Assembly (NCBI GenBank): GCA_963930775.1
Contig: OZ005700.1
Span: forward strand, 8,132,609 to 8,196,608
DNA length: 64,000 nucleotides
Source of the DNA: Cliona cf. orientalis
Lineage: Eukaryota; Porifera; Demospongiae; Clionaida; Clionaidae
Direction of reading: 5' to 3'
Shown here piece after piece: positions 1-64,000 of the stretch. Position 1 is the stretch's first letter. Every line of letters begins with the position of its first letter. The translations under genes were made by a program, and so were the position numbers. Below the pieces are notes generated by a model. It was not told the DNA's origin. It did no database searches and saw nothing but the letters and a program-made list of their open reading frames with translations.

Positions 1-2063
1 AATCGTCACACGATGGAGTGTCTTCAGACGCTCCAGGGTCACACTGGCTCTGTGCTCTGCCTGCAGTACGACGAGAATGTGGTAGTCACAGGATCCAGCG
101 ATTCCACCATCAGGTTAGTGACAGCATACATCATTATACAGGTGGAGATTTGTTAAGAGGGTAGGGAGCACTGACTGAGATTTCCCACCCCATCCCCCAT
201 AAGGTTGACTTCTCCTCCCAAAGATTTATGGGACTCTAGTAGTGGAGCATGTTTGATCTCCATCTCATCTCCTTGGCCTAGCTTGTGCCATCTATATGTA
301 TCTACATGACCATGCACGTACACGTGTCTATCAAAGTTTTCATCGAAAGTTTCCATAGCCAAATTCTAAACCTAAGGTAGACAGTTCTAGAGCCTCCTTG
401 TGGTGCCTAGGCTTGAGTATAGTAATAGGGGTGTGTACGTGTGTATGTCATTGTGCACACAATAGCGATGAATGACTGGGGTGCGTTCGGGTTTAGATTG
501 TGGCTAAGGTTTCTTGTTGTGACTTTAGTGGGGGAAAGCAAATTTAGTGTGGCATTGCCATTTATGGAGGTGATGGATGAGTGTTGAAACGTGTTTATTG
601 TCTCGTATCTCTCTCACAGAGTATGGGACGTCAGTAATGGACAGATGTTGAACACACTGGTTCACCATTGTGAAGCTGTGCTACATTTGAGATTCAACAA
701 CAGTACCATGGTCACTTGTTCAAAGGTCAGCCAGCCCCCTCCCCCTTCCCTTATTTATTACCTCTTGCCCCTACCAATTAATTAACTCATTTATCACCAT
801 TTGCCCTCAGGATCGGACAATAGCTGTTTGGGACATGAAGACACCAAAGGACATTGTTCTAAGACGGGTGTTGGTCGGTCACAGGGCTGCTGTCAATGTA
901 GTCGACTTTGATGATAGATACATAGTGTCGGCATCTGGCGACAGAACCATCAAAGTACGTGGCTCTGTGTGTGAACGTGTACCGTGAGATTATCACATAT
1001 ACATGTTCCTGAGGTTTCATATTAATTATCATATGAGGAGGGGTAGCTCCTGTTGTGGCTGAAAGGAAGTGGGATGTGCCCATGGGATGCATAAAGCCAT
1101 AATGTTTATCAACTCGGTTTGGGCACGAAAAGCGTCACAATATGTACCAGGCTTTTTGTCTTGAAGGGGGAGTATTATGGAAAGCTCCCTGATCCACCTA
1201 CACTTTTACCTTCTGCATCACTAAGCCGTATTTGATGAGTAATGATTATTCGTTTCTTGTTCCAGGTTTGGCGGACATCAACTAGTGAGTTTGTTCGTAC
1301 GCTACACGGTCATCGGCGAGGCATAGCCTGCCTACAGTACCGAGGAAACCACGTAGTCAGTGGATCTTCAGACAATACAATCAGAATATGGGACATTGAG
1401 TGCGGGGCCTGTCTAAGAATGCTAGAGGGACATGATGATTTAGTCAGGTATGATAAGAGGGAGGGGAAGGAGAGAGAGAGGGTGGGGGGGGGGGGGGGGG
1501 GAGTGAGGTGATGGGTGGGGTGGGAGTCAAATGTTACCCATTGACTATGTTTTTATCTTTCACTTTGTAGGTGTATCAGGTTTGATGACAAAAGGATTGT
1601 GAGTGGAGCATATGATGGGTAGGTGGTACGTATGTCTCGTGTATTAGTTAGACCACGGAATGTAATCACATTACTACCCATTGCATGACATTGTACATGT
1701 GCTAATTTCTATAATATTTCATGTATCCTCCAGGGCGATCAAGGTGTGGGACTTTCAAGCAGCACTGGACCCACGTACTCCATCAGATGCCCTCTGTCTA
1801 AGAACACTAGTGGTGAGTCATTCAACTAGTCCTGTATATCTGCTGTTGTAGCTGCTCTCTGGGCTGGTTATAGTTAGTAGCATAATGATTGTATCGGTCA
1901 TACGAGCCTAACTGTGCAATTTACTATCTACAAATTTCCACTCGTGTATGTGCAATACAGGTAGATATCCCTCTGAGAATGTAGGCCAGGTATTCCGTCA
2001 TACAAAGGCCAATAGATTCAAACATTTAGCTACTTGTGTCATACAGTGCAACTAGTCTCTCTC

Positions 2064-2107
<44 letters not shown>

Positions 2108-2350
2108 TAGGAGCATACAGGGAGAGTATTTCGGTTACAATTTGACGATTTTCAGATAGTCAGTAGCTCTCATGACGACACCATCCTCATATGGGACTTT
2201 CTAGACACCAATCCCCCTGGCATGGATCAAGGGGCTATGGAAGTAGAACACACTACAGCAGCCAAGCAGGAGAGCTCGGCTAGTGTGTCTAGATCGGGGG
2301 AGTCCCTCCTCGTTACTCACACGACAACCGCACCGATGAAATTATCATAA
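1..2350 (+). CDS. BTRC: F-box/WD40 protein beta-TrCP (Slimb), C-terminal part
   Basis: The protein is the substrate-recognition subunit of an SCF ubiquitin ligase; the family binds DSGxxS phosphodegrons in IkB, beta-catenin and PDCD4 through its WD40 propeller. Exons, all phase-consistent, are 1-113, 620-725, 811-954, 1266-1447, 1571-1618, 1734-1812 and 2111-2350. The 303 visible codons are successive WD repeats (blades contain [23 protein letters not shown] and [13 protein letters not shown]). The last exon matches the beta-TrCP C-terminal blade, including [18 protein letters not shown]-like spacing, followed by a short unconserved tail. The F-box and first blades lie upstream of the window. 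Beta-TrCP1 and beta-TrCP2 are vertebrate duplicates, so BTRC/FBXW11 is the appropriate level of assignment. Codon use and splice signals look intact. Confidence 0.93.
2064..2107. repeat. (CT)n then (CA)n microsatellite in a beta-TrCP intron
   Basis: A CT run passes directly into a CA run and ends at the ATAG acceptor of the last beta-TrCP exon, so the repeat also serves as its polypyrimidine tract. Confidence 0.85.
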
Positions 2351-2937
2351 CCCCACCACACCTGTCTTTCTACATATCAATGTGCAATACTTTGTTGTGG
2401 AGCTACATGTATGTACTTTTGTGTAGGTGGTTCTGTGTATGTGCGTACATGTATAGTGATGGACTACAGATTTTTAGTTGATAATGTGATCATTTGGCCA
2501 AGTCATGTGATCAGATTGAACTTTTACAAGCCTCTGAGGCATTGTGTATAGTTCGCTGTATGATTGTGTCGCTTCTCTCTTGTTGTACAGTTGTATCAAA
2601 TACCTTTTTTCCAGTCTTGTGCGTGTATCATCAGTTTCCCTTTTGCCATTGTCTATTCTTATGCTGTATAACAACCTATGTACCCCCCAAAAACACAGCA
2701 TCTCACTTTTTTTTGCTACATTCAGATGTACTACTGCTACACTTCATTACCACTTCCTTTTTGAAACTTACCTCACTCTCTTCTATTCTTCTCTCTCTCT
2801 CTTTTTTTTTCCTCTTTCTCTCTCTTGGTTTTCACAAAATTTATGTGCATACTAGGATGATGTGTTGTGAAATGCCTACCCTGTACTTTTTTTCTCTCAG
2901 CTTGCACATTAATTTTGCACAATAAATATATATCATT
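2351..2937 (+). other. 3' untranslated region of the beta-TrCP gene
   Basis: This stretch between the beta-TrCP stop codon and the convergent LRP2BP gene is pyrimidine- and T-rich and has no convincing ORF. It ends with an AATAAA at 2921-2926. The apparent ORFs of about 100-140 codons inside it are low-complexity Leu/Ser/Phe-rich readings of the CT-rich DNA. Confidence 0.6.
2921..2926 (+). terminator. Polyadenylation signal AATAAA (beta-TrCP gene)
   Basis: A canonical AATAAA lies 571 bases after the beta-TrCP stop and before the convergent neighbour starts, so it is the likely 3' end signal. Confidence 0.6.
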
Positions 2938-3037
2938 TCAAAAAATAAGTGATATAGTTGTCATATAACCTGCATAAAAACCTGTACTATACAATGCCAA
3001 CATAGGCTATTATTAGTATTATTATGGTGGGGATGAG

Positions 3038-6000
3038 TTACAGCTGACCATGAGTGAGTTTGTCATGAAGTTCTGCGACCACCTGTTTGTCGAACCTGGT
3101 AGCCTTGGCGTAGTACTCGTGGGCCTTTTGTTCATTCCTAGCCACGGCCTGTCCTAGTTGGAGACACCTGCCCAGCACAAAGCAGCCCACAGCCACACCC
3201 TTACGGTCCAGGGCACTCACAACACACACTTCACCATCTGCACCAGCAGCACTGGTGCTGGTGTCCTTCTCATCAGCTGATTTAGGTATCTTGTCACTTT
3301 CAGCTGAAGACGATGGATTCTCCAGTTCACTAACTCTAGAAATGTCACAATGTCATATAATATTATCATGGAAAACAAGTGTTTGATGTAACAAGTATGT
3401 TTGATGTAACAATGATGGGATAATGTGCATGAGTTATTCACAGTAATGCCCTCCAGGTTTAAAGGACACTGATTGTCTGAAAAATCTTTCTCGTTAGATT
3501 ATGAGCTACATTTTGGTCTTGGTTCCAGCTCCATAACTAATACTGTTACCGAAATAATGTTTTTTGGTCTGAGCATAAATGTGACAATCATACATGTAAG
3601 GTTGTCTTTGAAGAAGCTTGGTATGTATACTATGGCATAGTCTAGTATGTTCAGGACCATGGTAGCTGCTTTCATCTGCTCAAGAGCTACATTTTGGTTT
3701 TTGTTCCAGCTCCATAGCTCTCCGTTGCCGAGATAGACTTTGGCGCGCGCCACGGTGGAGTTAATGATATTCATAGCTTTTAATTAATTACGTCACGGTC
3801 CGTACATTCCAACATGAAACCCATATGCGTTTTGCTACCCCCTGTCCCAGAACGGTAGTGAAAGCTACCGCATGGTCCTGGGCATTTAGGGACTAGTGGC
3901 CGCCCAGGATCTCACTTGAATACCCCCCATCCCTGGAAGTATGCGTGCGGTAATGTCCGCAGTGTTCACTCCCAAACGGATCACCGAAGCTGCGGCACCT
4001 CGGCCCGGGGGGAGGGATGATTGGGACTATTTTTATTATTTTTTTTTTTCACAAGTAAGCTTATTAGGAGGATGACTATTATTATTTTTTTTTTTCACAA
4101 GTAAGCTTATTAGGAGGATGATTGGGACTACTTTAATTTTTTTCACAAGTAAGCTTATTGGGACTATTTTTATATTTTTTTCACAAGTATGTTTGATGTC
4201 ACAATCATGCGCAGATGAAGACCACATCCCTCACTGGAGGCCAAGAGTAGCTGATCAAACTCACCGTGTAATGGTGAAGTTTTCACTCCGTTCGAACGTA
4301 GAATCTACCACCAGACCATGACAAAGAGCAGACATCGCCTCTCGCTTTGCTCGAGGCTCGGTGGCCTGCCGAGCAGGCTGAGGCCTGTCGAAACGACGAG
4401 CTCGAGAATGCATCTCTATGGCCTATGGCCCCTAGGCCTTGGCAACCTCGTTTGTGCACACGGCACAACAATTCTGACCAATCGTGAGTCTTCTGAACTT
4501 GTAGGAGAGCGCATCTTTTATGCCCTCCAGATTAGGACACGGACTATAATATAAGAAAATTGATCGTCTGAAAAATATTTTTCGTTGTATATATATAACA
4601 ATGATGGGATAATATGCATGAGTTATTCACCTCCAGGTATTAAGGACACTGATTGTCTGAAAAATATTTTTCGTTAGATTTTGAGCTATTATATATTTTG
4701 GTCTTTGTTCCAGCTCCATAACTATTACTGTTACCGAAATACATTTTTTTTGGTCTGAGTATAAATGTGACAATATGTAAGGTTGTCTTTGAAGAAGCTT
4801 GGTATGTATACTATGGCATAGTCTAACATGTTCAGGACCATCTGGCACCTGCAGCTGAAAACTGCACATGGTCCTGGGCATATATGGCTTAGGGGTCGCC
4901 CAGGTTCCTCCCTTGAATACCCCCCATCCCTGGAAGCATGCCTGCGGTAATGTCCACAGTGTCACTCCATACGGATCACCGAAGCTGCGGCGACTCGGCC
5001 CAGGGGGAGGGATGATTGGGACTATTTTTATTTATTTTTTTCACAAGTAAGCTTATTAGGCCCTGGCAATCTTGTTTGTGCACACGGCACAACAATTCTG
5101 ACCAATCGTGAGTCTTCTGAACTTGTAGCAGAGCGCATCTTTTGTGCCCTCCAGGTTAGGACATGGACTATATAAGAAATTGATCGTCTGAAAAATATTT
5201 TTCGTTGTATATAGTATAACAACCAGACACTATCTAGTACATCCTGGATGTACTCTTGCTATATATATATATCCCAGTATATCTAAGAAAGAGGAGGGGT
5301 TCCGTCCATTCCAGTTGGCTTACTTGAATGCTGTTTCAGCAGCCTTTGAGAATAACTTCTTTGTATAGTACTGCAGAGCCAGAAGTCCAGTGCCGTGAAT
5401 ACAGCCTGAAGCAGAAGACTTCTTTAGCCATGTCAGACCAGTCTCATCATCTCCTTGATCACCACCACTGCCGCCCTGGCCTTGGACATAGAATAGACCC
5501 AATGCAGCTACAGGAGGAAGTAGAATAATATAATGTAATATAATGTAATACTTATTTTCTCACCCATGGATTCCTTGTGTCCATTCTGTGCAGCAGCTGC
5601 ATGCCACCTGAATGACTGGCAGAAACAAAGAAAGAGTTAATGACCTAACTACATGTAAATAATAAAAATTATACAGCTGCTTACTATGGCTACATAGCTA
5701 GTCTTGGCTTAGCCTACCTTGTCCAGGTCATAGCTCTCCTCCCTGGCATAGAAGAGACCCAGTGTGTTCTGTGCCCTCACACTCCCAGGATCACTGCCGT
5801 CGTGCTCAGCCGCCAGCCTCCACCACTTCTCAGCCTCACTATCAGACTGACTCACTCCAAATCCCTGCAATCAAAACAACTAATTATTGTTCTGGAGATA
5901 TTACATTTAATTTATACCATGAAGTAAGCTCTGCCAACGTTGTACTGAGCACTGGAAATGATGTTTGAGTCTTTTTTCTTTTTAGACTGAGCCACATCTA

Positions 6001-6486
6001 GCATATAGCTGAATCCTTTGGCCTGTGAAATAGAAACCAAAAAGAGAATCACCCCCTACCCTTTCTCTCGATGAGAACGACAACTACATGCATTTCTTTA
6101 ATTTGCTTACTGGATCCACCTGGACTCCTAGGCCATCATAGTGCATGACTCCCAGTTGGTACTTAGCCTGTGCACAGCTGCCAACTGCAGCAGTAGCTGC
6201 CTGCTCAAAGTAGCCCAGCGCTTCCTGATAACTACCAGCAGTGAAGTGGAACTGTCCTAGGGCAAACTGGGCATCAGAAATACCTAAAGGACGTCAACTT
6301 CATCTTCACACCCTCACAAAAAGCCAGCATAGCCCCACCTCTTTCAGCTTTCTCTGTGATGTCTTCCAGCCATTTCTTCTCCTCGTCTTTCTCCGTAGCA
6401 GATAGCTGTTGAGAAGATGACTCTGGAAGAGGCTCCAGCTTTTCCGTACTAGCTGAAACCAAATCCATCCCTGCAGTTCTCTCCAA
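3038..6486 (-). CDS. LRP2BP: LRP2-binding protein-like SEL1/TPR-repeat protein
   Basis: Human LRP2BP binds the cytoplasmic tail of megalin (LRP2) and is built of SEL1-type TPR repeats. Coding exons in transcript order are 6339-6486, 6111-6283, 5928... more exactly 5918-6022, 5718-5864, 5564-5615, 5324-5507 and 3038-3335 (1107 nt, 368 residues, all phases consistent). Diagnostic matches to the human protein are AKYQLGVMHYDGLGVQVD, AQYNVGRAYF, NTLGLFYAREE, AALGLFYVQGQG and the last exon's GRCLQLGQAVARNEQKAHEYY with a C-terminal ELHDKL. The N-terminal 50 residues are charged and not conserved. A linker before the last repeat (about 270-305) is rich in Ser, Thr and Ala. The last intron (3336-5323) is 2 kb and filled with duplicated sequence. 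The start is the first ATG of the open frame and sits 125 bp from the divergent FHA gene. Confidence 0.9.
3410..5222. repeat. Interleaved direct repeats filling the last LRP2BP intron
   Basis: Three repeated blocks are visible. A block at about 3412-3670 recurs at 4598-4845 (shared GGTTGTCTTTGAAGAAGCTT and GTTCCAGCTCCATAACTA). A block at about 3868-4040 recurs at 4869-5040 (shared GATCACCGAAGCTGCGG). A block at about 4440-4600 recurs at 5062-5220 (shared GTGCACACGGCACAACAATT). Short TTCACAAGTAAGCTTATT units recur near 4047, 4096, 4142 and 5040. The copies differ by a few percent and by indels. This looks like remnants of a composite or nested transposable element; no intact transposase was seen. 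Confidence 0.75.
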
Positions 6487-6611
6487 TGCAAGGCGGCTGC
6501 TTGCAAATTGTGTTGGTGTGCATCAATTAGAAATAAAATAGGCGTGGTCTCATTATACATGGTAAGTGGTTTCCTGCCAGGTGACCCAATCGGTACTGTA
6601 CCCTGAAACCA
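6487..6611. promoter_or_regulatory. Short shared upstream region of two divergent genes
   Basis: LRP2BP (-) and the FHA/DUF3626 gene (+) have start codons only 125 bp apart, so both transcription starts must lie here or inside upstream untranslated exons. No TATA box is obvious. A bidirectional promoter is inferred from geometry alone. Confidence 0.5.
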
Positions 6612-9600
6612 ATGGCTTCCTCATCAGACAGATGTTCCCCAAAGCCCCTGTTAGTTAGCAAGGTGCTGCACTGTGGAGATTCTGTGAGGATAGGCCGCAA
6701 ATCATCCAGTGAAGTGATGGTAAAGAGCCCCTTCATCAGTGGCACTCACTGCAAGATTGACGTGACTAGATCTAGACCTGGGGATGCAGCTAGAAAAGCA
6801 GAATCATCGGGTGATCTTCGCTTTTTTGTCAGTGACTTGAGTTCCAATGGAACATGGTTGCTCAAGAATCCTTCAAAAGCTATGGATCACAATGAACGGC
6901 ATTCAGTAAAGTCAGAAGGGTGCAAGGGTGCAAAGAAACTTGGCAAGACGAAAGAGGAATTTTTACCTGGTGACTGCATACTCTTGCTTGCACCTGCCCA
7001 TCAGGAGTGTATGCGATATCGCTTCATGGTGAAGAGGAAGGGGTCAGGGTACATCTTGGAGCAGCTGCCTGCCTCTTTGGAATGGAATGAAGAAGCAGCA
7101 GCAGGCACCAAAAGCTCAAAGGGTCCAAAGGTGAATGAATCAGAACCTGTCATTGTCAGAAAGAAGCGCTCCACACCAGCCAGTGGGGATGATACACACT
7201 GTGGATATTCACTATCTGACACTAGGTACATGTAGGTGCACTTACACAGTACACTAGCTATAACGCTTGCTCAGCATTTTGCACCATATATAATTACTTA
7301 TGCTTTTTGTAATTTACTTTAGCAGTGTAAAGAAAAGCAGCACTGACTCACTGGTTACAAGAGGCGCTATAGAAGGACCAGCTCCTAAAGACTCAGCAGA
7401 TGAGATAGATATGGAGAGATGTCCTAACTGTTGGAAGCTGTTCCCAGTTCATGAGCTGCCACTACACTGTCCAATCTGTCAAGATGCTGCCTCTAAGAAA
7501 AGAAGAAGCTCAAGCAAAACCACCTCCTCCTCCTCTTCAAGCCCTCCATCATCCTTCAGAGAAGAACCAGCTGTTCCGTCCTTCGGCTTCACAACTAGAA
7601 AAAGTCCATCTACAGACCTGTCCGCCGATAGTGAGTGCTTGGAGCAGTGTCCCCACTGTTTGGGTCTCTTCCCTCTTGAGCGTCTCATCTCTCATGCCGA
7701 GACTTGTTCCCTTGCTTCTTCCACCGAGAGTACACGAAGTAGTAGTGTTGGGCGGTCCATTAGTAGGGCATCAGCCGATGGCAGCACCGGTACCGCAGAT
7801 GAAGCAGCTGCAGCTGCACTACCAGTCTCTATTTCGAGGGACACATCCATGGAGCAATGCCCCTACTGTTCAGAGCTCCTACCAATTACTGATTTAATCA
7901 CACACTGTGCAGCCTGTGGTGGAAAATCGACCACACTCCCAACTCTAGCTACAGCAGCCACTACTGAAGCCATGGCTGACATAGAGAGAGACTCTGTGGC
8001 AGCCAAGAGGGCTAGATATACTCTAGAACCTTTTGATAGAGGCTTGGTGAGTTACTCACTGTCTTCCATTGGATCGTCTTTGGACGGGCCTACTAGGGAA
8101 GGTGGCATGGAGTCAGCTTCTGATTCAGCATCTGTGGCTGTGATAGGTAGAGGAAAGCCGCCAAGAGTCCTCCCTGATGGAGCAGTGGATGAGTTGGAAC
8201 AGTGTGTCCACTGTCTGAAGGAGTTCCCCATCTCTGAGCTGGTGCACCATGCAGCTTCATGTTCAGCAGCTGCCAAGGCAGAGGTACAGCAACTCTGAAA
8301 ATTTTTAGTTTTTTTTAATAATATTATAGGTAGTTGTGATGTTAAATTTATAATTATGGCATTTAGAACACCATTCTGGAGCACTGCCAGCACTGCTTGA
8401 ATGTGTTCCCTCTTGGTGACCTGGTAGCTCATGCCCTCAACTGCTCACAGAGAAAGGACATTGGAAGTCTGGTAACTAATTTCTCACTATTTTTAGTGTG
8501 ATACCGTATTGATTTTGATATTATTGTCGGCTCCTTTAATTAGGACACTGATGATGGTGTCCTCGGAGACGAGGAGATGTGGGGGGAGCCCCTTGAGCGA
8601 TGCATGCACTGCTTCAAGGACTTTCCACTGAGCAAGATAGTGGAGCACTCCAGAAAGTGCAGGGGAGACATGCTTGGCTCGAGGGAGAGGTTTAGAAACT
8701 TTCTTCCCTCTGTCCACGACGTAGGTTATACTATAGTGGTGTTGAGTTTACTCTTTTTTAGCTTTTTGGCTTTTGCAGCTGGATCCAATGTCTCTGGCTG
8801 TTCTGAATGAGGCTCAAATGAGCGCTGTGGAGTATGTAATGAAAATCTCCAAGAAGGAATCGGAATCTGTCTACACACAGCTTCGAGATCGAGTTGTTGG
8901 ATTGGGATACACAGAACACGACCTGGAGAGGTGAACATGTGCTATGCCGTGCTTGTGGTGCTGTATTGATATTCTCCCCCCCCCCTTCTCTTTCTCTCTC
9001 TTTCTGTGTACCACAGGACGCTTCAATGGATCAGACGAGATGCCCCTATCATCATTCATATTCATTTAGACAGGGTGCTGAAGTTTCTGGTGAAGGACAC
9101 TCACTACCGTAATCTCTTTGAGACTCACACTGGCTCTGGGAGCACAGACAAGTCAGCTAGGAGCAGCTGGGAGGTGACACAGCTGCTATATTTTATGCGT
9201 ATATTATTTAATATATTATCACTTTTATTGGAAGGATCGAATTTTCAACAACCTATATAGAGGTAGTGCACCAGTGGACAGAGTAAAGTATGGAGTCCTC
9301 AACATTGGTACGCCATATTGGCAGCTGATACTCTGTTTGTAATTTAATGTGTCCAAAAATTTGTACAGTTGGAGACCCTCGTGGTGTGAGCACTTGCTCT
9401 GGCTATGGTGACTCATTCCTTCAGGTAAAATTAATATCAACCTAATAATATCTCTTTAGTGTGAATTTATTCTATAATCATACCCTCCTCCATGGCAGCT
9501 AAAGAAGGTTCGATTAAGGACAACATTTGCATCCGAGGACACCTCCAGCAGCCGAGTGGTTCTCTCCTGTTGTGAGCACTATGGCAACGTCTTGTATCGG

Positions 9601-10172
9601 TATAATAATCCAGAACTCAAAGCGGTATGTCATGAATTAATCATGACATTGTTTATCGTAATTCTAATAATAATGTTATTATGTGTACATGTACATAATA
9701 CAGATTTTGGAGGTTGCAACTCGGAAGGTGGACTTTTTAAGATCTGACATGATCAGTCAATATAAGGAGGTGGAATAAAACATTCACTGGATCGGAATGG
9801 AATTACATTAATTTTTGGTTTTTATTCCCATTCTCACAGATCCAAATTCACGGTCCAGTTTGCCTGTCTGAGAATGTGGACTGCATTGTAGTCAACGATC
9901 GCCACAGCGCTGACACAGCAATGAGAGAGCTACTGGATGAGTTTGTCACCAGGAACAAGTGCAACCTCATCTGGATGGAGAGAGCCGACCGAATTGATTA
10001 CCCCTCCTTCACCCATGCCCCTGCTCATTTCCCCCCATTTATCCCACCACCAGCTCTCCCTGCCCCAATGTTTGCTGCCGCTCCATTACCACCAGGTATT
10101 CACAATACTATGATGAACTGGGCATGTGCTGTGTGTATAGGCAAAGCTGTTGCCATACTGCACTCTGTGTGA
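6612..10172 (+). CDS. FHA, six C2HC (UBZ-like) zinc fingers and DUF3626 fusion protein
   Basis: Exons: 6612-7225, 7323-8283, 8367-8471, 8544-8720, 8779-8930, 9017-9173, 9235-9307, 9369-9424, 9499-9624, 9704-9769, 9840-10095, 10141-10172 (2775 nt, 924 residues). Residues about 15-150 form an FHA phosphothreonine-binding domain with its signature RIGRK, SP-IS-THC and SSNGTW. Six fingers of form C-x2-C-x11-H-x3-C start near residues 238, 314, 384, 500, 532 and 580 (for example CPHCLGLFPLERLISHAETC), the spacing of RAD18-type ubiquitin-binding UBZ fingers; Ser-rich linkers separate the first ones. Residues about 620-870 match DUF3626: a helical lead-in, then APIIIHIHLDRV, YRNLFET, SWEDRIFNNLYRG, VKYGVLNI and YGDSFLQL. 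I recall DUF3626 as mainly bacterial and of unknown biochemical function. The combination suggests phospho- and ubiquitin-guided recruitment of an enzymatic domain, which is inference. A Pro-rich tail ends the protein. Confidence 0.88.
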
Positions 10173-10177
10173 GAGAG

Positions 10178-10260
10178 AGCCTCGTCCCAGGCAATTTTCA
10201 CGTAAATAAAAAAAAATAAATCGTGCGTATAAACGATGGAGAGAGCCTGGGGACGAGGCT
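10178..10260. mobile_element. Small inverted-repeat (MITE-like) element between convergent genes
   Basis: Terminal arms AGCCTCGTCCCAGGC (10178-10192) and GCCTGGGGACGAGGCT (10245-10260) are inverted complements and enclose an A-rich centre. Sequence like the right arm is scattered elsewhere in the window, which marks it as a dispersed family. It fills most of the 299 bp between the stop codons of the FHA/DUF3626 and FAHD2 genes. Confidence 0.65.
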
Positions 10261-10471
10261 ATAATATTATTATAGTGAAAGGGAAGGAGATTGGTTGTTT
10301 AGTGTGAACAATACCACTAGTCCCTGCACACATAAGAGGTGGGCGGAGAAGACGAAAACGACGCCGGCACTCTCGTGACTGGTATTAGTATCACAACTCA
10401 AGAAAACAAGAAAAATAACACTCTACCTGTGTGTATGTACGTATGTGCGTGTCGTCCAGTAATAATATTCC

Positions 10472-11969
10472 TCACTGTATTTCATTTCGAATTGTTCCAA
10501 TTTCATCAATTTCACATTCCACCACATCACCTTTCTGTAAGACAATAACGAGTGCATTGACTGCTGACATTTGACAATAAGAATTTTATATAGTATTGAA
10601 GCAGCTACATGCCTTGAGATAGAGAGGCGGTTTCCTGAAGCAGCCCACTCCTGGAGGGGTGCCTGTCAGCACTGTATCACCAGGGCGCAGTGTCACAAAC
10701 CTATACAACAGCATAGACAGAAATGTCCCAGCCTACTTTCTGAGTATAATAATTATTTTACTAAGATTTTGTTAGTTACCTAGATATGAATGCCACCAGA
10801 GCCTGGGTTTTATGCACCAGCTGATCAGTGTTGGAGTTCTGCACTGTCTCTCCATTCAGTCGACAACGGATACCCAGCTTGTGGGGGTCTGCTCACCAGC
10901 AAAATAATTGTAGTGAGAATTGGTATAATACATAATATAAGTATAGCCTAAAACATACCAGAGAGAGAAGCAGTTGTGACAATGGCTGGTCCAAGGGGGC
11001 AGAAGGTGTCAAAGGTCTTTCCAATGAGCCACTGTCCTCCGTTCTTCTTCAACTGCCAGTCTCTGGCACTCACATCGTGAGCTACAGTGTAGCCAGCCAC
11101 ATAGGACATAGCTTCTGAAGCCTAGTGAAAGGACAATGATGCCAAGCTCTCAGAGTGCACTATCGTTTCACTTACTGGAATGTTTTTGCCTTCTTTTCCC
11201 ACCACAAATGCTAATTCCACTTCAAAATCCAAGCACTATAAGTAACATGTAGAATAGTCACTGAAATAACTATATAGCATTCTCTATAGTAGCTACATAC
11301 GAAGTACTGGGGTAGTTACCTGTGTTTCATCAGAGAGCAGGACTGGTCCATTGGGCTCTGTAATTGCCGAGTTGAACTTGCTGAATATCACTGGTTCCTC
11401 AGGCACTGGGATGTTCTGTTCTGTGCAGTGGTCAACGTAGTTCATCCCAATGCAGATCAATTTCTCTGGGTTGTAGATCGGAGCTTGCAAAATAAAACTT
11501 CCCGGCTGAAGTATCTGCTTCCCAGAGGCTTGCGCAACAGCTCTGTATGCAGCGTTGTAGATAAATATATTATAAACGACAACAGAGATAAACTACTTGG
11601 ATAATGATTTGTGAACAAAATTGTATGCAGGTATGGAAAGCCACACCCCCTCAATATCAAGGTACCCTGCAGCAAATTGTGGTAAACATTCTTTCCCATC
11701 TGCAGCAAGGGTACTTGAAGCTGTATATAGCCACTTGTACTTGCACTACAGCAAATTATTAAATACGCATATCAATAGACTGACTTGGTGGCTGCTGCAG
11801 TGCTTGTGTCCCAGGCTTCGATGAAGGACTTCATGTCTGAAGGGATAGAGGGGTCCACAGCAGTGACGTCCACCACACTCCCGCCATTGCCCTGCTCCAC
11901 TCCCACGCGACGCCTTCCCCCGCCTGCCTCGCAGAACTGAATCAGCCTTAGCTTGCAGTTACTAGCCAT
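10472..11969 (-). CDS. FAHD2: Fumarylacetoacetate hydrolase domain-containing protein 2-like
   Basis: FAHD2 proteins belong to the fumarylacetoacetase fold of metal-dependent C-C bond hydrolases and isomerases; their substrate is poorly defined. Exons in transcript order: 11785-11969, 11320-11542, 11176-11235, 10959-11121, 10780-10888, 10613-10700, 10472-10534 (891 nt, 296 residues). The sequence shows the family core [23 protein letters not shown], the acidic [13 protein letters not shown] region that supplies metal ligands, [27 protein letters not shown] and [12 protein letters not shown]. The intron after residue 275 uses a GC donor (AAG|GCATGT) with a normal AG acceptor; no GT alternative keeps the frame. 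The ATG at 11969 is preferred; an in-frame ATG at 12008 would add 13 residues. No clear mitochondrial presequence is evident. Confidence 0.92.
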
Positions 11970-12787
11970 TCTGATGTTCAACGAGTTTGGCGTATGGTAA
12001 GGGGTCACTACTTCTTACATTTACAATACCTTGTGCCAGAGAAAGTTCGCTTGTTGGTGCACGGTCTAACGCAGGACCTGAGCCTTGAGGTGAAAACAGA
12101 AGAGAGAACACTTCTTGAAGCTGTAGATAGAAGCAAGACACTACGCATTGCATATGCACGCATGTGACTCCAAGTAAATCCGGCACGCCCACCAATTGTT
12201 TGTAGCGGCCCCGCGCGCGCGTAGAACGTATACTCGAGCATGCGCAGAATCGTAATCATGCCCGCCAAAAACTCAAATTTATAGCAGCGCGGAATTCGAA
12301 AGGTCAGTCTGCTGGTCATATTATGTTCAACTGTTTACTCCAACCATGCTCCAAGTTCAACGTATTTTCATCCCGCTCCGGCCACCTAGACTATAGCCTC
12401 GTCCCATCATAGACTATAGACTCCTCCTCTAATGTCTATGGTCCCATGCAGGTATGTCTTCATCTACATGTATTGTACTTGTGCATGTGTTGAAAAGTAT
12501 GCATGCAGCATGTACGTGTATATAAATGTGAATGCATGCAGCAACTTATCTATGTAAGCAGCTCAGGTATAATATATGTACTCCAAAAAAATACACAAAC
12601 TCAATACTCCATATAAAAGATAATAAACTCTGCTTCAAAATATTATAAACTCAACACCAGTAGGCAACTATAATAGAAAATATTTTTAGCTATTTGTATA
12701 AAATAAGCATAAAAATAATATTTTGGGAGAACACAACAAAAACACAAAGGCTTCAAAAGAACATCCATAATCCGTTTCACTGCTGAC
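11970..12787. other. Spacer between FAHD2 and HELZ2 (both minus strand)
   Basis: The spacer holds the FAHD2 upstream region, with a GC-rich CGCGCGCG patch near 12212, and presumably the HELZ2 3' untranslated region. A minus-strand ORF at 12008-12319 has no recognisable motif and is basic and low-quality, so it is not called as a gene. No AATAAA was found for HELZ2. Confidence 0.4.
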
Positions 12788-15700
12788 TCAGTGCTGAGGT
12801 GGAGCTCTCTGAGCGCCACCACGACCACGAGCTTGAGCCACTCGACGAGGGAATTCATAATCTTTCCTAATAAAGCACCCCTCAGCTCTGAAGTGCTGAA
12901 TCAGCTTCCTCCAGGTAGCATCATAACAGAGAAGGGTCTCGTTACCTGTACCATGTACATGTATAATATATGCCAATAAAGGAGTCAGTATCACAACGTC
13001 ATACTTCATCAACTCTAACAAACACTTGTGCCCCTAAAATTGTCTATAATAATATGGATGCTATTTATTTTAGTCAAGATAGATGGTTTAATTTGCTGAG
13101 AAGGCACTAACTTTGCAGAAGAAGAGCAGTGACTGTCTTCTATGTGAGATGTAGCTACTTACCAACGATAACGAGACCGTACTTGCAACGGGTTATCCCC
13201 ACACAGATCTGGTGTCGATCCGTGATGAACCCAAGGTTGGCTTTAATCCAGCCAAAGTCGGCCTTCATCCTCCGACCATCTCCAGTAGTAATATCCTCAA
13301 TCTTTTTGGAGCGGACTGTGGACAGAAGAACTATCCCAAACTCGCTCCCTGAAAAATAAAGGAGTGGTGTTTGAAAACATTAATTTTACCGAAATATTGA
13401 CCGACTAAATGTACCTTGACTGTCAGTAATAGTCTTCACTCGAATATCTCTATTCCTCAGCTCTCTCCGAATCTCCTCCCTCTGAGCAGAGTAAGGAGTG
13501 AGAGCAGCTATCTCTTCAGCATTAACTCCACAATTATTAATCAGATGCTTTGCAATTTGGGCCTGTATTAGCAATAAATGCTTCAACGTCACATCATGTG
13601 TTGTGGGTGCATAAATTATTATACAACGAGAGCTAGTCACACCATTTGCAGCATAAAATTAAAAGACTTACTATCTTTTTAGCCTCCTTGTTATTTCTCT
13701 TTGACTCCACCCCCACTGGAGCCGTCCCGTCCTGCCCTGCACCATGGTTCTCGTCCTCACTTCCAACCACGTTGCAGAAGACAAAAGGCTTCCTCGAACC
13801 TTTAGGCCAGAAACCTTGAAGACGGTCCAGTTTGGGGGAGTACCTTCCCTCAACAGTAGGGCTTGTTTTTAATTTTCCATCATAAAATTCATTCGAAGCA
13901 AATTTGCATAAGCATGGCAGCTGTGTGCAGATTACAAAGAAAGATAGGAACACCATAATATATACATAAGGCACATCGATCTACCTATAGTGTAGTCAGA
14001 TGCATCACAAGCTACACCCAAACCATATTTTGCATCTGCTTACCATCCTATATTGTTCCTGGAGCAGATGAGGAGGCTGTCTCCCTCTCTTCTCAAGGAC
14101 ACCCGCATACCTCTCGAATAGGGAAATCCCCAGTCCCATCTCCTTGGCCTCCTGGTTTTGGATGACCGGCTGCAGCTGGTTGTGGTCGCCGATAAGCACC
14201 ACATTGCTCGCCAATCGGATGGGTACCATGGACTCGGGCTCAGTCGACATGGCACACTCGTCCACAATCAGATAGACGGGCCTGAGGGAGTTCTTGATGC
14301 GAAGGCTAGACGCTTCATTGCAAGTACACAGCACGATGTCAACACCACCTTTTAGGACGGTGGTCTCGGCTTTAAAAACCAAGGCCCTAAAATCGCGTCG
14401 CATAGCATCACTGGGGATCTTCCCTTGACTTTTCAGCCGCTTAAATGCCTTCTCTTGTTTCAGAATGTTGGGAAATCGCAGCCTGATAATATGATGCAGG
14501 GCGTGTTCAGCACAATCTGCATCACACTCCCCATCAGTGTTGGCTTTACGGAACACTCCAGGGTGGTAGTTGGAGCCCTGGTAGTCCTTGTTTTCAATCG
14601 CTTTGCTGAACACCCTCACAATAGTGAGGTCTTTCTTCACCTCTTCACAAGACAACAGGACTTCTGCATGACAAAGAAGAGTACAACAATCATTTTACTT
14701 TAGAAAAAAAACCGGTTGATACAACAGGACTATACTCACTTAAAACAACATTGACTGACTGCTGGGAGGGGCCACAATACATTACACATGGTGAAGGCTC
14801 GTTAGATCCCCGGCGACTTCTGGCTGTTTCTATCTTCAGCTTGTAGGCTAGTGCACAGGCAATATGAGCACCAGTAACACTCTTTCCAGTACCTATATTA
14901 ATATGGAAGGGGAGCATTAGTATGATAGAGAGTAGAGCAAATTGAGAGTCTTGCCTACCAGGTGGTCCCTGTATCATGACAAACTTGTTTGAGAGAGCAA
15001 GCTCAACAGCTTTTCTCTGATATGGATTTAGGCTGATGGAGCTGCTGGAGTTCCACAAGGTAGTGGCAAGATCAGCCTCCTTGCGGGGAAGTTTCAGTAC
15101 CACTGACGGTGGCTCTATGAGATAAGAGTGATAGTAAAAGGCAAGTGACAGTTTATTCTACATGTACACGTACGTATAAAATGTATTTCTCTTACTCATG
15201 TTTTCGCATCGAGCCTCTCCCAGGGCAATCTCTTGAGCCAGGGTGTAGCCACTCTCTCTTTGTTTGGAAACCATGTCTCGAAGGCACTGATAAATACGCC
15301 TACAAATATTAATATTAAATGTAACTATGCTAAGTAATAAGTATTATTGTGCCGGTGAGTAGCTTTGTTCATAGGCCCATTCCCTAGTCAGGAGCTTAGG
15401 AATGAGACTACTGTTGAGTGCTTACCTTGATGGAAGCGTCAGAGGAATAAGCTGAAGTTCATATTTTATTGATCTCTTGTCCTTTTGGATCACTCTGGCA
15501 AACTCGGGACTGATGTAGTTGAGCCGATCACTAACAAACCTCAGGTAAATGTTGACCTCCAAGATCTCCTTACTCTCTCCTTCTTCAGTTTCAACCTTGT
15601 CCACGCCATGAACGATCATGTGGAAGACACAACTCACCGGTCCACCATTTTCCTCCGTTCCTTCTCTGTCACACCGCAAGCAGATAAGATCCCCAGCAGA

Positions 15701-18700
15701 AAACTGAAAGAAATCATATGACGACATGGCAAATCGTTTCGGAAACGTCACACAAATGCACGCCCTAGACGTAGAGGTCACTAGATCCTTGGGGACCGGC
15801 AGCTGGTAATACACATGGCCTGTTGCATCAACCTTCATCTCGAGTGTCGGCCATTGAAGATCAACATCCTTGATGAGCAGGAGATCGCTGTCACTGAGGC
15901 TTCCGGCAGCTGCTTCTGCGAGAATAACCTGCTCCCAAAATCGAAAATACTCGTGTATGCTGTTGTAATCGAGTCTCGAGGCTTTCTCCGTGGGTCTGTC
16001 TGTAAAGCACTCTATGGGATTGCTGGAGTGCTGGATGCAAACTCGTAGGTTTGGGCCCACTTCAAGCAGCTGTACGCTTGGTGTCAAGGTGTGCGTGTGA
16101 TTGTTGAAATTTGCTGTGAGCTGAGCTCTTAAGACGTCACACGCCTGGAGTGGCCGGTGAACTGTGTAGATCCACAGGGGAGATGTAGCACATCTGCGAA
16201 GGAAAGACTCAGCTGGTGGAAGGCTATCTTCCGTATCATCTGAATCAAACAGCTCAGCAAGGTTTTCAGGATCAATATCTTTTGGATCAAATCGCACACA
16301 TTTCTGGATCTCTTTCCAATTACTACGAGTGATGCTGCACGTGAGTGGCTTTATCGTAGCTTTGACCTTCACCTCCTGGAGGTGTGCTCTCTTGGCATCG
16401 TCTTGAGTCTCCACTCTCACCTCTGGCACAAAGAAAGAGAGGTCAGCAAACCTTTCAGAAAGTACCAATGATCTTGAACCACCACCTCCCTCCTCTTGTG
16501 AATCATCGGGCAGAGATAGGAATTCATCACCTTGTGATGAACCAGAAGTTGAAGAATCTTCATCACGAGCATCCGGTACAAACTGGAGGCAAGGGTGTTC
16601 GAGAAACTCGGCAGGAGATCCTCTTACTGATGCAATTTTAGCTTTCCATTCGTAACTACGTTGGCTGGTCACCTCCGAATCCGAGTCACTCTCCTGGGAG
16701 AGAGAGGTAGCTGAGCTGTTTGGTGTAACTTTAGAGCTACCAGATGTGTTGAGAGCCCTGTAGTGGATTTTCATGGACTTGAGTCCCCTGTCTGGAAATA
16801 TCAGCTGGATTTGGCCCCTCTCAGTCTTCTTGATGAAACAGCTGTACTCCTTTGCATTCTGTCTGAGTCGGCAAGCCAAGATGAGCTTCTTCATGTCACC
16901 ACAGTAACCGTCTGCCCTTTTCTCTGAATCTTTCATCTCGGAACATATCTTCTTCAGTTCATCTGTGTCTTGATAAGGGCTATCTTTACCCTCAAGGGCA
17001 GCGTGAAGTAATCGCTGTATCACAAGATCAACAAATCGTCGAATTGGTGAGGTGAATCTGACATACTGCTCACACTTTAGGGAGTGGTGTGAGGTGATGG
17101 CATTATCAGTGTCAGACAGGGTGGCATAAGCACAGTAGGTGGAGGGACCACGAATCTGGTTGAAGAGGGAGTGAGCAACAGCTGTCTGAGGGTGGAGATG
17201 TTCAAACTGGACATGGTGGAGGGCACGTTTGACCTGCCCAGCTCCAAGCAACCGTACGATTGTATCGTGGACTGTCTCGAGCAGATAAAACTTTCCATAG
17301 CACCTCTGAGTTGGTGACACGTGCTGCTGGAGATCACAAGAGGTGGACAGTAAGCTAGAGCTCTCCTTCACCAGCAGTTCAAAGTCGCTTCTGTTTGGTG
17401 GAGGCTGAGTGCGAAGGATGGTCGTCTCGGGAAACTTCTTCATGAGCAGTGCAGCCACTCCTTTGTTGGCCCAAATCATGAGCTCTTCGACGAGCATGTG
17501 GGCCTCTGGGTGGAGCTCCTCATCAGCCTCTCCAGCAATGAAGCAGTGGGATGCCTCACCGAGCCTCTTCGATCGTAAGAAGGAGGCCACCTGCCAAAGA
17601 ATGTGAAGCGGGTCTTCTCTTCTGCCACTGTAAATTACAGCCTGTGCCTCGTCGTAGGTAAGCTCACGCTCGCACTTGACCCGACTGGCTTCTATCTTGA
17701 CTAGCTCAACCTTCTCCACACGTCCAGATCTGATGATTACCTTCCCCACGACAGAAAAGGAGTCTCGTGTGCTTCCCTTGCAAAGAGCAGCCTCTCTGAC
17801 GAGACCAAGTGGCAGCATGTTACTGATACAGCAGTCAGAAGCTCGATACACGGAGCAGCCTCGCTTGAAGGCCACCTCGTCAAGCTGGGAGCCCTGACGT
17901 ACAAACTTCAGCACATTGGTGATGTGAACACCAATCTCGTAAGCGGTGAAGTTCGTCGATTGTAGAGTATGCCGTGGATGGCAGGTAAGTGCATCATCGT
18001 GGTCGTGAGACCCCTTTGGATCTATGGCAATAGCATTCGCATAGAGAGTAGGAGGATTGGCCAAGCTTCTAGATGGTCTATTCAGTGGCTTTCGGAATTC
18101 GACCTGCTGTTCCTCCAATGGAACACTGTGTGCCACTCGGAGGAGAAGGTCACCAGACTCGATCGACTGGCCAGAAGGGAGAGCTCCAACGATGATCCCC
18201 AATGGGTAGTTGAACTGCTTTCGCCAGCGAAGGAACTTGACGATGAAGACCATGTGGACGGCACGCTGCATCGGGATGAAGTTGTTCATTCGAGGGCACT
18301 TGTTGATACTGGCGGGATCGAACATGACCACACCCTCTCGCTCTTTCTTCGTGAGAGTTGGCAGATTGATGAACTTTGGATAGGTGGTATCGAGGGGAAA
18401 GAATTCAACTGGATTTCGAGTGTTCACTCGGCAAAGAAATGAAGCAGCAAAGTGCTGTGAGTTGAATGCTTTCTCTGTCTCCCTGTCAAGCAGGATGCAC
18501 TTGTTTCTGGTGTCGTACTGTACCACATCATCCTGGAAACCACCCCTTCTGCCATGGAGAGTGGTGATCGCTAGAGGTGCCCTACTGGAGTCTTCAGGGA
18601 TGGCAACTCCAGTGCGATAGCTGTCAAATTTTAGCTTCACAAGGATGACATCTTCCCGATAGGCGTCCGAGTCATCTTCAGAATCTGATTCATCGAATCT

Positions 18701-21700
18701 CCAATATTTCATTCCTTTTGGATCCTGCACTAGACTGAAAGCTGCTCTCTGCTCATCTCGTGAATGAAACTCCTTCATGTACTGGTTCAGAATTTCATCA
18801 ACATCCTCACTATCCCTCGACTCAGATACAGCCCTATCAAGCTGCTGCAGAGGCAAAACCATCTTGGATATGGTGCTCATGATTGCAGGCAGCTTTTGAA
18901 TGGTCTCAATGTTCCTGATCTTCGGGAAGAAAAACGTCTGGCACGTGACACACCGCTGGATGTACTCCTTCCAGCAGTTGACAGAGAACTCGGCTCCCAT
19001 GTGGAGTAGAAGGAAGGGATTTCCGACCACATAGACCAAGCATCGAGCTCTGGTGATGATGGTGTTAAAGACGTACTTGTTGCAGACGCTCCTCACTCTG
19101 TTTCGAGTGTGGCCTTCATCATTTGTTGGCTCAACGGTGCTCAGAAACACTGCACTGAATTCTTGGCCTGCAAAATAATTTTATGAGTGAAATAAAAGCT
19201 TGAACTACTGATGTCATGATGTACTGTACATGCAGTCCACCTCACCTTGGATTAGATAAGTTGGAATGGTCTCCACATGACAAGGGAGGTTGTTTGGTGA
19301 TACTTTCCTCCTTTGACACTCTTGAAGAAAGCATCTTTTCAAGCATGATGTCTAAAGATCAATTCACATGAGATACCATCCTTCAATTACAATATTATAT
19401 ATTCTCCCTTACCTGTTTTCGGGTACTAGCCAGAAGACCAATGGATGTCTGTTTCTCACTTTTGGGCCAGTCGTTTTGAATGAAATCGAGCATTTTGCTG
19501 ACGAGAATCTTAGCCTCCTCCACGTCCTCAGCAGGGGCATTGGCAAAGTGCCCTCTGTCAAATGAGCTGCACTGGAAAACAATGGGGAAAGGAGCTGAAG
19601 GGAGAGCCTTGCTGTCGCTTCTGCTGAGCAGTGTGCACTCGTAGAAGAGGCTTGAGGCCAGCATCAGGATGCTGGGGTGACAGCGATAGTTGGTGAGGAG
19701 AGTGGAGGAATGTTTGGCATTCATACTCTTGTAGATTGAGAAGAGGCGCTCAAGCAGGGATGTGCCAAGACCTTCATCTCTGGCCACGCTGTTGTAGACT
19801 GCTACTTGAGGACCAACCTGAGAAGAAAAATTATATGATTATTTTCCCATCCTACTATAATAATATATTCATCATTCCCATTATTATGCCATAATTGAAA
19901 CTATAATAATTCCCTGTCAAAGCAGACTCACCTGCTGGTGGTCTCCTGCTATTATGATGCAGGTGTCTGTGTCGGCCAGCACCAGTGCTGCTAGAGCTTC
20001 TGGTTCTCGAGACTGGGCCCCCTCATCCATGATGATATGGGAGAAGTGTAGGGTATCTCCTGTCTTATCGCACCTGTCTTTCATTGCGAGAGCAGTGAGG
20101 AAGGTGGTGATGATCACTGGCCACCTGGAAAGCCGCTGGGTGTTTGAGTTGCGCACAGTAGCGTAGGAGTAGGGGTGCAAGAGTTCATTGTGAAATGACC
20201 CTTGATCATCAGGAACCAGACGTAGAGCAAGCCTAGATGTACGGACTGCTTCCAGCTTCTCTTGAAGGCTGCGGTAGAGCTTGTCTGCTGCAAGATTCTG
20301 ATGGGTACAAACCAGGATCCGATTCTGATGATTGCTCACGAGTCGCTCAATGGCAGCTGCTAAGACGTACGTCTTTCCGGTACCAAATGGGCCAAGGAGA
20401 AGATAGGGAGCTCCAGGCTTACAGGATAGCATCTTCTTCAGAGCTTGTAATTGGTACTCTTTGTCGAGTGAATATTTGCCTCTACTTAGGCTATTGATGC
20501 TCTTTGATTTGGAAGATTTGGGTTGTGGCTCCACGAGCTGCTGGATCAAAGAATCCGTTGCACACGAGATGGCACAGTGCAGTCGCCAGAAGTACCAGTG
20601 ATCGATGTCAAAGTGAACAAAGACCCTAAACTGATATCCACATCCAAACTGGCGGAAGAACCTTTTTTGCTTGATTTCCATTGAAAGGAAATCGTTCTCG
20701 ACATTTCTGATGACCCTATCCCCATTGTAGTTGCAACCGTCCACCGAGAATTTCACCTTGGCTTTATTTCGAGCAGCATAGTCCATTGCAGCACTCCCAT
20801 TCCGCATATCAGTGATACGGATCCTATTTCTCTCGACATGAACTGTGACAAAACCATCACACCTGTTACAAGTGCACGAGAAATGAATTAAATTCCACAC
20901 AATGTACCCATACGTCATATTTAGCAAGAAGTAATATCATTCATACACTTTAAGAATATTCATCTTCTTCCTGTTAACCAATATAATGAATCTACCCTAT
21001 ACATGTATATGCTCATTGTACATGTATGACTAGCAGGAATTACTCACTCTTGTGCCATCTTCCGTGCATGCTCAAGGTCATCGAGGTACACCAGCTTGTG
21101 GTTCTTGCTTCGGTAGTTGTCGCAGGTGAGGTCGCACTGCACACCATCCATGATCGTGTCACTGTCCTCCGTTGGGTACGAATAAATGTCACAGAGGTCT
21201 TCAAAATCACTCTCATCAATCTGATCAGGAAATGTATGATATTATGATGCACAAAAAAATATGAACTGCATTTTTTTGCCTACCATCTCAGAAATTTCTG
21301 AGCAAAAGATCTCCGTGGCTCTTTGCCTCCTCCAGTAGTTGAGCTCTATCTCAGAGTGGGCAAATTTGCACTCGTGCTTCCTGAAGCAGTTGGGAGTGTA
21401 GTCACACATCATGATATCACCGACGTCTAGGTCAGAAAGATGGTCCCCAGAACGGACGACAACCAATTCATCATCGTCAACCAAGACCGTGATTCGGTCG
21501 CCACGGTGCTCACGTGGCTTAAGGCAGGTCATGTAGGAGAGCCAGGTAGCTTCATTGTTTTCATCCCAGCACTCCACACACACGAGAGATGGCGACATGC
21601 TTGGCACATCATACTCCTGCAGTTCACTCACAACATCGGGACACTCTATAAGAGCAGCAAAGTTATTATCACGATTTTGTAAAAAAAAAATTCCAAAGCA

Positions 21701-22125
21701 TGCATAGTTTACAATGGATATACCTTGTAAAATAGTCTTCTTGGCATTCCATGAATCATATTCCGCTTGAGAGTGGGCATAGGAGTGGGACTGATCGCAC
21801 ACACCATGCTTCAAGATACCACGGCACATCCAGAATTTTCCACGGAAACTGTCATAATTTTCCGGCAAAGGTCGCACTTCTATCAACTTCATGAAGTTGG
21901 ACTCAATTACAACAATCACTTCTTCTTCGTATCTATGCGACGATTTTTCAAAGCACTTGAATTTCACCAGCCAAATGGCGTGGGGGTTCATCCGAAGGCA
22001 CTTGGAACACACATAGTGCTCCCAAGGCAACAGAAAGTCTGTCTCTGTCAAAAAATAATAATAAAAGTTCATAATAGTATTGCACAGAAGAGAGTGCATG
22101 AACTGATTATTATTGTACCTGACAT
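12788..22125 (-). CDS. HELZ2: HELZ2-like double helicase with CCCH fingers and RNB exonuclease domain
   Basis: Human HELZ2 is an interferon-induced protein with two UPF1-like helicase cores around an RNase II/R (RNB) domain. Exons in transcript order: 22119-22125, 21724-22044, 21284-21645, 21048-21220, 19932-20862, 19413-19817, 19246-19351, 15426-19167, 15196-15299, 14959-15114, 14740-14892, 14044-14663, 13672-13920, 13415-13562, 13163-13348, 12788-12945 (7821 nt, about 2606 residues; human about 2650). Cys/His-rich CCCH-type fingers occupy residues 10-250. Helicase 1 has Walker A GPFGTGKT (about 445), DEGAQ and, over an exon junction, QGQEFSAVFLST. The RNB core has IDPKGSHDHDDAL (about 1150), keeping four Asp expected for metal binding. 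Helicase 2 has GPPGTGKS, VDECAMSTEPE, GDHNQLQPV and GITRCKYGLVIV. Most of the RNB region is one 3.7 kb exon. The first coding exon is only 7 nt (ATGTCAG). Confidence 0.92.
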
Positions 22126-23211
22126 TATCTATTACTTCACTTTTACAAGTACTTCCAGTTCAGCCAGGCTGCAGGCTGCTGACTTTTATACCACCACTGG
22201 AGGTGGCAATTCAGGTCAAAGGTGAGTCAGAGATGTATCGATGGATAGATCGACCAGTGGAAATACTGTAAGGTAGGTAGGAAAGGAGGGAATTGAACTC
22301 TCAAACTAGCCAAATTCTTGGTTTTTAGACAAGAATATTCATCAATTCTGTGAGAGTATGAATTATGGAGCTTTTTCAGGGTAGCAACAATGATTCTGGA
22401 GTAAGTGAGTACTACCCAGAGCCTACAAATGGGGCCACTGGCTGTCATGTGGCTTGTCTAATTTTGTACATGTATAAGCAGCTGTTGTTCTTAGAACAGA
22501 TCAACTGCGAAGCGCTAGGGCCACCAACCTCCATGAATCTACTACTACTCTATACTCATGCACGGCGTGAATATGCTTACCTAGGAAAGCTGGTCTTTGA
22601 ATAGAATGAGGTTTCGATGGAAATCTGTGGTCTACTGGAAACCGCCCTGCTTAAATAGCCCTACATGTGGATCCTTCTCGAACATTCGAATGCAGCGTCA
22701 TCCCGATTACGCAATATTAACGTTTGTCAATTCGCCCCACACCGATTGGTCAAAACGGCTATGAAATTCCGTAATATGACGCATACATGTACATGTGACG
22801 TATGACGAACAGAGAAATGGGAGATTACCCGGGAGATGCCCGGGGAAAGCACCAGTCACCTTTGAACCATCAGTGAATACCTGTTATGGGTAAAATCCTC
22901 TAATTAGCAAGTTACGTGAACATACAATGAGTATGTATGTACACAATGTACTCATAACATTTGACGAGTAATGTTCCATAACTTAACATGAGTAGAAGCA
23001 CCATAATCTACACAGCTTATGTATATACACATATTCAGGCTATAATAATAGATAGTGGGTATGTCCCTTGGGGCATACCTCAATTGCCTTACAATAGCAA
23101 GAAAATGAGTCAGTAGGGTATCTCCCTGCTATTATATACATGTATATTATAGAGGTGATATACACAGGTGTATGTCTATACGAGAGTGATGCACTCTTGT
23201 TGTGTACTCAC
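22126..23211. other. Intergenic region upstream of HELZ2
   Basis: This holds the HELZ2 promoter or 5' UTR and about 1 kb of AT-rich DNA. Short open frames at 22227-22604 show no motif and lack splice support. No RNA gene, array or long repeat is seen. Confidence 0.4.
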
Positions 23212-23527
23212 ATGTTGGCAGCTGACATGTGCTGCTGTAGTGGAAACTCTTACAGCACACACTCCACTGCGTGGCCCCTTTGATGAGGTGTAGTGGGTGA
23301 AACACAATCATATTCCCATCAGCTCTGCTGCCACAGCAAAGATGCGCTGGCCCACGGTGTGCCAACTGAAAAGTACATACAATAGGAATCCATAGGAGAC
23401 TGTATTACATATTATGTATATTAAATTTATCATGACTCACAGCACACCACCTGGTTTGGCTCCTGTGGTAACAAGATAATCGCCCACAACACATGCAAAG
23501 CGGCAAGCTTGCAGTTGCATCTGTCAT
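23212..23527 (-). CDS. Possible small Cys-rich two-exon gene (uncertain)
   Basis: Two open segments on the minus strand join with correct splice signals and frame. Exon 23441-23527 starts with ATG and ends at GCT|GTGAGT. Exon 23212-23365 follows a TTTTCAG acceptor and ends at ACAT|GTGAGT. Together they give about 80 codons rich in Cys and His, with pairs such as CMCCGRLSCYH, HLCCGSR and VCCKSF, suggestive of metal binding. A continuation with acceptor near 22880 would add three codons and a stop. No family is recognised. The first exon lies inside a block duplicated beside MVP, where the copy has diverged and lacks the second exon. It could equally be a non-coding transcript or chance. Confidence 0.3.
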
Positions 23528-23766
23528 AAACCTCCTCCATCTCTGCTTGTCCCAGCTAAGAGCTTGCAAATCTGAAAGAACAGGAAGATTTCAAACGAGC
23601 CCCATTGCCGAGTCCATGATCCAGACACCCACTTGTACTCGCGCACGCGCGCGCGCATGCCGCGCACCGGCCGGCCACGTGAGGTTTGTGGGTGTGGCTT
23701 ACGGTTATTACTTCCGGTTGACCTCCGCCCAGCTCAGACACACCCCCATACCACCAGAGTACATGC
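23441..23766. repeat. Promoter-like block, copy 1 (duplicate of the MVP upstream region)
   Basis: This block is closely similar to 31888-32198, immediately upstream of MVP. Shared landmarks are TGCAAAGCGGCAAGCTTGCA, AAGAGCTTGCAAATCTGAAA, a CGCG-rich run, and the end CAGACACACCCCCATACCAC. Both carry ACTTCCGG (23710-23717 here), an ETS/GABP-type core. Copy 1 is not followed by an MVP first exon, so it looks like an orphan duplicate. Confidence 0.8.
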
Positions 23767-24257
23767 ATGGTGGGTCCCGGCGCACAGGAAGACCAGAGTT
23801 ATCACCGTTAAAGAGACCCGTTTTTCCATCGGCTTTTATGACAGTCAACTTGCACTGGCAACCTACTATCGCTATCAAGGCTATGATCGCTGCTGTTTGT
23901 ATTTGACCCACCCGTATGGCCACCCGCGCGTGCATAATCTAAATACATGGGCCACCGGTAGCGTATTTCCGGCTGGGACTCCCCTCGAAGCCCCAGGTCG
24001 ACGGATTCATGTAAATGGAAGACGCCTCAACAGTGCACGATAAAAGTCAATCTGCTCCCGTTTCTGTACTTGTGAGTGCACTTCCTCATACTTGTATCTT
24101 GAGATACAACAATCTTACTGCGCGTGCTCAGTTAGGAATCGCAATAATTATATAACGTGAATATTTTATATTTCCATCCATGTTTTCTGTTAGTGTTTAA
24201 TAGTATGCTTCAACAGTTGTGACATTTGAACTTAAAAAAATTAATATAATTAATAAC

Positions 24258-24509
24258 TAAGGCCATATAAAATAACTTACTTGATTCTCATCCACCTTTT
24301 TCCAAGAAATAGGGGCGGGAGGAGGCATTTTATTTTTATTTTTTACTCATCAGGACACTAGAAAGAGCAGTATCTGGAGCATATTTTTCGAGATATTTGG
24401 TACAGGGTCGCTACTGCGCACGCGCGATAGCAATAAAATTCATAGAGGCGGCCTGTAAAAATTGGGACGGGCGGGGATGAGAATCAAGTAAGTTATTTTA
24501 TGTGGCCTA
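24258..24509. mobile_element. MITE of about 250 bp with about 36-bp terminal inverted repeats
   Basis: The left end (24258-24293) contains AAAATAACTTACTTGATTCT. The right end (24475-24509) contains AGAATCAAGTAAGTTATTTT. Each is the inverted complement of the other with few mismatches. No ORF lies inside. It ends about 11 bp from the stop codon of the first beta-helix gene. Read on the minus strand it carries two AATAAA hexamers (24329-24334 and 24335-24340), so it could supply that gene's polyadenylation signal. Confidence 0.75.
24329..24340 (-). terminator. Tandem AATAAA signals on the minus strand, inside a MITE
   Basis: Two abutting AATAAA hexamers (TTTATT on the plus strand) lie about 185 bases downstream of the stop codon of the 24521-27157 gene. 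They are the nearest canonical signals seen for it. Confidence 0.45.
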
Positions 24510-24520
24510 AATAGCCTACA

Positions 24521-27157
24521 TTAAGCATTGTTCTCCTCTTGCATTAAAAACTCATTATTGCTAGTCAGAGAGTATCCCAATCTTCCACTTCTTGTTAGCT
24601 TGCTAATGACCTTTATTATTATGTAGACCACAATAATGGCACAGAGGCAAACAGTGAGAGCTAGGGAAACACAAGCAATGGCAATAGCTGTGGTAAAACG
24701 CGATTCTTGATCAGGTGTAGAGTCGAAGTGTGGTGAAGTGGGCGAATTTGGGATCCCGTGTGAAGTAACGTTATTTGGTGTCTCACCAGTTGTGGTATGT
24801 TCTCTCTGAGTGACAGTTGTAGGGCTTGAAGTTGTTGTCAAGGTTACTGGTACACTTGTTGTGGTGCTAAGTTCTTGACGAATGAAGTCTGAAATGTTGA
24901 AACGGTTGATGAATCCATCATAAAGCATACACACTGAGCTAGTGGAGTCTTCCGTTTCAGCCAGTTCACCGGGTATTATAATATCACTATTGCAGGCGCT
25001 AACAGCTCCACCTAATCTGGCAGTATTGTTGAAGACGTTTGTTTCATCAATCATCAAACTGCTTCCAACGATGGCAACCACTCCTCCTCTGTTCACTGCA
25101 CTATTGTGGCCACAGCTACTCCTTTCTATGCTGACCTGGCTATCGGCTCTTCCAACAAACATCACTCCTCCACTATCTCCAGCTGTATTGTTGACAAAGC
25201 TGCTCAAACGTATAGTGTAAGTCGTTGGGTTGACATTATTATACATAACTCCACCATTAATGTCTGCTGAATTGTTGATGAACGAACTCCTCTCCACTCT
25301 GAGAACACTGTCGTCCACATACATCACTCCAGCATATAGCGCAGCAGAGTTGTGATTGAAGGTGCTGTTTGCCACAGAAACTGAACTATTCTTTACGCAA
25401 ACCACCCCTCCTCCATTCACTTGTCCAGTTGCTTCATTGTAGTTAAATGTGCTTCCAATGACTTTTACACTATGGTGATAAAAGTTATCAATATTCAAGA
25501 CCCCACACGAGGCAGCATAGTTGTACTCAAAGGTGCTGTCAAGAAGTAAGACATTGGTGTATTGTCCACCATAATATATGGCTCCCCCTGATCCAATACC
25601 CAGTGTGGCATTATTGCTCTTGAAATAACCATGGCTCACAGAGAGTCGAGTATGATCACCATTGAGATACAGAGCTCCACCACTATTGGCTCTGTTGTTG
25701 GTGAAGTTGCTCCAGTCGGCTGTTACAGATCCCGTCACACGTAATGCACCACCCTCAGTGCCAGCTGAGTTTCCATCAAAACTGCTATGTGACAATGTTA
25801 TTTGGGTTGATATTGTTCCATCTACAAATACCGCACCTCCTTCCTCGCCAGCTGAGTTGCTATCAAAACTACTGTTAACCAATGAAAGTTGGAGCACACT
25901 AGAAAACCTCATGGCTCCACCTTTAGAGCGACTTGCCACGTTTGAAGAGAAAGAACAACCAGTAAATGTGTATTCATTGCTATCCTGGTCATAAATAGCA
26001 CCACCGAAATAATTTGCTCTGTTGTTCAGAAACGTGCTGTTACTAATTGACACTGTTGCACAAGTTTCAGTATGTAGAGCACCCCCAGTGGCACTAATCA
26101 CATTTGATGCTACATTGTTTGCAAAGGTGCTGTCGTTGATTTGTAGCTTGGGAGATCTATTTGCTGAAATTGCAGCACCGTCATGTGCTCTATTGTTGGA
26201 AAACTGGCAGTTTGTTATGGTGAGATTAGCATGATCAAGACAAACAGCTCCATCATTTCCAGAGTTACGGGTGAACGTGCTTCCGTCAATCACCACATTT
26301 GCTATGTAGGCGTAGATGGCTCCTCCCCCACCAGCCCACCCATGGTCAAAGATGCTTCCACTGATCAAGACTGTAGCATTGTAGATAAAAATTGCTCCAC
26401 CAAAACTTACATCACCAAAATCGTACATAGCATTGTCAGAAAACAAACATTTCTCAACAGTGGCACTGACGATGCCTACTAAACGCAGAGCTGAACTTGA
26501 GCAACCATGAAAAGTAGAGTCTTCGATTGAGACTTCACCAACTGATAACATATACATTTTTTTGCCCTCAGAGAAAGAGATATTTCTCAATCGGGCACTG
26601 CCGACTTTTTCTATTGTAGTGGTGTTACTGTTGGTAAATGTGACATCATTCAGTTGGACGCTGTTAGACATGTTTTGTATCGTTATCCCACCAGTATTGA
26701 GAAATGACACATCATTGATCAGCACACTGTTCCCATTCGTACCAATTGTGCTGGCTGCACAATCGACAAAGGACACCCCCTGTAGCTGAATGTGAGTAAT
26801 GGAGGTGAGGAGAAGTCTTCCTCCTGCTGTACTGCTGCTGCTACTAGTACCAGTACAGGTGACTCTGGGATAGATGCTATTTGAGTCCAGCGGCGAAACG
26901 GTCAAGTTGAAGATATTGGATAACGATAATTCTGAACTGAGAGTGTGGTTACCCGACTCCATGATGACAGATACACTCAAGCTACGACCAGGGCTGCTGG
27001 CAAACTGCTGAAGGGTGAGGCATGGTTCACCGGTGAACTGTCCGGGACAAGAACTGTTCAACGATGTCAAGATATAGAATTTGTCACAGGCCGCATGGTG
27101 GATTGGGACAGAGAGAAGAATCAGAGCTAACACCAGTGAGTAGAGCTGTTTTTCCAT
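24521..27157 (-). CDS. Single-pass membrane protein with Pmp-like beta-helix repeats, copy 1
   Basis: This is a single-exon gene of 878 residues. A signal peptide (1 to about 24, hydrophobic LVLALILLSVPIHHAAC) is followed by a Cys-containing N-terminal segment. Residues about 90-740 hold many short repeats of the form S-x-F-x-x-N-x-A-x-x-GGAI/V, the pattern of chlamydial polymorphic membrane protein repeats and a right-handed parallel beta-helix (pectin-lyase-like) fold. A Thr/Ser-rich stalk (about 760-815) leads to a transmembrane helix (about 822-848) and a 30-residue cytoplasmic tail ending in NNEFLMQEENNA. Many NxS/T sequons suggest an extracellular glycoprotein. Animal genes of this type are often annotated as probable outer membrane protein pmp but are not bacterial proteins here: the stalk and tail are eukaryotic in style. 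Function is unknown. A close paralogue lies at 28902-31598. Confidence 0.88.
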   Translation of the reverse strand: MEKQLYSLVLALILLSVPIHHAACDKFYILTSLNSSCPGQFTGEPCLTLQQFASSPGRSLSVSVIMESGNHTLSSELSLSNIFNLTVSPLDSNSIYPRVTCTGTSSSSSTAGGRLLLTSITHIQLQGVSFVDCAASTIGTNGNSVLINDVSFLNTGGITIQNMSNSVQLNDVTFTNSNTTTIEKVGSARLRNISFSEGKKMYMLSVGEVSIEDSTFHGCSSSALRLVGIVSATVEKCLFSDNAMYDFGDVSFGGAIFIYNATVLISGSIFDHGWAGGGGAIYAYIANVVIDGSTFTRNSGNDGAVCLDHANLTITNCQFSNNRAHDGAAISANRSPKLQINDSTFANNVASNVISATGGALHTETCATVSISNSTFLNNRANYFGGAIYDQDSNEYTFTGCSFSSNVASRSKGGAMRFSSVLQLSLVNSSFDSNSAGEEGGAVFVDGTISTQITLSHSSFDGNSAGTEGGALRVTGSVTADWSNFTNNRANSGGALYLNGDHTRLSVSHGYFKSNNATLGIGSGGAIYYGGQYTNVLLLDSTFEYNYAASCGVLNIDNFYHHSVKVIGSTFNYNEATGQVNGGGVVCVKNSSVSVANSTFNHNSAALYAGVMYVDDSVLRVERSSFINNSADINGGVMYNNVNPTTYTIRLSSFVNNTAGDSGGVMFVGRADSQVSIERSSCGHNSAVNRGGVVAIVGSSLMIDETNVFNNTARLGGAVSACNSDIIIPGELAETEDSTSSVCMLYDGFINRFNISDFIRQELSTTTSVPVTLTTTSSPTTVTQREHTTTGETPNNVTSHGIPNSPTSPHFDSTPDQESRFTTAIAIACVSLALTVCLCAIIVVYIIIKVISKLTRSGRLGYSLTSNNEFLMQEENNA

Positions 27158-27893
27158 TGCCAGTCACTTCTTAGTTGCATATGGAATGTAATAAAAACTG
27201 AGTCACATGGAATGAATACAATGACATTGTAATAACTAAGGTGCAATAGTCACTACCCAAAGTTGAATCTTTCTAGACTACTCTACAGCAGAAAGTTCCC
27301 TCCCCCCTTCCCCTGGCCATGGGCTACCTGAAGTAGAAAAATTGGTACCCCCAAATCGGCACTCAGTATGGCAACTGCACTTGGTCCTCCTATTTATATC
27401 TACCTGTACCAGCAAAGCTGCACAACATAAGGATCCAGTAACTAGCCCTGTATGAGTCCACGTGCATCTCTGCTACCTGCCACTGTGCATGTGTTTTCAC
27501 TGTTTTCTTGTAGACCATCACAATTAATGGAGTAAACGAGGCTCAGCAGCCACGCCCCTTCGCAAGCTCATGATGCGACGTATGCAACGGCTTGACATAA
27601 TTATTATCTATACCACCCATCACCCACATAGCGCACGCTAGGTGAGATAGGGTGGTGAAGGCCGGCCCTTTGAGGTACCATAATGGAGTCTTTACTGTGA
27701 TTGGTTAGTATCGCTCACCTTTGTGGCTTGATCACGACTTTGTATGCACAGTACTCTGGCACAGGACGGTACCATGGCATATGCGCATAGGAGAGACGTA
27801 ATAATATTCAAAGCGATTGCCGGAATTTCCTGTCATGCCCATCTATGAGGAGCTACATGAGCTAGCTTTATTTAGAAGGCCTCTAAACCCACT
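27158..27893. other. Region upstream of beta-helix gene copy 1
   Basis: No ORF, RNA gene or long repeat is recognised. It should contain the promoter of the minus-strand gene at 24521-27157. Confidence 0.35.
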
Positions 27894-28079
27894 CCGTGAA
27901 TCGCGAATATTTCGTGTCTACAATATTTCATGCGATAAATTTCGCGTTAAATAATTTTCGGACAAACGACCCTGTACCGCATTGTCGTTAATATTGCGCG
28001 TGTATTTCGTGCGTTTAATTTTCGCACAAGCCATTGCTGTCCGAAAATATTTTAACATCGAAATATTCGCGATTTACGG
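27894..28079. mobile_element. MITE of about 186 bp with CGCGAATATTTCG inverted termini
   Basis: The left end, CCGTGAATCGCGAATATTTC (27894-27913), and the right end, GAAATATTCGCGATTTACGG (28060-28079), are inverted complements with one mismatch. Internal TTTTCGGACA and TGTCCGAAAA are also inverted. No coding capacity is present, so it is a non-autonomous DNA element or its relic. Confidence 0.7.
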
Positions 28080-28104
28080 TACTACATGTATACTTAAAGT
28101 AGAG

Positions 28105-28655
28105 AACTCAGCTTTGTTCTACCTCTTGCATTAAAATTCATCATCAGTAATCCCGATCTTCTTCTCTTGAGCTTGCCAATGACTTTGAGGATCACCAATG
28201 AGAGCAAAAAGAGACACCATAACAGCAACCAGGAGCGCATAATTATGCGCTCCTGCAGTAACAGAAACACAAGTAATGGCAATCATTATACTAGACTAAG
28301 TGACGATCTTTATAATAGAGTCAATCATGGATTGACATAATAATGTTTTCTGAACTGGTTGTTGGAGAGGCAGCCTGAGTGCCAGATGTGGTCATTGAAG
28401 TACTTGTATTTGGCATACTATGATATGGTGTAGCTGTATGGTGTTCTAGCCACTGTGGTGGATTCAGTTTGAGCAGTAGTGGTACCATAACATTACTATT
28501 GCACACTAACAGCTCCACCTAGTCTGGCAGTATTGTTGAAGACATTTGTTTCAAGCTGCTTCCAACGATGGCAACCACACCTTCTCTGTTTCACTGCACT
28601 GTTGTGGCCACAGCTACTCCTTTCTATGCTGACCTGGCTATTAGCTCTTCCTAAT
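28105..28655 (-). pseudogene. Truncated, decayed third copy of the beta-helix gene family
   Basis: This segment aligns with the 3' third of the gene at 28902-31598. It contains the cytoplasmic tail region (minus-strand translation includes VIGKLKRRRSG), the stalk, and the last beta-helix repeats (shared GTTGTGGCCACAGCTACTCC). The open frame is broken several times. A large internal deletion joins stalk to repeats, and the 5' two thirds are missing. A 26-bp palindrome at 28230-28255 is absent from the intact copies and looks like an insertion. Confidence 0.8.
28230..28255. mobile_element. 26-bp perfect palindrome inserted in the pseudogene
   Basis: The left half is CAGGAGCGCATAA and the right half is its exact inverted complement. 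The intact paralogue reads straight through this point. The flanks CAGCAAC and CAGTAAC resemble a short target duplication. This is either a minimal fold-back insertion or the remnant left by a larger element. Confidence 0.5.
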
Positions 28656-28901
28656 AATTACTTTAACGTAATTCAGTATGGGTTTTCCCCCTACAGAATA
28701 GGGGTGGGAATGTATAATAGGCGGTGTTTTAGAGAAGCACCACCCTCTAGGGGGTAGCTGGCCATATGACAGAATATCATAATTATTGGACACAGCAAAT
28801 GAAAACAGATGTGAGAATGAATATCAGCTACATCAAGATGTGACAATTTCACACTGTGTACACTAGCAACTACAATGTCATATACTGTCTGTACATGTTA
28901 C

Positions 28902-31598
28902 TCAGCTCTGTTCTGCCTCTTGCATTAAAAATTCATTATCAGTAGTTAGATGGTATCCCGATCTTCTTCTCTTGAGCTTGCCAATGAGTTTGATGATCAC
29001 GAAGATACCAATGAGAGTACAAAGAGACACCGTAACAGCAACGGAAACACAAGTAATGGCAATTATTATGACAATCTTTTTATTGGAGTCAGTCGTGGGT
29101 TGATATAGTATGTTTTCTGAACTGGTTGTTGCCCAAGTGCCAGAATCTGTTGAAGTACTTGCATTTGGTGAATATGGTGTCCTAGCCACTGTAGTGGATT
29201 CAGTTTGAGCAGTAGAGGTACTATTGGTTGTAATACTAGTAACTGTTGTACTACTAGTAGTCGTAGTCATGGTGGTAACTGGCATGCTGGTTGTGGTGCT
29301 AGCTTCTTGACGAATGAAGTCTGAAATGTTGAAACGGTTGATGAATCCATCGTAAAGTGAACATACTGAAGCAGTAGAGTCTTCCATTTCAGCTAGTTCA
29401 CTGGGTACCATAACATTACTATTGCAGGCACTGACAGCTCCACCTAATCTGGCAGTGTTGTTGAAGACGTTTGTTTCGTCAATCACCAAGCTGCTTCCAA
29501 CGATGGCAACCACGCCTCCTCGGTTCACAGCACTGTTGTGGCCACAGCTACTCCTTTCTATGCTGACCTGGCTATTGGCTCTTCCAACAAACATCACTCC
29601 TCCACTCTCTCCAGCTGTGTTGTTGACAAAGCTGCTCAAACGTATAGTGTAAGTCGTTGGGTTGATGTTATTGTACATGACACCACCATTAACATTCGCT
29701 GAATTGTTGATGAACGAACTCCTCTCCACTCCAAGAATGCAATCATCGACATCCAATACTCCAGCATGTAGTGCAGCAGAGTTGTGACTGAAGATGCTGT
29801 CTGCCACAGAAACTGAACTATTCTTTAAACACAACACCCCTCCTCCTGTCAATTGACCGGTCGCTTCATTGTAGTTAAATGTGCTTCCGACGACTATTAC
29901 GCTATGGCGATGAAAGTCGTCAATATTCAAGACCCCACACGAGGCAGCAGAGTTGTACTCAAAAGTACTGTCGAAAAGTGAAACATTGATATACTGTCCA
30001 CCATAATATATGGCTCCCCCAGACCCAGTACTCAGTGTGGCAGTGTTGCTCTTGAAATAGCCGTGGCTCACGGAGAGTTGAGTATGATCACCATCGAGAT
30101 GTAGAGCTCCGCCACCATTGGCTCTGTTGTTGGTGAAGTTACTCCAGTCGGCTGTTACTGATCCCGTCACATGTAATGCACCACCCTCAGTACCAGCAGA
30201 GTTTCCATCGAAAGTGCAATGTGACAACGTTATTCGGGTTGACATCCCTCCATATACAAATACCACACCTCCTTCTGTGCCAGCCGAGTTGCTATTAAAG
30301 CTACTGTCCACCAATGAAAGATGAAACACGTCTACTAAAAACCTCATGACCCCACCTTGGATGCGACTTGCCGCGTTTGAGGAGAAAGAGCAACTGGTAA
30401 TTGTGTATAGACTGCTGGATTGATCATAAACGGCACCACCACTGGCTGCCCTATTGTTCAGAAACGTGCTGTTATTTATCGATATCGTCGCACATGTATC
30501 AGTGAGTATGGCACCACCATCTCCGTAGTCGGTACCACTCAGTATCTCCGTTGCTACGTTGTTCGTGAAGGTGCTGTCATTGATTCGTACGTTGGGAGAA
30601 CTGAGTGCGGAGACCGCAGCACCATTCTTTGCTCTGTTGTTAGTAAACTGGCTGTTTATTATGGTGAGGTTAACACGATCCACATAGACAGCTCCGTAAT
30701 TTCCAGAGTTACGGGTGAATGTGTTCCCGTCGATCGCCACGTTTGCTAGGTTGGCGTAGATGGCTCCTCCCCCACCAGCCCACCCATTATCAAAGACACT
30801 TTCACTGATTGAGATCGTACCGTTGTAGAAGTACATTGCTCCACCTAAACCATCATCAGTAAAGCCTCCATCCCCATGTATGTTGTCATAAAACAAACAT
30901 CTCTCAACAGTGGCACTGATTATTCCCGCCAAGCGCAGAGCCGATCTTGAACCGCCATGAAAGGTAGAGTCTTCAATTGAGACTTCGCCAGCTGATCCCA
31001 CATGGATTTTTTCGCCCTCAGAGAAAGAGATATTTCTTAGTCGGGCACTGCCAACTGTTTCTATTGTAGTGGTGTGACTGTTAGAAAATGTGACGTTATT
31101 CAGTTGGACACTGTGAGACATGTTTCTTATCGTTATCCCACCAGCATTGAGGAACGACACATCATTGATCAGCACACTGTTCCCATTCGTACCAAATGTA
31201 CTGTCTGCACAATCCACAAAGGACACTCCCTGTAGCTGAACGTGAGTGATGGAGGTGAGGAGAAGCCTTCCTCCTGCTGTACTGCTGCTGCTACTAGTGC
31301 CAGTACAGGTGACTCTGGGATAGATGCTGTTCGAGTCCAGCGGCGAAATGGTGAAGTTGAAAATATTTGACAACGATAGTTCTGAACTGAGAGTGTGGGC
31401 ACCCGACTCCATGACGACAGATACGCTCGAGCTACGACCAGGGCTGCTGGCAAACTGCTGAAGGGTGAGGCATGGTTCACCGGTGAACTGTCCTGGACAA
31501 GAACTGCTTGATGATGTCACAATATAGAATCTATCACAAGCTACATGGTTGATTGTGACAGACAGGAGAATCAAAACTGAGAAGAGCTGTTTTTCCAT
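28902..31598 (-). CDS. Single-pass membrane protein with Pmp-like beta-helix repeats, copy 2
   Basis: A single exon encodes 898 residues, paralogous to 24521-27157 along its whole length and nearly identical in the first 100 codons (shared SCPGQFTGEPCLTLQQFASS). The order is the same: signal peptide (1 to about 22), parallel beta-helix repeats of the F-x-x-N-x-A-x-x-GGAI type (about 90-745), a Thr/Ser-rich stalk longer than in copy 1 with runs such as TTTMTTTTSST, a transmembrane helix (about 841-869), and a short tail with KLKRRRSG and EFLMQEAEQS. The conserved NEFLMQE tail in both copies suggests a selected cytoplasmic motif. Likely a surface adhesion or recognition protein; this is inferred from architecture. 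A 61-bp hairpin has inserted directly before the start codon and created an upstream ATG. Confidence 0.88.
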   Translation of the reverse strand: MEKQLFSVLILLSVTINHVACDRFYIVTSSSSSCPGQFTGEPCLTLQQFASSPGRSSSVSVVMESGAHTLSSELSLSNIFNFTISPLDSNSIYPRVTCTGTSSSSSTAGGRLLLTSITHVQLQGVSFVDCADSTFGTNGNSVLINDVSFLNAGGITIRNMSHSVQLNNVTFSNSHTTTIETVGSARLRNISFSEGEKIHVGSAGEVSIEDSTFHGGSRSALRLAGIISATVERCLFYDNIHGDGGFTDDGLGGAMYFYNGTISISESVFDNGWAGGGGAIYANLANVAIDGNTFTRNSGNYGAVYVDRVNLTIINSQFTNNRAKNGAAVSALSSPNVRINDSTFTNNVATEILSGTDYGDGGAILTDTCATISINNSTFLNNRAASGGAVYDQSSSLYTITSCSFSSNAASRIQGGVMRFLVDVFHLSLVDSSFNSNSAGTEGGVVFVYGGMSTRITLSHCTFDGNSAGTEGGALHVTGSVTADWSNFTNNRANGGGALHLDGDHTQLSVSHGYFKSNTATLSTGSGGAIYYGGQYINVSLFDSTFEYNSAASCGVLNIDDFHRHSVIVVGSTFNYNEATGQLTGGGVLCLKNSSVSVADSIFSHNSAALHAGVLDVDDCILGVERSSFINNSANVNGGVMYNNINPTTYTIRLSSFVNNTAGESGGVMFVGRANSQVSIERSSCGHNSAVNRGGVVAIVGSSLVIDETNVFNNTARLGGAVSACNSNVMVPSELAEMEDSTASVCSLYDGFINRFNISDFIRQEASTTTSMPVTTMTTTTSSTTVTSITTNSTSTAQTESTTVARTPYSPNASTSTDSGTWATTSSENILYQPTTDSNKKIVIIIAITCVSVAVTVSLCTLIGIFVIIKLIGKLKRRRSGYHLTTDNEFLMQEAEQS

Positions 31599-31673
31599 TT
31601 GCCTAGTCTCGCGCGCCAGCCCCTCGCTTTTTACGTAGGAGGGGCTGGCGCGCGAGCTAGACTACCATTTGCC
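31595..31673. mobile_element. 61-bp hairpin insertion with 9-bp target-site duplication at a start codon
   Basis: CCATTTGCC occurs at 31595-31603 and again at 31665-31673. Between them (31604-31664) lies a fold-back sequence whose arms contain CGCGCGCCAGCCCCTC and GAGGGGCTGGCGCGCG around an 11-13 base loop. Both copies of the duplication include CAT, that is, ATG on the minus strand. The inner copy is the start codon of the 28902-31598 gene; the outer copy gives an upstream ATG followed by GTA GTC TAG. Confidence 0.8.
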
Positions 31674-31887
31674 AGTATTTTTTTTTTTGCTGAGTGTACA
31701 GTCGGTAAAGGTCGTTAGCACAGTGTTGGAAAGGGTCGTCACGCCATGAAACAGCTACATGTATGCCTCATAGTGTTGCAATACGACGCTATAGTGGCTA
31801 CAGAGCGCGCGGGGTATGTGCTCTACAGAGCTCTAGTATTTATACTGGATGCATGCACTCACCATAAATATAGATTCAGAGAAGTCC

Positions 31888-32198
31888 AGCACACCACCTA
31901 TTTGGCTCCTGTGGTAACAAGATAATCGCCTACAACACATGCAAAGCGGCAAGCTTGCAGTTGCATCTGTCATAAACCTCCTCCATCTCTGCTTGTCCCG
32001 GCTAAGAGCTTGCAAATCTGAAAGAACAGGAAGATTTCAAACGAGCCCCATTGCCAAGTCCAGACACCCACGTACCACTTGTACACTTGTACTCGCGCGC
32101 GCGCACCGTGAGGCTTGTGGGTGTGGCTTATGGTTATAACTTCCGGTTGACCCCGGGCGCCCAGCTCAGACACACCCCCATACCACCAGAGTACATGC
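31888..32198. promoter_or_regulatory. Promoter-like block upstream of MVP, copy 2 of the duplicated block
   Basis: The block ends 87 bp before the MVP start codon and matches 23441-23766. It contains ACTTCCGG (32139-32146), an ETS/GABP-type core, next to TGTGGGTGTGGCTTA, a CGCG-rich run, and the CAGACACACCCCCATACCAC end. A promoter role is inferred from position, GC content and the ETS core. The minus-strand ATG frame seen in copy 1 is present but diverges after about 25 codons. Confidence 0.6.
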
Positions 32199-32284
32199 CC
32201 CCAGCTAGCAGCTAAGGTTGTGACTCAGCAGCTCAACGTTCGATCTCTCTGTATGCTTGTTGGTGATCACTCAGCTTTTCCAGC

Positions 32285-32928
32285 ATGGCCCAGAAGATAG
32301 TAGGCATCCTTCCCAACAACTACATCCACGTGCTGGACCTGGTGAGTTCGCATATAAAAAAAAAAGACTTCAAAATATTCCCCTCCTCTGCTTTTTTTTT
32401 CGTTTACTAGATACGTATAGATACGCACCATTGCCTATAGATTCGCATGGATGCCAGTATTTCAGACTAAAAAACTGGGAATGGTCTGGGGATGAGACTA
32501 AGCTTTGATAATTATATGAATTTAATATCGTACTAAAAGTGTCGCCTCTTTTGGCCTTGGGTACATTCCAAGCCCCACCCATATTCAGCACAGTATCTAG
32601 CTTTTGCATGTATAAAATTTTATCCGGATTTTGTGCTGTTATATTAAACGCACAGAACACGAATGTGACGTCAGTGGAGGTGGGTCCAATGAACCACATG
32701 CTCCAGGACAACCACAAGCTGATGGCCGGACCTCTGCCCTTCATCAAGATACCTCCAGCTCACTACTGCATCGTCACAAACCCAATTGACTCAGGGTAAT
32801 TGACGTGTTTTTGTGTGTGTGTGCGTGTTTTGGGAGATAGAATAGTCCATTACTTGTTTGTATTCCCTCGGGAAGGTTGGAGGAATCAGCTGAGTCAGTC
32901 TCTCTCTCTTCTCCCTCCCTCTCTCCCT

Positions 32929-33007
<79 letters not shown>

Positions 33008-36000
33008 CAGCAAGCCACTTGCAGATGGTAAGATGTTTGAGCTGAGATTTGGCCACCAGGAGGTCCGACTGCACGGAGTAAGTGTTCAACAGAAACAATA
33101 GCTTCCTATTATTTTCTCCATTGTCAGTATACTCAGCTGTTGTTTTTGCCACCGCCTTGTGGTTTATATAATGCATTTTCTCAGTCTGCATTCCATTCCA
33201 TTACTGGAAGGAACCCCTAGTAGTTGTAATGAACACCAGTGTACTGTATCCCTTGAGGTGGGTGGGCAGGAGCTCCATGAATATGTGTTTGCAAACTGAG
33301 AAAAAATACCTTCCTCTCTTACTTTCCTCTCTCTCTCTCTCTTTCTCAGGAGCCTTTTCCCCTTTACCCTGGAGAGAGCTTGGAAGGTGGCACAGCAACT
33401 AGTGAGTCCCTGCTACCATCCATTCACTTACTAATTGTTTTACTACTGCTAAATACACCTTACGAGGTTTCACACAAAAGTTACATGCATGCACACAAGA
33501 GCACTCACTCACTCTCCTTCCTGCCATTAATAATAATATTATTTAATAAACTCTCGTCTGATCTCATACACACACACCGACCACACCCACCCCTAGACTA
33601 CCGTGGTGCCATTAAGCCCCTCCCCTTGGTCAAGCCTAACCACGGCCTCCACCTGAAGGCGCTGGTTGACATCGATGCAGACGAGTCGGGTGTGGCTCGG
33701 AAGGCTGGAGACGAGTGGCTGCTCAAGGGACCGGCCACCTACATCCCCAGGCCGGATGTGGTGAGGAGATGGATTAAATTAATAAGTCGAGAAAGAAATA
33801 AACTAATGTTGCTGTCTTTTGCTTGCATGTTTTAGTTTGTGTAGTAATAGTGCAGTCCTCTTTTTATATTTTTATACGCCTGGGCTGATCCTGTGTTCAC
33901 AGCCCATTCAAACACCTTTTCAGTGGAAAATCCATTCCCATTCATACAGCAGCATATGGGTCATCTTCAAGGCGGCCCAACTTAATTTGCTATAAATGTA
34001 CATGTACCTGCATGCAAGTGTCAGAGTCTACTGCATAATAGGCTTCTCTGTACAAAACCTTTGGTGACATGGCACTGCATGCATGACCATACAATCATTT
34101 ATTTTTTGTTCATGAAGCATGATATTGAATTCAGTGGTGTTTATTGTCTGTATAATTATAGGAAGTGGTTCATCCCGTTGCCCCTGACGTCATCACTCCA
34201 GGCCACGCCCTCCGCCTGAGTGCCCGTCAGGACCTGCGTGATAAGGACGGGAACCCTCGCTCGACGGGGGAGCAGTGGCTAGTCCGGGAGGTCGGAGCCT
34301 ACCTCAGAGACGTCTACGAAGAGGTAGGTAGTACACGTGAGCTATTCAGTATCTGGAAAATAAAATAATAAGTATTTAGTTAGCTTCCAATTTACTATAA
34401 AGTGACAGTAGAACATGTACATGTATGTACACGTCATGAAAAAATTCATCAAAATGGGCTCTTGAGAAATTTTACATGAATTTCATGCAATGGGTGCTTG
34501 ACTTGCATAAAATTGTCACTTGATGATAATTTTGTAGTTTTGTTGATCCACTTCAGTTTTGCTTTCAGTGTATAAATATACATACACAATCATAATAACT
34601 ATAATATTTTTATGCTATAGTACACTGCTTTTATCTGTTACAGTTTGTGAGTATGGACGAAGCGTACACCCTGACCCCCAAGCAGGCGCTGCACATTCGA
34701 GCACTCACCAACTACACCGACCAATTCGGAGTGAAACAGTGAGTATGAATAAGCTAGGGCATAGTATTATCTTAGCTTCACCCCCATCCTGAGCTATTCA
34801 AGTGCATACTGAAAAGTGAATTTTTTTGCATGCAATATTGAAAGTCTGGGAATGGCCTGGGGATGAGGCTGATCATTATTAAAAGAGTGAGGAGTGGTCT
34901 GAGGACAAGGCTAATAATTATAGGGACCGGGATGAGGCTATAATCCTTGATTACTGTTATTATTGATTTTTATCAAATACAGCAACATTGGTGACGAGTG
35001 GCTTGTGACTGACAAGGACACGGAGTCCTACATTCCAGATGTCACTGAGGTAGGTACTGGATATCAAATGATTTGACGACCTTTACCATGTGACGACCAT
35101 TACCTATTTACGTTTCTCGTGCATACAGGAAATCGTGAAGGTGGTGAACCTGACTGTGCTGAAGGCTCACCAGTACTGTGTTGTCCTGGACCCCATTGGA
35201 GGAAGTGGAAAGCCTCAGTTTGGCTGCAGGGAGGTGAGGACTGGACACAGGACATTCTTCCTTCACCCAGGTACATGTTACATGCATGTACATGTATGTG
35301 TACATGTACTAAGTAGATACAAGTAGGGATAGTCTTATCCTGCCCTTCCCCCTGCATTGGGAGGGTCCTGGGGATGAGGCTAGGATAGTCTAGATGCTCC
35401 AAATTACAAAATGGCAAAAAATCTCAAGCTTGTGCGCTCGATCATTATCCCTGAAATCTAGGAAATGATATAATGATGATGTCATGCTCCCTAGTAATTG
35501 TAATTTTAATAGGACATGCTACAATTGAAGTTAATTTGATTGTGGTGTGTCTTTCAAAGGGGTCTGTGTTTATCCACACGTCTGGCTCATGAAGCTGTTT
35601 ATTTACCGCTGTAGGAGAGCGGTTGGAGTCTGGGATCAAGAACGCCCTCGTACTGCAGTCAGATGAGGCAGTGGTGCTCACAGCACAGGAGGAGTTCGTC
35701 GATACTCTACCCGACAGTAAGCCCCTCCCATTATGGTCACGTGACCAGCACCATCATTATGCTACACCATGTATGATGTATCATGTACTATAATATTATA
35801 TGATCATCCTAATTAAGCCATGCATATGCATAAATTGCATAATACTGTAGTATGGAATTTCAAAGTACCCTGAATGGGAGGTATCCTTGATTCTGGAGTG
35901 TCCTACATGTAGCTTCCAGCAGTATCTAACTTTGACAAAGATTTTTCTAATATTGTGCATATGTGTATGCAGGCAAGGAGGTGCAGCGTACGCCTGGTGA

Positions 36001-39000
36001 CAGGTGGATGATCGTTGGCCCAGCAGAATACATACCCAGGGCAGAGATTGGAAAAATCGAAAAGAGGTGCAGTATTCTTTATCAATCATTAGCAAGTATT
36101 CATGCTCATTGCTTTGTGAATGAATAGCTAACCTCTGTGTCTAGCAATATTTAATTCTCCTCTACATACGTGTATTTCTGTATGGTAACTGCCTTGTCAA
36201 TAATAATAATATGATGAATTGTGTGTGATTTTGATTTTTTGCAGGAAGTCTATCCCACTGAATGAAAATGAAGGTATCTACGTTCGCAACATTCAGAGTG
36301 GTCAGGTGCGCAGTGTGATGGGACCTCAGTCCTACATGCTCAAAGCCAATGAAGAGCTTTATGAGAAGTCACTCACCCCTCTCGTGGAGGACCTGCTCAG
36401 GTACTCTCCCCCTCCCTCCCCCTCCCTCCCCCCTCTCTCCCCCCTCTCTCTCCCTCTCTCTCCCTCTCTCCCTCCCTCCCTCCCCCTCCCCCCTCTCTCT
36501 ATCTTACTCTATTGCTTCTGTTTGGTGTAGGCATGGAGGTGGTATAGGAGATACCTCTATCAGGAAGATGTCCTATTTTGAAGGATCCATCGATCCAATG
36601 TACAAGGTAAGTTGTACATGTGCATGTATAATATTATGTGCCATAATTCACCAAAATCTCTCTCTCTCTCTCTCTCTCTCTCGGACTAACAGAACAGGGA
36701 AAAGTCTCGAGTAGTGACCTATCGTTGTCCTAGCAACTCGGCTGTACAGGTCTACAACTACCAGCAGAAGACTGCGCGAGTCGTGTTTGGGCCAAACCTG
36801 GTGATCCTTGAGCCTCACGAGACATTCAACGTCCTCTTCCTCAGCGGTATGCACCACAGTACACTATATAATATACGTACATGGCTTGGTATACAGGTAT
36901 ATTATAGCTAGCCTAGTCCCCAGGCCACTCCCACGTTTTCAACATTTCTGCATGTAACATTGGAAACGTGGGAGTGACCTGAGGTATCATATTATTATAG
37001 GCAACACAATGGAATGTACCCCTCAGTTATAGCCACACATCGATCCTTAGAACATTTACCCCAGATTTACGCTTTAGTTTAGTGTGCTGTTTTTCCTATG
37101 ATAATATTGTGCACGTACATGTGTACGTACCGTACGTACATGCATGTACATGTACATGTAGCATTCTGATTGTACGAGAGATTACTGTTTCAGGGGCATC
37201 CTTATACATGTAATTAGAGGGGCCCCCCGGAATACTGCATACGTTGTAGTATTGATAGCCACCAGGGTAGATCATGTTAACACCAATCTGGTGAAAGAAA
37301 ACGTGTATTGTCCCCTTTTTGTGGCTCATTACTGCTCGCCATTGTAGTGGCCTTAGGACGTCTCTCTTAATTCCCTAGAACAGGCACAGTACAATGTTTA
37401 TGGTGTACACTTCCACACTTGCTCACTATCTCAACACTCCCGCAAGTATGGTTTTTTTTGTTGTACCAGTATACATGTAGTTTTTCAAACCCTGCAGTAG
37501 GTACATTGTATCTAAGATCAGCTGTATGTGTAGGTGCTCCCCCCCCCCCCAGACTGGTCCTTTGTGTGCATACTCGACAAGATCGCTTGAGGGAGCCCTT
37601 CACAATGGTGAGGGTGATTTAGCCGTGCAGCTGCAGCTCTACGCTTAGCACAGTTGAGTGAATGTTCACCTGGTATGAGTAGCCGAACGAACTTACTCTT
37701 TTTTGGGGGTATCACTGTCGTTATCAGCTGCTATGAACGGGAAGACTAGTAATAGTGAGCATTTTGTTAGCGTTTTTCATAAATGTATTCTGTTTTCAGG
37801 ATAATGTATACACTTTGAAACTCCTGAAGGCATCAGTGAAACAGATCTAGCTTTCTTTATTACCTAGACTACATGCATACACATAAGCATACACACATGA
37901 GGTAACTGTGCCCTGTGCCCCAATCGTTTGATTGGTCAGGGGTCACCCTTTCAGTATTTTGCTATTCCTTCAGTTTCTAGTTAGCTGAAAGCAAGAACTG
38001 ATTTGTGTAGACTCTTGTGCTAGTTGAAAGTGTTGTACATGTGAAATGGCTGCTTACATTGCATGCTAGTTTTGGAGAGCTCATCTTCCGCAACCAACCC
38101 TCTACGATGGTAGTGCGGCCTTCAAGTTGTAGTGACCAAAGGGCCTGAATCTGAAAGCTAGATCGTATGCTATAGTAATGTTATTGTAAATATTATGTTT
38201 CTTTCTGAAAGTATTACAACATGGGGTTGCTTGGCCTTTATGAAAGTCTAGGAAGCTCAGGGTCCATAAGCAATCCTTTATTGTTTGATTACATGTACAT
38301 ACACTGTACATGTACATAATATGTAAATGCAGCTTTCAATTTCTAGTGGCCTGGTAGCTGAATCTGAAAGCAAGAGAGTGTATTGATTTTACATTTGCTT
38401 GCCTCAACTGTGTGTGATAGTTTAAGAGCTCATGGACATTGGTGGTTCACAACCAATCCCAACTTTGATGGAAACCATCCCAGTGCCCTGAGACTGACCT
38501 GACAGAGCCAGGGAGGTGGCTAACCTTGGGAACTACAGCCTCCCTGTCACTTTGTAGTAGCTACACAATGCATATTTGTACCTTACTCCACTGGGGCCAG
38601 AGTAATATTTCAACCAAAAGATGCATGGTGGGGCCTCTAAGTGACCAAGGCAGGAGTGTTGGCCCCTCTGAAAAAGCCTACTAGTCTATTTTCTCAGTAC
38701 TTTGACTGAGAGCCACCCCCACCTTTGTTCATGCCACCCACTCCTCTATTTAAATGTACATGTCTTGCACTCTTGTACCTGTTTCCAAGCTCTTTGATAA
38801 TTCCTGACCCTTCCCCTTGATTAAAGGTGTGTGGAAGTACAGACATACATGCTTGGGTTTCAGTATGTAGAGAGGTCCATAAGGAATGAGGTCATTCTCT
38901 CTCTCCCCTTCTCCCTGCTTCCTCCTTTCAGCTGGTAAGCCTAAGAAGGCTGGTGCTCTGATCACCATCTGCTTGATGCTTGGTCCCGATTTCATCTCGG

Positions 39001-42000
39001 ACACCATCACCGTGGAAACCTCTGACCACGCCCGCCTCAAGATAGCCCTCTCCATGAACAACATGTTTAGGGTAAGCAAGGTGCATGTACTTTAAAACCT
39101 TCTGGCTTTGTGGGGTTGTTTAGACGACAAGGTGTTATCAAAACAATTATGAAGTAAGCCCTTCTTCCCATGGGGCTCCCTGATCTTTTATGTGTGCAAT
39201 AGTAATTTTTGAAATGCTGGGAATGGGCCCAGGGACGAGGCTACATTAATCACTTTACTGACATAGTATCCTAGAAACAATGGGCCTACAACAAGTATTG
39301 GATTCTTCGGATTTCTGGTGGCTCTTGTTCTCATGCAAAATACAATAATGATGAAACTTGAACAGTGATTCGGTTCAGTAGACAACCTAACCAGCATTGC
39401 CTGGTCCACGGTCCGCCGCCTTGTACGTGTCCTTTGTCCATTTCTGCTCCCGCAGGAAAGCACAAATCATAATTAGGTTAATTTGCTTTGAGCACAACCA
39501 AAAAAATGAATGGCCGTTTCCTCTGCATCATCTGGGCCGATGGCCGGCCACTGCCTGTGTAGGGCAACCACTAATCCACTAGCTACATAATGATTATTAA
39601 TCATCATTGCCTACGTACAGCTGTAGCCCAGCTGAACTGTGATAATTGCTCAGGGAATGGGTATCGTTTACAAGCATCCTTAACTTGGTGATGGCGTCTC
39701 GTTATGTAATTGGCTAGAAAAATATTTGATTTTTAAGGTCTTGGATGGCATTGTATGTGTGTGGCACAGATAGCCATATCCTAGACCGGCTCCTTTTGCA
39801 AGTGCACTTACCTTTTGCTCGTCCAGCCATTGGCTTGTTAATACTGTCTGTGTACGCTCTAATTCACTTACAAGCATACATTTATACGTACGTACATGTA
39901 AGTACGTGTGTAATTACTTAACGATTACGTGTACACTTGGAAGAAGTTGACATGTTTTCACCCCTCAACTGATGCATGTGGTGTGTGCGCTAATGTGCTA
40001 ACTTAGTCTAAGAAAGAAGGCTTCCTTCCTTCCTTCCTTGTGTTATCCACCTCTCTCCTTTCACCTTCCTTCTCTGTCTCCCCTCTCTCCTTTCTTCTTT
40101 CCTTTTTCAATCCCTCTCCTTGTTTTTCCTCCTTCCCTCCCTCCCTCCCTTCACCCCCCCCCCCCCCCCCCCAGGTCACTCTTGGAGATAAGGAATCGGA
40201 GGCAAAGCTCTTCTCTGTACCTGACTTTATTGGTTTTGCATGCCGTGAGGTAGCCAGTCGGATCAGAGGCACGGTTGCCGCTATTCCGTTTGAGCAGTTC
40301 CATAAGTACTCGGCAGAGATTGTTCGCACTGGTGTGTTTGGGAAGGACAAGGATGGGAAGTTTAAGGAAGAGTTGATGTTCGAGGCAAACAACTTGGTGA
40401 GTACTTTTTGCATGGACTAGTGAGTACGATGTTACTCCACTCTCTCCCTTCCTCTCTCTTCCTCTCCTCTGTAGGTGATAACAAACGTAGATGTTCAGAG
40501 TATTGAACCAATTGATCATCACATGAGAGACAGCCTCATGAAGTCTGTGCAGATGGCCATCGAGATCTCAACAAAGTGAGTTGCATACCCACTTTATACA
40601 CCTGTACTAGCATTCTACTCTTGTCCAGCCAATGGCAGGAGTGCACCTGGTAATAGTCTACCTACATGTATGTGTGTACATCTGCATAGCATGTGAGCCT
40701 TGTTTTTGACCCCAATACTTCTACTGTGAATATTTGTCCATTGGTACATAAAGTATACAATATTCAGGATGATAGAAATGTATACTGCTTTGCCTGCCAT
40801 CTGCCAATACAATAATATCCTACGAGACTTGTGCTCATCATAAACATTGTACAGGCTCATTGCTATGATATTAACTGTCTCTTTAAGTGAGAGCATTTTG
40901 ACATAGCGTAAGCACTCATCGTTGTTGTTTGACAGGTCCATCGAGCGTGCAGCTCAGCATGAAGCCAAGAGGACCGAGCAGAAGGCCAAAGGTGAGCTGG
41001 AGAGGCAGAAGCTGATGAATGAGAGGGACGTGGAGGAGGCGAGGCGCACGCTGCTGGAGCTGCAGGCTGTGGCCGCTGCTGTGGAGTCCTCCGGGCAAGC
41101 AAAGGCAGAAGCACAGGCACAGGCTGAGAAGCTACTCATCGAGGGACACAGTGCTATTGAGTGTGAGTTGAGTGGACTAGGAGGGAGGGAGGGGAGGGGA
41201 GGGGAGAGAGAGAAAACAAAAGGGAATAAGGAAAGAGAAGAGGAAGAGAGAGAGAGTGGAACAGATTACGGTATTTGTTTTTCACAAAAACTTTAGCTGA
41301 TGGGAATGTTTACTGCATCAATTTAGTGATCGCAATCGAGTGTTTACTGTTAATCCATAGCTTATGCAATCACATGATCAGTATTATAACAACTAACTCT
41401 CACATAATTTAATGGAACAACTCTCTTGTATTGTACATCTGTATGTGTGTGCCTCTGCCTGTACAATGGTAATTGGCTGGTTTACAAAAGCAATCACAAG
41501 TGTCTGCTGCTGTACAAACAAAATCTTGAAAAAACTGCAGATGGCTGAGCCTGTGATTATAAACCAGACTGTACCTCCTAACCTCAATTAAGATTTGAAA
41601 ATTGTGCACATGTGTACAAGAGTCTTATCATCACACATGTCATGTTGTAATTGTAGTGGCGGAGCTCAAGGCTGAAGCTGCCCGCATTGAGCATGAGACT
41701 GAACTCGACTGTCAGAGCCACGCCAGAGAAGCTGAGATCAACTTCATCCGAGAGCAAAATGAGCTGGAGGTCTCAAAAGCCAAGCAGCTTAGCATCATTG
41801 AGGTATATACATGTAGGATGGGAGTGAAATGGTTTGAAGGTGGAAGAGAATTGTTTGGTATTATTGTTGTAAATGTTGGTGGTTTACCTGAAGAGTGTGC
41901 ATAGTTCTGACAGTGTAACCTAATTACGGCTTTAGTGGAGTGGTTATTCAATTTTCTTGTTTGCACAGGTGGGCAAGTTCTCCAATGCAGTTGATTCTCT

Positions 42001-42249
42001 TGGCAGCAAGACGCTGGCCTCCATTGCCAGAGCTGGACCCGACACTAAAGTAAGTCATTATAGTCTGCTAGAGTGTATGCTCTTGCTGCCTGAGGCTTCG
42101 AGCCACAATGAAGCAATACTTTTTATTATGATATTTATTTCATTTAGGGTCGTTTGTTGCAGTCCCTTGGGTTGGAGAATATCCTCCACACAGATGGAAA
42201 CAGCCCCATCAATCTGTTTCGAAACACCGACAGTAAACTCGCCCTTTGA
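32285..42249 (+). CDS. MVP: Major vault protein
   Basis: MVP forms the barrel shell of the cytoplasmic vault ribonucleoprotein. Coding exons: 32285-32341, 32656-32795, 33011-33077, 33350-33401, 33597-33760, 34162-34323, 34644-34738, 34983-35049, 35129-35270, 35615-35716, 35973-36066, 36245-36400, 36531-36606, 36693-36846, 38932-39071, 40175-40396, 40475-40575, 40936-41162, 41657-41802, 41969-42049, 42148-42249 (2547 nt, 848 residues; human 893). The N-terminus shows NNYIHVLDL and [13 protein letters not shown], followed by vault repeats with [15 protein letters not shown] and [15 protein letters not shown]. The shoulder domain ([12 protein letters not shown] onward) precedes an Ala/Glu-rich coiled-coil cap helix (about 665-790). 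[22 protein letters not shown] is split near the C-terminus, which then stops early: the human Pro/Gly-rich tail is missing. All phases agree. Confidence 0.96.
32463..32505. repeat. Copy of the dispersed CTGGGGATGAG family (MVP intron 1)
   Basis: The sequence ACTGGGAATGGTCTGGGGAT with a following GAGACTAAG matches the right arm of the elements at 10178-10260 and 34840-34930. Confidence 0.5.
32935..33002. repeat. (CT)n microsatellite at an MVP 3' splice site
   Basis: A run of about 34 CT units abuts the CCCTCCAG acceptor of MVP exon 3. Several acceptors here use similar tracts (MVP exons 4, 13 and 14; PDCD4 exons 4, 5 and 8). Confidence 0.9.
34840..34930. repeat. Tandem copies of the dispersed CTGGGGATGAGGCT family (MVP intron 7)
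   Basis: Three successive related motifs, GGCCTGGGGATGAGGCT, GTCTGAGGACAAGGCT and ACCGGGATGAGGCTATAA, lie within 90 bp. They are degenerate right-arm copies of the small element seen at 10178-10260. Confidence 0.55.
35353..35384. repeat. Copy of the CTGGGGATGAGGCT family (MVP intron 9)
   Basis: GGGAGGGTCCTGGGGATGAG followed by GCTAGG matches the same dispersed family. Confidence 0.5.
36847..38931 (+). other. 2.1-kb MVP intron without a recognised gene
   Basis: Apart from the inverted repeat at its start and ACATGTAC-rich patches near 37130-37160 and 38290-38320, no ORF with motif or splice support, RNA gene or long repeat is seen. Confidence 0.5.
36911..36983. mobile_element. Inverted-repeat element in MVP intron 14
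   Basis: CCAGGCCACTCCCACGTTTT and the later AAACGTGGGAGTGACCTGAG are inverted complements around a loop of about 25 bases. The GCCTAGTCCCCAGG left end links it to the dispersed CCTGGGGA family. Confidence 0.6.
39214..39241. repeat. Copy of the GGGACGAGGCT family (MVP intron 15)
   Basis: GCTGGGAATGGGCCCAGGGA followed by CGAGGCTA is a further right-arm-like copy. Confidence 0.5.
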
Positions 42250-43741
42250 AAGTGTTGCAAAATTTGAGTAGGAACTCTTTTTACAGTGGACATAATAACT
42301 GATAGTTGATTTTTTTTTAGTTGCTGCCAAATCTATAACAGTGTTTTATTCCACCTACCTATGTATTGTGGGGTGTTGGATTAGAGTTATCAGTCACCTT
42401 TTATCAGCAATTTTAGGGCACAGTGCACCTTTGAATGGCATGATGGTAACTTCCTGACAGTTTAATTAACTGTACACCTGGAACTTTTTTTGCACAGGCT
42501 TATGAATATTGCAGGCCTTCGAGCTTCTTATTCATCGCCATCGTACACAAAACTATTGACAGCTATTCATCCATTCAGAATTATAGTTGCGCATGCGCAG
42601 TATGGATAACTAATCCAATTACGTACGTACGTACAGTGGCTGCCGCGGCGCTGCGCCGTCTAATTACTATAGTATATATACTAACATGCACATAGTGACG
42701 AAAGCTGACTTGCCGGTATCTGATTGGTCAATAATAATTATTTATACGCGTACGATTACGCTGACGTCACATGTTTATCTGCTGCGCCTGCGGCGCGGCC
42801 GGCCTGGCCAGCTATAGCTATATAGGCAGCCCTGCAGCATAAATTCTGTTTTAGCGTAGAGAAATTTGAGCAGATTTAGTCGTTGTAGAACCTGTGTGAG
42901 TAGCAAGAAGCCGGTCCTGACTACAGCAAAGCTTCTCCCTATCACTTCAGCACCAGAGGGAGGCGCACGGGAGGACTGTCCTTGCAGGGACCAAAGAGGG
43001 AAAGGGAAAAAAAATACGAGCGAGCGTGCAAAAGCTACGTTGGAAGTTCACCGTCGACACGCCGAGCAACAGACTGAAATACGCTGTGCAGCTGGAGGAT
43101 TTCCGACCACCATTAGATGACGCATTCCCAGTCGGCTAGCTACAGCATCGGAGGAGTGTTCGTTGCTCGTGCGTGAGTGACTTCTGTATCGAGTTGAAGA
43201 CTACCACCACCAGGAGCTGCGCCGGGTAGTTTTCCAACGTACGTAACATCCTTGCAGAACTAAAGGACTCGGGTTTTTTTTTTCGTTCAAATCCCCTCCC
43301 CAAGGTGTTCGACCTACAATAGTTCAATAGTAGCGTATCATTTTTAGTTCATTAATAATTTTTGTCGCTAGATTTTGATAGCACAGGCACCCAAAGCTCA
43401 CTTTTTGCCCACTGAAAGCCAATTTTTGTATTGCACTTGATAATTTTGCACATGCGAAAGGATCTCACATGTATGTATTAAATTGAATGTGTTGTATTGA
43501 ATCATAAGGTTTGGCCGACCACACTGAGCGATATCACGGTGTGCAATTTTTTTTCTTTTTTTTATTGCTGCAAACGAGATTAAAAAATCTACAAATCTTT
43601 TTTCATACTCCAATCACTATTAATAAGAATTATATCATCCGTCTCTCAAGATAATTTTTTTGTTATTTTCATGCGATACTGAACTGTGTTTTAAACTTGC
43701 ATTCAGAAGATCCCCCACAGTGACGACAGACGGCGAAAATA
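42250..43741. other. MVP 3' region and PDCD4 promoter/5' untranslated region
   Basis: No protein gene is supported. The part at 42600-42860 has CG-rich palindromic patches (GCGGCGCTGCGCC, ACGTACGTACGTAC) and a TGACGTCA-type CRE-like site near 42762, consistent with a promoter. A 5' untranslated exon ending near 43239 (AACGTACGTAAC donor) and resuming after the CATTCAG acceptor at about 43707 would lead into the PDCD4 start codon; this is inference. An 84-codon frame at 42866-43120 has no motif and is probably untranslated leader. Confidence 0.45.
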
Positions 43742-46700
43742 ATGGAAGTAGACATTCCCCAAGTTAACGGATTCTCCATTCAACCTCGTACCGCATTCAC
43801 CGAGGGGGACAATCCCGGAGGGAATCATGTCCAGTTCAATTCTATCGCTGAGGTCAAAGTGATCGAGCAGCGTCAGCAGTCGGTGACTGCAGCTCCTCAG
43901 CAGCAGTCTCAGCGCCCCAAGCACAAGGCTCGACGCAGGGCCCGCGTTCCCAAGCTCAATATTGCCGACGGGGAAGATGCCACCACTAATGCTCTTAGTG
44001 GAGAAATCGCTAAACCTCTCTCTCCATCCAAGCTCAAGAAGATGATGGACAAGGATCGCCACTCGCGCACTGGACGCAGGGGCATTCCAAAGAAAGGTAA
44101 AAAAAAAACTTTTTTATCTATACATTGTATGTTGTTGGGCTTTTGTGTACTAAAAATTAATGTGTATGTGTATACAATATCATGTATTCTATTGGGTTTT
44201 GTTTCCCCTGTAAGAGTATGCAGACACGGGGGTTCGAGTAATGCTTCTTGTGGAGCACTTAAATGGTGTGCACTAATGAGGAGGAGGGCAACACAATTTT
44301 TATGTTTTGAGCCTGTTGTCGTTGCAGCTGAAGCTAGCGGGAAGCAATTGTAAAGCCCCTGTAATTTGCTGTGGAGATGTATAGTAAAATAGTACTCCCC
44401 TAGCCCAGCTGGTCTGATGTGTAGTGCATCACCAATAGACATAACACTGACCACACTACACTGGCCCCAAGGTGCCTTCTGATCTCCAGTACACCATCTC
44501 CCTTTTACTATAGACAGTATATAATACAGTTTTGTCCAAAGTGTATATCTCACAATATCAATTTGTCATGCTCCAAGCAACACACACTCACACACAATAG
44601 TAGTGTTTAGGCTGCCAGTTGAAGTATAATATATCCCTATACATTTGTAAGGCGCATAGAGACTTGGCTTTCAGAATCAGTTGTGCAGCTGCCAAATTCC
44701 AGCTCGTGCCCGCACCTGCCATTGGCTGGCTGAGAGGCTGTGTTGTCTTAGCCCAGCATGTGGGCCTCCCTATGTATACTTTTTAAGTAGAGAGGAAACT
44801 ACTTTACACCTTTCTAGGTGCTCATTGGCTAAAAAGTTTGTTTCACTCAGGAGAGGGAGACTGCTAAATCCCATAGCTGATAATTGATGGATAATTATTG
44901 ATGAAAAGGGTTGTTTTGTTCTGGGGTGCTAATTCGATAGGCCAGTATAGTGTGCAGCTGTTCAAGTGGTCAGCAGTTGTGTGGCTAAAGAGAAGACCCC
45001 TGCAATAACTATACTGCATATGCCAACCAAAGCAGGGTCAAAGGTCTGGAATGTTCTAGAAGCTCAGTTATTGCTGGCTCAGCATAAATTGTTAATTACA
45101 CGACCTTGTGCTTGCATTTGCCTGCACAGTTGGGCTAGTAGATTTTTGCACAGCTGGTTATTGTGGGGGCTGGATGATGCAACAGTGCTGTTCTAGCACA
45201 TACCTAGCTGTACTTTGCATGCTTCTTTGCCATAAATGGTGTGTATTAGGATACCATGTGTTCGTTGTTGTATGAGGTGCCTTAGCCTTACAGTACGTGG
45301 AATCATGTGACTTGTAAAGGCCTCGGCACATTTAAGTGGGAGTTGTAATTGGCTTTCAATTCCTTGGGCTTCTAGAAGGTTCTAGAAAATTTCCACATTG
45401 TCCATCTCAATTAGATGATTCTAGAAGGTCTATAGATTGTCCCTGATTAGACCCTACATTCTGCTAACTACCTACCTCACCCTGGCCTATGTATCGCAAC
45501 ACGTACATGCCAAGCAATAATATATACATGTACATAGCGTGAGGTTTTTTAGTCCCAAAAGCTTTGTGCTTTTGACGTGTGCTCCAGCTCAAAAGTTTAC
45601 TACTACTATCTTGGTCAACTATCTCCCTATCAGTCTTGGACATTGGGCAAACGTGTACACAAGCCAAACTAACTAGACCGTGTTAGCTGGTGAGCATGGA
45701 CCATGATAACATGATAAAAGTTTACTACGCTTGTGCGCCCAATCTCTTCAACCACTCTAAACACTGTCCACCACATGTCACCACCTCCATGTACATGTAC
45801 ATGCATGTCAGCTAGGGCTTTTGTTGTTTGTGCATGTGCCGTGAGAAAGGACAAGGCGCGGGTTTATCGCTGGTTGGCCAGTTCACACCCAGTGGTGGTC
45901 GAGTGTGTGGAGTATTTACTCACTAACTTGCCTATTGATGAGATTTCGCGCATTCTTCCCTTTGTCCTTGTGTGTGTGTGTATGTATACCTGTGTGGGTG
46001 TGGAGTACAATAGAGGGTAGAAATAATTGAATAATTAGGCTTGTGTGTGTGCGCGCATGAGAGTAGAGTAGAGTAGAGGAGAGGAGAGGAGAGGAGAGAG
46101 AGAGAGAGAGGGGGGGGGGGGAGGGAGAGTTTGTGTTACTGTGGCATGCTTACTCGGGCTTATGTGCGTGTGTATGCCAAAGTGTATACTATAGTGTGTG
46201 TACATGTGCATGTCATAATATGGACATGCATGTGTATACATCGACGTGTACAAGTGTTGTGTGTATGCTATAGAAATTGATCGACTGTCACGGGACTCTG
46301 TAGATGTGGAGTTACCTTTCAACTTGCCTCGGAAGAATCAACTGTTGAATCATAGCTTTCTGCACAAATATGAGCGTCGATTTCTCAACTGTTGACAGAT
46401 TGACTATATACTCCCCCTGTGTAGACTGGCTGAGCGTGCCGTGATTATAAACTTTGGGGTATCATATTCAATAATTGTCTTCTCTTTTGATCGATTGTCT
46501 AACTAGAATGTGGCCATAGGATTTCAATGTGGGCAAAAAATAGAATCATATCACCTTAAGTAGTTCTAACTAGAGCCGAGTCTCATTTGATTATGGTCTC
46601 AAATCTCTGTATCCCTATGCGCTAGCGTAGACCAAAGAGTGTTAGAATCTATGGCTAGCCACACTTTACTGTGGCATAAATAAATTGAGGGTAGTTTGGT

Positions 46701-49083
46701 TAGGGGGTCTGGGATCATGGCATATGGCGGTGGTGATGCCGAGCACAGCAGCACAGCTGCTGCTCAAGGGAAGCCCGTTGACTTTCACGGTCAGATGCCA
46801 CCACTGTGGGTAAGCCATACAACTCGCTTTGTATGTCACTCTTTGATATTCATGGTTTGTTGTGTTTTGTTGGAATATTAAGTTAGTATTAATTTTAAGG
46901 GGAGGCCCCTGGGGAATTTGTAATTATTAGCCAGCCAGTAGATATATGAGTATGAATTCAGTGTTATCTTTTCTGTGGCTTCACAGCTGTTGTGTTATCT
47001 TAGCCGGCTATAGCTTAATGGAATTCACGAGCGTAATTAAGATTTTTAAACTGCCCAATAGGGTTGCCCTTTTACTCCATAGGCTAGCGTTGCTAGATTC
47101 CTTCAACTGGACTGACAGGTTTGACAAACCGGTTTTCACCACTAATTGATGGTAGTAAACTTTGTCTCCTTGTCCAAATTTGGTTCACCTACAAAATGTA
47201 GCGCTAGCCAGGGCCAACTATCTCTACTGTGCCGTGTGTGTATACTTTGGTGAGAACAAGCGTAATAACACTGGGCTGACCTGTGTATCCTGTATATCTT
47301 GTTGATCAGATCTTATGTTGACAGCTGTGCACTATGTAGCCAGGGCCACTGACTAACCAATAGACCGCCTTGGCGATAAACTATGGACTCGTACGGTAGC
47401 AATTGGATTGGCGTTGAGCAAAAAGAAACAATTATATTTTTTTCTGATCACTAGCTACAATAACAATGCAAGGTACATTACCTCTCCCAGGCCAGTCCCT
47501 GTTTGCAAACTGTTAGCTTAGCAAGCTGAGAACAGCCCTAGCTGGATTGCGCTAACATGGCTAACTAAGGTGGTGTGGCATTCAGAGCATTCACACCACT
47601 ACTGGCTAAATAGGAGTTGGAGTGGCGAGTGGAGTGGAGTGGGGTTGGGGGGGGGGGGGTGGGGGTTGGAAGGCTTCCTTTGTTGCTGTGATTTTGAAAT
47701 TTTGAAATCTTGAAACGATTTCTCACTTGAGCTTAATGGGTGCCAATGTTGACAGTTTATCGATTGGTGTGGCCAGGTGTGTAAGTAAGTGTGAATGTAG
47801 GCAGCATACATAGCAGTGTGTGTGTGTGTGAGATTAGTCTGGCCCTTGTCCTCTCCAGATTATTGACAATAGGGGAGGGGGAGTGGGTCTAGCTGGCCAG
47901 ACTAGTGTGTGATATGACACCATACTACCACCACCTCCACCAATCCAATACCTCAACACCTACATTGTAGTTTTGTGTGTGTGTGTGTGTTGAATGAAAC
48001 ACCCAAACATCTTTGCAGCCATTCACCAACAGCCAAGCCTAATTGGATTTAGTCGGGTCCAACCCTACACTTGCTGCCATCTAATGAGTCTAGATGACGC
48101 CAATATGCTGTCTTTGATCAAGTCTATTGCATTAACCCTAGCCTGGACCTGAATTTCAAACGCATTTTTGATGGTTTTGCATCCATATTAAAAATGTGTA
48201 CTCATCGTCGTTACTAGCATGTGCGTGGCACATGGCAGGCAACCAACCGTATGAGAATGGAACCTTTTATACCGAAAGTGTATACTATTGGTCCATGTAA
48301 ACGAGACGAGCGTAACTCGACTCTAATCTACATGTACGTGTGTACCAACCTACTCTAGTCGCGTCTTATCCTCCCCCTCTAGTGTCGATTCCTTGTCAAC
48401 ATAGTATAGTAGAGTAGCGTACTACTTTGAAAGTATGCTCAGCTGTTGTCCATGTCTTTCTACATGAGTAATACGCCATGTTAATAATTATTGTTTGCTT
48501 AGGTGGTGCTGGTGGTAAGGGTACGTGGGGCAAGCTCACGGACATGTACGATGAGAGTGGACACCTGCACGACTCCAGGGACCCCAACTACGACTCGGCC
48601 GAAGAAGAGGTACGTGGTACAGCCTTTGCTGCCTTTGAGAGAGAGAGAGAGAGAGAGAGAGAGTGTGTGTATGTTGAGACGAACGTTTTGTTAATTTGCA
48701 AGTGTTGAGTAGATTACCACTTGAGATTCCCATGGCAACGTATGTGCACGTTTGTATGTTATATAATGACTGTGGCCAACGCATTGGGTATTAAAGCTTT
48801 TGATGTGCACCTCCATAAACCATTTGGGTCTCGATCAACACAAACTCAAGCTTGTCTTGTCACGTTATTGTGTCCTCCAGGCATCCTACCTAGTGTCCCC
48901 CTCCTCCCCCCACATGGATCTGGATGAGTTCGAGAAGAGAGCTGAGACCATCTTTAAGGAGTATTTTGACCACGGAGACCCTCAGGAGGTGGCTGCTTCT
49001 CTGGAGGAGTTTAATATCAGGAATATCAAACACGAGGTGAGTAGCAACATCAAAATAGATTTTTAAGGGCTCTTTGATAATTA

Positions 49084-49116
<33 letters not shown>

Positions 49117-51435
49117 ATCCTAGATTGTCCGTGTGCTGATCACTGTTGCTCTGGAGGAGAAAGCTGCCAACCGTGAACTGGCCTCGGTGCTTCTCTCCGA
49201 CCTCTTTGGTCATGTGATCAACTACAGGGACTTTGTGATGGGATTCGACACCATTCTCTCCCAGCTTTCCGAGCTCTCTTTGGACACCCCTGACGCTCCT
49301 CACATCGTTGGCAACTTCATTGCCCGCTGCGTGGCAGATGACTGCCTCCCTCCGGCCTATGTCACCAACCATACCGAGGTCACTGACCCCAAGATGATGT
49401 GAGTGGACCCCCATTAAACTGTTGTTCACATTATGGGTGTGTGCTATTAGTGCTGTAGTCGGTAATCATATTAATTGGTTTTCAAATTTGCAATTTGTTT
49501 GTGTATCAAGTTATTGAATTATTGGTGAATAAATTAGTGTTCTCTCTCTCTCTCTCTCCCCCCTCCCTCCAGTGCTGCCCTGAAGCGTGCCCAGCTGCTT
49601 CTGACCATGAAGCATGGTATTGCTCGCCTTGACAACGTGTGGGGTGTTGGCGGTGGTCAGAGGCCAGTCATGTTCATCATTAGCAAGGTAAGCAATGAGC
49701 ACAGTAGTCCTAATAAAAACCTGCACGTATGCAAGTGAGGGGGGGGGGTACGTCGTACAAGCAAGGTGCAGGTAGTGATTCTCTGCTGATAGTTGAAGTC
49801 AGCACTAGCTTGTACTGTGCAGGATGTTTGTTTCCCATCTTTCTCTCAGTTGTATTTTGAAGCCACAAACCACTTTTTAAAAATCAAATTTGAAACAGTG
49901 TGTCATAGTAGTAATTAGTAGTTGTGGTATTCCCAAATTTCCTTCTTTTATTCCTTTTGTTTGTCCACTGGCACATGTGTGTACTGTAAACCAACAAGCA
50001 CCCTTTGTAGAGGAAAGGCTACTAGCAAGGCCTAGGTACTTTTGTGCGTTCCGACATGGCTTGTTTATGCAAAACAAGATAAGCAAAGACATAAAGTTAG
50101 AGAGTTCCGTCCAAGGGACTAGCTTTTGAACATTCCTTCCATCCTTGGCTAGATCCACTACGGTAAGTAGCACAGGTGGATAGGATGCCTGGTGGATGCC
50201 TGGTCATAGTGCACAGTTTGTGTGAAATTAGTCAAATCTCCTTTTAGAATCAAATTTGAATGTTGCTGCTGCATGTGGCTATTTAGCAAGAGAATGATGT
50301 CTAAATTAGGTATTCGTAACTCTCATCTGTTTGGATTTGCCTAATGGACTTCATGCTAATGCTGTTGTGTGCAGTGTGTGCTTGGCTACATATGGCAGTT
50401 TAGCAACCAGGTGGTACCTTCTCCTATAAGCCCTTGATATGGTATTTACCTGGATATAAATTTAAATAACCAACTACAATTGAATTCTCCCCCCCCCCCC
50501 CTCCAGATGAACCTTCTCCTCAAGGAGTACCTGTCCTCTGGTGACTCCGAGGAAGCCGTGCGTTGTCTGCGTGAGCTCGAGGTGCCTCACTTCCACCACG
50601 AGCTAGTCTACGAGGCAGTGGTGCTGGTTCTCGAAGACGGACGAGAGGAGACCGCCAAGAGCATTTGCTCGCTCCTCCGCTACATGGCTGTGACCACTAT
50701 CATAACTCAAGATCAGCTCAACACGGTAAGCAGCATGGACGTTGAATGGCTTAAAAATCATAATACATGTAATACAAACGACTTTACTGTAGGTCATGAA
50801 ATTTTCGAGTTTATCTCTTGATTGAAGTTGATTATCAGCCATAATATTATTATTTTAGCGATTCTCCAAGTGGTAGGGTAAAGTGGTTGTGAGCTGTGAT
50901 AGCGCAGACGAGAATCTTGGTGCCTATTGTTGAGGGGCTTGTTTATGATAATGTATTGTACATGTGTCCCTATGGTAACCACACATGCCACATGTGCACC
51001 ACATGTTGCTGCTCATTGTACGTCCATATCCATAGCCAGGGCCGGCCAGTTGTTGTTTTTGAATAGAGTGATGTAAAAACAGACTTGGTGCCATCAACAA
51101 GATTCGATGGTCTGTTGATAAGTTTTTTTTTTCTTACTTCCCCTGTAGGGCTTCATCCGCGTGTTCAATGACATGACGGACATTGTTCTCGATGCTCCGA
51201 ATGCCTACCATACTCTCAGCAAGTTTGTCGAGAAGGGAATGGAGTCTGGATTTATCACCCAGGTGATCGCTGAGCAGGTCCCTAATAGGTAAGTCAATTC
51301 ATAAAATTAATGATACTTGTAGTATATGTACATTCCTAATCATATCTCCCCTCTCTCTCTCTCTCTCTCTCCAGGGGACGCAAGCGTTATGTCAGTGAGG
51401 GTGATGGTGGTGCTTTCAAGCCCCCCGAGGACTGA
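43742..51435 (+). CDS. PDCD4: Programmed cell death protein 4
   Basis: PDCD4 inhibits translation by binding eIF4A through two MA3 domains. Exons: 43742-44096, 48503-48609, 48881-49036, 49124-49398, 49573-49687, 50507-50725, 51149-51288, 51375-51435 (1428 nt, 475 residues; human 469). The N-terminal 120 residues are basic and low-complexity (KHKARRRARVPK), fitting the RNA-binding region. GIPKKGGAGGKGTWGK is the conserved linker. MA3-1 spans about 160-290 (LDTPDAPHIVGNFIARCVADD). MA3-2 spans about 335-455 (LLKEYLSSGDSEEAVRCLRE, EVPHFHHELVYEAVV). The C-terminus keeps RGRKRYVSEGDGG, including the Ser equivalent to human Ser457 (Akt/S6K site). The human DSGRGDS beta-TrCP degron is not visible. 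Intron 1 is 4.4 kb, the largest gap inside any gene here. Confidence 0.96.
44097..48502 (+). other. 4.4-kb first intron of PDCD4
   Basis: It contains CT/GA- and G-rich simple repeats (46070-46125, 47640-47665), TG runs, and a candidate alternative first exon at 46717-46809. An open frame at 45733-46020 includes a plausible-looking segment (RVYRWLASSHPVVVECVEYL) but has no recognised family and no clean splice context. No RNA gene was recognised. Confidence 0.5.
46717..46809 (+). other. Candidate alternative first exon of PDCD4
   Basis: An ATG-initiated frame of 31 codons (begins MAYGGGDAEHSS, ends QMPPLW) stops exactly at a consensus donor TGG|GTAAGC in phase 0. PDCD4 exon 2 needs phase 1, but exon 3 (48881) is phase 0, so splicing here to exon 3 would give an isoform lacking the basic N-terminal region. 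No transcript evidence is available. Confidence 0.3.
48642..48662. repeat. (GA)n microsatellite in PDCD4 intron 2
   Basis: About ten GA units are followed by a short TG run, directly after the exon 2 donor region. Confidence 0.8.
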
Positions 51436-52079
51436 ACGTCCACGGAATCGAAGCTCTTTGCCCCCCATATTTTTTGTCTATGCCTGCTTAAGTATCATAC
51501 GAATAACACTGTTTACCGTTAAAGACCCTGCCCTGGATACTGGATTGTGTTTAACTAAGGACATTGAACTCTTGAATGTTGTTAGTTAAAATCTCTCTGT
51601 GTGTATAAGCAACTAGTGGAACTCAGCACAGCACAGTACAGCGAAAGCAGTCGGTTGCAAAAAAATTTATTTTTAACGCCACCAGACTGCCTAGCTTCAC
51701 CTGTTCGAACTGTACCCAAAAATGTCGACGATCATTGTTATCTGTATTGTAACATCTCTGTCAGTTTTTTTCCTTTGTCAGTCATGTCATTTTACACTTG
51801 TGGTTTCTTATTGAGCCACTGTATTATATTAAGAAGGAATTACGTCATAATGACACAATTTAACCACTATAGCGCATGCGCAATGGGAGAGGTGACTTCA
51901 GTGCAGTATACATGTAGTACGTGGTGTTTAGGGGTATACCGGGTACTAACCAGCGCAGCGTGCAGTGCAATGACGTAACGAATGAATCTACTTGAAAAAC
52001 GGACCCTACGCAAGCTAGCTATTGCAAGGACCAAAGGTCAGCAGTAGCTGGTCTTTTTTGCGGTTCGAGCTCACAAACC
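51436..52079. other. PDCD4 3' region and upstream region of the next gene
   Basis: About 400 bp of AT-rich presumed 3' untranslated DNA is followed by GC-richer DNA containing GCGCATGCGCA (51873-51883), an NRF1-like palindrome that fits a promoter for the gene starting at 52080. No canonical AATAAA was found for PDCD4. Confidence 0.45.
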
Positions 52080-55000
52080 ATGGGCCTGTTCTTCTCTCGC
52101 CCGACGACCAACCCAGGTAAGAAAGAAAAATAATAATAACTGCATGTGCAAATAATGACTGCAATAATCATCTGCAGGTCCTCGCGAGCCTGACCTGGGT
52201 TGCGGCAGCCTTGAGCTCGATGACAGCGAGCTCGAGCTAGCAACCTCCTACATGGAGGTCACCTACCCTCCTGCACTGCGCGACGTCCGAGTGGTGCCCG
52301 CATCGCCCAACTCATCGTGGTTGAACTTGGTCTTCAACGATCACAAAGATAATCGCAACACGGAGCCACCGAACCAGGGCGTTGAAGGTGAGCCAAAGTG
52401 GCGTGCACATTCCAGCTGATTAGATCAGCTGAGCGCTTAGCTAGATGGTTGCAGGCACTTGTAAGTGTTCATTTAATAGTGTGTATCGTGGTATGCGTGC
52501 GTGCTCATACATGCTTTTTGAGTCAGTGGTGGTGTTGTACTTGCATGCCATTGCAGGTATCTACATGAGCACTAGACTGACACCCAGAACACAGAGAGTT
52601 TCCACTGCACCAGAATCACTGATGCCGCCTCCACAAAACCTGGCTGGATTCACCATGAGTAGTCCTGGTAGGCTACTTAAAAAAATATTTTTAAGTATCA
52701 ATACTGACAGTAATAATAATATTATTACAGTAGTCCTATTTGGCTGAAATATGCTTTGTAGACACATCACAGAATCAGTATAATGATGCTGCATTACCGT
52801 CGGTGTTATGATTACACTTGATTATTGCACAACTGTAGCTCAAAACTCCATACTGACGTTATCCATGGAACAGAGGCGCTCTAGAGGAGTGGCGATTGCT
52901 GACATACTACAACAGCTGATAACGGAGCTAGTGGATACTATCAACCCATCGGAGGCAGCCTACAGTCTCTATGGATTTGGGATCATCAGCGTCAGTGAGC
53001 GTGATGCAGCAACAATGGAGTCCATCGACAGAAAGCAGAGGTCTAACACCCTCATCAAGAATTTGATCATAAAACTGAAGGAGAACCCACATTGGTTCAA
53101 GGATACTTGCAAGGCTCTGGAGAACACTGGAACACAATCAGTTATTGAAAAATTGCGAGGTACGACTGTACTACTAGTAATACAGAGTTGAGTGATCCAT
53201 GCTACTCTAATAATAATATTATTATTGTGACTTTGCATTAAATTCTGGACATGCAGCTATGGTTAAAGAAAAGTCAGATATCATTGACATTGAAGATACA
53301 TCAAAATTCAACTGTGAGCACTCAGTACACTCTTCTTAATAATACTCGAGGTGTTAGCTGTTTACTGCGTGATCTTGTTTGTCTTTGTCTTTAAAACTGT
53401 TTACACTTGCTTCTTAATCTTCCAGTTGATGCTGATAGTCTAACAGGCGAAGGAATACACAGCGGCAGAGCTGCTGATGGTGGTGATGATGATGTAGTGC
53501 TAATGTTTGCCTCTTCCCAGCTGGCGGAGTTGGACCAGGCCTACAAGAGTGGAGGTCAGGATGCAGTCCGGCAGGTCCTTCAAAGCCAGTCCATGGAACA
53601 GGTATATATAATATAGCCATATCAACTATCACTGTCTCCATAATATGCCAATACTAACCTTGATTGTCTCCCACATGGCACCATTCCAGCTTTTCAGTGT
53701 AATAAGTTAGCTTCGTTCTCAGACCCTCCTAAATTTAATTTCAGTGTTGCTCACAGAGAAGCATAATGTATTGAGAAGATTAGGGGGTGTGATGGACAAG
53801 CTAGGCTGCTAATTAGTACATGTGGAGTGATATTATTCTGTTTTTTTTCCATAATTTTATTTACAGAATAATCAGCTTCTTCAAGATGCTTGCAGGGAGG
53901 GAATGGATACATCTATCCTGGAGCTGCTATTGTCTGAGTCTCCCTCCTCGTGTGATGTGAATGGCAGAGACAAGGTACGTACGCTAGTTCTATTGTGATT
54001 GAATACAGTGTGGATAATATAATGATCTTTATCTCTTTTCACAGCATGGTAGAACTTGTCTTCACACAATCTGTGCATCATTTCCAAAGGTATGTACAAT
54101 AATTCTTATTGATCCATATACAAGTTTGTGATGCAAAGATGTGCATGACAAGTTACCTTACTATTATACAGGGCAAAGATGCAGCTATTCGCTTCAGGAC
54201 AGAAGAGCAGCTGATGAAACTATGGAAATTGTTAGATAGTGGTGCAGATTCAAGAATCCAAGACGAGGTAATACTGGCTTATAATTTTAAAGCAATTTCT
54301 GTCATTAAAGCTTGCCTATTGCTTCATAGGACGGAAACACTGCCCTTCATATGGCAATAAGCAGCGGAAATCTGGAGGTATCTAAAGTACTGTTGAAGCA
54401 TACCCCTGACCTTGTCAATATTCAAAACACGGTAATTCAATTGAATTTTAAATGACAAACTGCATTCATTGTTGGTTGTGTACCGATAACAATGCTTTTT
54501 AGGATGGCTTGACCGTCCTCCACATTACTACTATGAATCATCTTCCTGCTCTAACTGCTGAGCTGGTCAAGACAAAGTGCTGCAATCCGTATTTGTATGA
54601 CAAGGTCAGCATAAAACAACAATGAGTTTTGACTATCTTTTCATATACACTATCCATCGTGACAATACACTTTTGCCATTTTAGGAGGAAAAGACCCCCT
54701 TGCACTACGCTTCCTCTTCAGGGATGCTGGACTTGGTGGAGCCATTGGTGGGCAAGAGCCGTAGCACCGATTTTGTCAATGCACCCGACAGCAACGGAGA
54801 TACGGCGCTACACACTGCGGCCGAGAAGGGAGACAAGAAGGTGGTGAAGGTGCTACTGAAGCATGGAGCAGATGATTCGTTGAAAAATAACGTAAGTGGA
54901 TGGTAACTAGATTACTTTTATGTGTACATCTGTTTGGATGTCGGTATAAGCAGAAGTAATGTGGTGTAAGAAGTTTGGGTTTATTAGATTCACAGCATTT

Positions 55001-55616
55001 TTGCAGCTACTTAGCCCAGTAGCATGCCACCTGCATTAGCCATGAATAGCAACCAGGGTACATGTGTCAACTGTTGATAGTGCATGAACATAATTATTAT
55101 GATTGTGCTTGCATACTAAAGTTGCGCATCCTAACCTTATGCCATTGTTCGGCAAGGAAATCCAGACCCCTTCCTCATGGTGAAAGCAGTAGTAGAGTTT
55201 TATAGGCACTATGTGGTCTGTGATTTCACAACAAGCAACCAGCTTCCCTCTTTTTCAAATCTTATATTGGGGCATTTATTATATCCTTATAACCTAATTA
55301 TTAGGGTGATTTCATTTCACTTGAGGTTAGGTGTGTGGTTTTCATAATTATTACACAGAATGATCAGACAGCGTTTGACGTTGCCAGCGATCGGAGAAAC
55401 TACAAGGTCATCAAAGCCCTGCTGAAGAAGAAGTACCCCGTCCGCTGGCGATTCAAGCTCCAGAAACTGAACTCTAAACGAGGATCGAGTATGACCCGCC
55501 TCCCCATGGCCACTAGTCCATCCACTAACAGCGTCAATTCAGACGCCGACTCATCCGTTTGCTCGGAAATCAATGTCACCACTTCTGAGCTAGACCTTGA
55601 TGGTGTCGATGACTGA
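52080..55616 (+). CDS. Putatively N-myristoylated death-fold (CARD-like) and ankyrin repeat protein, copy 1
   Basis: Exons: 52080-52116, 52178-52387, 52557-52667, 52839-53159, 53257-53313, 53426-53601, 53867-53974, 54045-54089, 54172-54267, 54330-54431, 54503-54604, 54685-54891, 55359-55616 (1830 nt, 609 residues). The protein starts MGLFFSRP, which fits the N-myristoylation signal MGxxxS. Residues about 130-226 form a six-helix death-fold-like domain, most like a CARD (LYGFGIISVSERDAA, then KENPHWFKDTCKALENTG). Residues about 305-560 are ankyrin repeats (DGNTALHMAISSGNLEV, NGDTALHTAAEKGDKKVVKV). The tail is Ser/Asp-rich and acidic. The same order is found in the next gene, so they are tandem duplicates. 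Membrane-anchored signalling adaptor is inferred. No orthologous name is justified. Confidence 0.87.
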
Positions 55617-55618
55617 GC

Positions 55619-55624
55619 AATAAA
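55619..55624 (+). terminator. Polyadenylation signal AATAAA
   Basis: AATAAA begins three bases after the stop codon of the first CARD-ankyrin gene. If used, it gives an extremely short 3' UTR; the downstream 700 bp has T-rich DNA where another signal could act. Confidence 0.5.
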
Positions 55625-56369
55625 ACTATTATTATAGTGCTAATTTATTTGTGTGTGTGCCCTTTTTTTGTGTGTGATCATTATTTTTATCACTTGCGAA
55701 TGTTGTTAATTTTAATGTACGTCCTCTGTATACACCTTCACTCCACAAGTTTTATCACACATGACACACTCACATACACTACACACAACATGCAATGCAC
55801 ATGCATCTCCTACTATAATATGTCATACAATAATTTTTCCTAGTCATAGTGTTGTATTTATTTTATTTACGATCATGGAAACTAGATTTTTTTGTAAAAT
55901 GCACCGTCACCTATAGTCACCTTATACTACTCCACAACACACATACATCATTAGTCTTTTTTTCTATTTTAGACGATCATGGCTATTAGCCACAATAATA
56001 ATATTATTTATTTTTGTGCAAAATTCTCGTTTGTATCATTGCTATTTTTTTTATTCATGATGCTCATTTTTGTGTTTTTGGCTTTGTGTCCTCAGCATTG
56101 TATCAGTACTTGCCACAGTCAAATGTTCATGTGCTTTGTCATCTATCAAAGGATAAAGTTTTGAGTGTGTAAGACCAGAATCAGTGCGCATGCGCATATA
56201 GTGCACGGCCACAAAATTAATTTTAGGCAGCCATAGCAGCAAACAGCTGAGCTAAGCGGTGGCAAGCTACATATTAAAAGCAGTTTTTATTGGAGCAAAT
56301 TCCACAAGTGATACACAGCTTATGAGCACGAAATCTCGCTAATTCGTGGAAAGCTGCCGCGGCTAAACA
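55625..56369. other. Spacer between the two CARD-ankyrin genes
   Basis: It is T-rich with no supported ORF. GCGCATGCGCA near 56186 repeats the NRF1-like palindrome found upstream of the previous gene at 51873, suggesting that the promoter was duplicated with the gene. Confidence 0.45.
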
Positions 56370-59300
56370 ATGGGAGTCTTTTTCAGTTGCCGTCCGCAGA
56401 TCATCACCATCCATGACTCCATGGACAGTGAGTCGAAAATATTAATATGTGTGCATACACTGACGTGGTTGTTTGGTTGTGTCCCATAGATCCCCATGAG
56501 CCCAATCTAGACATCTCTATGTTCAATAGCGTTGAAGTGGAGTCGCTCTACGGATCGTGGGCCAATATAAACGTGGAAGATCCTCTCCGCCAATTCGCTC
56601 CAGGTAAACACGTGTATGTGTGTATCAAACTAGTGTGTTCAAATTGTCTCTAAATATATAGCTTGGCAACGCCATCATAAAACAGCTGGTCCAGACCTCG
56701 TGGCTACTAATAGCTAGAGTGTATTTATAATGGCCGTTATGGTTGATTTTGCTAGTGTAAAAATATTCATCGTCAGTGGGGGTATACATGTAGACTTTGC
56801 CTTTGCGACAAAAACAAACCTGTATTGCAGTACTGATTTTATGCAAGTCAGATAACTCAAAATATTGCTCAGCTGAAAGGTCAATAATAATATCCATACT
56901 CACAGACTAGCTACTAGTTGGTTATTTAAATAAAGTGTATAGACAGTTGAATTTACACCTGTGAAGAATGACTGTTTTGTTCACTGAGTTCACTGTAAAT
57001 TTGAATCTGTATACTGATTAGATTGGGTAGTAGGTGCTTTTTTTTGCTACTCTTAAATTCCTCCAAGGTCAGAGAACAAAGACTGTACTGTAAAAATACT
57101 GAAAAGTGTTTATTTCTGGTACACACAGTACACAAACCATTACAGTACATGTATACAGCTGCCAGGGAGTGGGGGGTGGTTCCGCCTGTCATGTTTGTGT
57201 GGTATACCTCTGTGTACACTTGCCTTCCCACCACAGTCTACCCAAGTGCACCACAGACACAGGAACAGGGAGATAAGCTCCCTGTGTGCTTCCTCTGTCC
57301 TACTCACGTTCACCCGCCACAGAAATATTTGCCTTGTTTGATGTGTTCAGGGAGTTGTGCTCTGCCTGCTAAGGCTGTAAATTGCTCAGCTTACAGCTGC
57401 TTCTCTAGAGTGGTTTCTCACAAGTACAATAAAGCAATACCACAGAGTCACAATTGTTTGATGTTGGGTGATCAGTGTCTTATGATGCATGACACGATTG
57501 AGCTGCCACATGGAGAGATAGGGAGCTCACTTGCATATGGAGACCTAGCTTATAATTTATTTGGAGTATGAAAATTGGGATGATATTCACAGCTGTAGTA
57601 GTATAGCCCATGTTTTGTGGGGTTGGCCCCACCAAGAGATTCATAGTGTCCACCTGTTTACCCTCACCGTTTCACCTGGTCCCCAGACGGTGCTACCAAG
57701 GATACGTGCTTGTCCAACAACAGCGGTGAGGAGACGAAGATAGTGGTGTACCCCAACATCAGAGCTAGTCCGACCAAGCAGCTGACGGGGGCTGCCCACG
57801 TCCATGTGAATCACTCTGACGAGGAAAGATCTGCAGCTGGTGCCGGCGCTTTCAATGGTGAAAAGGATGGTAAGTCAATCTCTCTCTTTCTTATTCAGAA
57901 TGTGCATAGTAGTGGAGAGATGGAATGTATGTGGTATGTACATGTATATTGCATAATGACCAAGTAATGTGAATTGTATTGTGTTTGTGTGCTGAGTGAG
58001 TGTGTGTGTGTGTGTGTGTGTGTGCTGAGTGTGTGCATGTGTGGCTAGCTGCTGCACTCACTCGCGCATGTACTCATTATAGTACGCATGCACACGCAGT
58101 CAGTGGCCCACCACACCTGGCTTTCAAATCCAGCATAGGGTAGGGAGAGGGGGAGTGCAGCTAGTGCACAGCAGTTGCAGTATGCATTGTTCTTCACGCT
58201 TCATCATTGTTTGTTCTTAATCAGATGAACCTGTCAACAGGGAGTACGGTAAACGTGAGTGAGTGAGTGAGTGCAGCGCTAGCAAGAGAGACTGCGAAAC
58301 AATTTATGAATCAGCTTCAGGCTTTAAAGGCACTGCTTATCAAAACACAGCTGATGCTCAAGGAGATAGCTCGTGTTTTCCTCAAAGGTTGCCTGCCTGC
58401 CTGCACATGACATGCACATGCTCGTTTGGGTATTGTATGGATAAATTATGTAGTTGGTATGACCTGAATGTTTGAGTTTATTATTGGATAATACTATAGG
58501 AGCACCCTCTCCCCCAGCAGTGACAATAGTAATTATTAAATGCAGCTACTCATTTGGTTCATCACATGGCATTTCACACTGGAATGTTGTGTACTCACCT
58601 ACTCAGTGGATTGAAGTATTTTGTGGTGCCTTTGATTACAAGTGTGATGGTTTAAAAAATTCCTTTCTTTTGCACATGTACCTGTAGAATCCTTTTATAC
58701 ACCCGCGGCCACATCGACCACCTACCTCAATGCTGAGACTCTGCAGCTGCTAGATGAGCCTGCGGAATCAATTCACAAGAGAAAACAACACGCTGGATCG
58801 ATCATTGCAGACGCCATCCAGCGCCAGTTGAAGACCCTCTTGGAGCAGGTGGACCCAGAGGAGGTGGCAACACAGCTGTTTGGTGTCGGCATCATTAGTA
58901 AGATTGACCTGGAAAATGCCAGCAACAAGGCTCGGGACAGAGGGGACAGAGCCAATAGGCTCCTCTTGCTTCTAATCGGGAAGCTAAGAGGCAACCCTCA
59001 CTGGTTCGATGAAACTTGCATTGCTCTTGATAAAGCCGGAGTGCCAGCTGTACAGGAAGTTAGAGGTATTTGGGATAGTTTGTTAGTTATGAGTCATTTA
59101 GACTTCAGTATCTCCCCAAGCAAATGGGCATAATGGGAGCCAGGGGCTGAGGCCGTATCAGAGCTTTTGGATTGTTCTACCCAACTAGGTTTTCAATTTT
59201 CAATGTAATATTGAATCGAAAATCTCCACTTTCTGCATTTGAACTGTTAAAAGGGACCTATACACCACATGTATGCTGGGGAGAACCCTGTATTATGTAT

Positions 59301-62300
59301 ATATTTTTCAATTTCCTATCCCTACAGCTCTAGTAATGAGGAGGTGTCCCGAGGATGTTCTCTCCATCGGTACGAGCACCTACCAGACGTGTCCGTCAGA
59401 GCTAGGAGGAAGCATCAACTCCGGGTTCTACAGCCTTGGCAGTGCTATCAGCTCCAAAAGGCTCCATACCATCGCCCACGACTATGATCCCCAGCCACCT
59501 GCTGCCCTACCCCCACAACCTCCCCCTCCAATGTGTAAGCCACTAGCTATTCATTGGGAATCAGGGAAACTCATAAAATCTTGTAGCCTTTCCCAAAGGT
59601 ATTTCTGACTAGTAAAGGGAACAACGGCAAAATCGGCTATATACTCAGGCCTGGGGAAGGCAATTGGCTAAAATCCTTGGGAATTTAAGTGTTTTTGTGA
59701 TTTTTTTTTTTTTAGTTGAATTGGCTGTTGAATCATCTGGAGAGGAGGAATCGTCTGTGACAGTAAGTAAAATTAACTGATGGCTATATGCAGTGATTAT
59801 TATTTATCTCTCTCTCTCCTTTCCCTCCCTCCCTCCCTCTAGGTGACAAGGCTTGAATCAGTCTACAAGCTGGAGGGTCTTGCTCGAGCTAGAAGCCTTC
59901 TAGTTAGACAGTCTTCTACTGAACAGGTACAGTGCATACTCCACGGCAAGCATCCTGAAACAATAATAGTACTCATCCCCTTTCTGTCTTCTCCCCCCTG
60001 CTTGATACATACCCCAGAGTAACCTTTTACACGGAGCTTGCAGAGCTGAGGTGGACCCGGCTGTGCTAAATCTACTCATCACCGAGTGCCCTAGGTCTGA
60101 TTTGAATTCTACCGATAAGGTGAGTTTACATCCATGGCATTGTCGACGTCAACTCTGAAGGGCATAAAACTACAACTTTTATACTATTTTACCCCATTCT
60201 ACCAACTTTCCTCCAGCGTGGCCGGACTCCTCTCCACATTGCCTGTGCAGCCATACGGCCATGTATGAATGACATGCAAGCAAGCCTCAACCCGGTATAT
60301 ATATACAGCACACAATACACAATAGAACACTTGTATAAGAACAAATACGGGCGGTACCATTGTATGTATTCCGACTAATTGGAGACAGCTGTCAAATTTG
60401 TTCCTCCTATTTTAGGGCTCCGTGCTGCATATCAAAGAGCAGCTTATGAAAATTGAGAGTCTGCTTTCTAGTGGAGCCAACTCCACCTTGCAGGATGAGG
60501 TGAGCATAGAAGCAATAATATAATTATTATTATGTACGAGTGGGATTTGCTCCTTTTTACATTTTACCTCCTGCTCTTGACCTGGTATGTTGCCAGTCAA
60601 AAATAGCTTACATCAAGGGCTTATAGACTCCTAATATGCAGTGTACTGGCAATGTACAAACTGCATCGGTAATCACTGTTTGTCGATATCATGACTAGGA
60701 CGGGAACACGCCTCTCCATCTTGCTGCTCTGAGGAGGAACGCCGATGCTGTGAAGGTGCTTCTCAAATTCAATACTAGCTCCATCAACTGCCAGAATAAG
60801 GTGAATGGTGGCATATTATTGTGTGAATGTATGTCCCCTTCCCCCGCCCACAGATAAAACACAGTTGCAGCTGGCCTACTTTTTATCACTCCACAATCAG
60901 TGTTTTTGTGTAGTGTAGTATAATAATATTAGTATTATACTCGTGATCGTCATGATGCTCACTAATTTCGTTTCACTTCAGCTCGGGAACACAGCCCTAC
61001 ACATTGCCTGCAGAGATGGGCTGGTGGAGATTGTTCAGCAATTGTGCACCCACAAAGCCGACACTGCCCTCCAGAACAACCAGGTGTGTGTGTGTGTGTG
61101 TGTGTGTGGACAATGATAATGCATAAAATAACCCACAGCACTGTTGGTGCAATTACCATTATTATGACCTCACTGCAACTATCTTATTCTTGTATTGGGC
61201 CACTCTTAAAACAAAAGTTGTTGGTATCATTAATATTTTTGTATGCTTGGTGTTGCTCATCAATCTTATCACTTCAACTCCGATATTTGACCCTGCAGAA
61301 GGGGCGTACCCCACTGCACCTCGCCTGTGTCGGTGAGCATGTGGAGGCGGCCAAGTGTGTGGCTATCTACGACCCTAGCTCACTCCATGGAATTGACAAG
61401 GTGAGCAAACCATGAGTAGGAACTAACAGGTATGCACTGAGAACAAAGACTTATGTGATTGTCTGTACGTGTATGTTTGTGTGTGTTCACAGAGCCACAG
61501 GACGGCCTTGCATATCGCATGCAAGAGGCATGTTCCCTCGCTGACAGAAGAGCTGGTTCGATGCAAAAGCTGCGTCCCCTACAAAGTAGATCAGGTACAT
61601 CATTTAACTGGCTTACTAACTCACAACAGTTTTGTACTCTAGCAAGCTACCAAAGTGATAGTGTACAGAATCATTATACAAATTTTTTATGGGATTTTGT
61701 TTTTCGTTTTTGTGCAGGATCTTAAGACTCCATTGCACTACGCCTGTTACTGGGGTAACCCTGACCTTGTGACCCCTCTCCTGGACAGGAACCACGGGAA
61801 AGCGTTTGTGGACGCCCAGGACAGGAACGGAGACACCGCCCTCCACATTGCCAGTCGCCACGGACACAGGAAAGTCATCAAGGAGCTCCAGAGACGAAAA
61901 GCCAACCAACACATCCAGAATCATGTAAATTCCCCAATTATTAACAGTTTTGCTGGTGCTCGATCATTGCTACTCTTCTGCCTCCATGCAGACTGAATGA
62001 TATTAGTGCACTATTTTTTCTTTAAAATTGCACTAAAATTTATCTTAAAATTTTTGTGCTCTCTGTGTGGAGTGGTCTTCCATTTAAATTTCATGTTCAA
62101 CTATTGCATTTCCCTTGCAGGCTGGAAAGACTCCTGCTGAGCTAGCTGTGGAGGGAGAGAACGACCTGGCGGCGAAGATGCTGCTCAAGAAAGACAACGT
62201 TCTCTCGTGGCGAGAGAAGCTGAAGACGCTGCAGGAGAACACCAACCCTAGCCCCGCCTCTTTCCGGTCGTCCATGAGCTCCATCATCTCTCAGATGTCA

Positions 62301-62381
62301 GTCGTGCTCATCTCTTCCGACGAAGAGACAGATGATGAGACTTTCTTTCAAACTGAGGATCCAGATGATTCAGATTATTGA
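56370..62381 (+). CDS. Putatively N-myristoylated death-fold (CARD-like) and ankyrin repeat protein, copy 2
   Basis: Exons: 56370-56427, 56490-56603, 57687-57869, 58225-58248 (24-nt microexon), 58688-59065, 59328-59534, 59716-59762, 59843-59926, 60018-60119, 60217-60294, 60416-60499, 60699-60800, 60982-61083, 61299-61400, 61493-61594, 61718-61924, 62121-62381 (2235 nt, 744 residues). It begins MGVFFSCRP, again an MGxxxS myristoylation-type start with a Cys that could be palmitoylated. The death-fold (about 165-250: LFGVGIISKIDLENA, RGNPHWFDETCIALDKAG) aligns with that of the previous gene. A Pro-rich linker ends in LPPQPPPPM. Ankyrin repeats run from about 338 to 690 (GNTPLHLAALRRNADAVKVL, GRTPLHLACVGEHVEAAKC). 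The tail is acidic (SSDEETDDETFFQTEDPDD). Five ankyrin exons are exactly 102 nt in phase 0. A possible extra Cys-rich exon lies at 57237-57467. Confidence 0.87.
57237..57467 (+). other. Candidate cassette exon encoding a Cys-rich segment
   Basis: This sits in the 1.1-kb intron between exons 2 and 3 of the copy 2 CARD-ankyrin gene. It has a CCCACCACAG acceptor, a TTGG|GTGATC donor and 231 nt that enter and leave in phase 1, exactly as required. The frame is part of a 182-codon open stretch. It encodes a segment with VCFLC, CLMCSGSC and further Cys residues that could bind zinc. No family is recognised; inclusion in transcripts is unproven. Confidence 0.4.
57993..58026. repeat. (TG)n microsatellite
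   Basis: TG units in the intron after exon 3 of the copy 2 CARD-ankyrin gene. A similar TG run follows the donor at 61083. Confidence 0.8.
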
Positions 62382-62705
62382 TGCTTCCTAGGATTTATTT
62401 TTTTGTATGACACTACTATTATTTAAGTGTGTGAAAATCATAACTGCTACAATATTAAATTTTTGATGCTGGTAACACTCATAATATTATATCTATCATT
62501 TTTTGATACTGGTGATCTACTAGATTATGATTATTTTATGCTAGGGAAATTTTATTCTCTTATGGTATTTGTTCTTTATGTCTGTGGTGCGTTTTTGTTT
62601 TTATGTGGGGTGTACAGGTATTTCGCAATACAATTCTGCACACATCAAAGTCGCGCGTGCCTTTTATTAGCGTGTATAAGAATTGATAATCTCTAGCCAG
62701 ATCAG
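62382..62705. other. Spacer between the second and third genes of the cluster
   Basis: A T-rich 324-bp stretch without a supported ORF. A variant ATTAAA signal occurs at 62454-62459. Confidence 0.4.
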
Positions 62706-64000
62706 ATGGGGAACGCCACCTCAAAGCATGATGGTAAGTGGATCTAAGACTCATTTATTAACGCATGATCAGTGTACGTGTAGAGTAGATCTACCAGTGT
62801 TGTATTATTGCAATTGTCCAGAGGGCCGCGCTGGAGGAAGAAAACGCGACTCACTTACTCGCAGCATCTTCTATGGAACCAGCATTGTCTCCGAAGGTAA
62901 TAACCATTGGCATGCTGGTATCTAGCTGGAGTTTATTGCCATGTCTACATGCAGCAATTCCGATAGACTCTGATAAGAGTGTGAAACTGTCTGAAGTGCG
63001 CAGTTCATCAGTGGACTCAACCTGTGTAGATGTCTCCCTCCCATTTCTGAATGAGCCTGAGCCTATTGATAGCAGCAATGAGCAATCACCATCCCCTGAG
63101 TCCGATGCCCAGAAAACTTTCAAGTTTGACGAAGAAGAGAATTTCGATTCAGATGACAATGAAGTTGATCCTGAACTCAACATGATGCAGATTCTTCACG
63201 CCGAAAGTCCACAGCAGTCGTTACTAGTGTCTGTTCCAGATAGATGTGACTTGCATAGGGCTCCATCGTGCTTACCAGACGTAGACGATGGTGATACTAA
63301 CTCACTCTCAGATAAAGAGAGCTGCTGCTCCGGCCAAACCAGAGAAGATGTGACGGATACGGAGTGGCAGATGTCAGAAGAAGATGAAGGAAGTGATACC
63401 ACTGATTTTGGTTTACTAGATGAGGAGAAGAAAGCTGCGCTAGCTGTTCAACCAAGCAACGAACCGAGTGATACTGACGGCTGTACACATTGTGAGGTGT
63501 ACACAGTGACTTTTGGAGGCATGCATACTTATACTGCCACGCCTTCTACTGAGGTTGATGATAATGGAAAACTAGATAATGAAGAGGAAGAGAAAGTGGA
63601 CTTGAAGCAACCAGACCAAGATATAGATGTTCAGCTGGCTAGTAAAGCGGCTGGTGGCACACCTTATGAAGTCTACACAATGAATTTTGGAGGTCTGTAC
63701 ACCTTTACCACTGCTACTAGTGATGCTAGTACCGAGGACAAGGAGAAATCAAATCAAACCGAAGAGCCACCATCGGAAAGAGAAGAGAGCAGCTTGGTAG
63801 AATCTGATCCTGCCGAGGGCGAGATAGAGGCACAATCTGAGCCTGCCACACCTTATGAGGTGTACAAAGTGAGTTTTGGAGGCTTGCACACTTTCACTAC
63901 TACTCCTATCAGTGATGGAGCTGGAGGTGAAGCTTTTAAAGTGGACAAAGACTGCAGCCAAACCATGGATGGCCGTGACATCTACACACCTTATGAGGTG
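62706..64000 (+). CDS. Putatively N-myristoylated acidic protein with PYEVY/FGGLxTFT repeats (partial)
   Basis: Exons: 62706-62733, 62822-62896 and 62955 to beyond the window end. It begins MGNATSKHD, an N-myristoylation-type MGxxxS start like its two upstream neighbours; the short first exon ending in phase 1 is also the same plan. Exon 3 is open to the window edge (over 348 codons) and strongly acidic and Ser-rich. It contains a recurring module of 16-18 residues, at about 63484 (CEVYTVTFGGMHTYTATP), 63658 (TPYEVYTMNFGGLYTFTTAT), 63847 (TPYEVYKVSFGGLHTFTTTP) and a fourth starting at 63985. Acidic linkers of about 40 residues separate the modules. No known domain is recognised. Regular Tyr residues could be phosphorylation or docking sites, which is speculation. 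Whether it has a death-fold or ankyrin part downstream cannot be seen. Confidence 0.8.

Follow-up and report, generated by a model that had tools for sequence, protein, structure and literature searches.

A candidate family of CARD-ankyrin proteins with a putative N-terminal lipid anchor in the sponge Cliona cf. orientalis

Gene models and domain order

The window, a stretch of 64,000 nucleotides from Cliona cf. orientalis, carries three genes on the same strand (g1, g2, and g3) whose products begin with MGLFFS, MGVFFS, and MGNATS, respectively, and whose short first exons all end in phase 1 (Table 1). The models were built by hand; all three products are open and in frame, and every intron is bounded by GT...AG, which bears out the originally predicted arrangement of MGxxxS/T genes. 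The order of elements is the same in g1 and g2: (i) a linker, (ii) a death-fold domain, (iii) a second linker, (iv) ankyrin repeats, and (v) a Ser/Thr-rich tail. No Rfam RNA reaches the gathering threshold within positions 44000-64000.

Table 1. Features of the three-gene cluster, in window coordinates
Feature	Position	Strand	Description
g1	52080..55616	+	13 exons, 609 aa, MGLFFSRP start
g1 first exon	52080..52116	+	37 nt; MGLFFS start, ends in phase 1
g1 predicted CARD-fold domain	52862..53158	+	residues 129-226; inside single exon 52839-53159
g1 ankyrin-repeat region	53867..55436	+	exons 7 to 13; Pfam Ank_2 3.1e-35
g1 C-terminal Ser/Thr-rich tail	55437..55613	+	STNSVNS...SSVCSEI motif, gA-like
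g2	56370..62381	+	17 exons, 744 aa, MGVFFSCR start
g2 first exon	56370..56427	+	58 nt; MGVFFS start with Cys7, ends in phase 1
g2 predicted CARD-fold domain	58762..59064	+	residues 158-252; inside single exon 58688-59065
g2 ankyrin-repeat region	60018..62198	+	exons 9 to 17; Pfam Ank_2 8.1e-46
g2 acidic, Ser/Thr-rich tail	62199..62378	+	13 D/E and 4 K/R of 60 residues
g3	62706..64000, plus a further 90 bases outside the window	+	3 exons, 412 aa, first exon 28 nt

The g1 and g2 proteins are homologous: blastp aligns g1 residues 65-561 at 32% across 609 columns (E 5e-70), and a second, lower-scoring alignment begins at residue 1 in both. A third apparently intact member, gA, lies on C1 (C1:1921535-1931791), another chromosome of the same sponge; it has 10 exons, an MGNWVSK start, a phase-1 first-exon junction, and a predicted CARD placed before ankyrin repeats. 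Two more copies in the genome look broken. Pfam ankyrin models score above cut-off in all three members, confirming the repeats predicted for g1 and g2, and a count by hand gives 7 repeats in g1, 9 in g2, and about 6 in gA. The tails differ in charge, being acidic in g2 (13 D/E and 4 K/R of 60 residues), weakly acidic overall in g1 (8 D/E and 7 K/R of 59), and basic in gA (2 D/E and 14 K/R of 65). The acidic tail originally proposed for both genes of the pair fits g2 best. The g1 tail motif resembles the tail of gA.

Inspection of the sequence beyond position 64000 locates the end of g3. Its product combines an MGNATSK start and a basic stretch with an acidic body and four 16-residue repeats; the different repeat module predicted for this gene is present in the form of these motifs, with no Pfam family at E <= 1. 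The only match to g3 in the genome is g3 itself, indicating a single copy, and blastp against g1 and g2 yields no meaningful match (one 13-column match at E 6.8). For these reasons g3 was rejected as a demonstrated paralogue. A shuffle test on the 13 residues after the Met gives 0.0017 for g3 versus gA, a value that is suggestive only, because both sequences fit the same consensus. Of the proposed history of duplication followed by C-terminal diversification, the duplication of g1 and g2 is supported, but the extension to g3 is not, because an MGxxxS start can arise independently in lipidated proteins. Common descent of g3 with g1 and g2, which share with it the start alone, is unproven.

Fold of the N-terminal domain

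Full-length Pfam scans of g1 and g2 return no death-fold match. The AlphaFold models of the two domains (mean pLDDT 86.6 for g1 and 80.3 for g2) superpose best on CARDs, namely those of MDA5/RIG-I, Apaf-1, and CARMA1. CARDs or CARD proteins make up the first 25 rows for the g2 model (among the best 50) and 32 of the first 33 for the g1 model, with Foldseek E-values that are weak for both domains and with models that are predicted, not solved, structures. The structural alignments to CARDs span 84-97 residues at about 12-23% identity. A kinked or split helix 1 is a CARD trait; the g1 model has a split helix 1 (helices 2-18 and 20-26), and the g2 model has one helix at 2-27. The sponge domains resemble the Apaf-1, MDA5/RIG-I, and CARMA1 CARDs in their predicted helical bundle and, in the g1 model only, in a split helix, but differ from them in their partner domains, in the low identity, and in the g2 score against Pfam. 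That score, 15.4 bits (E 0.02) against PF00619, falls below the curated cut-off of 23.9 bits. Across the Pfam CARD models, two of the three members match at E <= 10 (best E 0.0033), again below cut-off, and PDB sequence searches with the CARD domain returned no CARD. As judged by the predicted models, the death-fold domain of g1 and g2 is of the CARD type, which sharpens the original prediction of a death fold; a DD-type death fold was rejected because CARDs come out ahead of death domains with each model.

None of the three members' CARDs is among the 84 Pfam-CARD matches in the genome. None of these 84 lies within 69 kb of the 125 ankyrin positions compared, an incomplete list in which dense clusters are represented by some of their members. 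The three-CARD alignment was also scanned against prokaryotic and viral contigs, where it had 137 and 105 pattern hits, respectively; tblastn confirmed none of them. The scan says little about animals because those contigs are not animal.

MGxxxS starts and the predicted lipid anchor

In g1, g2, and g3, an in-frame stop lies upstream of the ATG at -87, -6, and -12, respectively, with no in-frame ATG in between. The N-myristoylation pattern PROSITE PS00008 reads M-G-{EDRKHPFYW}-x-x-[STAGCN]-{P}. The starts of g1, g2, g3, and gA all fit it, each with Ser6, and the adjoining residue 7 is Cys in g2 and Lys in gA. Exons encoding N-myristoyltransferase (NMT) are present in the sponge genome.

As a gauge of how often such starts occur, all ATGs followed by 90 nt were counted in the window, giving 2626 over the two strands. 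Twelve of them conform to MG{not EDRKHPFYW}xx[ST]{not P}, and in 231 a phase-1 donor-like site occurs before any stop and no more than 90 nt along. Both features coincide at 3 ATGs versus about 1.06 expected if independent, and the notion that the motif count is striking by itself was rejected. The 3 ATGs are exactly the starts of g1, g2, and g3; this coincidence with gene starts, together with the MGNWVSK start and phase-1 exon of gA, is stronger evidence than the count.

On their sequences, g1, g2, and gA look like a sponge family of CARD-ankyrin proteins with a common MGxxxS start, and the occurrence of this start in three apparently intact members supports a lipid-anchored CARD-ankyrin adaptor. 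N-myristoylation and membrane nucleation of assemblies by the family are plausible. We give about an even chance to the family being one of peripheral-membrane adaptors.

Known counterparts, alternatives, and a candidate mechanism

The architecture, at first deemed unrecognized, has a published counterpart: a CARD followed toward the C terminus by an array of ankyrin repeats is already described in vertebrate Caiap (PMC5662874). A phrase search of the open-licence literature for this combination returned Caiap as the match, and no sponge CARD-ankyrin or lipidated CARD protein is named in the titles and abstract openings examined there. In g1 and g2, as in Caiap, the CARD precedes the repeats. 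Caiap is described with 16 repeats and a two-exon gene (PMC5662874), versus 6-9 repeats and 10-17 exons in the sponge family, whose members also have an MGxxxS start and a linker of 128-180 residues before the CARD; Caiap enters this comparison by description, not by sequence. The features that appear new here are the predicted lipid anchor, the 6-9 repeats, and the sponge host.

The main competitor, which we consider unlikely, is a cytosolic, Caiap-like caspase or inflammasome adaptor in which MGxxxS is incidental, the protein is unlipidated, and the CARD and ankyrin roles are the same. Caiap works with no reported lipid anchor, the term "myristoyl" being absent from the main text of its description (PMC5662874), and, counted across the window, the MG motif shows a weak excess. 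Such a reading must nevertheless accommodate gA, which retains the start though the rest of its N-terminal linker is hardly alignable, and the Cys7 of g2 and Lys7 of gA that adjoin the motif.

It is rather improbable that the family acts as a membrane-tethered CARD decoy or cap, blocking assemblies in the manner of ICEBERG, INCA, or ARC and drawing its specificity from the ankyrin region. These inhibitors are small proteins not known to carry ankyrin repeats, and no sequence mark in the sponge proteins favors inhibition over nucleation. ICEBERG and ARC do occur among the fold matches, and the Caiap authors liken Caiap to INCA and ICEBERG (PMC5662874).

More remote still, and on a par with each other, are two further readings. 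The first, an Ikappa-B or NF-kappa-B-precursor-like regulator which would engage a Rel protein through its repeats and tail while the CARD or lipid part localizes it, draws on the six to nine repeats, the Ser/Thr-rich tail (acidic in g2), and Rel-homology exons on C19 (3 matches). The NF-kappa-B precursors p100/p105 start with a Rel homology domain, however, and g1 and g2 have none at E <= 1 in Pfam; no DSGxxS string was read before the CARD, the DSGADS of g1 sitting within an ankyrin repeat, and the closest solved ankyrin sequences (best 60 of 343) are generic, including ankyrin-1, NOMPC, and designed repeats. The second, an ankyrin-like cytoskeletal or membrane-protein linker with a structural, non-signaling death fold, would share the pairing of repeats and death-fold domain with Ankyrin-1/2/3 and other ankyrin-plus-death-domain proteins, but the death domain of ANK1-3 is C-terminal, after ZU5/UPA, whereas the sponge domain precedes the repeats, ZU5, UPA, and Death are all absent from the Pfam matches of g1 and g2 at E <= 1, and many CARD entries outrank ankyrin death domains for both models.

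For the membrane-anchored adaptor, the sequence consensus and its conservation suggest that Gly2 would be myristoylated by the sponge NMT to hold the protein at the membrane, aided by a second signal at Cys7 in g2 or Lys7 in gA. The linker, probably flexible given its composition, may let the CARD project from the membrane, where the predicted fold could self-assemble or recruit caspases, Apaf-1-like proteins, or NLRs. The ankyrin repeats would bind cargo or a trigger protein, and the Ser/Thr-rich tail, with its g1-gA motif similarity, may serve as a phosphorylation-tunable peptide. Overall, the protein would operate like Caiap, whose CARD self-oligomerizes and whose ankyrin region binds active caspase, with an oligomerizing CARD and a client held by the repeats, while being pinned to the membrane by myristate as TRAM is. 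TRAM/TICAM2 itself is not known to carry ankyrin repeats. It is an N-myristoylated TIR adaptor and positions a homotypic assembly domain at the membrane (PMC10014160). The likeness is thus an analogy of layout only, with a TIR domain in TRAM versus a CARD in the sponge family.

More tentatively, the family may nucleate CARD assemblies on membranes and would then be a membrane-bound, pre-bilaterian equivalent of Caiap; g3, the neighboring and putatively lipid-anchored acidic repeat protein, would be a possible partner. To our knowledge, the placement of death-fold signaling in early animal cells is poorly known. A sponge adaptor of the CARD-ankyrin type tethered to a membrane would suggest that the lipid anchor known from TRAM, a homotypic-assembly adaptor, was used with CARDs too, and that the CARD-ankyrin layout, described in vertebrates by authors who report no invertebrate orthologue (PMC5662874), arose more than once or much earlier. 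The zebrafish Caiap protein is 744 aa long (PMC5662874), the same length as g2, which is a coincidence.

The tandem cluster and its gene models

Three genes of the window, g1, g2, and g3, follow one another on the same strand; the window itself corresponds to bases 8132609-8196608 of contig C12 in a 216.8-Mb genome. The claim that all three have MGxxxS starts on short phase-1 first exons is upheld in the hand-spliced models, in which MGLFFS, MGVFFS, and MGNATS open first exons of 37, 58, and 28 nt, respectively, each ending in phase 1. All three start codons have an upstream in-frame stop with no intervening in-frame ATG. The introns of g1 and g2 are all GT...AG, and both models are free of internal stops. 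The least certain part of these two models is the set of exons linking the start to the CARD, which rest mainly on reading frame and splice sites, together with partial similarity between g1 and g2; ahead of the CARD, this similarity consists of MG[LV]FFS...RP and [RH]EP[DN]L.

The ankyrin repeats predicted for two of the three genes were recovered by Pfam Ank_2 in both g1 (3.1e-35) and g2 (8.1e-46). They are encoded by seven exons in g1 and nine in g2, phase 0 throughout, of which two and five, respectively, are 102-nt single-repeat exons, and each gene also has one 207-nt exon carrying two repeats. By hand count there are seven repeats in g1 and nine in g2; the second repeat, by reading, spans two exons in both genes. 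Against solved structures, the top sequences for the g1 ankyrin region (best 60 of 343) are generic, namely ankyrin-1, NOMPC, and designed repeats.

The third gene was expected to carry a different repeat module, and it does. Inspection beyond position 64000 places its end 90 bases into the adjoining downstream stretch (L010), giving a protein of 412 residues in which a 16-residue repeat occurs four times (at residues 213, 271, 334, and 380) with the motif (P/H)(Y/C)EV(Y/H)..xFGG.(H/Y)T(Y/F)T (window 62955-64000 and L010). g3 is acidic (88 D/E, 28 K/R) and without Pfam hits at E <= 1; in the genome it matches only itself.

Features of the window and its downstream flank, and genome matches to the g2 CARD
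Feature	Position	Strand	Details
g1	52080-55616	+	13 exons, 609 aa; hand-spliced
g2	56370-62381	+	17 exons, 744 aa; hand-spliced
g3	62706 to 90 bases past window edge	+	3 exons, 412 aa; completed from L010
MA3-domain ORF	50438-50821		upstream of g1-g3; E 2.2e-15
BRCT exon	L010, downstream of g1-g3		E 1.9e-6
DNA polymerase beta-type palm exon	L010, downstream of g1-g3		E 2e-23
ORF, 880 aa	24521-27163	-	Pfam Beta_helix, Chlam_PMP-repeat
ORF, 919 aa	28902-31661	-	Pfam Beta_helix, Chlam_PMP-repeat
RNB-domain ORF	15422-19180	-	1252 aa
AAA_11 helicase ORF	19917-20936	-	
FHA-domain ORF	6585-7235	+	
g2-CARD match	C1:1926961		E 5.8e-7; gA
g2-CARD match	C1:1955858		E 0.0016; copy B
g2-CARD match	C12:330524		E 0.007
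g2-CARD match	C1:2363216		E 0.20; CARD-like pieces of copy D
g2-CARD match	C6:11062029		E 0.27

Family members elsewhere and the predicted lipid anchor

The g2 CARD has seven genome matches at E <= 1, g2 and g1 included. The apparently intact member gA, on chromosome 1, models as 603 residues in ten exons. Its 517-nt first exon, which has no genome match except itself, starts MGNWVSKREDG and ends in phase 1; a 4.9-kb intron with an in-phase junction leads to the CARD exon, followed by ankyrin exons and a Ser-rich tail (STNSVSS...SSTCSEI, similar to STNSVNS...SSVCSEI in g1). The proposed g1-g2 duplication agrees with their relatedness in the CARD (38/90 identities; g1-gA 32/91, g2-gA 28/90) and in a 100-residue ankyrin block (48; g1-gA 47, g2-gA 43). 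In the latter, g1 is hardly closer to g2 than to gA, and by the identities in both regions the tandem pair is old.

Two further chromosome 1 copies look degraded. Copy B (near C1:1955858, L023) has a frame-broken CARD exon and ankyrin similarity that shifts frame. Copy D (C1:2363200-2379140, L038-L040) retains ankyrin exons and tail (about 2375440-2379140); ~12 kb upstream, the opposite strand bears CARD-like fragments spread over several frames. Membership of the C12:330 kb locus is not established because the surrounding 20 kb holds a single weak g1 match (E 0.046, in the linker).

Among 2626 ATGs in the window, 12 fit the start motif, 231 have a phase-1 donor, and 3 have both (~1.06 expected), a count that is not striking when taken alone. 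The better argument comes from gA, which at about one-third CARD identity keeps MGxxxS and the phase-1 splice, the remaining N-terminal linker being scarcely alignable. The lipid anchor of g1, g2, gA, and g3 is a prediction from the start sequence. Residue 7 is Cys in g2 and Lys in gA and g3, followed in g3 by the basic stretch RAGGRKR; second signals of these kinds are known for myristoylated proteins. The first residues of g3 are more like those of gA than shuffles are (0.0017), a likeness that does not separate descent from convergence because both fit the same consensus. Two N-myristoyltransferase-family matches lie on C11 (9062658-9063908; E 1e-28 and 2e-26), the first with one TGA in frame. 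Within ~62 kb (C11:9070248-9132379), ~6 kb from these matches, are 11 of the genome's 84 Pfam-CARD matches.

A putative membrane-tethered adaptor

The family is best read as a membrane-tethered adaptor, of which the analysis shows domain order, predicted folds, and the retained start. The lipid start would tether the protein to the membrane, a probably flexible linker follows, the CARD may serve assembly, and the ankyrin repeats could hold a presumed client, with a direction of effect that is likewise presumed. Vertebrate Caiap, whose CARD self-oligomerises and whose ankyrin repeats bind active caspase (PMC5662874), offers a working model for the CARD and ankyrin parts. For the lipid start, the model is TRAM, a TIR adaptor in which mutations abolishing myristoylation inhibit TRIF signalling (PMC10014160).

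The original prediction did not recognise this architecture, which is not new as such, since Caiap already combines CARD with ankyrin repeats (PMC5662874). Compared by layout, the sponge family differs from Caiap in its predicted lipid start, its long linker, its number of repeats (6-9), its many exons, and its sponge host; the Caiap authors report no success in finding Caiap in invertebrates (PMC5662874). None of the 84 Pfam-CARD matches falls within 69 kb of the ankyrin matches listed, so no second CARD-ankyrin family surfaced by that route. Among the literature matches listed, titles and abstract starts name neither a CARD-ankyrin protein from a sponge nor a lipidated protein with a CARD. 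An immune repertoire of Dysidea avara counts 39 CARD genes and treats CARD in NLRs, and the word ankyrin is absent from its main text (PMC12909245). In a sponge expression study, a CARD gene and ankyrin-repeat genes, given separately, respond to microbial signals (PMC6208332).

Neighbouring genes

By reading, the MA3-domain ORF upstream of the cluster is PDCD4-like, the BRCT and palm exons downstream form a polymerase lambda-like gene, and the RNB and AAA_11 ORFs jointly resemble a HELZ2-like helicase-RNase. The two neighbouring Beta_helix ORFs are evidently paralogues, and both have, by reading, a hydrophobic start and a membrane-like C-terminal stretch. The FHA-domain ORF is followed by an ORF (7294-8298) with repeated CPxC-type Cys/His motifs.
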